A stretch of 64,000 nt of DNA. Source: Loripinus fragilis (taxonomy: Eukaryota > Mollusca > Bivalvia > Lucinida > Lucinidae). Made by a program: the position numbers and the translations under genes. This document shows, piece after piece, positions 1 through 64,000 of this stretch. Each line of letters begins with the position of its first letter. The first letter of the stretch is position 1. The stretch lies in the NCBI GenBank assembly GCA_964019695.1, contig OZ026515.1, positions 40,626,994 to 40,690,993 on the forward strand, written 5' to 3'. The notes below the pieces were generated by a model, which saw nothing but the letters and a program-made list of their open reading frames with translations, was not told the DNA's origin and made no database searches.

Positions 1-1370
1 GTAATATAGGAGATATGCTCCAAACAGGAAAAACCTAGAAATGAGGCCAGAAGTCAATGTCAAGGTCAAAGTGACCAAAATGGTATGCACCACTCTGCCA
101 TCCCAAGAGGAATCATCACCCCAAATTTGGGATTCCTACATCAAATAATTTAGGAGATATGCACCAGACTCAATGCAGTTTCTAAAAACTAGGTCAGAGG
201 TCAAGTTCAAAGTCACTGTGACCCGATTATGGTACACGGCACTTCGTCATCTCAAGATGCATCCACTTACCAAATTTGAGATTCCTTACCCAAATAATAT
301 AAGAGATATGTTCCAGACACGATTATTCTAAAAACTAGGTTAGGTCAAGGTCACAGTGACCGGAAAATGGTAAACAATACTCCGCCATCCCAAGATGCAT
401 CCACATCCTAGGATTAAGGCTCCGGCCGCAATAATTCTTAAAACTAGGTCAGAGGTCAAGGTCACAGTGACCCGAAAATGATGTGTGACACTCTGTCATC
501 CCAAGATACATTAACACACCAAATCTGGAATTCCTATCTCTAAGAATATAGGAGATATGCACCAGACTCATTGCAGTTTCTAGAAACTAGGTCAGAGGTC
601 AAGTTCAAGGTCACAGTGACCCAATTATGGTACGGGACACTTTGTCATCCCAAGATGCATCCTCACACCAAATTTGAGATTCCTGCCTCAAATAATATGA
701 GATATGCTCGGACACGATTATTCCAAAAACTAGGTCAGAGGTCAAGATCAAGGTCACAGTGACCCGAAAATGGTACGCGGCACTCCACAATCCCAAGATG
801 TATCCACATACCAAATTTAGAATTCCTACCTCAAAGAATGTAGGAGATAGGCTCAGGACATAATAATTCTTAAAACTAGGTCAGAGGTCAAGGTCATAAT
901 GACCTGAAAATGGTATGTGACACTCTGTCATCCTAAGATGCATTTACACACCAAATTTGGAATTCCTATCGAAAAGAATATAGGAGATATGCACCAGACT
1001 CAATGCAGTTTCTAGAAACTAAATCAGAGGTCAAGTTCAAGGTCACAGTGACCCAATTATGGTACGCAACACTTTGTCATCCCAAGATGCATCCACACAC
1101 CAAATTTGAAATTCCTACCTCAAATAATGTAAGGGATATACTCCGGACTAGATTATTCTAAAAACTAGGTCAGAGGTCAAGGTCACAGTGACCCGAAAAT
1201 GGTAGGCGACACTCCGCCATCCCAAGATGTATCCACATACCAAATTTGGAATCCCTACCTCAAAGAATCTAGGAGATATGCACCGGACACGAAGCGGGAC
1301 GGACAGACGGACACACAGACGGACTGTGCAATTACTATATGCCTCCCAAAGTTTCTTTGGGGGCATAAAA
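1..1370 (+). repeat. ~145-bp tandem array with palindromic GGTCACAGTGACC boxes and GAC-rich tail
   Basis: Degenerate units of roughly 140-150 bp repeat to about position 1280, with a superimposed ~400-430 bp order (the phrase around 'caatgcagtttcta' recurs near 173, 562 and 994). Each unit has an 'aggtcagaggtcaag' segment, usually followed by GGTCACAGTGACC, and a 'catcccaagatgcatcca' segment. The array ends in a GGACGGACAGACGGAC-type tail (1297-1326) and a short hairpin built on 'tgcctcc...gggggca' (1340-1366). Such tails are common at the end of dispersed tandem-repeat elements in bivalves. Short reading frames here are repeat-derived. It runs off the left edge of the window. Confidence 0.85.
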
Positions 1371-1950
1371 AACCCAAAGAAAAACGTTGTCTAAGATTTT
1401 TTATCTTTTTATGACAGATAAACCTGGACGTCCCACCTGACGAAAATTCCTGGATCCCCGCATGTAGGCCTATTGATACAAATCTTGAGATTATGCTCGA
1501 ATTCCTAATAACAATAGCTGGGAACTTTTCTTGAAAAGGATAGCTTTTATGACAGGCTGCATATTGTACCAAAGGCATTGAGTGTTCTACTGTTGTTAAA
1601 GCTCCTAAGACATTAGAGATCACATCTAAATGATCGCAAACGGATAGCCGTTCACCCCACCCACATCCAAGCTTTTCAATAATTTGTGAATAATCGGTGA
1701 AATTATAATTAAATTAATCATGGTGGGACAAAAGACAATGTTTTTCCTTCGAATTAAGCGCAGACTGGTGAAAAAATCAGAGAATTTGAATGAATGCAGC
1801 ACGTTTTTCATCATTTTCCTGTTACCCGTAATGTTAAAATTCACTGTCCAATTCACCTCAATACATTTGTTTATGTGCCGCTAAGGCTGTGACGTCACGG
1901 CGGTCCCGAGAATGCAGCATCATTTCTTCTGGTTGTGAGGTTCTATCGAC
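1371..1950. other. Unassigned intergenic DNA
   Basis: No convincing gene. Positions 1416-1466 contain 'gacgaaaattcctggatcc', which recurs at 6160-6178 as the end of another small element, so part of this stretch is repeat-derived. The rest is AT-rich with no recognisable structure. Confidence 0.5.
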
Positions 1951-2503
1951 TAGTGGTAGGAATCGGCTGGATTTTTATAATCGATCATTGAAAATAACAA
2001 GTGACCAATGATCAATCATTAATCGACTAAAATAAAATACATATTATATATGGTACATATCATGCCAGGTATGTCTAAGATGCCTTACGGGGTCAAGTTG
2101 ATTGACCAGACATGTTAGGTGTTCAGAGTGTGTACCAAAAAATTAATTTTCTCAACCAAAACATATGTTGTGGGTACTCAAAAGAACCATCTCAATAAGA
2201 CGGTTCTTTTGAGCACCCAAAACATATGTTCAAATTGATGGATTAGTATATATTTACAATTTTACACTCAAAACTTTTGTTTATTTAAACCTATGTACAT
2301 TATTTGAACCATATGCTGTTCATACCAGAAACTGAAAATGCAGAAAAGAGTCATATTAAATAAATACACCAAGCTAAAAATTGAAGGCCAATGAAGCAGA
2401 AGGTCTATACTGAGTAATCGATTATTGAAAAACTACCGATCAATTAATCAGTTCACTGAAAATGACCAATGATCGATGAGCTCGATAAATCGGCCTACCA
2501 CTA
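1951..2503. mobile_element. Non-autonomous hAT-like element (MITE) with 8-bp TSD
   Basis: The element starts TAGTGGTAGG and ends CCTACCACTA, a perfect 10-bp terminal inverted repeat with imperfect extension (inner copies of ATCGATCATTG). It is flanked on both sides by CTATCGAC (1943-1950 and 2504-2511), a perfect 8-bp target-site duplication as expected for hAT-type insertion. It is 553 bp long and has no transposase reading frame. A second palindrome (2160-2230) is nested inside it. Confidence 0.85.
2160..2230. repeat. 71-bp near-perfect hairpin palindrome, copy 1
   Basis: Two arms of about 33 nt beginning AACATATGTT with three mismatches surround a ~5-nt loop. Both arms carry 'AAAAGAACC' and 'GAGACGGTTC'-like cores. 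A second copy lies at 54271-54343 in unrelated flanks. It is nested in the hAT-like element. No coding capacity. Confidence 0.85.
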
Positions 2504-2511
2504 CTATCGAC

Positions 2512-3580
2512 TGTACATATACATCTACATTGTATTGTCACAATTGACTTTAACACAACAGGCTCGGTCCCCAGTGGGCACGTTCTATCTGTTCTGCCAA
2601 TGGTTTGTCTGCACCGGCTTAAAAATTGTTATTTAAAAATGTGACAATGCAAAAGTTTATGTAAGCTGTTATTGTTATAAACAGCCCTTTGACTGTATTG
2701 TCTCGCAAGAAGTCAACTCTTTCACTCAACTCAACACAAATTTATTTGCAAATCACAGTTAATCACTGGTTATTTTCTGTCTACAGAGGCAGGGCCAGGG
2801 GGTGGGGAACTTGTCAGCTTGTAGGCAAAATGAAAGTAGCTAAAAAGTAATTGACAAGGCAAAATCAATTTACCTTTCATCAGCTAGTTGTCAAAGTGAG
2901 CACATTCCAGTAATACTTTTCTTGTAAATCTCACTATACCTCTGTAACTAGTAGAAAATAGAATGTCAAAAAGATTTAGTAATCAATCTGCCATCTTAGT
3001 TTTTTTAACTACCCAATCCGTACTCTATCTTCCTGTACACTCCCCAGGAGTTTGGTGCATTGCTATAGGCGCGACCCCCGTCATGGACCCTTGGATGCAA
3101 GAAAGACACTGTGTAGTCGGAATTGGTACATTAATTAAGATCTGTGAAATTGGTCTGCTTTAGACCAGGATCTTTCTATAGGATACACACAGGGTTGTAG
3201 AAAAGACCCAAATTTCTTGATGCCCAACCCATTCTATGATTCCTAAACAATCAATGAAGACCGTGATCAGATGCTACATTCTGCTGCATCTGATCCTGGT
3301 CTGCACTGTCTGTCAATGTACTACATATTAACCAGTTTATAAGATTGCAGTTATGTATGACAGGTACTGCAATGGCCGTTATTAATATTATTGCTTTTAT
3401 CTGCTGTTAGAACTGTTTAAACCCATAAGACGCATCCTAACATGACTGATAAATGGTTGACTGGGATGTAATGAATCGTGCTAAACAAATAATATCAGTG
3501 CTACCTGAACAATATTTTTTGGGCCGTTCGGTGGTGCAAACTTGGTAGTGATCACCGCTGATGCAGTGCATGGCAGACGA
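2512..3580. other. No recognisable gene
   Basis: AT-rich sequence. Around 3260-3330 the phrase 'tgatcctggtctgcactgt' belongs to a dispersed motif seen elsewhere in this window (near 58750 and 62350). The 66-residue frame at 2963-3163 has no recognisable domain. Confidence 0.5.
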
Positions 3581-3634
3581 GGGGGGGGGGGGGGGGTGGC
3601 GGACAAGGGTTGGGGGGGGGGGGGGGGGGGGGGG
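3581..3634 (+). repeat. Long guanine tracts
   Basis: Two G-runs (about 14 and 23 G) separated by a short spacer. They could fold as G-quadruplex on the plus strand. Homopolymer length may be affected by assembly error. Confidence 0.8.
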
Positions 3635-3748
3635 TCATCGAGAGAATTGTTTTATGGCCTTTAATTACTGTAAAAACTTAAATAATATGAGCTCTAAATG
3701 TATATCTGATCTCAATCATTAATAAAACTGATAATCACTCTTTGGTGA

Positions 3749-4215
3749 AAACCCCGCAGGGTTTTTCTCCCATTTCATTTTGTGGGGGAAAAACCCCGCG
3801 GGGGTTTTCCCCCGCGGGTTTTTTTTTATTTTGCTTGAAAGGCTTCAAATGATGAGAAAAACTTCAATTCAGCTTCTATATTGTTTTGTAAAGCAATACA
3901 ATTAAAAACAAACCTTTTTATTTTTTCAAAAAACCCTGCGGGGTTTTTCCCCCACAATCTGAAATGGGAGAAAAACCCCGCGGGGGAAATTAAAGGTTGG
4001 AATTAAGCCTTACCAATCATTTTCTGAAATAATTACAATCAAACAAACTTATTTCTTGAACTTATTTTGATATTTATTTTTTTGAAAAAACCCTGCGGGG
4101 TTTTTCCCCCATTTGAAAATGTGGGGGAAAAACCCCGCGCAGGGTTTTAAAAACCCCGCGGGGTTTTAAAAACCCCGCGGGGTTTTTGGAAAACCCCGCG
4201 GGGTTTTTGACTTTG
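3749..4215. repeat. Clustered GC-rich dyads of the AAAACCCCGCGGGGTTTT type
   Basis: The self-complementary motif AAAACCCCGCGGGGTTTT and variants occur in three clusters (3751-3825, 3930-3985, 4085-4212), with at least four near-perfect copies in 4130-4210. Spacers are AT-rich. Each copy can form a GC-clamped hairpin. The frame on the minus strand here merely translates the repeat. Confidence 0.85.
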
Positions 4216-4384
4216 ACCATTTTTTTCATTATGATGGCATATATTTTTTTAGTCATAATTATATATGTTTTGCTCCCTTATGTCTGTATTTTTGTATTTT
4301 AGTGGTTTTGAGTCTTTTGCACCACTAGAAAGATGATGTGATTTTGCCAAATTCTGGTGTGGCAAAAAAAAACTGGTGGCTGTT

Positions 4385-5053
4385 TAAATTTGAACGTTAC
4401 TTTAAGTCTTACCGAAATAGGAATAATTTACACTAAAATTTCTCATTTGGTCTTGAGGACTAGACAAATGAACATATTTTAATTAATTTCAACACGTCAT
4501 TAAGAAGCAGAAAAATGCTAGAAAAAGTATATAAAGTGTAATAACTCTGTAAATAGAGGATGTAGCGTTTTGAAAACTTCCTAATGGCATATTAAGCATG
4601 GTTTAAGCAAAACGCAAAGAAAAACACACAGCGATGTTTATTATTGAATCACCAGTAGATAACTCAAAATGACGTTTATCATAAAATTAATGACGTCACA
4701 AACGTGCCTGTTTACTCGAGATTGAAACAGGATTATATAAACTTTTTCCTGAAAGCAACTTTGTCAATGTACCTTTAACTTGCATCTAAAATTTGGTGCC
4801 ATTTTGTCTCAAACTTACAAAGATATGACACTATATCTGCACATGTATCAAAACGTGCATGACAATTTGCTTCTGAAAAACGCCAGTATACAGGAATGGC
4901 CTTCATATAAGCGTCTGTAACTCGAGAAATATAGTGAGTTTTTCTTTATGTTTGGTGCCATTTAGTTCTTTCAAGAAAGGTATGACATTTTGTCGTAGCA
5001 TATATGTGAAGAAATATATGAAGCTACGTACATTCATATTTGAACAGTCCTCG
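4385..5053 (-). mobile_element. Truncated mariner-like non-autonomous element
   Basis: This segment matches, in opposite orientation, the first ~640 bp of the element at 41035-42353. It ends CAGTCCTCG followed by TA, so the end carries the CGAGG-type terminus and TA target typical of Tc1/mariner. The other end is missing (not resolved beyond about 4385). The ORFs inside have no transposase features. Confidence 0.65.
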
Positions 5054-5140
5054 TACCATACTTACAATTGCAGGGTTGCATGTTGCCTGATAAACGTTGT
5101 CTATCCCAGCAGTATGTCTTTATTTAAAATTTGAATGTTA

Positions 5141-5254
5141 TTTTTCTGCGTTTCACTGAGGTATGAAATGTCGGGAAAATTACATCTAATTTGCATTTGC
5201 TAAAATTAGATGTAATTTAAACGACATTTCATACCTCAGTGAAACGCAGAAAAA
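5141..5254. repeat. 114-bp near-perfect palindrome
   Basis: Arms of about 50 nt starting TTTTTCTGCGTTTCACTGAG and mirrored at CTCAGTGAAACGCAGAAAAA have only a few central mismatches and a short AT loop. It lies just right of the mariner-like remnant. It may be a foldback MITE or a cruciform-forming replication scar. Confidence 0.85.
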
Positions 5255-5400
5255 TGACTTTCAATTCTTATAATTACAACTTCTTCTTAATTCATTCTTA
5301 ATCGGTATTATAATTATGTTTTCCTTAAAAAATACGTTTCCAGCTAATAGTTCGTTTCGCGCATTTAGACTATGACGTGCGTATGTAGACGTTACGACGT

Positions 5401-5727
5401 TCAAAAAATCAAAATGGCGGCCGTTCTCCAATTGAAAATAAACAACTACATTTTAGAGGATAAAGGGACTAGAATCTCGTTTTTACATATTGACAACCGA
5501 TAAAACTTAACATGGGCGTTTATTAGAATGTGTACGATAGTGACGTCATCGGATATGACGTCATTCGTTTACATTGGTGACGAAAAGCATCATCTGTCAA
5601 AATGGCTTGGAAAGGAAAAGAAATGACCCCCAGCAAAAAGAAAATTGAGCTATCTTTATTGAGTGATTGAAAAGAGCAAAGACGAATTGCAAAAGATGTT
5701 GGATAAACCAGGCAACAGTCATGCAGT
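5401..5727 (+). promoter_or_regulatory. Possible promoter and first exon
   Basis: Seen: AAAATGGCGGC at 5411-5421 (a YY1-type box), two TGACGTCA CRE sites at 5541-5548 and 5556-5563, then ATG at 5601 opening a short Lys-rich frame, and a GTAAGTTC donor-like site at 5726. The frame from 5601 stops after 22 codons; a neighbouring frame continues (IEKSKDELQKML) up to the donor. Inference: a first exon of a host gene or captured gene, now frameshifted. Downstream exons were not found. The protein is not recognised. Confidence 0.3.
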
Positions 5728-5852
5728 AAGTTCAAGAAATTATTTTATTGCGGGGCTCGAAAAAAACATGCAACGAAGTTGCAGGAAAACAAGCACAGGT
5801 GCAAGAGGTGATCGCATCATTTTTCGCACTGGGAAACTAAATAGATCGCAGC

Positions 5853-6187
5853 CAAGTGCGGATCCAAAGGGAGGTGACAGGGGGTCCGGAACCCCCTTGG
5901 AAAATCACAAGTTATACGGGTACCAACTCTCTATAGGGAGTATGCAATTGGACCCCCCCCCCCACCCTGGAAAAAGTTGGACCCCGGCCCCTGGAAAAAT
6001 TTGGACCCCCTCCGGAACCTTGAAAAATTGATATTTTCCTTTGAAATTAACCATTTGACTTCTGTAAAATAAGCTAAGGACTAAGAAAAAGCAAAGCAAA
6101 AAAAAAAAAAAAGCATTGGCAGAGCTTTTTTTGTCAGATTGACGTGGACCCCCCCCCCGACGAAAATTCCTGGATCCGCGCATGGCA
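5853..6187. mobile_element. MITE with TGCGGATCC ends
   Basis: The segment begins near TGCGGATCC (5857) and ends with GGATCCGCGCA (6172-6182), mirrored termini. Inside are repeated 'TTGGACCCC' / 'CTGGAAAAA' phrases and A- and C-runs. The inner end also occurs at 1436-1460. The minus-strand frame here looks protein-like only because this repeat family is widespread and frequently translated by gene finders. Confidence 0.6.
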
Positions 6188-6599
6188 TCGGCATGACTAC
6201 TGTTAATTTAGGCGTCGTATGTAAGTTGATCTTTGCTTTTCTACCTGAAAATATAGATGTTAGTGTAAGGTAAAGGGCCAGTAGTTGCAGGCTGTCCATT
6301 TCTCTTCATAGAAGCATTGCATAGTATCATAAAAGTAGTTCTGTCGTGAATGGCCCCGCCCCTCATGAATACGGACCGGGTTCATTAAAAAAATGAAATA
6401 CAGGTCAATTAGATCAGATGACCGTTCTTGACCAATCAGATAAGCGGATCTCAATAAATGTTATGACAGTTGCTATTATCATGTCGTGATGGCATTTTAC
6501 TTTTTAATGGGGTCGCCAATGACGCCGAATCGACACAAAAATCGACCATTACGTCAAACTCGCTAATTTGAAGAGTGAATCAATTTGGTAAGCTGATAA
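6188..6599. other. No recognisable gene
   Basis: Nothing beyond AT-rich sequence with a few short ORFs lacking domain features. Confidence 0.45.
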
Positions 6600-6757
6600 A
6601 TAGAATACCAGGTTCACGTCTTTTAATATCAAGTTTACCAGGCTCGGCTTCGAGAATGCATGTTAAATTGCTCGGCAAGCCTCGCGATGTCAACAAGCGT
6701 TCTCAAAGCTTTGTCTGGTAAACTTGATATCAAAAGGCACTCACCTAGTATTCTCTA
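6600..6757. mobile_element. Foldback element
   Basis: Inverted arms of ~42 bp (containing TATCAAGTTTACCAG and its complement CTGGTAAACTTGATATC) flank a GC-richer core with CTCGGCAAGCCTCGCGATG. The same core phrase occurs at 30828-30843 inside another inverted repeat. No coding capacity. Confidence 0.7.
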
Positions 6758-7640
6758 TTGGTGACACATTTTAAAATGCCAACAACCAGAACAAACGCCA
6801 TTGCCTGTTCTTCTTAGCAAGACCAATCCCTCATTTGTTTGCTTTTTTGATACTAATAAAGATTACAAAAATAATGTCATGCTCATGTGCATTGGGTTTG
6901 ATTTTTAAGGTCGAATACAGTGCTCTCATTTTCCATTTAAAATTGACAACCCTCTTCTTTTAGGGACTCCTTACCAATTGTCTCACTGTGAGTCATGCAT
7001 ATCCTTGATCTCCATCCCTTACATGTATTTATTAATGAATATACTGATAAAATATTACAACAGCTTTCATTCCCATTTGTCTTACATTTAATTACAGTTA
7101 TTACATTGTATAATTTAAATTCCATAATCTGAATAAGGAAACATAGCAGATCAATCAGGTATACTAGCTGCTTGCAATTATCAGAAAGAGAAACATTGTC
7201 TTTTTCCTTGGTGAGACCGAGGTTTTGTGATTTCCTTCGTAGATACCCAAATGCAAATCTCAATATATTTTAAAAAGAGGAATATCAAAACTTCAGTACA
7301 TCAATAAGGGTCTTGGTGGGGGGATGGTATTTACTAAAGAGTTACCCCATCATTCACTCTCATAAAATCAATGCTTAAACATTAAATGAATTACATTATT
7401 CTTTTAAAATAACAGCTTGTAAGTCTTTTTAAGACACACATTAGGTTTATCTTTTGTTCTTTTAAAACTTGTTATTCAGTATTCACTATTTTCTTCTATT
7501 CATTACAAATACAATTTTCCTTTATGATAAATTCACGTCCTCTTTATTCTCTGTTCATTAATTCATTTGCTATTTATTCTGAAACATTTAAAAATAAGGT
7601 CATTATTCACTAATCATTAAACACCATCCAGGCACTCATC
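6758..7640. other. No recognisable gene
   Basis: AT-rich; the 108-residue minus-strand frame at 6937-7263 has no recognisable domain and I do not call it a gene. Confidence 0.45.
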
Positions 7641-8150
7641 AATGTTTCAACGCCTTAATACTCAGTTCATCCATACTCATTACCTCCATACTCATTCAAT
7701 ATATAAATAATCCGTAACTTAGTACATCAGAATATCATACCCATGTACACATATACTCAGTTTCAGAGTGCCTCAAGCCTCAGAATATCAATTATAAGTG
7801 CCCCATTGCCTCCACACTAGAACACTAATACTCAGTTCCGCTATCTTTCAAAGCATTCATAGGACATCAATACTAAGTACACTAGCACATACACTCAGTA
7901 CATCAAAACTCAAGACAGTGCCTTAATAATCAGGACATCAATATTTAATACTTCAGTACCTCAGTATCAATGACATCAATACCCAGTCCCCAATACTCAG
8001 AACATCAATATTCAGTATATCAGTATCTCAATACATTAACAGGAACTAAATCATCAATACTTTGTTAACCAAAACTCAGTACATTAATATTCAGTCCTAT
8101 AGTCCATAAATATTTACTACATCAGTATTCAGCACGCTAGACCCCAGCTG
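7640..8150 (+). repeat. Degenerate minisatellite of CATCAATACTCAGTA units
   Basis: About 500 bp of loosely repeated 'catcaat', 'actcagta' and 'cagtacatca' phrases with no fixed period. It lies directly upstream of a Naiad tail; a bias of Naiad elements for microsatellite-like targets has been reported. Confidence 0.6.
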
Positions 8151-8296
8151 CAATGATATGTTCCACAAAGCTGTGCTTCTATTAAACTGAATTGCCCGCT
8201 GTTCCACCACCAGAATGACTGTTCTTGTCTGTATCGTCTTCTTCATTACTAGAAAGAAGCAAAATGAAAATGAGACAATGTCAAGCAAATATTCAA

Positions 8297-8890
8297 CTGA
8301 TTAGATTGTTTCTCTGTGATGATGCGTTACAAGGAAGAGAGGACTGGTTGCTTTACCTTAATTTTCTTCGTGTGGTCTATAATGACTGTTAGTGTTCTGT
8401 GGCTCTTCCTCACGATGCCGTGGGTTGGTCTGTAGTTTGCGAATGGGGTATTTCCTAATCTTACTCACTCACTTTTTATATGATGCCACATGCAGACAGA
8501 TAAAGCTCTTACTAGTCTTTGTATCCGCTAAGTCTGATCAGTGTCATCGGAATTCGTTGCACAAATACAATTTTTGCACACCAGATAACTTTAAGAATAT
8601 CTGAGATTTTCCCCTGGGATAGAAATTCTTACCTACTCATTTTATCTTACCCAGGCTCTCACGTGGATTGTACATTGGTTGTATTGGAACTCATGCAGAT
8701 GGTCGTCAAGTGATGTCATTTTTTATGTTAAAGTGACGTCATCCTGTCATGTTGCATCTCAGCGTATTTAAGAATTTCAGGGAGCATTTTTAAAAATAAA
8801 ATGTGGATTTTAATAGTGAGCAAGAAAAAAATCCTTTTTTCGTGTGAGGGTAGGATAGAAAATCAGTCCCTTGGGATCACCCGTCGTGTC
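8297..8890 (+). mobile_element. Naiad (subfamily A) non-coding tail fragment
   Basis: Matches the 3' tails at 30180-30825, 59640-60085 and 62820-63236: 'gattagattgtttctct', 'gaagagag.actggttgct', 'ggctcttcc.c.cg.t.cc.tgggt' and 'ggtatttcct'. Positions 8722-8890 are shared with 30650-30820, including a CRE site TGACGTCA at 8734-8741. It could be the pseudo-LTR of the copy that begins near 9285, or a separate tail. Confidence 0.65.
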
Positions 8891-9005
8891 AAAATGGAGC
8901 TCAAGTGTTTGCAATATCAAATGCACGTTTCCAACTATTCAATAATCTAGTGCATGAGCAATATAAAGCACTGTCCTGTAAACCTTGACAATAATAGTAC
9001 TCTAC

Positions 9006-9261
9006 CTGCCATTAGAGTCTGGCTTGATCCTTGACATTGTACATGGAGCTCGTTGACATATGAAGTATAATGCAGTAAGAACCGTAGCTAAACAAAGACA
9101 TCCACCGACAGTACTTCCTGCTATAATGGCAGTATCTACATCAAAGCCATCCGAGTTGGCATCCTTACACTGACTCAACGAAACGGTATTTGTGGATGGC
9201 ATGTTTGTGATGGTCGCTGTCGTTGTTGTTGGAATGGGATCACAGCATGAGCCAAATACTC
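9006..9261 (-). CDS. Candidate host exon: Thr-rich stalk plus transmembrane helix
   Basis: The minus-strand frame encodes a Cys/Thr-rich stretch (SCCDPIPTTTT, then STNTVSLSQC), an acidic linker, a hydrophobic helix of about 24 residues (AIIAGSTVGGCLCLATVLTA) and a short basic tail, the layout of the membrane-proximal part of a type I membrane protein. On the minus strand it ends in CAG|GTAGAG (donor-like) and starts after TACTAAAG (weak acceptor). Entry phase is 1 and exit phase 2. The entry phase fits the exon at 32501-32755. Inference: same host gene, minus strand. The protein family is not recognised. It could instead be chance coding in flanking DNA. Confidence 0.4.
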
Positions 9262-9289
9262 CTTTAGTAAACGATACGAGCAAATCGAT

Positions 9290-9996
9290 GTGAATTCTTG
9301 TCGCAAGACAAAAATATCATTCTTTAAAGAAGCATGCAAAGTTATGAATAGCTTAAAAACAGTCAAAATTTTACTTTCTCCTCTCCGGTTACATTCTGCT
9401 TCTTCCATACAGATTCCCCAGTCCATTAATAGATATAATTCTATGTTGCCATCTGTTAAAGTTTCATTTCTGAAACTTCATCTGGCCACTAAAATTAATT
9501 TACATGGAGTTTCTGACTCTGCCCTTTTTAGAAACCACTTAAAAGTTCGTCTTTCTCCTCTTAAGTCACATGTACTTAGGAACTCTAGGAGTAAGTATAG
9601 AAGAAGTGTAGTGTATACCTCTATTTCTAAGTTCAATGCCAAGAGGTGTAGCTGTTGCAAACATTTATGTTGTAAATCAACTATTAAATCTAACGCTAAT
9701 GGTAGACAATTTTCTGTAATTACTAATTCTGATCTTGATTGAAGATCAACTGATGTTAATATGTTTTATCTTGAGAAGAGAAAGATTGCGGCATGCAATA
9801 TGTTGGCCAAACTTGTAGATTTCTAAAAACTAGATTTTCTGAGCACTATCGTCGAACAAAAAGCCTCTTAAAATTGATAATTTTCTTTATAGGCATTTCA
9901 AACAAACTAATCACTCTACTAGCAGTATTTCTATTCAGCCTGTTGAAAAGATTACATATGGTGATAATTCTACTAAAAGATATAGAAATATTCTAG
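9290..9996 (+). pseudogene. Naiad N-terminal region and GIY-YIG endonuclease
   Basis: Residues before 9742 include a Cys cluster (CSCCKHLCCKS) preceding the nuclease. An in-frame TGA at 9740-9742 follows SDLD; beyond it the frame reads RSTDVNMFYL, then a 1-nt shift leads into CGMQYVGQT..FLKTRFSEHYRR, the GIY-YIG-type core with its conserved Arg and His. PLE endonucleases of this type nick target DNA for insertion. The TGA sits where many PLE endonucleases have a Cys just before the first strand (from memory), so Sec rather than a simple stop is possible. The frameshift shows this copy is dead. Confidence 0.75.
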
Positions 9997-10134
9997 GCAT
10001 GAATTAGAATTAAAGTGGATAAAATTATTACAAAACACCACATCCACTTGGTTTTAATGATAATATTTACCATGAGGGTAACATTTCTAGATTCCCTGAT
10101 TTTGTGGTGTTTTTACTCTTTTAGGTATCTGTAA

Positions 10135-10866
10135 ACGCAATAACCGATCTCATAGTAGATGCAAAAATGGAAATTTAAAACGCAAAAATAAACTTGTTTT
10201 AACTCTTTCAGAATTAAGTATCATCTTAAAAATTCTGGCCGACATATGGCCCTTTCACGTTTAGTAACTCTTTCTATATCTTCACTTCGTAATTTGGATA
10301 TTGAGGCTTATAAATTCTATGATAGAGCCTATCGACTTTATGATGCAGCAATTCTTACCCGGTGTGACACTCAACATGCTTTTAGACCATATATAGACTC
10401 CAAAATTAATCATATTAGGCATTTTATAAAAATTCAATTTGTCAACAAGGGGATTGAATTGCATTAACGTACCCAGTATATTTAAAGATAAATCTGTTAT
10501 CTCTTCTATTCCTACTTATTTTGAAAATAAGGAATCCCCTATCATTTGTTATCAGTTTATAAACCTATTCTTAGTACTGTTTTAACTATATCAAATTAGT
10601 AACATAGCTTGATATCGAAAATTCTATTCCTGACTCTTGAAATTGTAAAGACTCTAAGTATTGCTATCAACCCGCTGGTCATATAGTCAAAGGGGATTAA
10701 AACATCATAACTGATTCAAGAATTCGGTCCATTATATGTAAGGGACCTAAATATAGGTTTCCTGTGCCAATAGACTTCAAATCATGCCGTGAGGAAATTG
10801 CAGGAGCCTAACAAGGTTTTTGTAATCGCTGGTGTAAACGAGAGCATGTTGAGTCAAATGCCTTAA
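10135..10866 (+). pseudogene. Naiad linker with CxC motif (UGA at first Cys)
   Basis: Includes the segment 10246-10467 (DRAYRLYDAAILTRCDTQHA), then PDS-[TGA]-NCKDSKYCYQPAGH at 10629-10677, followed by KGPKYRFP and NRWCKREHVESNALK. The homologous linker at 52790-53340 shows the same order and the same TGA. Other stops (TAA at 10465 and 10695) are private to this copy. The linker joins the endonuclease to the RT in Naiads. It is interrupted at its 3' end by a MITE. Confidence 0.75.
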
Positions 10867-11642
10867 AAATAACCGACAAAAAAGAAACGCACCAATACGA
10901 TTTTCCCATTAAAATCTCCTTTTAATACGAAAATGTTAATTGCCATGAAATATTCATTTCTAATCAAATCTTACTAAAACTTGAGTGTGACGTAGATGTA
11001 TCTGTACTTTCCCTGTTTGGGCACAAAACACACCAAGGCGAATGGTTAACGAGTTTTGGAGGCGTTAATTCAACGCTACTGTCTGCATGGAATTCCAAGT
11101 ATGTTTTACATTTGCAAAGTATGAAATCGATATGTTGTCGTTATGTGAGACAACCAATGTGTTTATGGGTGCTTTTTTGTAATTCTAAAATCTATTTTCA
11201 CCGTTTAAATTGATTAAAACAATGTTGACATCTTTGAAAGTTTTGTAAGGTTTATCTCCAGTGTGGAATCATTATCCAAAGGGTAGTCACAATACATGGG
11301 CTACCTAGAGTTCAATTTTCGCGTATGATGAAATAAAATATATGATTTGCAAAGAATAAGTGTCTGTGTACAATTTGTTCTACTGAGATGATTCTAATTG
11401 CTAGAACTTATCCAGCAAGAGAGCATTATAAAAACGCTATATCCTGTTACTTTACAATTTGACCCCCACTATGGTCATGACCTATTTTCATTAACACAAT
11501 TTCGACGCCAGGTTGCAAGAGATGTGTAACGCAGCAGTACCTGACATACCTTTGCACTGATATAAACTACACTGGCCTATCACTTGTGATCTTCCTGAGA
11601 GATGAACAGTTCTAAGTGGTAAGTTTCTTTTTTTGTTGGGTA
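10866..11642. mobile_element. MITE nested in Naiad copy 1
   Basis: The Naiad linker stops after SNALK and resumes as KLNIF near 11650. The intervening ~775 bp has ends ACCGACAAAAAAGAAAC (left) and GTTTCTTTTTTTGTTGGGT (right), a terminal inverted repeat of about 18 bp. No transposase. It inserted after the Naiad. Confidence 0.7.
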
Positions 11643-11649
11643 TAGTTGG

Positions 11650-12259
11650 AAACTAAATATTTTTAGATTTATTGATGGTAGAGTTTCATTTTATTGCAAC
11701 AATTTAGATTTTCTACCACCTAAACCTAAATTTCACTTTTAGACACTTGAAGAAAGGGATCCAGGAATTCCATAGGAGGTTTGTTTTGGCACCCGCAGAT
11801 AAGGCTGCTAACAATGTTGTGGTCGTTTGAAAAAGATACTGTATCAACGCCCTAAAGCAAGAGCTTAGCACTGCAAAAACATAGGAGCATAACAGGCTTG
11901 ATGAGACGTCTATCGTTGATAGGCATCGATGCAATATGGCAGCTAAGTTTGGGTTGTTTGTTGATGAGGACCATAGCAAGCTTCCTACGTTATACTGGTT
12001 ACCTAAACTTCATAAACGGCCCTATAAGTCGCGTTGTATTGCTAATTCTAGTGCATGTACAACTACTGAGGTGTCTATTCTTTTGACTTCTTGCCTCACT
12101 GCGATTAAAACCATGTCATTAAATATTGCACAACAGTTTATGCAAGAAATGGTAAACAATCATTTTGGTCTATTAAAAATTCAGGTGAAATTCTAAATAA
12201 ATTGAAGTCGAGAGGTTTTCTAGCATCTGGTATTCGATTTCTCTACTCCCTATACTACA
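11650..12259 (+). pseudogene. Naiad reverse transcriptase, N-terminal part (frameshifted)
   Basis: Readable pieces in changing frames: FLPPKPKFHF (11710), ADKAANNVVVV (11798), KLPTLYWLPKLHKRPYKSRC (11980), and the motif A region DFSTPYTTLPHNLTKDKL, reached by a 1-nt shift near 12235. The motif A Asp is present. The same order is seen uninterrupted in the copy at 53141-53797. RT copies the element RNA at the nicked target. Confidence 0.8.
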
Positions 12260-13318
12260 TTGCCTCATAATCTAACCAAAGATAAACTAACAAAATTAAT
12301 TGAACACATATTTAACAGAGAGGGCTCACTTTATTTGGCTTGTAATGATAAAAATGCCTTTTTTACTTCTGAACAACCTAAACGATATAAATTGCGGTCA
12401 TGTCAGAAAATGTGTGATGCGCTCCATTATCTCTTGGACAATATATTTATAAGATTTGGCTCGAAATTATGTAGACAAATTGTAGGTCTTCCAATATGTA
12501 CTAATTGTGCTCCTCTTGTTGCAGATTTGTTTTTGTTTTGTTATGAGAGAGACTTTATGTTGCCTCTGTCAGACAATAATCAAACTGATATTATTGAAGC
12601 TTTTAACTCGACCTCCAGATATTTAGATGACTTACTTAATATTAATAATCCTTATTTTGAACAAATAGTAGATCAGATATATCCCACTGAACTTCAGTTG
12701 AATAAGGTGAATTCTTCTGATACTGAAGCTCCGATTTTGGACTTGAACTTGTCAATAACAAAAGGCATAGTTTCTTCTAAAATTTATGATAAACGGGATG
12801 ATTTTAATTTTGAAATAGTAAATTTCCCATTTCTTGATGTAGATGTTCCTCGTTCTCCTTCCTATAGTGTATATATTTCTCAGCTTATTCGTTTTGCTAG
12901 AGTGTGTTCTGATGTTGATGACTTCAACAACAGAAACTTATTTTTAACTGCCAAGTTATTAAAACAAGGTTATAGATATCATAAAATTCGAAAAGCATTT
13001 TCTAAATTCTACCACAGACATTCAGAGTTAATTGTTAAATACAACATTGGGTTAAAAACTCTCCTGCAACAAGGCATATCAGAACCTATATTTAATGGTG
13101 ATCTAGTTTATAAATTCAAAAGTATTGTTGGAAAACCTAATTTTAGTGATCAATTCAAAAAGATGGGAAAACCTTATATAAGGGTTGGATATAACTTGGA
13201 TATCATGCAACAGTCTGCATGCCCAGTATTAAACCCAATAACGGTTTATAGCTATGGTTTTCTCTTTAATTGCATGACGGTGGGTCAGGCCTCAGGCTCT
13301 ATGACAGCTCTGACGTAA
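12260..13318 (+). CDS. Naiad reverse transcriptase, C-terminal two thirds
   Basis: 352 open codons starting inside RT motif A (LPHNL). Visible motifs: the finger/palm segment CNDKNAFFTSEQ, GLPICTNCAPLVADLFLF (motif B region; Naiads usually have G-x-P-x-G-T-N, here Cys replaces one Gly), YLDDLLNI (catalytic motif C, residues ~123-130), then the thumb. The frame ends SMTALT-TAA. Close relatives in this window are 58953-59393 (same subfamily, plus strand) and 28015-28760 (subfamily B, minus). The listed start is only where the frame opens after an upstream frameshift, not a real initiator. It is a retroelement fragment, not a host gene. Confidence 0.85.
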   Translation: MPHNLTKDKLTKLIEHIFNREGSLYLACNDKNAFFTSEQPKRYKLRSCQKMCDALHYLLDNIFIRFGSKLCRQIVGLPICTNCAPLVADLFLFCYERDFMLPLSDNNQTDIIEAFNSTSRYLDDLLNINNPYFEQIVDQIYPTELQLNKVNSSDTEAPILDLNLSITKGIVSSKIYDKRDDFNFEIVNFPFLDVDVPRSPSYSVYISQLIRFARVCSDVDDFNNRNLFLTAKLLKQGYRYHKIRKAFSKFYHRHSELIVKYNIGLKTLLQQGISEPIFNGDLVYKFKSIVGKPNFSDQFKKMGKPYIRVGYNLDIMQQSACPVLNPITVYSYGFLFNCMTVGQASGSMTALT

Positions 13319-13346
13319 AGCCTTAATCGGTGGGTTGGTGGCTGAT
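13301..13346 (+). promoter_or_regulatory. SECIS-like element, Naiad A copy 1
   Basis: ATGA at 13301, 12 nt, AAA at 13317-13319, then TGAT at 13343-13346. The TGAC/TGAT quartet, a GU-rich helix (weakest of the five copies) and the AA in the apical region fit the eukaryotic SECIS layout. The UAA stop codon of the RT frame (13316-13318) supplies part of the apical AAA. Supported by homologous elements at 30042, 59524, 62687 and the diverged 27974-28026. Confidence 0.4.
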
Positions 13347-13560
13347 GCTTATCTGTAGCTGGACCCACCATGGCTCAACTTGAGGTTTTCTTTAGCTCTG
13401 ACTATCTGTGAGTCATGAGCCCTTTTCTTTGTTTCATCTTGGTGTGTTAATTTGATTAGAGTATTTCTCCGTGATGATACATTGCATTAGTTAGAAGGCT
13501 TCCATGCGAGCTGAACATTTCTTGTACTTCAACAACAGCAGAATCTAGGGCGAAGATTTA
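13319..13560 (+). other. Naiad A 3' tail
   Basis: Contains a hairpin formed by GGTGGG (13329-13334) and CCCACC (13364-13369), and a second short stem GCTCTGACT/AGTCATGAGC near 13413-13438. Both recur in the other subfamily A tails (59550, 62715, 30070). The tail is cut at 13560, within the phrase that continues 'ggtaccagtaaaatgcat' in the copy at 59757. Confidence 0.7.
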
Positions 13561-14009
13561 GTAAATTTTGGACTTTTCGGCCTGCAGAACTTGTTTTTGA
13601 ATACCCCATGTATTTTTTGACCACGTGCTTTTTGATTTTCAGCGTTGCATTGTAATTTTCGCCTCGTCGTGTATTTTTTTGACAGATGAAGTTAAGCTTG
13701 TTTTGCTTTATGAATTAAATGCTTGAAACCTGTGTTGTTCAATTTATTTATTGACCAATTTGCCATGCCACTGAATGTATGATTAAACATGTCCCCTGTA
13801 TTTTGAATGACTTTGTTGTTTGATTCATGCCCAACTATTGCTGTATTAAATTGTTTTACTATGCCATGAATGCCATGTCATTTTGAATGTATGCCATTGA
13901 TATATATATGCCATTGAATTGACTTGTTGTTTCAATTTTTCTTGCGCATTTTTCATGTATTTTTTGCCGTTTTTCGTGTATTTTTTGCCAATTTTTGACA
14001 ATATTCATC
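13561..14009 (+). other. Leader of the TatD-bearing LTR element
   Basis: T-rich, with repeated 'gtattttttg' / 'tgccattgaat' phrases resembling the 'ttcttgccatatt' phrases of the 3' spacer at 20770-21060. No LTR or primer-binding site recognised. Assignment to the element is by position and style. Confidence 0.4.
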
Positions 14010-14180
14010 ATGTCCATTAATGTGTACACTGCAATACAAACAGAACTACAATCTTTGCAAGGTATTGGCCCCAAGTCAGCCAGCGAGATTGTAGCACTAA
14101 GGAATGAGGTGCTGGCGGGTCAACGTGACCCAATATGCATTCTTGATTTGGCAGAGATACGCCTCCAGCCAGATACCTGA
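14010..14180 (+). CDS. Helix-hairpin-helix N-terminal segment of Gag
   Basis: From ATG at 14010: a short frame with LQSLQGIGPKSASEIVALRN, a typical helix-hairpin-helix (GIG-xxxA) unspecific DNA-binding motif, ending at TGA 14178. Downstream frames continue in other phases (FDEPIHIKETYTNIA-type text near 14270-14320), so the Gag N-terminus is probably frameshifted. HhH segments in front of Gag are not part of the classical Ty3/gypsy plan. It could help nucleic-acid binding in place of a zinc knuckle, which I do not see in this Gag. Confidence 0.55.
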   Translation: MSINVYTAIQTELQSLQGIGPKSASEIVALRNEVLAGQRDPICILDLAEIRLQPDT

Positions 14181-14339
14181 CAACAATACATCAATGATGG
14201 TCTATTTTCCATCACATATACACCACCATATCAGCCTCTTGCTGAAATATTTGAATCAGCTGATGATGGGTTTGGCAATTTTGATGAACCAATTCACATC
14301 AAAGAAACTTACACCAACATTGCACCAAAACAAACACTA

Positions 14340-15339
14340 ACACTTGAACAGGCAACAGGCAACACTAGCACAAAGTGACCAACCAGAACCTGGTCAATAC
14401 AAGACAATCAAACTGAATACACACAAATGGAACAAACACAACTGAACACATACAAATACAAGCCGTACAAACACAAACAAATCAAGCAGGACAAACAGAA
14501 TTGGAACAGGCACAGGCCATGGCACTACCACAAACACAAGGCAAAACCACAGAAAAATTATTTGCAGAGTCCATTGCAGTCATCTCACATGAGATGGATG
14601 GACTCGGCAAACAAATTTTTGCATTAGGCAACACACTAACACAAAAAATAACACAACTGGCAAACAGTGTTGTTGCCTTAGAGAATCAAAACACAGGCAT
14701 CAACACAAACATTAAACAAATTGTAGCAGAAAACACAAAAATACAAAAACAACTTACATGACATGAGGTATTTTTACAGGACATCAAAACAATTCTTCCA
14801 CCACCAACACCAATTGCAAGCAAACTCCCAATTTTCACAGAAGCAGCTAAACCCAAATACCAATTACAAGCACCCACAATGCAACAAGCAAAAATGCCAC
14901 AAACAACATTAACCCATTCTACACTTACACTCCCACAATGGACAAAACAACCTGGCACTCCAACATTAACAAATTCACCCATCACTTCACAACCAGGACC
15001 ATACACAATATATGGATCCACCCTACATATACACCATCTCAACCACAAACCTCAGCTACACCTGACATAAAGTAGACATCAAACCTAAGCATCCACAACA
15101 ATCATTGATTGACAACATTGCATCCCCCATACCAGTCTCATCAATCTACCAAACAAAACCACCCACAGAAACCAGCACCACGTCATCAGATACACACACT
15201 ACCACTGCAAAGCCAACTCAATAATTCTACGCACCAAAACCAAAAACAGATGACAAACAGACAGTTGACCGTAGCCGACCACAGACAAGACAGACGGACG
15301 CCTCGCGTGACCACTCCAGCCAGTCTACTAGGCCTCAAA
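14340..15339 (+). other. AC-rich low-complexity linker of Gag
   Basis: About 1 kb dominated by 'acaaac', 'acacaa' and 'caccac' with Gln/Thr/Pro/Asn-rich short frames in all phases; the best is 14501-14761 (heptad-like LGKQIFALGNTLTQKITQLA, possible coiled coil). Strong strand asymmetry (almost no G on the plus strand). It lies between the HhH segment and the Gag core and is probably a degraded disordered Gag region. Confidence 0.5.
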
Positions 15340-16530
15340 AGCTACAGCTTTTTTCGGGAGACCCCTCTGGTATATCCTGGCTATCTTTCATAATGACATT
15401 TAACAGGACATCCCAGAGGCTAGGGTGGTCTGAGGACAAAAGCTAGACAGACTGTATGACTGCCTAACCGATAAGGCCCTTGAATATGCCGCGTGTTCAG
15501 ACAACCGCGACAATTTTGCCGCGCTGAAAAGTGAACTTGCTTTGCAATTTGATTTAAAAGAGGAGCCAGTTGCTGCAAGACAGCAGCTTCACCTTGCAAA
15601 ACAAGGTGATGATGAAACGTTAGAGGCGTATTTGCAGCGCATTCTGGCTATCGCCATGGATGGCTATAAAGACGCCTCCACCGTTCTTTTGCAGCAAAGG
15701 CTACCGAGGCATTTTTGCGCGGTTGTAGGCATAAGGATGCTGCAACTTTGGTGATGAATGAGGCCCCACAAACTATCCATGTTGCCTGCAAAAGGATTAA
15801 AACCATGTTGGCAAATAAAAAAGCTATTGGGGGGAAGGTCCCTTTTTCTGAGAGAATATTCACGGTGCAGGAGGAGACGAGGGTCTCAAATATTGAGAAA
15901 AAGGTCGACGACCTTCTAAAATCTGTACATAGGCCATCATCTCCCCCTCGTCTTGCTTCACCGTCACCCCCGCGGTACTCATCGCGATATCAGGGTCAAA
16001 GCTGGCAGAGACCTAGATCTCCTATTTATTACCGTGGTCGTTCCCCAAATGGACATAAGAACCCCCAAAGGTTTTCATCATCCAGGCAAGGCCCGTACCC
16101 CTACAGAGGTGGCTACTCACCTGAGAGCTACCACCGTAGGAGTCCATCCAGAGATGGTAGGGACAGTGCAGGTATGGGTGGTAAGTACCCACCTGCTCAA
16201 TATCCTAGCAGCTCTGGATATAATCAAAGCCAATATGGTTCTAACCCAGATTACGGGAAAAGGTATTCCCATTCACCAAATTACAACCGTTCACCAAGTC
16301 CAAGGTACCGTCCTGCTAATCAGCATTACCCTCAGGGATACCCTCCAAGGTATTGTAATCCCCAGCCATATCCGTCAACACCCCTTGGCCCTATGGAAAT
16401 ACTGGAACTAGGCCAAGTGGTCCTGCATATGGATGGTCTTCTACTCCTCCACCAGACCACCGTAGGTCACAAAGTCCTGAAGCTCGGGTTCGTGCCGTCT
16501 AGGAGGAACAGGAGACCACCCAGGCTTTAA
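15340..16530 (+). pseudogene. Gag core with RS/Pro/Tyr-rich C-terminus
   Basis: Begins LQLFSGDPSGISWLSFIMTF (in a frame shifted at 15420), continues ALEYAACSDNRDNFAALKSEL and FDLKEEPVAARQQLHLAKQG (15542-15754), then shifts once near 15716 into 271 codons ending at 16530. The first part resembles Ty3/gypsy capsid (short helices, DxxxAYLQRI). The C-terminal part is a repetitive Arg-Ser-Pro-Tyr-Gly region (residues ~75-230) with no CCHC knuckle; basic RS repeats may serve RNA binding. Two or three frameshifts make it inactive. Confidence 0.7.
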
Positions 16531-16559
16531 ACTTGGACGGACTAGGCAAAACGGCAACC

Positions 16560-17074
16560 AACCCCTAGTCCAATCAAAATCGAGTCGTCATTGTGAGATT
16601 TTGGAAGTTTCTCTACCAAGTCATAGAAATTTAACTGCTTCAGTAGAGACACTAATCAATGGTATTCCAACCGAAGCTGTACTTGACACAGCAGCAATGG
16701 TTACACTGATAAGGGATGACTACATGACCCCTTTGTATAGTCAAGACCAATGAGGCCCCATTTGTGTTTTGACAGGGATTGGTTCAGACCCTTTACAGGG
16801 TTGCATAGTACATAATGTGCCAATCAATGTCGGCACACAAACTTTTTTGCATACTGTTTGTTTTGCCCCAGTTAGAGATGCTTGTCTCTTGGGTCTTGAT
16901 TTCTTGACTGCCACTTCAAGTGTCCTTGACCTTGGCAATGAAACTTTATCAATAGGGGAGGACATTGTTCCTGTCAGTGTGACCATGACTGCTGAAAGTA
17001 AATTTAGTAAAGTTAGTGTTGTACGGCGCACAGTTATTGAGCAATTTCAGTCGGTTATGTTACCGCTAAATTAG
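16560..17074 (+). pseudogene. Aspartic protease domain
   Basis: LDTAAMVTLIR at 16682-16714 matches the D-T/S-G/A active site of retropepsins (Ala in the Gly position). A TGA (16750) follows, then 16769-17074 reads CIVHNVPINVGTQTFLHTVC and LLGLDFLTATSSVLDLG, the flap and second conserved strand (hydrophobic-hydrophobic-G-x-D). It sits between Gag and RT as expected. Confidence 0.7.
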
Positions 17075-17196
17075 ACACCCCGTTTGACAGTCCGTTTATT
17101 TTTGAGGGCTGTCAAACTAACCATGCTCTCATGTCCCGTGTTTAGGGTGAACAAAAATCCTTTACCGTAAAAGTCGTTAACGACTCCAATTTTTTC

Positions 17197-18110
17197 GTGA
17201 CCTTTAAAAAAGACAAGAAAATAGGTCATGCCGAAGCAGCTACACAAGTTTCGTCTGAGCAGGCCAAGGTTCTTCAATCTTCAAATTTAGGTCCCAGAGA
17301 AAGGCCACAATCACAGGAGGCACAGGTTCAGACAGACAAGGAGGATACAGATATGCCTGCTCATTTAAAACAAATGTTCTTGGATAATAATTCGGAACTT
17401 TCTGATGAACAAAAACTTAAATTCAAGAACTTAATTTCCGAATTTGGGGATATCTTTTCCCAAGATGATTTCAATCTAGGCTGTCTAAAATCAGGAGTGG
17501 AACATAAGATTCTAACACTTAATGAAATTCCAGTTAATGAAAAATTTCGGCGAACTCCACTCCAATTCCAAAAGCAAGAGCAGGAGTATATTGAAAAACT
17601 CCTGAAGCAAGGCATAATTGAATCCTCAGTGTCTGAATGGTCTGCACCTCCAGTCCTTGTTAGGAAGAAAACGGGTGAGCTCAGGTATTGCATAGATTAT
17701 CGTGCATTAAATGCTAAAACCTATAAAGACAATTATAGTCTTCCCTTAATTGAAGACTGCCTGGACTCCTTGTACGGTAAGCGTGTGTTCTGCGTATTGG
17801 ATCTGTGTAGCGGCTACTTTCAAATTCCCCTATAAACTGGTTCACAGCATAAAACTTCTTTTAGTACTAGGTTTGGCAGTTACCAATGGACCCCTTTACC
17901 AATGGGTCCCCGCAACTTTTCAGCACAATGCAGCTGGTATTGCCTGGTTTGACCTGGGAAGAGGTCATTGTGTATTTGGACGATGTAATCGTTCTTGGGA
18001 CCGATTTTGATGATGCTCTGTTGGCTCTCAGAAAGTTTTTTACCTGCTTCTGTGAGCATGGTTTGAAGCTCAAACCCAAGAAATGCCATTTCTTCAAAGA
18101 GGAAGTGGAA
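17197..18110 (+). pseudogene. Reverse transcriptase
   Basis: First frame (17197-17835): LLKQGIIESSVSEWSAPPVL, KKTGELRYCIDYRALNAKT, and motif A CVLDLCSGYFQIPL with the catalytic Asp. A TAA at 17833 interrupts; text continues HKTSFSTRFGSYQWTPLPMG, then a frameshift leads to VIVYLDDVIVLG (17967-18000; YxDD intact) and LKLKPKKCHFFKEEVEFLG. One stop and one or two frameshifts, all catalytic Asp codons kept. The best family match by motif is the 412/mdg1-like branch of Ty3/gypsy. Confidence 0.85.
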
Positions 18111-18123
18111 TTTCTCGGAAAAC

Positions 18124-18975
18124 TTGTCAGCGGAAGTCCCCACCAATGTGAAAGAACTTCAGTCTTTTCTTGGTTTCATGAATTATCATAGGAATCATAT
18201 TAGGGATTTTGCTCAGATCTCAGCTGACCTATATGCCTTAATTCATGCTGAACATTTCAATTGGAAAATTAGGCACCAAGCCTGCTTCGAAAAACTTAAG
18301 GATTTAGCAATTTCTGCTCCTATGCTTTGTCATCCGTCACCTGACGGATTATTCATTTTGGACACTGATGCTAGTGGCACCCAAATAGGTGCCGCTCTTT
18401 CTCAAGTTCAAGACGGTGTAGTCAAGCCCATCTGCTTTGCCAGTCATGTTTTGTTAAATCAGCATCGCAATTATTGTACTACGCCCAAAGAATTACTAGC
18501 CGTCGTGAAATTCTGTCGCCAATTCAGACATTATTTGCTCGGACGGTTGTTCCTCATTTGCTTTGACCATAATTCCCTAGTTTGGCTGACCCGTTTTAAG
18601 CACCTAGAAGGTCAATTAGCAAGGTTTCTTGAGGAATTATCTCAATATAATTTCAAACTCATCCATAGGAAAGGTGCAGAACATGTTAATGCAGATGCTC
18701 TTAGTCGCATTAAGGACCTTTTAGAAAAATGTGACTGTTATGGAGCTGGTCAGAGGTTGGGCGATATCCCGTGTGGAGGTTGCCATTATTGTAAGCGGGC
18801 GCATAAGCAGTGGGCACGTTTCAATGATGACGTAGATGATGTTGTCCCTTTGGTAATTCGTAGTGTAGAGGCTGCGATGCCGGATCAGGCAATGCCAAAG
18901 CATCAAGTAGTCTCCAATTGGGTAGAAAATTTGTCTTCCATTGAACTCAGAAGGGCTCAAACTCATGATCTATAG
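18124..18975 (+). CDS. RNase H and connection domain
   Basis: Open for 283 codons: NYHRNHIRDFAQISADLYAL connection; then RNase H with LDTDASGTQIGAALS (first Asp), TTPKELLAVVKF (Glu), FDHNSLVWL (Asp) and NADALSRI (Asp), all four acidic catalytic positions present. The end (QTHDL-TAG) is a frameshift into the integrase frame. The Cys pair DIPCGGCHYCKRAH near residues 215-230 is typical of the tether before integrase in this group. Confidence 0.85.
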   Translation: MSAEVPTNVKELQSFLGFMNYHRNHIRDFAQISADLYALIHAEHFNWKIRHQACFEKLKDLAISAPMLCHPSPDGLFILDTDASGTQIGAALSQVQDGVVKPICFASHVLLNQHRNYCTTPKELLAVVKFCRQFRHYLLGRLFLICFDHNSLVWLTRFKHLEGQLARFLEELSQYNFKLIHRKGAEHVNADALSRIKDLLEKCDCYGAGQRLGDIPCGGCHYCKRAHKQWARFNDDVDDVVPLVIRSVEAAMPDQAMPKHQVVSNWVENLSSIELRRAQTHDL

Positions 18976-20498
18976 GGATTGTAATAAATTGGCTTGAGCA
19001 CTCTTACGAACCCACCGTCCGTGAACTGCAGCTCACTGGTCCTGAAACAAGGGCAATGTGGTTAACTAGGGATCAGTTGAAATTCAAGGACAGTGTTTTG
19101 TACTATTCTTGGACAAACGTTGTAGGCCGCTCTGATTCTTTAATTGTTCCTGAGGAATTCAGACCTCAAGTCTTATATTTCTGTCATGACTCAAAAGGTT
19201 TAGGACATTTAGGCCAAACCAAAACACTTGATAGGTTAAAACAGAGATTTTATTGGTACGGTATGTCCAAGGATAGTGACATATATGTCAAGCAATGTTC
19301 AAATTGCAATAAGAACAAGAAAGGCAATAGGCTACCTAGGAGTGCTCTGGAAATTTATCATGCAGGGTATCCTATGGAGCGTGTCCATTTCGATATCCTG
19401 GGTCCGATAAACCCAAGGAGCAAATCTGGCTCAGCTTACATACTTGTCATGGTGGACCAATTCACTAAATGGGTTGAGCTTGCACCTTTACCAGCCCAGA
19501 ATGCAGAATTAACGGCGGGGGCATTTCTCAAGCATTTTGTTTCGACGTTTGGCTGTCCACTTGAGGTACATACAGATCAAGGGCGCAATTTTAAAAGTTA
19601 TCTGTTTCAAGCTTTTTGTAAGGTCCTCGAGATTACTAAGACCCGGACCACACCCTACCACGCGGCTAGTAACGGCCAGGTGGAAGTTTTTAACAGAACT
19701 ATTCTGCAAATGATTAGAGCCTACGTCTCCCGGGGTGTTAAGGATTGGGACGAGCATCTGCTGGGGAGAGAGGTTATCCAGCCTATTGATTTAATGCTTG
19801 GGATACCTAGCCATACTCCCCAGGACCCGCCAACTTGGGTCGCAAATCTTACCAGTAATCTCTCCAAGATCCATAAACTGGTCAGGGAGAAGATTGGCGA
19901 AACTCAGCTGCGCCAAAAGAGAGATTACGACCTAAGGGTTTTTCAAAGGTCCTTTAAGCGAGGAGATATTGTTTACCTGAGAGACTCCTCTACCCAAATA
20001 GGCATAAGTTCCAAAGTGAGACCCCCCTGGATTGGTCCATATTTGGTCATAAGAGTTTGTCCACCAATCTATGCACTTCAAGGGAAACGTAGGGTGACTT
20101 TCGTGCATCATGATCGGATAAAGCCACGTAATGATTCTTCCTATCCCCTGTGGTTACAGAGAAAAAGACATTTATTGCTTGACACTCTGCCCACGGATGA
20201 TGGGGAGGATTGTGACATGGAGCCAGAGGAGCCCAGTCAGGATAATTTCCCAGATGGAGGATTGTTTGATCCCAAACAGACACTTCCTTATATGCTGGGG
20301 AATGATCCTGACATGACTTTGCATACTCTGTTTGGTGAGAGTATCCCTTCTGAGGAAAATGATATGGTAGAGAGTTCTGCCAATTTTTCTGACCCCTCTG
20401 GCGACTTAGATTCTGACTCTGATACCACCATCCTGTCAGAGCCCCAGACTACTAGGGCAGGTCGTAAAATTCAGTTACCTGCCCAATACAGAGACTGA
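18975..20498 (+). CDS. Integrase with GPY/F module
   Basis: The frame is readable from about 18975; the first ATG is 19056. HHCC zinc-binding: HDSKGLGHLG with CSNCNKNK. DDE: VHFDILGP, VHTDQGRN and NGQVEVFNRT, all three acids present. An in-frame deletion of about 25-30 residues seems to lie at DEHLLGREVIQPIDLML (direct join). The C-terminus has GPYLVI..VHHDRIKP, the GPY/F module. The Asp/Glu-rich tail (residues 390-480) ends at TGA 20496. The enzyme inserts the cDNA into host chromatin. Confidence 0.85.
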   Translation, partial: GIVINWLEHSYEPTVRELQLTGPETRAMWLTRDQLKFKDSVLYYSWTNVVGRSDSLIVPEEFRPQVLYFCHDSKGLGHLGQTKTLDRLKQRFYWYGMSKDSDIYVKQCSNCNKNKKGNRLPRSALEIYHAGYPMERVHFDILGPINPRSKSGSAYILVMVDQFTKWVELAPLPAQNAELTAGAFLKHFVSTFGCPLEVHTDQGRNFKSYLFQAFCKVLEITKTRTTPYHAASNGQVEVFNRTILQMIRAYVSRGVKDWDEHLLGREVIQPIDLMLGIPSHTPQDPPTWVANLTSNLSKIHKLVREKIGETQLRQKRDYDLRVFQRSFKRGDIVYLRDSSTQIGISSKVRPPWIGPYLVIRVCPPIYALQGKRRVTFVHHDRIKPRNDSSYPLWLQRKRHLLLDTLPTDDGEDCDMEPEEPSQDNFPDGGLFDPKQTLPYMLGNDPDMTLHTLFGESIPSEENDMVESSANFSDPSGDLDSDSDTTILSEPQTTRAGRKIQLPAQYRD

Positions 20499-21640
20499 TG
20501 GAGTATACAGCTTTGACGTCAGTTTTTGTTATTGTCCTTGCTAGCTCTTTGAAACTGCGGGACTCTAGCAAATGCTGGTGTTATTTTTTCTGTAGTCTCT
20601 GTGTCGACCCATTCATTCTGATTTTTTCCTGTAAGTTGACATCAGTCTTGGTATTGGTCATAATTAGCTCTTTGGAACTATATGACCCTTGCTAATTCTG
20701 ATGTTATATTTCCTGGAACCTACAAACAGCAACATTTTCTGTCATTCAGCCATATATTCTGTCATACTATCCTGCTATATATATATATTCTGCCATATTT
20801 TCTTGTCATATTCATTTTCTTGCCATACGCATTTTCTTGCCATATTATGACACAGGTACTTGCCATATATTGGTGTCATAATTTCTGTCGTGGCATATTC
20901 CAACATGCCATATATTCTACTTTTCCATGGCATATTCTGCCATTTTTCTTGACACAATTTCTTGCCAAAATGGCTTACCATATGTTCTGACATTTTCTTG
21001 TCATGTTTTTTGACAATTTTCTTGCCAATTCTGCCTTTTGTCGTCGTAATTTCTTGCCATACTTATGACGTATTTGCTTTCTGCATATTGTAGCTGTATT
21101 TTGACAGCAGTTCCTGTAATCGTCCTTACTAGCTCTTTGAAACTGTGGACATTTAACAGATGCTGGTGTCATATGTGTATCCATATTGTTTATGGACAAT
21201 TACAACATAGGACTCTGTACTAGTTTTAACGCCGTGACTGTAGCAGGTTCCGATGTTGCAATAAATTATCCTCCTCCTGGTTCATGTATCAACCAATCCT
21301 TAGCATCTGTACTGGCGATGGTTCATGATAGCTCCTTGAAACTTGCATGCTGTCGTCGGGCCTGGTGTTAGGGATCTCATTCCATAAATTATCACCTTCA
21401 TAATTCATTCATTAAACAATTCTTGACATCTGTTCTGGCGATGGTTCATGCTAGCTCCTTGAAACTGCTGCTGTCGTCAGGCCTGGTGTCCAGGATATCA
21501 TTTCATTATCATCCTCACATAATTCATTTCTCATTCCATTCTCGACATCTGTTTGGCGATGGTTCATGATAGCTCTTTGAAACTTGCATGCTGTCGTTAG
21601 ACATGGTGTCGGGATAACATTTCATTATTTTTCATAAAAT
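20499..21640 (+). repeat. Spacer with TAGCTCTTTGAAACTG boxes and 120-bp tandem units
   Basis: The box TAGCTCTTTGAAACTG or a 1-2 base variant occurs at 20542, 20665, 21130, 21329, 21452 and 21570, and again at 25100 beyond the TatD frame. From 21240 the last three boxes lie in ~120-bp tandem units (GGCGATGGTTCATG, box, TGCTGTCGT, CTGGTGT). Between 20700 and 21060 a T-rich stretch repeats 'ttcttgccatat'. No ORF of interest. Probably regulatory or structural sequence of the LTR element. Confidence 0.75.
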
Positions 21641-22228
21641 ACTGAAGCTTGTTCTGGTGGTTTTCAATGCTAACCATTGACTAACACTAGATGAGGTTTC
21701 AAAGGGTTCCATTCTCACATATAGCATATTCACCACATTTCATCTTCAAAAATTCTAGCATTCAGATAGACTGCATATTGCATAATATATAAAGGTATAT
21801 ATATTATGCTGGCATGTCAAAAATATATATGCTGCATTACAAAGGAATTGTAATGCTTATTTATTAGCACTATAGAGCATAGTTAGAGCTTCAAATTAAA
21901 TATTAATTTTTTACAATTAAATATTAAATTGCTACATTTACCGAATCGGTATTTTCTGTGTATACAGGTCCATTAAAAAAGTTATTTCACTACAGAAAAA
22001 TTCCAAAAGTTTTTTCACATTTTTACTATACATGAATGGTCTATGTTTTACAATATATGTAATTAATTATCATGCTTTTTTGTTTCTATAAATCATATCA
22101 ACATATAATCAGACATTATTTGTATATAAATATCAAATGCATTCCAATGAAAAACACAACAACATACTTTAAATAAATTCCAATGAAAACACAATAACAG
22201 TGTACGCATACATCATAAAGTCAGCATA

Positions 22229-22905
22229 TCATTGCATCTCCCTTTGCTTTAATAAGCAAAGCAGTTCTCCTTGGCTTTGCATTATAAAGTTCTTCCAGGA
22301 CGTTTGGTCTGCACTATACCACGCTTCACATACTCGCTTCAACATCTCTTTTTTACATGACATTTGGTTACCAACCTCTTTCTTCATTATATTCCAAACA
22401 TTCTCTATGGAATTCACGTCAATTGAATTCCCTGGCCATTCCAGAATGGGTACTCGTTTACATTCTATGAATGTTCTAGCACTTTTAGAGTTGTGGCATG
22501 GCTCGAGATCATGCTTGAAGATATATCCCTTCTGTGGGAACACAATACATTAACATGTCATTTCAATATCATGAATAATATCACTCTGGTATTTTGCACT
22601 ATTCTTGTTACCATTCACTTTTTTCAAAAGAGACATGCTTCTGCTGCTAATGGCTCCCCAGACTTGCTCACACTTACTGGCGGATTTACAGTAGTCTGAA
22701 TATACTTATCATGATATTTCTCATTCTGTTTGCGCCAAACACGACTATGGCGTCGATTGTTATGACTGTAAAATACAGACTCGTGTGAATGCATTGTGTT
22801 CCCACAGAAGGGATATATATTTATGCATGGTAATGCACCATGCCATAACTCTAAAATACTTAGAACATTCTCAGAATGTAACATAATTCGGTTCTGAAAA
22901 AGGGC
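22229..22905 (-). pseudogene. Tc1-like transposase fragment (left half)
   Basis: Minus-strand pieces: SHNNRRHSRVWRKQNEKYHD and QTTVNPPVSVS (22690-22790), then FKHDLEPCHNSKSARTF (second Asp of the DDE triad) and SIDVNSIENVWNIMKKE (Glu). The segment between them is frameshifted and the first Asp is not clear. The N-terminal DNA-binding domain is missing. Inactive. Confidence 0.75.
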
Positions 22906-23132
22906 CAATGAATTCGCCAGAAATTAATTCAATAGAGAACGTTTGGAATATAATGAATAAGAAAGAGATTGGTAACCAACTGCTGTGTTTAAAAGAAGAG
23001 ATTTGGGAGCGAGTATGTGAAGCGTGTTACAGTGTAACACCAAACGTCCTGGAAGAACTTTACAATTCAATGCCAAGGAGAATTGCAGATCTTATAAAGC
23101 AAGGGGAGATGCAACGAATACTGACTTTATGA
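22788..23132 (+). pseudogene. Tc1-like transposase fragment (right half)
   Basis: Plus-strand CIVFPQKGYIFMHGNAPCHN (22795-22853), a TGA at ~22895, then EINSIENVWNIMNKKEIGNQ with the catalytic Glu, ending QGEMQRILTL at 23129. It mirrors the left half but differs in sequence by enough to be a separate copy. Confidence 0.75.
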
Positions 23133-23512
23133 TGTAGTCGTACAGGTATGTTATTGTGTTTTCATTGAAATGTATTCTAGTATGTTGTAGTGTTTTCAAT
23201 GGAATGTATTTAAGTAGGGTGTTGTTTTTTTATTGGAATGTATTTAATATTTATATACAAATGCTGTCTGCTTATACGTTGATACGATTTATAGAAATAA
23301 AATGCCACAAGAATTGAATTACATGCATGGCAAAACGTGAACCATTAATGTATAAAAATGTGAAAAAAACTTTTGAAATATTGCGTAGTGAAATAACTTT
23401 TTTAATGGACCTGTACTACCAGTTCAATGTAACTGATGTATATGTGAGGAGTACTGATGGGTGATTCATTATAAGTTTCTGTACTGTGGGAGAATGGAGC
23501 CCATGCTTAAGG

Positions 23513-23530
23513 CCCTTCCTTCTTTTGTAG
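23513..23530 (+). promoter_or_regulatory. Splice-acceptor-like site before the TatD frame
   Basis: A pyrimidine run CCCTTCCTTCTTTTGTAG ends exactly at the base before ATG 23531. A donor-like GGAAG|GTAAGAG lies in the 3' LTR at 26661-26672, so a 5' LTR copy would carry one too. Inference: the downstream frame is expressed from a spliced subgenomic mRNA. Confidence 0.45.
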
Positions 23531-24034
23531 ATGCCGCCAAAAGTCAAGAGGGCGCGTCGCATGTTATATGACGTTTGTTCACTATGTGGGGCCAACTCTC
23601 CCCTCATGTATAAGCACCATCTTCGGGTTCATATGCCTTGGTATATGAAACCTGCCACTTCATGGGTGGACTGCCACATGTCCGCTGGGAACGAGCGGGA
23701 GCTCCAGAATATTCATGGGCAGCACCGGTTGTTCTCTGGGGAATATCTGTTACAGGCCTGGTTCTTGCTAATGAATGGGATGTTCCTATTCCTTAGCCAA
23801 GGACTAGGACTGGGACCCCCCATTGAATTGCTGGGCTGTGCGGCTGTTAGGGAGCTGACTACTCGTCCCCTGCGGTTCTCTGAAGAAAAATTATCCTTCC
23901 TCAGAGAATATGACAGAAGAGCAGGTCTGGATCCCCTTTCTGATGATGAATATTTGATATTGCCCCCAACTCGACTTATTGTTCTGATGCACCCAGCAGT
24001 TACATCTAGGCTACTGGCCCATCTGGATCCTTAG
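23531..24034 (+). CDS. C2H2 zinc-finger protein, N-terminal part of a zinc finger-TatD frame
   Basis: 167 codons. A basic start (PPKVKRARR) precedes CSLCGANSPLMYKHHLRVHM, a C-x2-C-x10-H-x3-H finger (residues 16-34), then PWYMKP and a degenerate second Cys/His patch (WVDCHMS..HGQH, 45-70). The remainder is helical with no recognised domain. It ends at TAG 24032-24034, but the same frame continues uninterrupted for 302 codons into the TatD domain. ATG 23531 is chosen because it follows the splice-acceptor-like site and no in-frame ATG upstream is useful. Likely a nucleic-acid-binding module of the element's extra protein. Confidence 0.6.
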   Translation: MPPKVKRARRMLYDVCSLCGANSPLMYKHHLRVHMPWYMKPATSWVDCHMSAGNERELQNIHGQHRLFSGEYLLQAWFLLMNGMFLFLSQGLGLGPPIELLGCAAVRELTTRPLRFSEEKLSFLREYDRRAGLDPLSDDEYLILPPTRLIVLMHPAVTSRLLAHLDP

Positions 24035-24040
24035 ACAATA

Positions 24041-24940
24041 TTGCCCTTCCGACATCATCAACAGTACTCTTTGGCAAATTGCTCCAGTCCTCCTGTAGGG
24101 TATCCAAGTGTAAAGAGGGCTATAATTGACACCCATTTTCATTTGGATAGCTTTTCCAGTCGTCAAGGTCGTTCTTTGTCAGATCTGGAGAGCTCGATAT
24201 ATAAACCCTTATTAATTTCCGTCCCATTTGCTATAGCAAACTACGTCTTTCCAGATAAATGGTCTCGTCTTAGTGAGCATGTGAGGGCTGACCCAAGGTT
24301 GCGAATAACTCTTGGTGTCCATCCTCATATGATCACTGAGACTCAGGTAACTTCTTTGTTTGACAGACTGGAGGAATTATTGGGTCAGTACCCAGAAGCC
24401 GTTGGAGTGGGTGAGGTTGGCCTGGACCTGACTACGGCCTGCCGTCAAAATTGCCGTGACTGTGCGGGTTGCTGTAGTCGGAAATTAAAGGGACAGCGCC
24501 GATTCCTGCGGCTTGCCTTCCAGCTTGCGAAGCAACTCGACAAAGTTCTGATTTTGCATGTGCGCGATAGGAATACTGGTGAGGCGGCTGCAGAAGTCCT
24601 CGATCTACTTCGCAGCATGGATATGACAAACCATAAGATCCACCGCCATTGTTTTGTTGGGGGAGAGGAGGAGTACATTCAGTGGAGTATTTCCTTGCCC
24701 AACTGTTATTTTAGCATATCACCTGTGACAGTTAGAAACCCTGGAACGATGCGTGCTTTGAGCTCCTTGGATAATCGCAAGCGATTGTTGCTCGAGACGG
24801 ACTCTGCATATTTGGCAAACGACCCCTGGTGCGTTAATGAAGTCGCTGGGGAGGCAGCTCGGTCATTGAATATGACAGTATCTGAATTTGTTGGAGTCTG
24901 TAACAAAAATGCTGTCAGGTTACATAGCCTACCTTGGTAG
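24041..24940 (+). CDS. TatD-type metallonuclease (TATDN2-like) encoded in the LTR element
   Basis: A (beta/alpha)8 metallohydrolase of the TatD family: IDTHFHLD (His pair, residues ~32/34), GVGEVGLD (Glu ~125), LILHVRD (His ~173), HRHCFVGG (His ~203) and LLETDSAYL (Asp ~254). All expected metal ligands are present in order and spacing, so the fold looks catalytically intact. A Cys-rich insert CRQNCRDCAGCCSRK follows the Glu strand and may bind zinc. TatD proteins are 3'-5' DNases/phosphodiesterases. The true start is upstream: the frame joins the zinc-finger segment across one TAG. The frame ends at TAG 24938. It lies between integrase and the polypurine tract, so it belongs to the retroelement rather than being a host gene, although a nested host-derived copy cannot be excluded. 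Confidence 0.8.
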   Translation: MPFRHHQQYSLANCSSPPVGYPSVKRAIIDTHFHLDSFSSRQGRSLSDLESSIYKPLLISVPFAIANYVFPDKWSRLSEHVRADPRLRITLGVHPHMITETQVTSLFDRLEELLGQYPEAVGVGEVGLDLTTACRQNCRDCAGCCSRKLKGQRRFLRLAFQLAKQLDKVLILHVRDRNTGEAAAEVLDLLRSMDMTNHKIHRHCFVGGEEEYIQWSISLPNCYFSISPVTVRNPGTMRALSSLDNRKRLLLETDSAYLANDPWCVNEVAGEAARSLNMTVSEFVGVCNKNAVRLHSLPW

Positions 24941-26439
<1,499 letters not shown>

Positions 26440-26440
<1 letters not shown>

Positions 26441-26454
26441 GAGAGGGGGGAGAA
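26440..26454 (+). promoter_or_regulatory. Polypurine tract
   Basis: GAGAGGGGGGAGAA immediately precedes the TGTTGTACCCC start of the 3' LTR. It is the usual plus-strand primer site. Confidence 0.7.
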
Positions 26455-27013
26455 TGTTGTACCCCTGGACTATCGTTATGTTGACAAGGCGGCTGGATTA
26501 CTACTACTAACAACATATGGACAGTACCTGTACCTGTGACCAGTCGCCGTTGACAACCACCCGTGCGTGAAGCTACGTGGTGCAACACCGATAGCTGACA
26601 AACGTTCTCTTATCAACCTGACAACCGAAGAAACTAGACGTGCTTTTACACAGTACTTCAGGAAGGTAAGAGCACTTTCATAACATTTCGATTAATAGCG
26701 GATGAAACGTCATCGCGACGTTACACCGTTGTTAAGGACGATAACGTCGTTAGTATAGAGGAGAAGTCAAGAAGAGGATACTACATAAAGATAGATGCGA
26801 GGACATAAAGACAGATGTGATCAAGTGCGATGGAATAGAAAGGATAGAAGTTACCAAAAGACAGATTAGGTTCAAGTATAGTTACTTAGGTAGAAATAAT
26901 CAAAGGAACTTAGTAAAATAACATAATTCTCCTTTAACGATATCAATTCTAGCATAAACTCTGTTAATTACAATTTGTATATAAACAATTAAACTTGTGT
27001 TTTATGTGTTACA
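26455..27013 (+). repeat. 3' LTR of the TatD-bearing element (inferred)
   Basis: Starts TGTTGTACCCC right after the polypurine tract and ends GTGTTACA, giving TGT...ACA ends and about 559 bp. It contains a donor-like GTAAGAG at 26666. No second copy is present in the window, so the right boundary is inferred from the terminal dinucleotides only. Confidence 0.55.
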
Positions 27014-27489
27014 CCACACAATCACTGTACAAAATCGAAAGAGGAATACGACAGATGCTAGGTATATTTAAAATCGACTCCAATGCCATAGCAAAAGCAT
27101 GTAACGTTGCTGTTATCTACACACAACATGTGCGTCACCTAACAAACAGAAACACAAAAATGAAAAAACTTATTTTCTGTGAATTGGAATTTGGATTTGA
27201 CCCTGGACCCACCACCTTGCAATTTAAGAGGGAACCTTAGCTATAAACTGTGATTGGGTTCATGATATGCATACAAACTGTTGCATAATATCTATGTTAC
27301 ATTGTTTATTGGAAGACCAAAACGAATTTCAGGTGTGCACGTTATTTGGCATATCATTCTTCTGGGGTCAGTGAGCTAAACTTCTTGAACTATTTTTATG
27401 CCCACCCCTATTTGGGGTCATAAATAAGCCAAATAATCCACCGCTAGGTACCGGTAGAGCGTGAGTAATATCTCCATTAAAGTAAGAAA
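27014..27489. other. No recognisable gene
   Basis: AT-rich flank between the inferred LTR and a Naiad tail. A short frame at 26995-27240 has no recognisable domain. Confidence 0.4.
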
Positions 27490-27973
27490 GAAGCCAAAGA
27501 ACAGGAATAGACACAATCAAGCAACACATCTGGCCCAGGACATCACATGGAAAAGTAAAAAGAAACACAATGAAACGTCACATACAAAAAGCCAAGAGGA
27601 CAGCCTATCCTAGTAGTTGACCACAATGCTGCAATGAGCAGACAAAAAAACAAGAGAAACAGGAAACATAGGTAACAAAAATGATCCACAGAATAAGCAC
27701 CGCCTTGGAACGTCCAGTAAAGTTTACTTTTACTGAAGAGCTTAAACTATTTCCACAGCGCTCACCTCACTGTTAGTTCAGATGTGGATCACGACATATG
27801 TTTGGTTTGCATGGAAGACCCAAAACTTATCCATGTAGTATCTCCTAGAACATATTTATCAAGATATAAAAAGGAGATGAAGCAATCATAAGGGCTCAAC
27901 AGTACATAAAACCGAATACTGGAGCAAATGAAATCTAACAGGTAAACGCGGATGGCCTGACAAGAGCCAAAGT

Positions 27974-28026
27974 GTCAGGCCCCTACCATCTCATCTATAG
28001 ATAAGTCTTTAAGTTGGAACCATCAT
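27974..28026 (-). promoter_or_regulatory. SECIS-like element, Naiad B
   Basis: On the minus strand: ATGA (28026-28023), TGGTTCCAACTT, AAA, a loop, GGTAGGGGCC, TGAC (27977-27974). Helix next to the quartet: GGTTCC pairs with GGGGCC by Watson-Crick and GU pairs, continuing with one mismatch for ten positions. As in subfamily A the UAA stop of the reading frame (ACT-TAA) forms the apical AAA. Sequence differs from subfamily A but the fold is preserved. Confidence 0.5.
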
Positions 28027-28222
28027 AGAGTCTGAAATTCGACCCACGGCGTCAGTTAAAGAGGAAAGACTAGTTGCCAACCGTCATTGGGTTGATCACC
28101 AAGCATGCACTCTGTTGCAATACATTTTTGTTATAGCCAATATTTTTATATTGAGAAATTATCTTAAAAACTGCGCTGATAAATTTTTAGAGCCAATAAT
28201 CTTCTTCAACTTACTAACTAAG

Positions 28223-28758
28223 TCACAATACCAAATTATAGTATCGGCGATAAAATTTAGAAAATGTTTTACGGGGTTTATGATACCGATAGCGTTGTTT
28301 AAGAAGTTTCCGAGTTAACATTTTTTTGTGAGTGTTGAAGTCAGCAACATTGCCAGATGTTCTAGCAAATGGAATGAGTTGAGAGATGTAGACTCCATAG
28401 GAAGTAGATCGAGGAACATCACAATCTAAAAATAGGAAATTGACAATTTCAAAATCAAAATCGTCACGTTTATTGCAAATTTTGGTCGAAACAATAATAT
28501 TATAAATGAACAAATACACGTCTAAAACACGGCTTCGGTATAAGAGGTTTTTGTTTTATTACGTTGGAGCTCTGAAGGGTATATTTGACTAACCATATTT
28601 TCAAAATAAACATCATTAATGTTTAAAATATCACCCAAATATCTGAATATAGTGTTAAAAGCGTCAATAATATCAGCCTGCTTATCATCAGAAAGAGACA
28701 CCAAAAAGTCCCTCTCATAAAAAAAACAAGAATAAAACGGCAACCGAGGGAGCACACT
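28223..28758 (-). pseudogene. Naiad B reverse transcriptase remnant
   Basis: Two frames (28522-28755 and 28223-28519) covering the palm end and thumb. YLGD replaces YLDD. A short frame break lies between LQRNKTKTSYTEAVF and the IVSTKICNKRDDF segment. Sequence is clearly diverged from subfamily A (for example FARTSGNVADFNTHKK against FARVCSDVDDFNNRN). Confidence 0.8.
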
Positions 28759-28760
28759 TT

Positions 28761-29915
28761 TTTATATAATGTAAATTCACTGACGCAACAGGAATTTATA
28801 TGGAAACAATTATTCAAATACATGATCAGCTATATTATTCAACTTCAATCTATATATCAATATTGCACAATATTCATAATCAATGGGAGACAGATGAATA
28901 ACCAATTTCTTTTTTTTCCAAAATGCATTTAGAAACAGAACATTTAAGTGCTTATTGAAACCCGCTGATTTTCTCAAAGCACCTATTTGTGTAAATTGCT
29001 CACTCCACACAAGCTTAGTTGGGTATGAAAAGAACGGTAGATAAGTGCTTCCGTCGCACACCGTCGCACAAGACTCTATAAGCTCTTATTTTATTGTAGA
29101 CATACAATAAATCAGGTAGTTCATGTGCCCAACGAAATATAATATGAGGATTTTCTGTGGAGGAGGTTTTTTATGACAACTCTGACTGATCGTTTCTATT
29201 TGCCAGCGAGGAAATCAATTTTTTTATGAAACTTTAAACCCTAATAAGAAACGAGTCAATTCTCTAAGAAACCTACCCTTAGTAGGACAAGTATGAAGTG
29301 AAGTCAGTAGACATTGTTTTTTTCTGTTTTAGAGTAGTACAATGCTATGTCCTTTATAATAAAAGTGATTGTTTTATGGTATATGGCACAACTGTAAGTT
29401 CTATCAAAGTGTGAGCAACTTAGCTCCTCTTCTTCAAAGCATGAACCTTCCTCTTCATAACTAGTCACCTTTGTAATAAATATCGACCTTTTCCTATAGC
29501 ACGAAAACACGCAACTTAATGGTGACATAATATGTATCATAAGTCTTACCAAATTCGCACAAATAAATGAAAAAAAGTTATTAGATGGTTTTATGCTTAA
29601 CGTTTATAACGTGGCCTGAAAATATACACACTGCACCCACTTCAGCACTGATTTCATAGCACAACAAAGATTTTCAGCCGATAGACTCTAAGTAATTGAA
29701 TGAACGTCACTGTCCCATTGAAAAGCATTCTTTTATTTTTGAATTGTTTCTTAACAAATTATTAATAAATAATAATAAAGAAGGAGAAAACTCACTGCTC
29801 TTTATACAAATCGTATCACGCTTACTCATTCCAAGTCCTGTATTATTTCACTATAGGGGATATGGATTGGTGAATGTGTTGTCAATATCCGTCAATAGTG
29901 TCACTTACAGTTGAT
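28761..29915. other. No recognisable gene
   Basis: AT-rich. Frames at 28810-29061 and 29304-29552 (minus) and 29696-29914 (plus) lack recognisable domains. Confidence 0.4.
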
Positions 29916-29917
29916 CT

Positions 29918-30830
29918 CCCTTGATGTTGGATATAACATGGATATCATGCGACAGTCTGCATGCCTGTTTGTAAACCCAATCAGATTTAAAGCTATGCTT
30001 TTCTCTTTAATTACAGGACAGTAGGTCAGGCCTCAGACTCATTGACGGCCCTGACAAAAGCTTTCATCGGTGGGTTGGTGTCTGATGCTTGTCCTTGACT
30101 GGGCCCACCGTGGCTAAACTTGAGGTTTTATTTAACTCAGACTATCTGTGAGTAGTGAGCCCTTTTTCTTTATTTTGTCGTAGTGTGTTAATTTGATTAG
30201 ATTGTTTCTCTGTGGCAATGCATTGCAAAGGTTAAAAAGCCTCCATGCGAGCTATACAAAGTGTGTGTTTTAACAACAACAGAATCTAGGGCAAAGGTTT
30301 GGCAGCAGTAAAGTACATTGAAGCCCCCCCCCCCCCCCGGTTGCTTAGGTAGCGGTCTACTCTATGGCGGTGATTATGTAGTTGTTGTTGATTCGTTGTT
30401 TATTGCTTCTCCCATTGCTTATGAGAGTTCAGTGTTTGGTCCTTGCTTTGTTAGGCAAAACTTAGGGTAATTTCTAGTTGTGCAATCATCTTGACGAGGA
30501 AGAGAGAGCTGTTGCTTTACTTTGAATATTTCGCTCAGATCGGGATTTCCGTTGTTTTACCCAATCGAGCCATTTCTATCTCACACACCGGTAACAGCCC
30601 TAGGGAACAGCCGCACGCTGGCTGCACGTCGATCTATGACGTCAATATTATGTTAAAGTGACGTCACCATGTTACATCTCAGCGTACATAGGATTTTCTT
30701 GGAGTCTATTTCAAGTTTTTCCAATATAAGTTGAGGTATTTAGTGGTGAGCAAACAAAAATGATCTATTATTCGTGTGAGGGTGGGATAGAAAAATTCGT
30801 CCCTCATGATCACCGTTTGTCATCACTCGG
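29918..30830 (+). mobile_element. Naiad subfamily A 3' end
   Basis: Begins in the RT C-terminus (GYNMDIMRQSACLFVNP) and continues through the 3' tail: SECIS-like element (30042), GGTGGG/CCCACC hairpin (30070-30112), 'gattagattgtttctctg', an altered 'agcccc' C-run (30324), 'gaggaagagagagct' and the segment with two CRE sites TGACGTCA at 30637 and 30659. Homology with 8722-8890 covers 30650-30820. Confidence 0.8.
30042..30086 (+). promoter_or_regulatory. SECIS-like element, Naiad A
   Basis: TTGAC (first base changed from ATGA), GGCCCTGAC, AAAA, then GGTTGGTGTC, TGAT. Eight of the first nine helix positions pair (Watson-Crick or GU). Here the stop codon has been lost (ACAAAAG instead of ACGTAAAG). 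Confidence 0.4.
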
Positions 30831-30895
30831 CAAGCCTCGTGATGCCAATCGGGGATCATCGGGACGTATTTTTCTATCCCACCCTCACTCTCATG
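30777..30895. repeat. Imperfect inverted repeat at the Naiad tail end
   Basis: Arms of ~35 nt: GAGGGTGGGATAGAAAAAT and its complement ATTTTTCTATCCCACCCTC, with TGATCACC/GGGGATCAT inside. The centre holds CTCGGCAAGCCTCGTGATG, shared with the foldback element at 6671. Confidence 0.7.
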
Positions 30896-31027
30896 ATATA
30901 TTCTAAATTTCTTTCTGGTCTTTTGAGGCTGTTTGTGATCTGTGTCGTTTCCTCGCGGCACTGCATAATTGATCTGCAGTGTGTATTTGTGGTATTTTCT
31001 GATCATTTCAAAAATGCAGCAAATGTA

Positions 31028-31263
31028 CTGTCCTGCCAGCCAAGAGTGACAGTGGTTACAGTGAGGTCATGTTTTGCTTACAAAGTTATCAGGGACTTAT
31101 AGTTGATAAATCACTTGTGTATTTTTTCCTATCCTGCGGATAGGATAAATACACAAGTTGCCTGTCGATTCGCGTTAGCTCAAGTGAATTGTACAAGTTA
31201 ATGTTTAACTTAACAATTGTAAACAAAATATTACGTCACTGTCACTCTTGGTTGGCACGACAG
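31028..31263. mobile_element. Foldback MITE, 236 bp
   Basis: Ends CTGTCCTGCCAGCCAAGAGT and ACTCTTGGTTGGCACGACAG, about 26 bp inverted with a few mismatches. An inner hairpin (31113-31158: ACTTGTGTATTTTTTCCTAT and mirror) with a near-perfect stem occupies the centre. No coding capacity. Confidence 0.7.
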
Positions 31264-31414
31264 TCTAACCATCTAATATTTTTTTCCCATTTGTTAATCG
31301 ATAAACAATCATGACACAAATACCCATCAATATAGCCCTAATTTTTCATCCATCTTTTCAGCCAATCACTTTTCATTTTTATATTTACAGGTCTGTGGGC
31401 ATCAATAGTGATCA

Positions 31415-32029
31415 GGGCCCGGAATTTCAATGCCTCCTTAAAGTTAAAATATAAGCAAAATATCAGAGAACAACTCCAAAATGGCATATTATTTATTAAC
31501 ACAACGTTTCAGCCTACATTGGCCTTTATCAAGTGTAATATAAACAAATAGACAGGAAGTGACATCAACGTCACCTGACGTCATTGACAACGACGTCAAA
31601 AAGAAACACATCAGTTGGGGTAAAAATCAAAATAAAGGATCTTTACAAGATACAAATTACTGACAGACATGCTATTGTCATGCAAAAGAGATAGAAGTCA
31701 GTAAAAACTTTATGATGACTTACTTAATATATAAAGCGCCGATCTCAAAAAAATGTTGTCTGCTTATGTGGTCATAGTCAGGCAAAATGCCCTTGAAATC
31801 TCTAGTTGAAACAGTATGGCCCCAGATCTGATTGCTGCAGCTCATTTAGAGTTAAGGAAGACTTAAATTAAGTATTGATTTTTCAGGACGCGAAATATAA
31901 ATAAATTTTTCTGAAGATCACAATGATATCTTTGACCAAAAATACCACGTCGATCCAGGCTTTTTATTTAGCAGTTAGTATATCATGTTGAATTGCTTAA
32001 CTTTAAGGAGGCATTGTAATTGCGGGCCC
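31415..32029. mobile_element. MITE with GGGCCCG ends
   Basis: Left GGGCCCGGAATTTCAATGCC, right complement GGGCCCGCAATTACAATGCC; inverted repeats continue through CTCCTTAAAGTTAA for about 34 bp with two mismatches. 615 bp, non-coding. Minus-strand 31503-31537 resembles a degraded hammerhead core. Target duplication not clear. Confidence 0.75.
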
Positions 32030-32091
32030 AGAAATATATTCAGACGGGAAAATGGTATATAATGATTCTGTCCGTTCTCATTTGGTACAGG

Positions 32092-32300
32092 TTAGAGGTT
32101 TGTTACCTTTGAAAAAGGCCGTAAAAAGTAATAATAAGGTAATGCCACAATTATAAAAAGCAGTCCCAACCCACGGCACAGTGAAGAAGAGACACAGAAC
32201 GCTAACGGCAGCATGATGACAAGAAGACAATTAACCCATATAAGCCTAGCGTTTTTGTGGGACATAGGCGAACGGTGCAGATCAAGAGCAGGGGCCACAG
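32092..32300 (-). mobile_element. Naiad A tail fragment
   Basis: Read on the minus strand, 'gttctgtgtctcttcttc', 'tgccgtgggttgg' and 'attgtggcattacct' align with the tail phrases at 8396-8450. The hydrophobic frame here (LLVIMLPLAFCVSSSLC) is therefore repeat-derived, not a membrane protein. Confidence 0.6.
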
Positions 32301-32500
32301 AACACAGCGTCTGATCAGGGTCTCCACTGTCTACTTACAGAATTTTCTTTTAAAATTTGGATGGAATTGAAACTTACTACCCAACAACCCTTTAATTTGT
32401 CCATTTGATAAGGGCGGGAAATTTCATTCGGCTTAAAATTGTAAAAGTAATGAAATCTGCGCTCTCTCTTACACACTATCACACTTCTCTGACAACTTAC

Positions 32501-32755
32501 CTGTGCAGACATTAAATATAGCTATACAGTCGCCATCTACCCTAATCTGGTGTGAGTCTTTTCCGTATCTTCCACTACTAATGGAGCGACGGCTGGCAAA
32601 TTCATGAAACTGACATGAGGCGTTAGGTGCTAACTGAGCCACTGTTATTTCAAGGACGGTCAAAGTGGCGTCTACTAAACAACTAGTTTCTCTTCCATAG
32701 CTTGTCCCACACGCAATAGTCGACCAATTACCATTACATGGTGTTGTTGTAATTC
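32501..32755 (-). CDS. Candidate host exon: cysteine-rich extracellular module
   Basis: On the minus strand the exon is flanked by CTTTACCTTCAG| and |GTAAGTTGTC, both good splice consensus sites. 255 bp, phase 1 at both ends, the symmetric pattern of shuffled extracellular modules. It encodes TPCNGNWSTIACGTSYGRET, SCLVDATLTVLEITVAQL, NASCQFHEFASRR and DGDCIAIFNVCTG: six or more Cys, a YGR tripeptide and closing C-x-x-x-x-x-x-C, loosely recalling SUEL/rhamnose-type lectin domains. Only a weak family suggestion. Phase 1 exit matches phase 1 entry of the exon at 9006-9261 on the same strand. No frame-breaking changes. Confidence 0.5.
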
Positions 32756-32995
32756 CTGAAGGTAAAGAGCAAGTAACAAGAAAGTTGTTGACTCGGCAAT
32801 TTTCCAGGCAACGCTCATATTCAAGTACTAATTTTGAAATGGTGTAAACCGAATTTCATAACAAATAAAGTCTCTGCCCCTTGCATGGTTCATATTTGAC
32901 TAGCTTTCTACAAAAATATTTTCAAAGGAGAAAAGATTATGACATAATAAACACGTTATAAAAAATATTGCTCGAAGAAAACGAAAGGAACGATT

Positions 32996-34950
32996 TTTAG
33001 CTCATCTGTCACATAGTGACAATCTGAGTTTTTGTGATTGGTCTTCGTCCGTGGTCCGTGGTCCGTCGTCGGTCCATTAACAATTGGCATAAATGACATC
33101 TCCTCTTAAACTACTGATTAGATTTGACCAAACTTGTCAGGAATGATCCGTATATAGTCCTCTTTTATATTTGTTCAACTGGCTTAGGTCCGTTGCGTAT
33201 CTAGGTCACACAGGCTAAAATAATTATATTTTCTAGATGAAAATTTTAAAATCTTCTTGTCTGAAACCAAAAAGCCTACAACCTTAATATTTGGTATGAA
33301 GCATGGTGTAGTGGACCTCTGCCAAGTTTGTTCAAAGTATGCTCCAGGGGCCAAAATTGGTCCCGTCCGCCGCCGGGGTTCACATGTTTTACATAAGCTT
33401 TAATAGGGAAAACATGAAATGAGCCGCTGCATGAGATTTCCAACAATTTGACATTTTGACAAGTGTAGACTCGGACGAGCCTCTGCAGCCTCCTGTTAAG
33501 CTTAGAAATTCCAAATGGTGTTCATTCAGAAGCTTATCAATCATAGAATACTCAAGCGACTAGCAAAGGCTCTGATCAGACTGCGCGTATGCGCAGGCTG
33601 ATCTGAGGCTTTGCTGGTCGCACATACCACATTGTTGGAAATCTCATGCACTGGCTCAAATTATTATAATCTTCTGGTCTAAAAGCACACGCCTAGAACC
33701 TTGATATTTGGTATGAAGCATTATCAAGTTAACCTCTACTAAGTGTGTTCAAATTATGCTCCTGGGACCAAAAATGGCTTTGCCCAAGGGATCACATGTT
33801 TTACATAGGCTTATATGAAAAACATCTTGTCTGAAACCACAGACCTAGAGTCTTGATATTTGGTATGAAGCCTACTATAGTGGACCGCTACCAAGTTTGT
33901 TCAAATTTTGCTCCTGAGGCCGAAAATGGCTCGCCCTTGGGGTCTCATGTTATACACAGGCATATATATGGAAAAGCGAAAAAAAAAAATCTTGCCTGAA
34001 ACCACAACGCGTAGAGCCTTGATATTTGGTATGAAGCATCACCTAGTGGACCTCTACCAAGTTTGTTCAAATTATGCTCCTGTGGCAAAAGATGATCTCT
34101 TTTGATAGGAATGTAACAATACATTGAACTATCATACATATACCTAGGCAATGTTACTATATTGATAGGAAAGTTGCCATGACAATAGTATCAGCAATAG
34201 TCTTTTCACTATAACAATGGTTTCAATAGATTTTAAACCTAGGGATTTTCACTTAAAATTGCTTGGTTTAGGCACAAAAAATGTTAAATGGCAGTAGCAT
34301 GTACATGTTATTGCATCCTATGCAATTCTGTAAGATTAGTGGACTTTGACAATATTCTGATCATTTTCTGTTGTTCCAATGCAAAATTGGTACCCGTACA
34401 TACAAAAAAGTCATACCATAATCTTAAATCCTCCTTCAAACAAGCAGAAATGTTCAGACAATAGTATCACAATAGTATTGCAATGGTAGTCAACAATAGT
34501 AATAGTATCGCAATGACACTTCCAGCAATGTCAATACTACATGTATCGCTAAAGTCATTTTTGGCCACAATAGTCACCACAACACCCCTGGGGTCACATG
34601 TTTTACACATACTCATATTAGCAAAAACATGAAAAAATCTTCTTGTCTGAAACCACAAGGCATAGAGCCTTCAAATTCAGTATGTAGCATCACCAAGTGT
34701 TCTTCTACCAATTTTGTTAAATAATGCCCTGGGGCCGAATTGGGTCTGCTTTCCATAGGCTTAATATATAGGGAAAACATGTTAACACATTATTGTGTAA
34801 CACCACAAGGACAAGAGCCTTAATATTTGGTATGTAGCATCACCTAATAAACAACTACCAATAGTGTTCAAATTTTGCCTCTGGGGCCAAAAATGGGCCC
34901 GCTGAACGGGTCACATAGGCTTAGATTAAATTAAATGGAATAAAGCGTAC
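32996..34950 (-). repeat. ~150-165 bp tandem array with terminal palindrome and GTCC-rich end
   Basis: Starts TTTTAGCTCATCTGTCACAT and GTGATTGGTCTTCGTCCGTG (33000-33060), the complement of the tail type at 61150-61232. Units contain 'cttgatatttggtatgaagc', 'ggacctctaccaagtttgtt' and 'ggggtcacatgttttaca' near 33290, 33695, 33850, 34020, 34670 and 34820. A foreign insertion-like stretch sits at 34105-34600. A single related unit in opposite orientation is at 58555-58650. No gene. Confidence 0.75.
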
Positions 34951-36429
34951 AATAACATGCTAGCAAATAATATGCGTTTACACACTTCCTAGAGCCATGG
35001 GGGTCATTTTTTTCGGAAAGTAGTAATTTTGCATGTCAAATTAAACGGGGGTGAAGCAGACAAAAACTATGCAAGCAAATATTCTGCCCTTTAAAACACC
35101 TACGACTCCCAGATGTGGTCAAAAGGTATATTCAATTTTTCTGAAAAAGGTGATTATGCATATCATGTTAAAGGAAAAGAAGTGTAGAACATAATGCAAG
35201 TTTAACCTTATGCATACCCTTGACCTTTTGGCTGGGTAAAAATCAGATATTGAAATTGTGCCGACAAGTAATAGGGTGAATTTGTTAGCCTTTGATTATG
35301 GTCTGATTGATACCCAAAATGGCTTAGGTTTTGTAGAAATTGGATTTATTTTTTGTGGTTAATATCCTCTCCTTATGATAAGAACTCAGGTTTGATTATC
35401 TGATTGTTTATCTAAAATAGCTAAAACATCACTTTCACTCCCTAAATATTATCAACAATAAGGGTTTAAAACACTTAATACTCTGAACAGACTGAACCAA
35501 TAACGCAATCGAAGAATAGGTGTCAACACTCTTGTTTAGCCTATCTCCTAAGTTTCCAAAAAGTAGAATCTTGTTTTTGTGTTTCCTGTTCCCCAGCGTT
35601 ACAATTAATCCCCTGTTTCCTAAACCCCATGAGAGAGCCTCATTAATATACCGTTCCAAAACTTACATGTAAGTCTCCAAAGCCTTGTTTAAAAACGGCT
35701 TAGCAATTGTGATCTTAATATTATCAGAGAAGTGCTTCTATGGGTTGATTAAGCAAAAAATCGGATAATTAAGATATAATTTATAATTCTCTTAGTATCT
35801 TTTACCATTCTGGTCACTGAATTATCAGATGACGTAAGAGATACGCTAAAAATAAAACTCAAATGTGAAATAATATTTCAGATGCCAGGCAACACGTTGA
35901 AAAAGGCCTTTCATCCGTCCAAAAGAAGATCTTATATGAGTGCTCATGAATAATATAATTTATCAAACGAATTGAGGAAAAGATAAACATTTCAATAATG
36001 CAGGAGCACGAATGGCGTAGAAATGCTCAGATTATCCTATTTGAACGCAATCATTGTTATGGATGTCATTATAGAACCTTACTACATGTATATATTTGTT
36101 ATATTTGTAGAGTTACAATAAATTATACCAAAGATGCAAACCACCAGTGGTGTATGAATTTTAATACACGGTGTTATATCACTCCCAGAAGCAAAGTCAC
36201 GTAACCAAATGTGTGTATTTGATCTTACACAAATATTCAAACAACTATATGATAAAGCTTATGTGAAAAGAAGAAGAAAATTAATTGCATTAAAATCATA
36301 GTATGCAGAAAAGAAAATTCATTAAGTCATATTTTGTTTGAAATATATTCAAACACATGGAAATTTAGAAGCAAAGACCAAACGTTGATTATTCCATTAC
36401 ATTTATGCAAAACATTTGCAATGATGACA
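34951..36429. other. No recognisable gene
   Basis: AT-rich, with only short frames (35435-35659 minus, 35998-36204 plus) lacking domains. Confidence 0.45.
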
Positions 36430-36895
36430 AATGAAATCACAGTAAGAAACGCAGCAAAGATCAGGAATCGATACGATCAAGGACCACACCTGACCCAGGA
36501 TACAACATGGGAAAGTGACAAAAACACAATTAAACATCACCAACAAGAGCCAAGAGGTCACCCCTTTACCAGCCGGAAGTACCGCCTTGGAACTGTCATT
36601 AAATATATTTAACTGAAAGGCTGAAACCGGTTTCACAGCACCAACCTCACTCTTAGTTCGGATGTGGATGAAGACACATAGATATTTGGTCTTACTTTGC
36701 ATGAAATATCCCTAACTTATCCATGCATCATCTCCTAGAACATATAAATCAAGATATAAACAGGATATAAAGCAAAGATAAGGACTCAACAGTACGTAAA
36801 ACTGAATGCCGGAGCAAACGAAATCAAACAGGTAAACCCCCGTGGGCCTAACAACAGCCAAAGTATCAGGCCCCTACCATCTCATCAATAGAGAA
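36430..36895 (-). mobile_element. Naiad subfamily B tail fragment
   Basis: Collinear with 27490-28000: 'gaccacacctgacccaggat', 'accgccttggaac', 'ttagttcggatgtggat', 'atctcctagaacatat', 'caacagtacgtaaaac', 'cccctaccatctcatc'. It stops just before the AAA/ATGA half of the SECIS-like element, so no RT sequence is attached. Confidence 0.65.
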
Positions 36896-38380
36896 GATGC
36901 TGATCAAAGCAAACTTATGCATCACTTATCTTACATTCTGATAAGATCGTTCTGTAAATTCATAGGTCTTATGATACACTAGAGAGGTTTTGATGGAGCA
37001 ATTGTGAAGCCAAATTCGTATATTGACCAATGGGTCTATCTAACAGAAGGGCCAGCAAGGAAATGGTTTCATACACTTTTGTTAAAAAAAACAGCAAATG
37101 TTTCGTATTTCTGTACCTTATATACACGCTGTTGTAGTTTTGTTTTCAACGGAAATTAAATAGAAAATTAACTTAGAACAGGAATTGTACAATAAAGATC
37201 ATATTTACTCTATTTTTGTCCCGTTTATAAATGAAATTTTGACATAAAAGAATGTACTTGTGCTTTCCAATTATTCAATTTTAACTTGTGTCTAAAAAAA
37301 TCCCATTGATATGCACCTAAGTAAATAAGTGCATCTGCACACAAAATGGCATCCGCTTGTGCCGCGTTCATCTCACAGTTTATTGCGCTCATGTGCCATG
37401 CTCGATTTCCTCAAGCCCTATCGCATCTCATAAGTAGGATAGTATGAGCAATATAGTTTAGGACCTGCGACCCTGATACCAGTTAAGCCTTTGGTAGGAC
37501 CAGGGCTTTCTCTGCTTAAAGTATTATAAGGTATAGGACGGAATCTGAATCAAATATTAACGATGTCATTTTTGTTCAATTGTTGAATTGATCGTTGTTG
37601 TTGTTATTTATTACATGCTCGAAAGAAAGACATAATGGTTGACTGCATTTTTGACGTCACGAATGACGTTATGCATATGCGATGACTTTGCATAATGTTT
37701 CTGTCGTCGACAACTGGAACAGGAGGATCCTTAAATACAACAATAAAAAAAATAGAAAAACACAATAAAGGGGGTATCACTTTATAGGAAATTTATATAG
37801 GGTTCTGCCCACAAATAGATTTTCATAATATTATGCATAATGATTGCCTATTGCCTAAAATATGACTATTCTATTTGTGATATAGTTTCCCACTTATCTA
37901 TTTACATGGTCAAAGAATGAGATGCTATATAATCGGGTATCTTATTATAGGGGTACCTTCAGTTTAAGCCGCCCATAACTCTCATAGTACCATATATTAG
38001 GTTCGCTTTACTTTTAAAAATATCTATGATAATCATTGATTATATATGCATAACAAAAATCAGTTTCTGTAATGCTAAATTCAGAAAATTGTGATTTTGT
38101 TTGAAAAGGTCCCCGAATTCCAGTTGTATACACTTTTTTCAACAATTTTGTTTTTTAAATTTAGGAATTAATCTTAAATTAGGCTATTATTATTATACAG
38201 TACCATTTGTTAATGACATGCTAAAATTTTCAAGAAAATTGAAGATCGGTAACATGTTGTCTTGGAACTTTGAATGTAACAAATCCAAATTCTGAGAACT
38301 GATTGTAGGTAATGAATAAGTATTTGATTACTTAATTAATTTTAAAGCAATTTTTCTTGTTTGTGTCATTGTATAAGTCA
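36896..38380. other. No recognisable gene
   Basis: AT-rich, no domain-bearing frames and no clear repeats recognised. Confidence 0.45.
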
Positions 38381-38389
38381 GATGAAATA

Positions 38390-38940
38390 TTAAATATTGT
38401 TAAAACTAATATACTTACACCAATTGTCGAGTACTGATCTCTTAGAGAGAATTTCAATCTGTCTAACTCCTCATAAAACAGTAAACTTATGTAATCTTTA
38501 TAATGAGGTTTCAAGTCCAGATTCACTCTAATAGATAGCATTCTTCATAATTCACTCATTTCATTTGTGTTAGGGAATCCTTTGTTTCATTATTTTTTAT
38601 CACCAACATGATAAAAGAAAAGTATATAATAACTATGACAACCATATATAATCACATTTCATATTCTGCACACTATCATATATTAAGCATCTTTTTGCAT
38701 ATTTACCTGTATAAACAAGACAGAATCTTTAATATTTTCAAAACTGTCATACTTATTTTAAATTTTGATCACATAGAGAGTATTTCACCCTGTCGAACTC
38801 CTTATGAAGTAGTTAATTGTATTAATATTTTACAATATGGTTTTAAAGTATGATATTCACTTTAATAGAATGTCAAACTACATAATTCATTCATTTTATG
38901 TAGTTATGGGATCTTTTGCTTGATTAAATATTTACCATGA
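38390..38940. repeat. Diverged tandem duplication, ~335-bp offset
   Basis: The stretch 38390-38590 ('aatattgttaaaactaata', 'gtctaactcctcataa', 'cataattcactcatttcat', 'gggaatcctttg') is repeated in diverged form at 38725-38925 ('aatattttcaaaactgtcat', 'gtcgaactccttatga', 'cataattcattcattttat', 'gggatcttttgc'). Confidence 0.6.
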
Positions 38941-41030
38941 GTGTGTCGCAATATTAGAAAAATTCATGTACCGAACTGATACAATCGTACGTGCTTACAA
39001 TTAAATCAAATGGGATAAACAAATCAATACCAAATGTCTTAAAGTTTAACCTTATACAATCAGATAGCTCAAAGAAAAACTAATTCCATGCTTAAATTGT
39101 CAATTACTTGACTGAGGAACCAGTTTTGAAAATGAATCATGGCAGCTCGAAAAGATTCTTGACATAAAACTACAAATACAGAACTTATTAGATATATAAA
39201 CAAGCAAAATTGGAAATCGGATCTGACAGAATGAAAAAGTACCAATGATTTGGAACTCGTAATACAAGGAGAACACAAGATGAGCAGATTAACCAAAAGA
39301 CAACTCTTTCCGAAAGGAGTGAATTACATAGGGAATTTAAAGTCACAGTGCTTTCAGTCAACAAGTTTGCATGTGTATCTTGGTATTCAATGAATGGACA
39401 ATATGACGAATTCAATAATGCGATATTTAATGAATGTGCAACAATTGATGATCAGCCCATAGTACATAAGGAGTCTCAACTGGTACCTGTTATTAAAATT
39501 GAAAGCTACAGCCTAGCCCCATTTCCAAACACATTGACATTTTCAGCGGGATACCATGCAAAAAAGTTTAACATCATACCAAACAAGATTAACAAATAAA
39601 AATAATTTTAAAAGGTTATAGACACATGCCATTGCTGGTAAAATGAATACCTGTTACATAAGTGAGGTTGTACATAAACTTACAATCGGACAAAAACAAA
39701 TAAGTCAGGGATCAAATGTATCGCATTGTCTAGCACTTCTATGGTAATGAACTGTCAATTAAAACAATGCTATGCAAAAACTAATCAAAATACATTTTCG
39801 CATAAAAACATTTGTAAAATATCAGAGCACTGAATAAATAAATTGATATGTTTCAACTTGCTTTTGAGAAGTTTAAAAGTTGCTGGTGGTTTGCTTGTTA
39901 CTCAAACTGATTATTAATGGTACACAAGTCTCAGATTTGTTTCAATGTAAAATTAAATATGTTTTTGTACATACATAGCGCTCTAGCATCGATGTTCATA
40001 ATGTTTCCAATAATTAGATTAGAGAAGTTACATGGTTCCAGGAAAAAACAAGCCTCAGACATTAAATTATTATTAATGTCAAAAATGACCTACATGTTTA
40101 TCATGTGTTTCCCTCACTACTACTGGTTTCAAAAAATCATGAAACCTTGTCAGTATACAGAGGAATCGTGAGGCAAATTTAAAAGGCAGTATCATAGGTT
40201 GACAAACACAGTAACATACAGAAAATGTAAACAAAATTTGACGTTCTCATGAATTTCACTGATAATATTTTGAAAATTTTGAATTTAAAGTTTCGTAAAG
40301 AATTGTTTGCATGTTTGCATAGGCCAAACTAGTATCAAAGCAATCCATATAGAGTACTTTCACTATTCTAGTTCAAACTGACTGAGATTCGATAAAGACG
40401 ATGTTTAGAAACAGAATATTAGACAGGTGTAATCGAAAAGTTGGAGTAACTCAGGGTGCTCTCCTGGGACCTAAAAGTCTCTATTGAATTAAATAAATGC
40501 ATTTTTATAGTTGATAGGCCAAAGGTATTCACCATGTAAAAAGAGATGAGAATCCATGCGTGGGCGCATATGAGACCCCATCCTTATTACCAAAATCTTT
40601 GTTATGGTCTAATTAAGAAAATACGTACCCATTCTTAATGTTTGTGTTCACTTATAAGGAGTTACAGATGTTCAAATTCTGAGGTGGACTTGAGCAAGAG
40701 GATTTTCAAAATGGAGGTCTTTCAACTCTTTCAGCAGGGAGCATTGCCATTTCTTACCTTGTATAAATGTCGGCCGTTTTTTTCAAAATTAATAATTTTG
40801 TTAAAATGAATCAAGAACTTCACAGAAGAACTATGCTTTTAAATCTACTGACGCCTTCCTTAAGCATAACATATTCAGACAATTTTGAATGATTGGAAGG
40901 TCCTCAATGCATGACTGTGTGGCACCACAGGGCAAAGAATCCGCAAATCACCATGTCATGTATTGCGTAACGTTGTCAAAGAAAGGGGATATCGTAACAA
41001 TAAATGTATAAAAACAAGAATACCCACCAC
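38941..41030. other. No recognisable gene
   Basis: About 2 kb of AT-rich DNA. Frames at 39348-39599 and 39917-40171 have no domain features and I do not call them genes. Confidence 0.45.
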
Positions 41031-41034
41031 TTTA

Positions 41035-42353
41035 CGAGGGCTGTTCAAATATGAATGCAAGTAGCTTCATAACTTTTTTCACATACATGCGACGACAAAA
41101 TGTCATACCGTTCTGGAAAGAACTATTTGTCGCCTTTAAAATGACACCAGACATAAAGAAACGCTCACAACATTTCTCGAGCTACAGACCCTTATATAAA
41201 GGCCATTCCTGTATAATGAAGTTTTTTCTGAAGCAATTGCAATGCACGTTTGGGTACATGTGCGGATATAGTGTAATATCTTTGTAAGTTTTAGACAAAA
41301 TGGCACAAAATTTAAAATGCAAGTTTAAGTATCAATCCAAAAGTTGTTCGCAGGATAAAGTTTATATAATCATGTTTCAATCTCGAGTAAACAGGCACGT
41401 TTGTGACGTCATTAATTTTATGATAAACGTCATTTTGAGTTATCCACTGGTGATGTAATAATGATCATCGCTGTGTCGTTGTCTTTGCGTTTCGCTGAAA
41501 GCATGCTAAATATGTCATAAGGGAGTTTTTAAAACGCGCCGTCCTCTATTTACAGAGTAATCACATTTTATACCATCTTTTAAGCATTTTTCTGCGCCTT
41601 AATGACTTGTTTACATTAATTAAAATATGTTAAATCTGTATAGTACTCAAGACCAGGTGAGTAATTTTATTGTAAATAATGCCTATAGTGGTCAAACTTA
41701 AAGTTTACGTTCAAATTTAGAATAAAATGTTATGAACACAAAATTAAGCATTGATTCTTTAACCCCCTCACTTAAGGCATTTTTGACTTAATAAAATGCT
41801 TTTTAGCGTTTATAAATTACCCACTATCCATCAATGATTTGTAGCAACAACTCAGTATGAGTGATAAACATATTGTCTTTGAGTTAAAACTAGTTTAAAT
41901 GTTGCTTCGTGCATTTTGTTAGAGATAAGTTTAACTGAAAACTGAAAGGTGGTGTTTTGTTTACCATTTATTTGCAAACATAAGGAGACTTTAGTGAAAA
42001 TTATTCATTGTAATCTAACAAAAGCATGTCGGATTTTCGCAACTTTCACATAATCATTAAGTAAGAATATGGGGATACTTCCCTAAAAATTTCAAGAAAT
42101 TTCACCTGTTTATCGAAGAATTATACGCTCGTCTATATCACTGGTATATGTTCAAAGCATTGAGTATCTTATTATACTAACGTGACCCTAATTCAAAGGG
42201 ATATAGCTTGATAAGTATACTGTATTTTTATTTAGGTCTTGTGCCAGTTTAAAGGTGACATATAGTCCTTTATAGAAACGTTTACCGTTTTGTTGTAGCA
42301 TATATGCGAAGAAAGTTATGAAGCGACTTGCATTCATATTTGAACAGCCCTCG
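41035..42353. mobile_element. Mariner-like non-autonomous element, 1319 bp
   Basis: Ends CGAGGGCTGTTCAAATATGA and TCATATTTGAACAGCCCTCG, perfectly inverted for 20 bp and continuing to about 45 bp with few mismatches (GCAAGT.GCTTCATAACTTT). TA lies on both sides (41033-34, 42354-55). No transposase frame. A truncated relative lies at 4385-5053. Confidence 0.85.
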
Positions 42354-42515
42354 TATATGTCGCTACAATTAATATAGATATGTTATAGCTGCTACTAGAC
42401 ATAACCCTTACCCTTACCCAGCCCTAAATATAACAATATAATTGTTTGCTTCAGTTCCATGTATCGCATGTTCAAGCATGTTCTACCAAAGAACATGTCA
42501 AATAGTGGCGGACAG

Positions 42516-42910
42516 ATTCTAAACAACCTGGAAAAAAGGATCCTTCAGAAATAGAGAGAGCCTACAATATAAGAAAACAGCAGACTCGGTTTTATTGATT
42601 CTGTTAACAAGAACTAATGGAAAGTGCAACAATTCTCTCGCAATATAGCACCGGCTTAAGTGATATTCTGCTTTCCGCCAGAACCCAATTATCCTGAAGG
42701 ACCAGAATAAGAAAAAATATCAACACTATATCGGTGCACGGGGAGAAGCTTTACCAACTCCATACAGAAACGACGACAGCTGTTACGACCTCTAAATAAT
42801 CTGGGAAAACGGATCTTTCATAAATAGAGAGAACCTACAATATAGAAAACATCAGACTCGGTTTTATTAAGCCTGTTCATGAGAACAAATGGAAAATTCA
42901 ACAATTTTAA
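42516..42910. repeat. Diverged duplication of ~120 bp, 275-bp offset
   Basis: 42520-42640 ('ggatccttcagaaatagaga', 'cagactcggttttattgatt', 'aagaactaatggaaa') is repeated at 42798-42908 ('ggatctttcataaatagaga', 'cagactcggttttattaagc', 'gagaacaaatggaaa'). Confidence 0.65.
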
Positions 42911-43864
42911 ATTTCTAAACTTCTAAAGCCTTAATTACTGTAGATACATGTACATGTATTACGAAATTATAAAATATTGAATGATACAAAAAAAATCTCC
43001 TATCTATAAAAAGGTACTTAATAAAGTTAACTCATATAAGCCTTTTGTGAAAGATTGAGGAAAATGCAGACTCAGATCAGATACCTACAAAACGCGACAT
43101 CTGGTCAGGGTCTACATTGTTTGCTTACATAATGTTCTATTAGATTTAGAGTAAATGAAAATTACAACCCAACAACCTTCAAAACGAAACTTAACTGGTC
43201 CAATCGATACAAGTGAGAAATTCTATTTGGCTTAAATGGCTTTGTAACCTACCCAAGCTAAGCTGAAAATGATATAACAAAATAATGCAAGAAATGAAAT
43301 GAAATATCCGTTGATACATATTTTCAGACTCCTAAACTTATCTTTGTTGAGGTCTCCTTAAAAGAACACAATAGATATCAAACATTTCATGCCATTATTG
43401 TAATCATGTAAAACGGATATCAATATCATAAGAATAAGTGATCATATACGAGGGACGTTTCAAAAGTTCTGATCTTGTAGTAATATCTCTGTAACCAGCT
43501 TCACATTATGCCTGAAAAAAAAAAGAATAAAATAGAATATATTAGTTGTCTTAACTTAGCTGAAAAAGTTTTACCTAGCTTGAAGGAGGAATTCTGGAAA
43601 TTAACCTCGAAACGTCTTTATTTTCAAACGACTGGCTGAAAAAGCAGATTGTGCACATTAGAGTACCAACAATTCATACAATGATAATCTCTGTCTGCTA
43701 AATGTATTTGCTTTCAATACACATCGTTCATCTATCAGCGAATATGCCCAGTAACTTTGGGGAAACTATGAAAGATCTGGTTTTCTTAGGCCCTCAAAAT
43801 ATTTGCTAGGCAAACATCATTTATAAACAAATTCTAGATAAAATCAGCCACTTGAAGGTTTGCT
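42911..43864. other. No gene; solo mariner-like end at 43453
   Basis: TACGAGGGACGTTTCAAAAG at 43451 looks like the terminus of a mariner-type element (TA + CGAGGG), but no mirrored end was found nearby. Otherwise AT-rich. Confidence 0.4.
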
Positions 43865-43869
43865 GTAAC

Positions 43870-44069
43870 TGTTGTATATTCTGCATATAGACTCTGCAAC
43901 ATGATACGATCTTGATAGGGGCTCAGCCTGTAGTATAAAACTACCTTGCTGCTTCAGCTGTCCGCTTATTCTCTTAGTTATCATCTCTCTTGTAGTTCGT
44001 ATAGCTTTACTAATAAATATATTAGCAGCATACATGCGTGTTCATTTCTACCTGTCACAGGATAAAATA
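43870..44069 (+). repeat. 5' LTR
   Basis: TGTTGTATATTCTGC...CAGGATAAAATA, 200 bp. It differs from the 3' LTR at three single positions in its first half. The AATAAATATATTAG phrase includes an AATAAA polyadenylation signal. Confidence 0.95.
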
Positions 44070-44087
44070 TGGTGTCAGAAGTGACTT
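44070..44087 (+). promoter_or_regulatory. Primer-binding site
   Basis: TGGTGTCAGAAGTGAC begins directly at the end of the 5' LTR. TGG at the start is typical for a tRNA 3'-CCA complement. The tRNA species was not determined. Confidence 0.7.
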
Positions 44088-44177
44088 ACAGGAATATTGC
44101 TTAACTGAATTAAAGAGCGTGACAATTTACACCTATTTGACTTGAAATAATATTAGTGAAATTTAAATTAACAAAAA

Positions 44178-45353
44178 ATGGCTAGTTTTCAAGTTACCCC
44201 TCCAGATCAGTTTGACTTTAAAAAACCAGCAGATTTTGAGAAATGGTTTGTGAGGTTTGAACGGTTCAAAACTGCTAGTGGTCCTTCAGAAAAATCTCAA
44301 GAACAGCAAGTAAATGCCTTGGTTTATTGTATGGGGAAAGAAGCAGATGACGTTTTAAAATCGTTTGGATTATCAGATGAGCAGCAAAAAGTTTATACAA
44401 CAGTCACAGGAAAATATGTGAACTATTTCAATGTTCGAAGAAATACAATATTTGAACGTGCAAGGTTTAATTTAAGAAAACAAGAAGAGGGGGAGTCCGT
44501 GGATCAGTTTATCACATCATTGTACACGCTAGCAGAACATTGTGATTATGGTGAATTAAAGGACCAGTTAATCCGGGACAGAATTGTTGTTGGACTCAGG
44601 GACGCTAAAATTTCTGAGAAATTACAGCTGGATCCTGCTCTGACGCTTGAGAAAGCTGTCACACAAGCCAGGCAGAAAGAAGCAGTCCACGAGCAGCAGT
44701 CTATAGTAAGAAGTTATGTTCTGTCGGAAAATAAGATTGACTCAGTTAAATTCCGACAGAGACACAGCCAGAACACACAGAGAAGACACACAAGGGATAA
44801 GCCAAAGACACAAAATAGCGACAAGCCTAGATGTACCCGTTGCGGAGCCGTACCATCGCATAGTCGGAGTAAGTGCCCAGCTCGGGATGCAAAGTGCCGA
44901 GGTTGCGGTATAAAAGGACACTGGGTTCGATTTTGTCTTTCAAAGAAGGTGCACGAGGTCGACGATCGAGATGGGGAATCCGACGATGAATCCGATGCAT
45001 ACCTTGGGACAATCGACAGTGAAAGTGCAGTGCTAAGTTCAATCAGTTCAAATTCAGATGAACCATGGATTATTGACCTCAAGGTAGGACAAGGTTTTAT
45101 CAGATTTAAAATCGATTGTGGTGCCGATGTTACGGTCATATCAGACGATATGTACCTTAAAATTGGCAAGTTACCTTTAGTAAAAAGCTCTAAAAGGTTG
45201 TACGGTCCTGGTAATGTACCACTGAAGGTCATGGGTTCGTTTACTGCAAAGCTCGAGACTAATGCAAGCTCAGCGGTCGAGCGTATCTACGTAAAAGGGG
45301 CAAGATCGATGCCTGTTAGGTCGACCAGCTATAACCAAGCTAGATTTGCTTGA
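44178..45353 (+). CDS. Gag-protease
   Basis: 391 codons. PPDQFDFKKPADFEKWFVRF at the start and the following helices (to ~190) fit the capsid of Mag-type elements. Two zinc knuckles: CTRCGAVPSHSRSKC (C-x2-C-x5-H-x4-C) and CRGCGIKGHWVRFC (C-x2-C-x4-H-x4-C), residues ~219-255. Protease active site IDCGADVTVIS near residue 312 (Cys in place of Ser/Thr before Gly). The frame ends at TGA 45351. The last ~12 codons are out of phase: the neighbouring frame continues the conserved protease-RT linker, so a single-base shift lies near 45310. Confidence 0.9.
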   Translation: MASFQVTPPDQFDFKKPADFEKWFVRFERFKTASGPSEKSQEQQVNALVYCMGKEADDVLKSFGLSDEQQKVYTTVTGKYVNYFNVRRNTIFERARFNLRKQEEGESVDQFITSLYTLAEHCDYGELKDQLIRDRIVVGLRDAKISEKLQLDPALTLEKAVTQARQKEAVHEQQSIVRSYVLSENKIDSVKFRQRHSQNTQRRHTRDKPKTQNSDKPRCTRCGAVPSHSRSKCPARDAKCRGCGIKGHWVRFCLSKKVHEVDDRDGESDDESDAYLGTIDSESAVLSSISSNSDEPWIIDLKVGQGFIRFKIDCGADVTVISDDMYLKIGKLPLVKSSKRLYGPGNVPLKVMGSFTAKLETNASSAVERIYVKGARSMPVRSTSYNQARFA

Positions 45354-47109
45354 GTTTAAACATCCAAATGCTAGTTTGAGCGAAGTAATAACCTTGGAAA
45401 CGGTTAAGTCGAAATACCCCAATTTGTTTAGGGAGCTAGGCGAAATGAGTGGTGAGTACCACGTCACGCTTAAAGAAGGAGCGAAACCGTATGCGCTTTC
45501 AGTTCCACGTAGAGTCCCAATTCCTCTGCTTCCTCAGGTGAAGCAAGAGCTCGAAAACATGGAAAAAACGGGCGTTATTTTCCGTGTTGACCAACCCACA
45601 GATTGGTGCGCGGGTATGGTCGTGGTGCCTAAACCTAACGGTAAAATAAGAATCTGCGTTGACTTATCACGTCTCAACGACAGCGTCAAACGTGAAAAAT
45701 TTCCGTTACCTAGAACAGATCAAAGCTTAGGTCTTCTTGCCGGTGCGAAATGGTTCAGCAAAATTGAATTAAATCTAGGATTTTGGCAAACACGTCTGTC
45801 AGCTGAGAGTAAGTTGCTCACTACTTTCATAACGCAATTCGGTAGGTTTGCGTTCAATCGTCTAGTCATGGGTCTGTCCAGTAGTAGCGAATATTTTCAG
45901 AAAAGAATGACCCAACTGGTTGAATCGATTGAGGGAGTATTATGCCAGACAGATGATATTCTCGTATTTGGTCGAACAGAGGCTGAGCATGACAAAAGGT
46001 TGCATGAAGTGCTCACGCGATTGCATGAAGCAAATCTGACCATAAATCCGTCAAAATCTGAGTTCAGAAAAACATCAATAAAATACGTTGGTCATATTAT
46101 TGGACCCTCAGGCATTTCGGCGGACCCCGAACGGGTCCAGGGGATCAAAAACTTGGAAGCCCCTACTGACGTGCACGGTGTGCGCAGGCTATTAGGTATG
46201 GTAAATCAGCTAGGTAAATTCTCGCCATTGTTAGCTGAACATTCCAAACCAATCCGAGATCTACTAAGCTCAAAAAATCAGTTTTACTGGGGTCCAGATC
46301 AGCAGAAAGCTTTTGACTTGATCAAGCAATCACTCACAAATGCACCCGTACTTGCGCTGTACGATCCGAATCGCTACACTGTATTGAAAACAGATGCGAG
46401 TAGTTATGGACTAGGCTGCGCGCTGTTTCAGAAGCAAGACGACAGAGACATGAAACCAGTAAGTTTCGCATCTAGATCCCTGTCACCGACAGAGCAGCGT
46501 TACTCCACCATTGAAAAAGAGGCCTTAGGAGTCACATACGGTTGCGAGAAAAATCGTGATTTTCTCATGGGAAAAACGTTTCATATTGAAACTGATCATC
46601 AGCCGCTTATTTCGTTGCTTGGCGGTCACAAAGACCCGAGTGATTTGCCATTACGAATTATGCGTTTTAGAATGAGACTTATGCCTTTCTCATACACTAT
46701 TTCCCATGTCGCGGGAAAATCCTTGATTATACCTGATATGCTTTCAAGAAACCCTGTAATTCATTCATTGACTTTGGAGGAGGAGCAACATTCCTCAGAC
46801 ACCGAAAATTATGTTGACATGGTTATAAGACACTTGCCAGCCACAGATCTCATACTTCAAGAGATAAGGGAAAAGCAAAGTCAAGATGTAATTTGTCAAA
46901 CTCTAGCCAATTACTGCAATAATGGGTGGCCTGAAACAAAACATAAGGCATCCGAGATAGGAAAAGTGTACTGGCATTTGAGGGGCGAGATAACAATAAA
47001 TAAAGGCTTATTAATGAAAGCAGGCAGATTATTTATTCCTACAGAAATGAGAGCAGATATACTCACCAAAATTCATGGCGCGCATCAAGGAATAACAAAT
47101 GTAAACTGA
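45346..47109 (+). CDS. Pol: reverse transcriptase and RNase H
   Basis: 587 codons in the +1 frame relative to Gag. RT: KKTGVIFRVDQPTDWCAGMV, RICVDLSRLNDSVKRE, motif A KIELNLGFWQ (residue ~141 is Glu where RTs have the catalytic Asp), FNRLVMGLSSSSEYFQ, CQTDDILVFG (DD present). RNase H: LKTDASSYGLGCAL, STIEKEALGV, IETDHQPLISL and IPDMLSRNP with all acids. The tail HGAHQGI starts the integrase zinc domain and the frame is lost at 47105. ATG 45346 is only the first Met; the natural product would be fused to protease. The Asp-to-Glu change probably inactivates RT. Confidence 0.9.
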   Translation: MLEFKHPNASLSEVITLETVKSKYPNLFRELGEMSGEYHVTLKEGAKPYALSVPRRVPIPLLPQVKQELENMEKTGVIFRVDQPTDWCAGMVVVPKPNGKIRICVDLSRLNDSVKREKFPLPRTDQSLGLLAGAKWFSKIELNLGFWQTRLSAESKLLTTFITQFGRFAFNRLVMGLSSSSEYFQKRMTQLVESIEGVLCQTDDILVFGRTEAEHDKRLHEVLTRLHEANLTINPSKSEFRKTSIKYVGHIIGPSGISADPERVQGIKNLEAPTDVHGVRRLLGMVNQLGKFSPLLAEHSKPIRDLLSSKNQFYWGPDQQKAFDLIKQSLTNAPVLALYDPNRYTVLKTDASSYGLGCALFQKQDDRDMKPVSFASRSLSPTEQRYSTIEKEALGVTYGCEKNRDFLMGKTFHIETDHQPLISLLGGHKDPSDLPLRIMRFRMRLMPFSYTISHVAGKSLIIPDMLSRNPVIHSLTLEEEQHSSDTENYVDMVIRHLPATDLILQEIREKQSQDVICQTLANYCNNGWPETKHKASEIGKVYWHLRGEITINKGLLMKAGRLFIPTEMRADILTKIHGAHQGITNVN

Positions 47110-48168
47110 GAGCAAGAGAGTCGGTATGGTGGTTAGGCATCAACAGTGACATTGAAAAAGAAGTCAAAGCATGCGACGTTTGCGCTAAACTTCAGAATGA
47201 TCATGCCGAGCCGATAATCAGTACTAAGTTTGATGATCGGCCTTGGAAACATTTAGGGTCAGACCTTTTCTTTTGGAAAGGTCACACGTACCTACTAGTT
47301 GTGTGCTACTATTCAAGATTTATTGAATTAGCAAAATTGCGTTCTTTAACAACTGAAGAAGTTATTACCCATTTAAAGTCGATGTTTAGTCGACATGGTG
47401 TCTGCGACATATTCACCAGTGACAACGGAGGTTGTTACTCAGGACAGGCTATGCAGAAATTCATGAAAGAATACGGTATAAAGCACATTATATCATCGCC
47501 TAGGTATCCTCTAGGGAACGCGGAGGCTGAACGCGCTGTTCAAACGTGCAAACGCTTGCTTGAGAAGTCTGACGACCCTTACATTGCACTCATGCATTAG
47601 TGAGCCACACCGCTCAGTAATGGGTATAGCCCATCTCAGCTTCTCTACAGCAGACAAATCAAAACTATCCTTCCGCAAAATACAGATCGATTGAAGCCAA
47701 AAGTTATCAATCAAACCTATTTGCTTAAGAAAGAGAATGCTGCACGTGCATACTCCAAAATGAATTATGACGTAAGACATCGAGCGCGAAATATGACGCC
47801 ATTACGTGCAGGCGATAACGTTCACGTGAAATCATTCAATGTAGACGGCAATGTACTAAAAGCTGCAGACCGACCAAGATCATACGTGGTCGACACATTT
47901 GGTTAGGTTGAATAAAGAAGTCGAACTTAACGACCCAACTGACCTTCAGCCGATGGTACATGTGCAGGAAAGAAAAGTGCAGGGTGATTCTGCAAATTCA
48001 CACAATTCAGCGATTACAGAATCTGATACACTCTTGTCCAACTCTTCTGGTCCTGAACAGCTGTCTAGTGTACCGTTACACGTATCTCAAGAAACTAGTA
48101 ATAGACCATTTGTGGTGACTCGATCTGGGCGAATTTCTAAACCGCCCGAAAGATTACAGTATAATTAA
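47095..48168 (+). pseudogene. Integrase and C-terminal tail
   Basis: After a 1-nt loss near 47103 the frame reads CKLRARESVWWLGINSDIEK, ACDVCAK (zinc-binding Cys pair), LGSDLFFWKG (Asp), TSDNGGCYSGQ (Asp) and GNAEAERAVQTCKR (Glu), so the DDE acids are kept. Two adjacent stops (TAG TGA, 47598-47603) interrupt after IALMH. The same frame resumes ATPLSNGYSPSQLLYSRQIK and runs to 47906, then shifts into VVTRSGRISKPPERLQYN, ending at TAA 48166. Confidence 0.85.
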
Positions 48169-48352
48169 CTTGATAAGGGACCACAAAATAATCAGTGTTG
48201 CTTGTTTTATCTGTAACCAGAAACTGTGATGATAAACAGACAATTCAGTCGTGGGAATTAATGAATTAAAGATTGAACACTCAATAAACTGTTTTACGGT
48301 TACGGTTTTATTAATGAACTGTTGCATACCGTAAACTCTAAAACATTGGGCT

Positions 48353-48364
48353 TTGAAAGGGGGG
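48353..48364 (+). promoter_or_regulatory. Polypurine tract
   Basis: GAAAGGGGGG immediately before the 3' LTR. Confidence 0.8.
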
Positions 48365-48564
48365 TGTTGTATATTCTGCATATAGACTCTGCAACATGAT
48401 ACGATCTTGATAAGGGCTCAGCCTGTAGTATAAAACTACCTGGCTGCTTCTGCTGTCCGCTTATTCTCTTAGTTATCATCTCTCTTGTAGTTCGTATAGC
48501 TTTACTAATAAATATATTAGCAGCATACATGCGTGTTCATTTCTACCTGTCACAGGATAAAATA
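48365..48564 (+). repeat. 3' LTR
   Basis: 200 bp, matching the 5' LTR except three single-base differences. Followed by target duplication GTAAC. Confidence 0.95.
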
Positions 48565-48569
48565 GTAAC

Positions 48570-50455
48570 AACGACTATATTGAAAGTAAAATTATTTTGA
48601 GGTAAATGCTAGATGACCTCACGTTTGTCTGACGCAGTTACGTTCGAGCTGGACTGTTGCACACTTGTACTAATCTACATATTTGAAAATTGAAATAAGT
48701 TATCTCAATAGTTCAACATTATGATATACGTAAAATGGGCGTATTCCTTCAATAAAACCTTAACTATTGTCCAGATGTGGACTGTATCATAGAACTATAC
48801 CAATTTGAGTTTTAATTGATCACAAATGAGACCCCTAGGGGAGTCTGTGTTCCCTTGCTTCCTAAAAAAAGTATTGATCTCCCCATATCAATGAAAAAAA
48901 AACACAGCTTCCTGAAAGTATTTTGCCTTTGCTCCCCATATCCCTAAATTAATTCAACTTCTCAACCCAAAACACACAAATATAGGCAATTTTTCCCTTT
49001 TCCATTGGATTAAATTCACATTCTTAAAAGCTATAAAGCTATACACGAACGCATTACTTATTAAATGTTCACTTTCTATTTTAAGTTATGTGTAATGACA
49101 GGGCTTACAGGACATACTGGACATTTAATAAGTTTAATGACATACGGTATATATAGCTAAGCGTATGAGGTCATCCTTAAAATGATGTGGCTGCACCTGG
49201 TAGAGTAGGTATGGGGGATGCTCTCTAGATTTATTTTTTCAATTAGTGACAGACCATTTTGTTTTTCCTGTGAGGGAAAGGGTTGTTTTCGTCCAACAGG
49301 TTAAAGTTAGTCTAGATTTTTAACAGACAAAGAGAAAACAATTATTTTCGTATCCATAAAAAGTCTTTTACAATTGCTAGTAGGCCCTATATGCATGTTT
49401 ACTTGAGTTTTATCAAGTAAGCATATGTCTGTTCTGCATTCATAAAATGTTCATTAAAATCAGCTTATTAACTAGAGAGAGAATATCATATCAGGTAAAT
49501 AGGTAGCGTAACGATGTGGATTTACATTCGGCCAAGAGGGGTCCTGGGGCATGCTCCCCCCCCCCCCCAAAAAAAAAACAACAACAAAAAAAAACAATTG
49601 ATACAAATGCTGCAATCTGATGCATTCTGAACTTTCCAAAATATATTATTATCAACCTAAAATCAACAATTTTAAGGATAATAATTCAATAACAACAAAA
49701 TTTATTCGCCACATATTTTCTTGCAATTCAGATGTTCATGTTAGTTCAAAATAAATACATGTAAATTTTATAAGGGGTCTCGGGGCAAAAGCCAGAGAAA
49801 GCTTAAAAATCAAACAAAATGGAGGTTTTTCCTTTAAAATGATGTGTTTTTGAAATGTTTTTTCTTTGGAGGGCTTCCTAAATCCCCTAAAATAGGTACC
49901 AGTGCTTCCCAGCTCCCTGAAAAATAGCACTTCTCCCCACCTCCTCAAAACCCCTGGGGCCACCAAAAATCACCCGTCTGAAATCAATAACAATTTTCGA
50001 AATTTGCATTGCAAGTTATTAATTTATTTGACAACAATGAAACTATTTACAGTATTCCAATTAAAATCAAAAAAAAATTATTAAATAATATCTGTCTTAA
50101 ATATTTTGCTGATATTAAGTTGGACATTTTGTAGTCCAACTAAACAGAGAAAACCTAAAATAGTATTCTTGGAAATAATGGCTCTACAGTGGATTTAACA
50201 TGACGTAGTTGTCAATTTAAATTGCGTCATAAGAAATATGCAGTATGCTCTAAAATTTAAATTGGGCCAGCTTGTCTATAATTAAAAAGGGCATTTAAGG
50301 TACACGTAACACAAACAAACTTACAATGCAGCTGTTTTTCATTGTGTGGTTATAAAGATGTAGAGCTTGAAAGATGATTATACTTCTATAACATAACTAG
50401 AGGACCTGAAGGTGCAGAAGTTCTCACCTGATCTCCTTAATTATGTTAAAATAAA
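48570..50455. other. No recognisable gene
   Basis: AT-rich; a C-run plus A-run at 49556-49594. The minus-strand 49736-49966 frame is low-complexity repeat-like. Confidence 0.45.
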
Positions 50456-50459
50456 TCAA

Positions 50460-52450
50460 GGTCAGCTTAGGCTTATCATTGAAACATATTTTGTTTTACC
50501 ATATTTAGGGGTTGCGGTCATTTTGGTCAAGTGACCTAAAACAATCAAAGGAATACTCCATATGAAATTTGAGTTTAAACAGCCAAGTGATTTCTGAGAA
50601 AAAGATGTTTAGATACGTATGTGCCAGTCCAAATGAGTGGCCTTGGATGAAAGGTCACATGTCAGTTTGACATTTTGTACTTAATAAAAAACCATTGTCT
50701 CATTAGGTTAAACATTTCTCTCAAGTATTATGATTTCTGCTTAAAAAGTTTATGAAAATGATAAATTCCAGATTTTTCCCATATACGAGGGTCATTTTTT
50801 ATGTTCGTAGAATCGGGCTGTATCTCTACAAATATAGGATTTACGGTACCATAAGTATATATATTTTGAAAGGTCTAGCTTTTGTCTATCAACTGATATA
50901 AATTTTACATCATTAGCGCTTAGTTCGGTCAAGATATATAGCTTTGAAAAGGCATAGAAAAGGACACTGGTCGAAATCCATGCCTTTTTAACCACACAGA
51001 AAGCAGGAAATTAGACGCTGTTAAGTTCCATTCGCTATAGTGATATAAGCATTTTTCAAGCCGATTTTTCTTTTGCACCATCAAAATTAATTATTCAAAC
51101 GCTAATCGTAGACAAGTGCAGCAAAACTATAAGCATGTTGTTTACTCTTCTTTAACAATTTTAAAACACCCATCAATATACAAAAATAATCATAGTCAAG
51201 TGCTAGTTATTGTGTCTGTTAAAATTACGATTATGAACAAATTTTTAAATATATTATGGTTTTGCATAGCACATGATTTACTCAATCATTCGTCAGCAGT
51301 TGTATTGATGTATCGATTTATGTGTGTAACTGGCAACTTCCGGTATTGGCATACCCCCATTTTATAAAAAGTGGGTGGGGTAAATCAACCCCGCGTAGAA
51401 AACACAATGACAATCGGATCTGCATAATTTTCTTATTGCAGTGATTTCAACACCTGTTTAGATGCACAAAAACAGTTTTAATGTATTTTCTAAATATAGT
51501 AACGCTCCATGACGTCATTTATGTACTAATAAGGGAATTTAGCACCCGTCTAGGCTACTTATTTTGCAGTTCATTTCTAATAAAACAAAAGCATTAACTT
51601 TATTGTGAGATGAAAGTAACCATAACACTTCCATCTACCATATATACAAGAAAAAATATAATACTACTTTACAGCTAACATATTAAGCCACATTCAAAAG
51701 CCCGTATCCAACTCCCACTTGTGTCAACTTTTTAAAATAAAAATTGATATGCCTATTGTTCAATTTGCCGAGGTTCCAAACAAGTCTTCCATAGCCAAAA
51801 ATTGCTGAGCATTGGCTATAATGTTTATATAATATTGTAGCACGTGGTGTCCTTGATCTACAGCCAAATTTTCAGAAGCTTTGTATGGCTATGAACCCAT
51901 TTTCATGCAATTGTTACTAACGTTCTGTCAGAGACTAAGTCCATAAATGTCATATTTCTACCATATTTCCAGTGTGCGATATATAGGTATGTCTTTGCCA
52001 CTTAGAAGACATTAAAGTAATGCATTTTGAAATAATTTTAGGTTGCATGTATAGATAAAAGCTCAATCTTTCCAAATATATGAATGATGTATGCATTTGC
52101 TTTCGCCGTTTTCATTACATCTACCTCTCTACGAACATAAAAAACGTCCCTCGTAAATGCATTATGAATCAAATTTGGCCTTGACGTAAAATTGGTCAAG
52201 GCCAACCCAGTATTATTGTGTATGTAAACTTGGCAGGGCCCACAAGACCAATGCTTAATACCAAGTCCCAAGGTCATTGACCTTCTGGTTCGGGAGAAAG
52301 ATAATTTAAATTGTTTAACCATATATGGGTGTGGTGGCCATCTTGGTCATGTGACCAAAACAATTTGCATAAATTTTGGCTTAACGGTCATAAGGAGTCT
52401 CCATATGGAATTTTGAGTTCAGTTGGCCAGTTGGTTCATGACAAACCAAT
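50460..52450 (+). repeat. Two diverged units of a dispersed repeat, separated by a mariner-like element
   Basis: 50505-50640 ('ggtcattttggtcaagtgacc', 'caaaggaatactccatatga', 'ttgagtttaaacagccaagt') and 52326-52450 ('ggccatcttggtcatgtgacc', 'aaggagtctccatatggaa', 'tgagttcagttggccag') share one unit. The element at 50786-52153 lies between. The style (GGTCA...TGACC centre, ~145-bp unit) recalls the arrays at 1-1370. Confidence 0.55.
50786..52153. mobile_element. Mariner-like non-autonomous element, 1368 bp
   Basis: Ends CGAGGGTCATTTTTTATGTT and AACATAAAAAACGTCCCTCG, inverted for ~26 bp (to CGTAGA) with two mismatches, each next to TA (50784-85, 52154-55). No transposase frame found. The terminal CGAGGG is shared with the 41035 family, the rest is different. 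Confidence 0.85.
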
Positions 52451-52502
52451 GTTTTGCTATATTAATTTCAAACTATATTTTGATATATTAATTTTCCTGT
52501 AG

Positions 52503-53797
52503 GCTTTAATGATAATATATGCTGTGAATGTAGCATTTCTAAAATGCTAGATGTTGATGTTTTTTCTGTTTGGAATGTAAAAAACGTAAAAGTAGATCTC
52601 TTGGTTAATGTAAAAATGGCAGCATTAAGCGCAAAATTTGTACTACAAACGCTTAAATACTTCTCTAAATGATCTTTCTATAGATTTAAATAATCATGGT
52701 TGACATGGCTTATTTTTAAGTTCCTTGCCTATCTCAGTTTTACTTAATTTAGAATTAGAGGCTAATAAACTTAATGATAGAACAAACAACTAATACAAAG
52801 CAGCACTTCTTACAAGATGTTATGTTCAACATTTCCTTAGTTCTTGTATCGATTCTGAGGTCAACCATAAACGACATTTTATCAAAATTCCATTCATTAA
52901 CAAAGGTATGGATTTGATTGATTTACATAATATCTTTAAGGATAATTTAGTGATTTCATCTATTCCAAATTACTTGATTAATTCTGAAACTCCTATCATT
53001 TGTAATAGATATAAAAAAAAACAATTAGGTCTACTATATTTAATTTTAATAAAATTGTAACTGATATAAACATAGATTATAATACTCCTGACTCCTGATA
53101 TTGTCAGAATTCTAATTATTTATATCCCTCTGCAGGGCATGTGATAACAGGAAATCTAAATGTCATTACTGACGCTAGAGTTCGCAATATTATTTCTAAA
53201 GGTCCTAAATATAGATTTCCCTCTAATACTGATTTCCCTAAATGCCGTAGAGAGATCGCTGCTTCTTTAAATGACTTGAGTAATCGTTGGTGCAAACAGG
53301 AAAATGTTGAACCTGATGCTTTGAAGGAATGGAAGATCAATATTTTTAAAATAATTGATACTCGTATTTCATTTTGCTCTCGTAATACACATCTTTTACC
53401 CCCTAAACCTAAATCTTCTTTTCATCATCTTAAACGAGGTATCCAGGATTTTCATATGAACTATGTTTTGGTTCAAGCTGATAAAGCTGCTAATAATGTT
53501 GTAGTTGTTTCATATTGTATCATATTAATACTCTTAGGCGTGAGCGCGTTGACACGTATGCCAATAAACTGCAGCCGTCTTTAAGTAAGAGGGTGATAGT
53601 CGATGGGCATGGTTGTGATACAGTCCTACATTTCGGTGGCAAAGCTAAAGAAAATCAAGACAAAGTTCCTACGTTGTACTGGCTACCTAAACTAAAAAAA
53701 CACATTATAAAGCAAGATTAATTGCTAATTCAAGTTCTCATATGACAACAGAACTTTCTAAATTGTTAACCTCGTGTCTTACAGCTGTTAAAAACAT
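52503..53797 (+). mobile_element. Naiad subfamily A fragment (linker and RT N-terminus)
   Basis: Starts GFNDNI, then SCIDSEVNHKRHFIKIPFIN, PDS-[TGA]-YCQNSNYLYPSAGH (TGA at 53096-53098), VITGNLNVI, KGPKYRFPS, LSNRWCKQENVEPDALKEWK, HLLPPKPKSSFHHLKRGIQD, LVQADKAANNVVVV, a small frameshift near 53510, KVPTLYWLPKLKK and TELSKLLTSCLTAVKN, ending at about 53797. It covers the region that in copy 1 is split by a MITE. No endonuclease domain or catalytic RT core. Confidence 0.85.
53141..53721 (+). pseudogene. Naiad linker/RT reading frames
   Basis: 147 open codons (53141-53584) and an overlapping frame (53515-53721) after a shift. The first frame is also open upstream back through the TGA at 53096 to about 53040, so TGA is the only interruption across the CxC motif. 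Confidence 0.8.
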
Positions 53798-53944
53798 GGT
53801 GAACGCTCAGGCGAGCCTGCGCGCCCGCGCAGTCTCGTCAGAGCATTTGCTCGCATACATGATACAGTATTCATCTTAAAACAACTGAAAGAAGATGCCT
53901 TTAATCATTGATGTTTGCTAAACAGTCGTAGCCGCTGGATTATG

Positions 53945-54060
53945 CATTGGTTTGTTTGTTTGTTTGTTTTGTTGCTTTACGTCCCAGTCAACAGCTATGG
54001 TCATGTGGGGCGGTCAGTTCACCTAACCACATTTTTTCCTGGGCAAACTTGAACAAGCGG
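53945..54060 (+). repeat. TTTG microsatellite and SINE-like fragment
   Basis: TTTGTTTGTTTGTTTGTTTT followed by GCTTTACGTCCCAGTCAACA and GCTATGGTCATGTGGGGC, a phrase common at dispersed SINE-like repeats in molluscs. Boundaries not resolved. Confidence 0.5.
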
Positions 54061-54270
54061 TTAATTATACAGTTCAGATATAGAAGGAGTAAGGTTATTA
54101 AGCGTGCAGGCACAGCTCTCTAGTAGGTTTATTAGGTTTTGATTTAAAAGTTATCTATTTTGAAATTCATGCATTCATCATTAAAAAATAATTATTAACG
54201 TCAATGCAAAAAATGGATTAATCGTTAACGTCAATACAAAAAATATGAAAGTTTTGGTCCAGTCCAACCC

Positions 54271-54343
54271 AAACATGTGTTGTGGGTACTAAAAAGAACC
54301 GTCTTATCGAGACGGTTCTATTGAGCACCCAAAACACATGTTT
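54271..54343. repeat. 73-bp hairpin palindrome, copy 2
   Basis: Arms AAACATGTGTTGTGGGTACT and mirror AGCACCCAAAACACATGTTT, continuing AAAGAACCGTCTT/GAGACGGTTCT with a ~4-nt loop. Same family as 2160-2230; both are followed by 'aaattga'. Confidence 0.85.
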
Positions 54344-54439
54344 AAATTGAAAGGTATCATTATAGTTTTATTCTCCTAAAGTTCCCTTCTCTGCACCTAT
54401 CATGTATTGTTAAAGCGATCATAATGCCTCAAAGACTAA

Positions 54440-54690
54440 GATCTGGGTAGCACGTTAAGAAAAATGAGCCTACATGCGAGAAAACGCGATGTTGTTGGAT
54501 GCGAAAAACAAAGCGCAAAACAGCCTCGCATTGGCGCAGTCTGATCAGCGCCTTCGTTATTTGCTCTAGCTAAACGAGCGAGACGCGAAATTTCACTATT
54601 TAAACTAGCCCCTTTAGCAGGGCATGCTGGTTTGAGCCAGGTTTTGAGCTTGACCTGATAAAACACCACTGGGTCTGCGCTGTGTGAAAG
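54440..54690. repeat. Dispersed repeat fragment
   Basis: GC-richer than its flanks and including 'cgcagtctgatcagcgcc' and 'ctgggtctgcgctgtgtga'. The minus-strand frame (ARANNEGADQTAPMRG) looks like a frequently mistranslated invertebrate repeat. No gene. Confidence 0.45.
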
Positions 54691-55170
54691 ATTCATATTA
54701 TTCATATAAGTTAAAAGCATAGCTAAGACCGAGTCTATTTCTATAAATAAAATAAATGAACAGAAAATGCTAAGGTTTCCTGTCTATCTTTAGCATGATT
54801 GTTTTATTCAATTACCCTCCACAAATATTCTAGAGGATTGAAAATCGCGCAGTCAGAAACATGCACTGAAATTCAAACTCGATTTTATTTTCTCTTGGTA
54901 TACCGACTCGCTCAAATTGAAATATTCAATGTGCCTTTATGCAGTCGCGCCAGAGCCATTGCAGCTCATATACCTAATGTAGGGACATAGATGAGGACGA
55001 TATATAGGCCTGTAGTCTAACTAGATTGCTGTGCATGCAAGTTTCAAGAGTGACGTACTCAAGAACATAAACATTCTGAACTTGCACACCTTTAAAATAC
55101 GTGGCGATTTTTGCAGTATGTAAACTGTTTAGACACAGATAAGACAAGACAGAACTTCTTATACATACTA

Positions 55171-55282
55171 GGGGCGAAACGACTAGTGGGGCGAAACGAC
55201 TAGTGAGCCCGAAACGACCAGGAGGGAAACGTCTTGGGGGCTAAACGACTAGGGGCGGAAATGGATTGGAGCCGAAACGTCC
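55171..55282 (+). repeat. GGGGCGAAACGACTAGT minisatellite
   Basis: Five to six degenerate ~20-bp units of 'ggggcgaaacgactagt', 'gggcggaaatgg' and 'gagccgaaacgtc'. Confidence 0.8.
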
Positions 55283-56089
55283 CGGATTCGTTCTGCTATG
55301 CCCCCGGCCCCAAGGAGTTGTAGCATACAAATGCTTGGTGCATAAAATGTATTTCTTTCTATGAAGCTCACCTATGTTTAAGCAAACATTGCATACCCGG
55401 ACGAAATACCGTATTGGTGGGTTTTTTTTTTATCTTGTGTCATTATTGTTTGCAAAAGAACATACTGTTAATCAGTATGGATCCCTATCAAGTTCGACAT
55501 TTTTGGTTGGCCTGGTCCAATTATCAGCAGCATTCCCCAAATGCATTTTTTCATAAACTATAGTTTAAAAATCACCTGTGATCCCTTAAAACACAGCTAC
55601 ATCATACTTATTGTAGCAATATCGTTGGGAGAATCCATTGAATGACAAGGGTTAAATACATATTTCAGTGTTTGTTTATCCTCGAGATATTTTCTTACGA
55701 GGTATGTTGCAGCCTTTTAATATTCGTAACTGGCCCGAGGCATTATGCACATTGCTTTGCTGAAGCAATATCAAAAGAAAAGATCTTTCAACTTTTATAC
55801 TACATTTCCTGGGTTGAATCAGTCCTGAGCAGAGGATAAAATGTCTTGCACAAGGACACGACGTAGTGCCTCCGGTTAGGCTCAAATAAGCAAACCCTAG
55901 ATAAAGACATCTATTTACAAGTCGCAAAGCTCAAAACAAGTTTTACAGCAAGGTAAAGGTATGTAATTTTCTCTTGACCAGGTATCCTGTCCTCGCTAAT
56001 AAAATAAATGGATTAATGTAGGTGTAAGGACTATTTTGGTTGTTATGGATACGATAATGTTTTATCAAAATAATTTGATTTCCGTCTTT

Positions 56090-56390
56090 CAATGGAAGAG
56101 GGAATGGAAGAGGGTACCAGTCTCCTACAAATATTTGATTGGTCGATTCAATCCCGCGTGAGTGACATATTCACTCGAGCGATACCGCGATGAATTTACT
56201 AGCGTTTCATTGGTTGAAAAAACAACACAGATATCGTGGGAAGGTTGCGTAGGCCTCGAAGTCTGGTTGTCTTAAAACACCTCACACGGCTTTCGCAGGT
56301 TACCGTGTGGCCTACGCCTACGATAGGCGTGCGAAGGCAACGCGGAGTCGGCGCGCGTGCGAGGACAACTTGCTGACGATCGCCACTGTA
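56090..56390. promoter_or_regulatory. CpG-rich segment with inverted CCAAT boxes
   Basis: The only clearly CpG-dense stretch of its size here. ATTGG occurs at 56139 and 56209 (CCAAT on the minus strand), followed by GCGTAGGCC, GGCGTGCGAAGG and CGGCGCGCGTGCGAGG. It may be a host promoter reading leftward or rightward, or simply a GC-rich repeat. No first exon identified. Confidence 0.25.
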
Positions 56391-56795
56391 CAGTTGACTG
56401 TAAATAGCCATTTTAACGTTTTGTGGCTAATCACAGTCAACTGTAAATTGCCATTTTAATGTTTTTCGCTTTTGACAGTCAACTGTAAATAGCCATTTTA
56501 ACGTATTTTGGCTATTGACAGTTGACTGTAAATAGCCACTTTGACGTTTTTTGGCTATTGACAGTCAACTGTAAATAGCCATTTTAACGTTTTGTGGCTA
56601 ATCACAGTCAACTGTAAATTGCCATTTTAATGTTTTCGCTTTTGACAGTCAACTGTAAATAGCCATTTTAATGTTTTTTGGCTATTGACAGTTGACAGTA
56701 AATAGCCACTTTGACGTTTTTTTGGCTATTGACAGTCAACTGTAACTAGCCATTTTAACGTTTTTTGGCTATTGACAGTCAACTGTAAATAGACG
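56391..56795 (+). repeat. 43-bp satellite of palindromic units with a ~171-bp higher order
   Basis: Nine to ten units, each TTGGCTATTGACAGT / CAACTGTAAATAGCCA (a ~30-nt palindrome) plus the spacer TTTTAACGTTTTT. The block 'tgtggctaatc ... tttcgctttt ... gtattttggc' at 56425-56550 recurs at 56597-56720, so four units form a higher-order repeat. Confidence 0.85.
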
Positions 56796-57915
56796 CTTCC
56801 TTAAATAAGTTTCATGTGTCATGTTTTGCGCCCTTAACAATTATTATTAAGCTTACAAATTACTTCAATTCAAGAAACGGCTGTAAATTTGACCCAAGTC
56901 AAAATAAAATGAGCCCCTAGCGGCATCTTTTCAAAGTTTAAATTCAAACAAGGCCCAATCTAGACTGTTTAGCCATAGAAATTAACTAGAATAGTGAATT
57001 TTGGCATGTAGCACAGTTAGTTGTTATTATTTCCATAATGCGAACAACAAAGGCGCTAATTCGCTGACTGGTTTGTGTGTTTGTCTCTCGTAAGCAACAC
57101 AATTGGGTTATAATTTGGCGAGCTTTTAATTATTGGAATTAAGTTTTATGAACGACCCTTCTAGAAACTGCTCTGTTTCAACAATTTAGTCAATTATACA
57201 GTAAGAGTAGTGCACTATTCGTACAGTTCGCTGTTATCGGTTCCATTAAAAAGATAAAATACAATAACTACAAAAAGAAACGCAAACTTTTAAATGAATG
57301 TTTGGGGGTAAAAATTATTGATTTTCAAAAATAATTCTTATCAGTGGCTCTGTCCTTCAATAAATACCTTTACAACAGAGTCTCGTCAACGATATGACTT
57401 TGAGTTCCGTTGAGGGATTGAAAATAAAAAATCTTGACTTTTACCCCAAAAAATCCATACAAAGACTTTTTTTTGTAAAATTTCATTTTGAATGTGTTTT
57501 TTGTGACCTAGCAAATACGAAAAGCAGCAAACAGTTTAAATTTTGCGAAAAGTTGAGGCTTTACCCCGATCTTAAATAAACTCATTTTCTTAAAAATCAC
57601 CAGTGATTTTAAAAATTCACTTTATTCACCTTTCTCTCTTACTTGACGAGCTTTTTGTGACAATTTAATGAAAGCCTTTATCACGCTCTTCCTCTTAATG
57701 CTTATCCGTGATTCAAATTAACAGCCGATTCAAGGAAATTTCGGTATATAGAATAGCATTTTCCAAGGCAATAAAATCGACATCAAAGCGATTTCTTTTC
57801 AATTTGATAATATGCAAATTTGCTTCCGTTCATGACATGTATTATGCTTGGATTTCAATTCTTAATTCTACTAACTTTAAATTGAAGAAACCCTTTTAAT
57901 TGTGTCCATTAACTC

Positions 57916-58150
57916 AAAATTTATGGTACGTTACTTCTATGGACATTATGCAATTGTGTTTTTGGACATTAGTATTCTCCTCAAGAAAAGTGTAACCGTA
58001 AGCGTATGTGGCTGAGAGCGATATTTTTTCATTAGGACACTCATTAACTCGTACTCGATAAAATGCTAGATTTGGACATTCTTTGGCGAGTCCTTGACTA
58101 TCTTCTTTACAATGTTTTTGGCGATCACTCCAACAGTGCCCATTTGTCTG
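57916..58150 (-). CDS. Unidentified Cys-containing exon-like frame
   Basis: The minus-strand frame from an acceptor-like GTTATTCAG| at about 58150: TNGHCWSDRQKHCKEDSQGL, AKECPNLAFYRVRVNECPNE, then ATYAYGYTFLEENTNVQKHN and a stop at 57914. Six Cys and non-repetitive composition, with AATAAA on the minus strand at about 57622, suggest a terminal exon. Family not recognised; could be chance. Confidence 0.25.
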
Positions 58151-58204
58151 AATAACTCGCAAACGTTACGTTTCTTCTTGTACAGACTGTCAAATAGCAT
58201 TTTT

Positions 58205-58330
58205 GAAATTCTACCACAGACACTCTTCTGCAACAGGGCATATCAGAACCTATATTTCATAGTGATTTAGTTCATCAATTCAAAAGAATTGTTGGAAAAC
58301 CTAATTTTAGTGATCAATTCAGAAAGATAA
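58205..58330 (+). mobile_element. Small Naiad A fragment
   Basis: Matches 13005-13165 with an internal deletion: 'gaaattctaccacagacac', 'cagggcatatcagaacctat', 'ggaaaacctaattttagtg'. Joined on the right to an unrelated repeat beginning near 58331. Confidence 0.7.
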
Positions 58331-58690
58331 TAAACTTTTATTAACAATTGGGCCCTTGGGCCCTGGGTCGCTCACCTGAGAATGATTGTTTATAAAGGTA
58401 TAGGTGAGCATATCTTCTCTGAAAGTCCAGCTATGAATTTTGATAGATCAGCATTTTCAGTAAGACTTAACATGGGTTATCTTGACAAAATTAAGAGGAT
58501 GTAGAAACTCAACAAATAAATGCAAGTGACATCTGAGGCGGGGCCATATTTGGCTGCCAGGGGCATAATTTGAACAAACTTGGTAGAGGTTCACAAAATG
58601 ATGCTACAAACATAATATCAACGCTCTAGGCCTTAAGTGGTTTCAGACCCAGGCGCATTACTCGATTGAACTCGTCTGATAATGGGCTAT
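58331..58690 (+). repeat. Dispersed repeat with GGGCCCTGGGTCGCTCACCT end
   Basis: Starts with TTGGGCCCTGGGTCGCTCAC (58354) and includes one unit ('catttgaacaaacttggtag'-like, 'aatatcaacgctctaggcc') complementary to the units of the 32996-34950 array. Confidence 0.6.
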
Positions 58691-58979
58691 ACACCCTTTG
58701 TATACTGGAAACCCTGAAAGGGTAGTTTGGTAGTTTGCTGTATTTCATCAGGGTCTGCACTGTTTGCTATGATCAATGCAATATTCAGAGATTGAAGTAA
58801 ACATTTAATAAGAAAGTCTACCTGTGACACCTAAAACATAAAATGGACACTGTAGCTAGCTATCTGTATGCGGAATCGTTCTTCCAAGAATCAAGGGGAA
58901 AACTCACCACCAACAAGACAGCCACATTTGCAAGATATGTCTCCCGTACAAGATGCCTATAATATTTGTAATTTGGACT

Positions 58980-59393
58980 TATGGCATAGTTTCTTCTAAA
59001 ATTTATGATAAATGGGCTGATATTAATTTTGAAATACATGTAGTAAATTTCCCATTTCTTGATGGAGATGTTCCTCGCTCCCTTTCCTATGGTGTATATA
59101 TTTCTCAACTTATTCGTTTTGCTAGAGTGTGTTCTAATGTTGATGACTTTATTAACAGAAACTTATGTTTAACTGCTAAGTTATTAAAACAAGGTTATAG
59201 ATATAATAAAATTCGAAAAGTATTTTCTAAATTCTACCACAAACACTCAGAGTTAATAGTTAAATACAACATTGGGTTAAAAACTCTTCTGCAACAAGGC
59301 ATATCAGAACCTATATTTTATGGTGATTTAGTTTATAAACTCAAACAAATTGTTGGAAATTTAATTTTAGTGATCAATCCAAAAAAATTGTAA
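58980..59393 (+). pseudogene. Naiad A RT thumb region
   Basis: NFPFLDGDVPRSLSYGVYIS, QLIRFARVCSNVDDFINRNL, LLKQGYRYNKIRKVFSKFYH, LIVKYNIGLKTLLQQGISEP, then a frameshift. No catalytic motifs; 5' truncation typical of target-primed reverse transcription. Confidence 0.8.
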
Positions 59394-59523
59394 AACGTTA
59401 TATAAGGGTTGGATATAACTTGGATATCATGCGACAGTCTGCATGCCTGGTTTTAAACCCAATCACGGTTTATAGCTATGGTTTCCTCTTTAATTGCACG
59501 ACGGTGGGTTAGGCCTCAGACTC

Positions 59524-59570
59524 TATGACGGCTCAGACGTAAAGCTTTAATCGGTGGGTTGGTGACTGAT
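59524..59570 (+). promoter_or_regulatory. SECIS-like element, Naiad A
   Basis: ATGACGGCTCAGACGTAAAG then GGTTGGTGACTGAT. Quartet TGAC/TGAT, seven of nine helix positions able to pair, AAA at the apex, stop codon TAA within it (59539-59541). Confidence 0.4.
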
Positions 59571-60114
59571 GCGTATCTGTAGCTGGACTCACCGTGGCTC
59601 AACTTGTGGTTTTCTTTAGCTCTGACTATCTGTGAGTCAGGTGTGTTAATTTGATTAGAGTGTTTCGTCATGATGATACATTGAATTAGTTAGAAGGCCT
59701 CCATGCGAGCTGAACATTTCTGTGCTTCAACAACAGCAGAATCTAGGGCGAAGATTTGGTACCAGTAAAATGCATTAAAGCCCTCAGTGGCTTAGGCTGC
59801 TGTCCGTTCTAAGGCGGTGGTTCTGTTGTTGTTGACTTTTGTTTATTGTTTCTCCCATTGTGGGAGTCTGTAATTGTTCTATGTTTTGTTGTACGTTACT
59901 TTATGTCCATTCTAGTATTGCAATCATCTTGAGTGGGAAGAGAGAGCTGGTTGCTTTGCTTAATTTGCCTTCCTGGTGTCTCGTGATGGTTGAGTGGCTC
60001 TTCCTTGCGGTGCCATGGGGTTGTCTGCAGTTTGTGATTGTGGTATTTCCTGACCATGCTCACTTACTATTTTTAATGGTTTAGTAGTCGATTTCGTTTA
60101 AAGAGATTTCTCAT

Positions 60115-61232
60115 CTATAGCTCTGACAGCCCTTTGATCAGTGGAGTGGAACCATTTGTTAAAGTTTGTTAGAGTGTATCATGAGTAACAATTCTGTTAA
60201 ATTTTTTGTGAATTTGGACAGGTGGGTTCAGAAGGAGATGTCGTTTACAGACATTTCTTATCTAGAGCTCTGGCAGAACCTTTGTTCAATGGAGCGAAAT
60301 CATTTTTGCAATTTTAGTAGGAGGCATCATGGGGAACTTTTCTGTGAAATTATTTTGAATTTGAAAATCGGTTCAGGAGGAAGTGCCGTTTAAAGGTATA
60401 TTTTATCTGGAGCTCTGGCAGCCATTTTGTTCAGCGGAGCGTAACCTTTTGTGCAATTTTGGTTAAAAGGGTATTATGAAGAACAATGCTGTGAGATTAT
60501 TTTTAATTTGGGTCATTCGTTCAGGAGAAGATGTCGTTTGAAAGGTTTTTTTTTTTTTTTTTTTTGGGGGGGGGGGGGAGGTTCTGGCGGCTCTATTGTT
60601 AAGTGGAGCAGAACCATTTAAGCAATTTTTAAAGTGGGCATCATTGGAGACATTCATGTGAAGTTATATAAAATGTTGACCAGTGGTTCGGGAGGTGATG
60701 TAGTTTAAAGTTATTTCTTGTCTACAGCTCTGACAGTCCCATTGTTCAGGGGACTGAAACAATTTGTGCCATTTTGGTATAAGGTATCTTGAGGGACAAT
60801 TCTGTGAAATTATCTTTAATTTGGACCATTGGTTCAGGAGGAAATGCCATTTAAAAGTATTTCGTATCTGCAGATCTGGTTGCCCTTTTGTTCAGCTGAG
60901 CGTTCCTATTTCTGCAATTTTGGTAGAGGGTATTATGAGGACTAACTCTGTGAAACCATTTTGAATTTGGGTCAGTGGTTCAGGAGGAGATGTCGTTTCA
61001 AAGATTTCTTATCTGGAGCTCTAGCTGCCCTCCTGTTTGGTGGAGCGGAACGATTTATGCAATTTTGAAAGATGGTATCATGGGGAACATTCATGTGAAA
61101 TAATATGTAATTTGGACCAGTGGTTCAGAAGATGTCATTGAAATAAAAAGTTTACGGACAGAAGGATGACGGACGAAGGACAAAGACCGATCACAATAGC
61201 TCAACTTGAGCCTTCTGCTCAGGTCAGCTAAA
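60115..61232 (+). repeat. ~147-bp tandem array with GGACGGACGAAGGACAAAGA tail
   Basis: The phrase 'ggttcaggaggagatgtcgtt' recurs near 60226, 60370, 60518, 60685, 60829, 60973 and 61120. Each unit also has 'tctggagctctggcagcc', 'agcggagcg.aacc', 'gcaattttgg' and 'gtatcatggggaac'. Ends in a GAC-rich stretch (61152-61186), then GATCACAATAGCTCAACTTG and GCTCAGGTCAGCTAAAA. A T/G homopolymer (60548-60579) lies in unit three. Confidence 0.85.
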
Positions 61233-61235
61233 AAA

Positions 61236-61316
61236 TTGGATATAGTTTGAATATTATGTGGCAGTCTGAATGTCTGGTTGTTAACCAAATTTTATAGCTA
61301 TGGTTTACTCTTTAAC
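61236..61316 (+). mobile_element. Naiad A fragment, left part of a split copy
   Basis: GGATATAGTTTGAATATTAT and GTGGCAGTCTGAATGTCTGG match the RT C-terminus of copy 1; homology stops at CTCTTTAA and resumes at 62648 with CTTTTTAATTGCATGACGG. Confidence 0.7.
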
Positions 61317-62647
61317 GTGATTATTCCGATCTTTTGAAAGTTCATTTTGATCAAAAAAAAATTCCTCAATATTTCTAATTTGTTTCCACTGCTCTGATTC
61401 TTCATTTGCTAAGGTGATTTAAGCCCTGTTTATTGCTCTGAAAGCAAATAAATGTCTGCAGACATCTTTTTCATCTGGTACACTTAACAGCTTGAGATTA
61501 GGCATCTGTTTACCTCAGCTGTGACTTAATGGAATCACCTCCCAGTAGAGGGGCCTATAAATAGCTATGCTTCCATTCAGTTATTTCATTGAGTAATAAT
61601 GGCTTCAAGTGATAAGAATGAGAATTGGTTTAGACACGGCCAATGTCACATTTTTTCACTTCATAATTAAACAGTCTGGTTAAGAGCCCCTAATAAGTAA
61701 GTAATAGTTTATAGCATAAATTGAAACTGTAACATTTAGCTCTGTTCGTGATGCAAACATTTTGGACCCAGACCAGGTCCGACAAAATAAGGGACCTGAT
61801 CAGGATCCAAACTGTTTGGTGCTCTAATTGCATTCCTGATACGTTTTTTTGAAAACGTGATTTCTTAAAGAAATAGGCAGACAATCAAAACATTCAAAAT
61901 AATCCTGTATTCGCAAATAGCAGTATTTAATGTCATAACTTTTATCATTCCTATTATCATTTCCATAAATCTGAGCAAATTCTTGAAAATTCAAACCAAT
62001 AAAATGGCTTGCAAGCCTAACAGATTCATAACAGCCTACGCATTGGTCCATGCAGACAGCAAAGACTCTGAACAAACAATGTCAATATTCAGGCTGATCG
62101 GATTCTCTGCTGTTTGTTCATGCATCTGCCAATTCGAGTCAGTCCTTAAAGCTTGCAATGGATACTTACCTACACATTATGTTTCTGTTCTGTTCTGATC
62201 TGTGAAAACACTAATCAGACTGTAATCAAATGCAGATGCGATGCTGGATGCTCATACCATTTAACTTTAAACCTAATAGTGTCGTCTGCTGATAAGCTTT
62301 ACAAAAATGTTTGATCAAAAGAACGGTCTGACATTTTACCGGGCCTGATCTGGATCCACACTGTTTGATACTCTTTGATAAACCTTCCAAACAGTTTAGA
62401 AATAGATCAGACCGACGCTATACACTGACTGCAATTAACCTAATTGACCTGGTAACTGCCACACCTGTAGCCATGCCTGAGGAGTACTTCTTAACGTATT
62501 CAAGTGATTAATGGTGATCCCCAATGGCATGTGAGTGCAATTAAATTATGGGCTAATTGGAGCAGTTTTAACAAAATTAGTGTCATATGGTTCCCAGTAT
62601 ACTGTTAGCTCTATAATAAATGCATATGTAAAAACGTCTGAATTATC
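61317..62647. other. ~1.33-kb insertion splitting a Naiad copy
   Basis: Interrupts the Naiad between CTCTTTAA and CTTTTTAA, which may be an 8-bp target duplication with one mismatch. No clear inverted ends and no gene. It contains 'gacctgatcaggatccaaac' (61795) and 'ggcctgatctggatccacac' (62341), two copies of a dispersed phrase. Confidence 0.4.
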
Positions 62648-63236
62648 TTTTTAATTGCATGACGGTGGGTCGTCGCCACAGATTCAATGACGGCTCTGAC
62701 GTAAAACTTTAATCGGTAGGTAGGTGCCTGATGCCTGGCTGTAGCTGGGCCCACCGTGGCTCAACTTGAGGTTTTCTTTAGCTCTGGCTATCTGTGAGTC
62801 GTGAACCCTGTTCTTTGTTTTCATCATAGTGTGTTAAATTGATTAGATTGTTTCTCTTTGATGATACACTGAAATAGTTAGGAAGCGCCCATGCGATCTT
62901 AACATGTTTGTGCTACAACAACAGCAGCATCTAGTAAAATGCATGTAAGCCCCCCAGTGGCTTAGGCTGCTATCTGTTCTAAGGCGGCGGTTCTGTTGTT
63001 GTTGATTCGTTGTCGATTTTTACTCCCATTGTGGGATTCTGTACTTATTCTATGTTTTGCTGTGCGTTACTTTGTGTCGATTCTAGTTTTGCATTCATCT
63101 TGACGGGGAAGAGAGAGCTGGTTGCTTTGCTGGTGTCTCATGATTGTTGTGTGGCTCTTCCGCGCGATACCATGGGTTTGTGTCAGTTTGTGATTGTGGT
63201 ATTTCCTGATTATTTACAATTTTTGTAAGTTCGACT
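62648..63236 (+). mobile_element. Naiad subfamily A tail, right part of a split copy
   Basis: Runs from TTGCATGACGGTGGGTCG through the SECIS-like element (62687), the GGTAGG/CCCACC hairpin, 'gattagattgtttctct' and 'ggggaagagagagctggttg' to 'ggtatttcctgattatt'. Collinear with 59490-60065. Confidence 0.8.
62687..62732 (+). promoter_or_regulatory. SECIS-like element, Naiad A
   Basis: ATGACGGCTCTGACGTAAAA then GGTAGGTAGGTGCCTGAT. GGC pairs with GCC next to the TGAC/TGAT quartet; eight of eleven helix positions pair. Stop codon TAA (62702-62704) inside the apical AAA. Confidence 0.45.
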
Positions 63237-64000
63237 TTTAAATACTTTTTGCTCGCTGTAGCTTCCTCAGCCATAGTGACGAATAATAATAAAATATACG
63301 TGCTGCGATAATATTTAAAAAGCGACTAGTACAGGCGTTGATAAAACTGCTCGAATGCGCAGACTGGTTTCGCATTTGTTGCTAACTTTGCTATAACAAA
63401 GTCTCGCGACATGACCCCTCCGAACTAATTTTTTCATTAAATTACATAGAATCTCCACATGCGGCTATTGTGTATTCTACTTACCAAATGAGAAAACATA
63501 TTAAGCACAGAATTGTCAAAGAAAACATTATATTAAGTATAACGTAAATATTGATATAAAAAGCCACATATCAGTGTCAGATCAAACAAAATTTGAAAGA
63601 TCAGAGAAAGAAGTGCAAAATGATATACCATGACACTAAGAAATCCATACAACGCTTTAAAAAGCTAATATGAGCTATACTCAAAGAGTTTTTCCCATGC
63701 AGCCTGATTTTATAAAGATTTTGTCTTACAGAGATTTCCTTTGCTCATAAATAGTTTTTGTGCATACACAGCAAACTTGATCCTATTTAGCCAATGATAT
63801 CATAGTTCTAAGCCAGAAATTCAACTTTATCCAACATCCATAGTTAACTAAATAGATTTTTGTCTCGTACTTTAAGATTTCATTCATTGACCCTTTCAAA
63901 TAATGTATTGTTTTCTAACTAATAACCACGATATGATGTGTAATCCATCTTTTTAAAAATACCAAACATAAGATTTTTACATTATCAGATAAAGTCGTAT
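63237..64000. other. No recognisable gene
   Basis: AT-rich to the right edge. Nothing recognisable. Confidence 0.45.

What the first reader, a model, noticed from the sequence alone, without database searches (positions are those of the whole stretch)
18975..24940. LTR retrotransposon with a TatD-family nuclease as an extra 3' gene
Seen: integrase ends at 20498 and, before the polypurine tract and LTR at 26440-27013, a frame encodes a TatD metallonuclease with all expected ligands (THFH, GEVGLD, LHVRD, HCF, ETD) behind a C2H2 finger. Known: TatD/TATDN proteins are cellular 3'-5' DNases; classical Ty3/gypsy elements have no such gene. Inference: the element acquired a host nuclease, perhaps to process cDNA ends or counter host sensing. 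I recall very many TATDN2-like gene models in bivalve genomes, which this could explain; I know of no formal description of the element.
Basis: partly seen in the sequence, partly recalled or inferred. Interest (0 to 1): 0.88.

Follow-up and report, generated by a model that had tools for sequence, protein, structure and literature searches.

The report
Retrotransposon carrying its own TatD nuclease
A group of animal "jumping genes" related to retroviruses carries, where retroviruses keep their envelope gene, a conserved enzyme of the TatD nuclease family behind zinc fingers; this may explain many 'TATDN2-like genes' in such genomes and suggests that these elements use a nuclease of their own.

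Summary
The window carries a decayed Ty3/gypsy element (13561-26685): gag, RT, RNase H, integrase, then a gene of two C2H2-like fingers, a helical region and a TatD domain, then polypurine tract and LTR. This copy is dead: no 5' LTR, broken pol, a nested Tc1-like insertion, one stop inside the TatD gene. Its LTR is 26455-26685, shorter than stated.

In the same 1.99-Gb genome 69 of 82 related integrase loci have TatD 1.6-3.6 kb downstream on the same strand, none on the other. Nine of 13 adjacent LTR pairs enclose a TatD; a second family has a near-identical LTR pair around it. Integrase and TatD diverged together over ten families. Recent family-B copies show purifying selection on TatD as on integrase. 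A splice-acceptor-like site lies 0-10 nt before the ATG in 5 of 6 families and a donor in both LTRs examined, suggesting env-like expression. Indirect links appear in other genomes. Nine literature searches listed no description. The enzyme's role is inferred.

The parts
13561..14009 (+). remaining 5' leader of the element; left border is a truncation junction (5' LTR and PBS missing)
   Evidence: blastn to L023 3993-6789, 92%; sequences read
14010..14180 (+). start of Gag frame with a helix-hairpin-helix motif, ended by a stop
   Evidence: HHH_3 E 1.1e-5, just under the Pfam cut-off; 91% in L023; 62% in gene model P0053
15434..15754 (+). Gag core fragment
   Evidence: Retrotrans_gag E 8.9e-4, under the cut-off; 90% and 88% identical in L023 and L025
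17146..17835 (+). reverse transcriptase, N-terminal part (frame broken)
   Evidence: RVT_1 E 1.4e-4, under the cut-off; 94% in L025
18067..18975 (+). RT end / RNase H
   Evidence: PF17919 1.9e-28, PF17917 4.1e-28
18969..20498 (+). integrase (zinc-binding and catalytic core)
   Evidence: PF17921 1.2e-19, PF00665 1.5e-14
20512..21628 (+). non-coding spacer with diverged repeats (motif TAGCTCTTTGAAACT, about 120-bp units)
   Evidence: also in L025 and L028
21965..23413 (.). later nested Tc1/mariner-like inverted insertion, not part of the element
   Evidence: inverted arms; absent from L023, L025 and L028; type named from recall
23514..23530 (+). putative splice acceptor (pyrimidine tract + TAG) ending directly before the ATG
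   Evidence: same place in families A and B, 1-10 nt before the ATG in three others, weaker in a sixth
23531..24034 (+). N-terminal half of the TatD gene: two C2H2-like finger sets and a helical region; ends in an in-frame stop in this copy
   Evidence: alignment of 8 copies; helices and finger-like parts in the model of relative P0001; no Pfam match
24035..24940 (+). TatD nuclease domain
   Evidence: PF01026 E 1.5e-36; PDB relatives YcfH, TATDN3; fold of relative P0001
26442..26454 (+). polypurine tract
   Evidence: read; same position in L023 and in a family-B copy
26455..26685 (+). 3' LTR (231 bp, TGTT..AACA), with a splice-donor-like GTAAG at 26666
   Evidence: queried as 26456-26685: 41 matches in the genome, 9 of 13 adjacent pairs enclosing a listed TatD; donor

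Best explanation
This is a decayed member of an old, multi-family lineage of Ty3/gypsy LTR retrotransposons whose third gene, in the env position between integrase and the 3' LTR, encodes a two-finger C2H2-like, helical, TatD metallonuclease. SHOWN: gene order, linkage, LTR enclosure, co-divergence with integrase, purifying selection in family B, retained ligand residues; predicted TatD fold in a close relative. LIKELY: the protein is translated from a spliced subgenomic mRNA that joins a donor in the LTR to an acceptor directly before its ATG, as retroviral env is. INFERRED: the protein is an active metal-dependent nuclease that acts for the element on its own nucleic acids, trimming 3' ends or RNA strands of replication or integration intermediates, the fingers supplying nucleic-acid binding.
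Against: No enzyme assay, transcript or protein was available; splicing and activity are predictions. The window copy itself is dead. The one family-B copy checked has no perfect target-site duplication. In 6 of 20 fetched TatD loci no RT or integrase was found in 8 kb upstream; three of these look like stand-alone genes. In family A the dN/dS bootstrap intervals of the three pairs without the window copy include 1. The permutation test takes no account of shared ancestry. The comparison with an unrelated integrase lineage did not complete in 11 tries. Shared contig length is indirect, and no fused pol-TatD model was seen among 120 listed of 733. Family 881 lacks a strong acceptor.
Confidence: 0.72

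Rival explanations
1. Counter-defence: the nuclease degrades cytosolic cDNA, RNA:DNA hybrids or small-RNA precursors so that host sensing or silencing fails, rather than serving reverse transcription itself.
For: An accessory gene in the env position fits a host-interaction role. The cellular relative TATDN2 is reported to resolve R-loops and to be expressed in germ cells (abstract of PMC12709183; passages of PMC12754012).
Against: No data on host targets here. Divergence tracks integrase and dN/dS is low in family B, with no sign of an arms race in the few pairs tested.
Confidence: 0.2
2. Passenger: the gene is carried without benefit to the element, like a captured host fragment.
For: Enzymatic extra ORFs of LTR elements can lack a known role (passages of PMC5408684). 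Family-A dN/dS is 0.32-0.63 on few changes, with wide intervals.
Against: Kept over ten families with integrases down to about 40% identity; purifying selection in recent family-B copies; ligands kept; acceptor kept in 5 of 6 families.
Confidence: 0.05
3. Two or more independent captures of a TATDN2-like gene, in superclade I (A, B, 470, 486) and superclade II (795, 881, 879 and others), instead of one ancestral capture.
For: TatD identity between the superclades is only 23-32%. The group of element TatDs has 83/99 support, but no host TATDN2 was in the tree.
Against: Same position, finger-like, helical and TatD layout in both, acceptor habit in both, and integrases that are themselves related.
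Confidence: 0.25
4. Stand-alone finger-TatD genes (L017, L019, L020; P0054, P0060) are domesticated element genes, or the reverse, the source from which the element took its gene.
For: Same layout, no pol in 8 kb upstream, relatives in other genomes.
Against: Direction is not resolved; L019 sits about 240 bp behind a 2217-aa frame with a weak DUF6589 match, so it may belong to another mobile element.
Confidence: 0.3
5. Chance: a host TATDN2 gene or retrocopy next to a dead retroelement.
For: The window copy alone could not exclude it, as it lacks a 5' LTR.
Against: Linkage, LTR enclosure and co-divergence.
Confidence: 0.01

Closest known systems
Bdelloid-rotifer LTR retrotransposons with ORF3 DEDDy exonuclease or GDSL esterase (Juno, Vesta; PMC5408684, passages read)
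   Same: LTR retrotransposon with an enzymatic, non-envelope ORF3; one type is a DEDDy-type exonuclease
   Different: DEDDy (RNase D-like) family, not TatD; other hosts; 'TatD' occurs 0 times in that paper's main text
Orchid Ty3/gypsy elements with an m6A demethylase domain (PMC9289625, search listing only)
   Same: Ty3/gypsy element that gained a conserved enzymatic domain
   Different: Different enzyme, plants; ORF position not read
Retroviral / errantiviral env genes (recalled)
   Same: Position between integrase and 3' LTR; inferred spliced subgenomic mRNA
   Different: Encodes a protein with the TatD domain and predicted fold, not a known envelope protein
Cellular TatD nucleases: TATDN1, TATDN2, TATDN3, YcfH, TatD
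   Same: PF01026, ligands, fold; HRHCF signature recalled as TATDN2-like
   Different: C2H2-like double finger and helical region in front; encoded by a retrotransposon; TATDN2 itself not compared here

Membership tests
Ty3/gypsy (Metaviridae) LTR retrotransposon | domain order RT, RNase H, integrase on one strand | tested here: met
Ty3/gypsy (Metaviridae) LTR retrotransposon | pair of LTRs with TG..CA ends | tested here: met
   met in relatives; the window copy has only the 3' LTR
Ty3/gypsy (Metaviridae) LTR retrotransposon | PBS after the 5' LTR and polypurine tract before the 3' LTR | tested here: inconclusive
   PPT seen; PBS-like TGG.. after the LTR in relatives, not matched to a tRNA
Ty3/gypsy (Metaviridae) LTR retrotransposon | 4-6 bp target-site duplication | tested here: inconclusive
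   one family-B copy read, no perfect repeat
Ty3/gypsy (Metaviridae) LTR retrotransposon | placement in an RT tree with named clades | not tested
   no named reference elements at hand
TatD nuclease family | PF01026 over the curated cut-off | tested here: met
   126.6 bits against 27
TatD nuclease family | metal ligands HxH, E, H, H, D (list recalled) | tested here: met
   all in the window copy; invariant or at least 90% conserved in 23 and 38 proteins; in 18 elements the motif patterns missed 4, of which 3 proved present in a variant form and one lies outside the compared piece (L026)
TatD nuclease family | TatD fold | tested here: met
TatD nuclease family | nuclease activity | not testable with these tools
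   needs an assay
Host TATDN2 gene (considered) | spliced host gene, single locus, no LTRs | tested here: not met
   unbroken frames spanning fingers and TatD in relatives, 150 scored matches in the genome, LTR pairs around it
env gene of retrovirus/errantivirus (considered) | spliced subgenomic mRNA from a leader/LTR donor to an acceptor before ORF3 | tested here: inconclusive
   splice-like sites at the right places; no RNA data
env gene of retrovirus/errantivirus (considered) | membrane fusion glycoprotein | tested here: inconclusive
   the predicted fold is TatD, Pfam finds only TatD in relatives P0004 and P0060; no transmembrane predictor run
bdelloid DEDDy ORF3 (considered) | DEDDy exonuclease domain | tested here: not met
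   Pfam finds TatD only

The most novel reading that the evidence does not exclude
A whole lineage of animal Ty3/gypsy elements has used a dedicated zinc-finger TatD nuclease, expressed env-style by splicing, since before its families split. It acts on the element's cDNA or RNA:DNA intermediates or on host sensing, and it repeatedly seeds genomes with 'TATDN2-like' genes, some of which (the stand-alone finger-TatD genes) have been domesticated.
Probability: 0.35. Interest if true: 0.86.

Novelty: new variant of a known kind. Interest (0 to 1): 0.74.

Why it matters
Accessory enzymes in LTR retrotransposons are described as uncommon and their uses are mostly unknown (abstract of PMC9289625 in the listing; passages of PMC5408684). 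A nuclease kept over ten families, with co-divergence, selection and conserved splice-like sites, is a good system in which to ask why a retroelement needs a nuclease besides RNase H and integrase. It also warns that TATDN2-like gene counts in such genomes may be inflated by mobile elements; a giant-squid Hox cluster, for example, is drawn with a TATDN2 model among pogo and ZMYM models (figure legend in PMC6962438).

Tried and rejected
Host gene by chance next to a dead element: rejected. Scans of GTDB genome contigs and IMG/VR for linked relatives: nothing useful; one 25% Spirochaetales protein. No fused pol-TatD model among the 120 listed of 733 integrase hits. Idea that L019's neighbour (weak DUF6589) marks a second carrier class: none of 59 DUF6589 places in the genome was L019, and the nearest to a listed TatD is 225 kb away, so left open. 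N-terminal half folded alone: pLDDT 46.7, not usable; in the full-length model of P0001 that half is 80-98. Viral fold library: one match under E 0.001, an uncharacterized Yasminevirus protein. Literature: nine searches on TATDN2 or TatD with retrotransposon, integrase, bivalve, transposable element, mollusc/transposon, gypsy, R-loop or expanded genome, and on LTR retrotransposons of molluscs with additional ORFs; the titles and abstract starts listed showed no such element, but three lists were capped (20 of 82, 27 and 780). I read passages of five listed papers; 'TatD' occurs 0 times in the main text of four (PMC6238403, PMC5408684, PMC12440569, PMC8220671) and twice in one legend of the fifth (PMC6962438). 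Only open-licence papers are held; Repbase was not available. Not obtained because the tool did not complete: control with another integrase lineage, genome-wide LTR-B list, host species by COI, TatD protein search of the genome.
Full report
WHAT IS IN THE WINDOW. Frames and Pfam give, all on the + strand: a Gag start with a helix-hairpin-helix motif (14010-14180, HHH_3 E 1.1e-5, under the cut-off), a weak gag core (15434-15754), RT (17146-17835, weak), RNase H (18067-18975), integrase (18969-20498), a zinc-finger frame (23531-24034, no Pfam match) and the TatD frame (24035-24940, PF01026 E 1.5e-36). The last two are one reading frame split by a stop. Downstream lie a polypurine tract and an LTR start. 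No second LTR copy was found in the window.

EXTENT AND STATE OF THIS COPY. Blastn against relatives shows element similarity from 13561 to 26688, with a gap at 21965-23413 filled by a Tc1-like inverted insertion. The LTR occurs once in L022 and once in L023, the two ends of one element on C5, and in both it is followed by the same PBS-like TGG.. sequence. This fixes the window LTR as 26455-26685. The copy lacks the 5' LTR, the PBS and about 400 bp of leader, has a broken pol, a stop in the TatD gene and a lost residue in the second finger set. It is a fossil.

LINKAGE IN THE SAME GENOME. A search of the window's assembly (1.99 Gb) with PF01026 scored 150 of 304 candidates and listed 150 matches. 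The 20 best were fetched with 8 kb upstream. In 14 of 20 an RT, RNase H or integrase of this type lies upstream on the same strand. The six without are L017, L019, L020 (stand-alone-looking genes), L023 (its fetched TatD is preceded by a family-A Gag segment; it also holds an A-type TatD with LTR), L024 and L027. An integrase search (84 of 4165 candidates scored, 160 matches, 150 rows listed) merged to 82 loci: 69 have a listed TatD 1592-3630 bp downstream on the same strand, none within 6 kb on the opposite strand. Conversely 69 of the 150 listed TatDs have a listed integrase upstream; both lists were cut, so these are lower bounds. The 13 integrase loci without a listed TatD were not examined further. 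A control with another integrase lineage did not complete; the one other Ty3 element in the window (43870-48564) shows no frame of 150 aa or more between its integrase frame and its 3' LTR, which is a single case.

LTR ENCLOSURE. The window LTR (queried as 26456-26685) has 41 matches. Of 13 adjacent same-strand pairs within 20 kb, 9 enclose a listed TatD, 8 of these also an integrase, and 7 span 12.1-14.1 kb. Two further pairs hold integrase without a listed TatD and two hold neither. In family B, one copy has LTRs with 3 differences in 256 compared bases, PBS-like and PPT-like sequences, and gag-pol-TatD inside. No perfect target-site duplication was seen there.

CO-DIVERGENCE AND SELECTION. 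Nineteen elements were entered and eighteen compared, in ten families by my grouping (L016 dropped because its integrase piece was under 150 aa; L011 and L023 not entered). Over ten representatives the identity matrices of integrase and TatD correlate at r = 0.956, with 0 of 5000 permutations as high; the test takes no account of shared ancestry. Well-supported forks agree: the split between superclades I and II, the A copies, 795 with L014, and L021/L022/L026; poorly supported forks differ. In recent family-B copies TatD has dN/dS 0.07-0.20 in six pairs of four copies; integrase 0.04-0.18 in three pairs of three copies (left out for stops: L012 and L013 for TatD, L010 and L013 for integrase; L016, and for integrase L011, not entered). 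Family A gives 0.32-0.63 on few changes; the intervals of the three pairs without the decayed window copy include 1. Between families dS is near or at saturation and dN/dS is about 0.16-0.36 where defined; three pairs had infinite dS.

EXPRESSION. In 14 of 15 copies, and 5 of 6 families, a pyrimidine-rich tract (at least 11 of 15) plus YAG ends 0-10 nt before the ATG; such sites occur at 2.3 per kb on either strand (0.030 per 13-nt window). The sixth family (881) has a CAG 3 nt before its ATG with a weaker tract. Both LTRs examined (A and B) hold AGGTAAG, which occurs at 0.027 per kb. I read this as a donor in the LTR and an acceptor before the TatD gene, as for retroviral env. No RNA data were available.

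OTHER GENOMES. 94 related proteins were found, among them P0001 (93% identical, 79 members) and three from Candidatus Thiodiazotropha MAGs, which I take to be host contamination. P0053 joins a Gag start (62% identical to the window's over 53 residues) to a TatD end (69% over 115 residues). This is indirect but fits linkage elsewhere. None of the 120 carries a TatD Pfam domain.

ORIGIN. A tree with bacterial TatDs and TATDN3 groups element TatDs and stand-alone finger-TatD genes with 83/99 support, with some long branches and two rows that I had labelled bacterial inside the group; host TATDN2 was not available. Single or double capture, and the direction between host and element, stay open.

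MECHANISM AND PLACE AMONG KNOWN THINGS. Best reading: an env-position accessory nuclease that works on the element's own nucleic acids. Counter-defence is the main rival. TATDN2 is reported to act on R-loops and in germ cells (abstract of PMC12709183; passages of PMC12754012), which makes RNA:DNA hybrids a plausible substrate. The nearest described case that I found is the bdelloid DEDDy ORF3 (passages of PMC5408684), a different nuclease family. I therefore rate it a new variant of a known kind: LTR elements with captured enzymatic ORFs.

Noticed in passing
window 43870-48564: A second Ty3/gypsy element with 200-bp LTRs 98.5% identical and no frame of 150 aa or more between its integrase frame and 3' LTR.
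   Followed up: partly
window 12224-13318; copies near 28251-28756 and 58983-59761: Dispersed frame that looks, from recall, like a Penelope-type or related RT; no Pfam match at E 1.
   Followed up: no
L019 435-7088 and 7326-8489: A 2217-aa frame (weak DUF6589, Cys-rich end) about 240 bp upstream of a stand-alone-type finger-TatD gene.
   Followed up: partly
C1:133170648-133194996 of G000: Two family-A elements in tandem, apparently sharing the middle LTR, each with its TatD; on C5 a 3' LTR is likewise followed by another family-A Gag segment (L023).
   Followed up: partly
window 20512-21628 and L009 6415-6865: Repeats in the integrase-TatD spacer in two families; function unknown.
   Followed up: no
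window 14010-14180; L015 443-2335; P0053: Gag of this element type begins with a helix-hairpin-helix-like motif (by eye in L015), which I do not recall from other Gag proteins.
   Followed up: partly
P0142: A gypsy pol gene model that also carries a macro domain (PF01661), perhaps another captured enzyme.
   Followed up: no
window 1-1292 and 56390-56792: Tandem repeat arrays.
   Followed up: no
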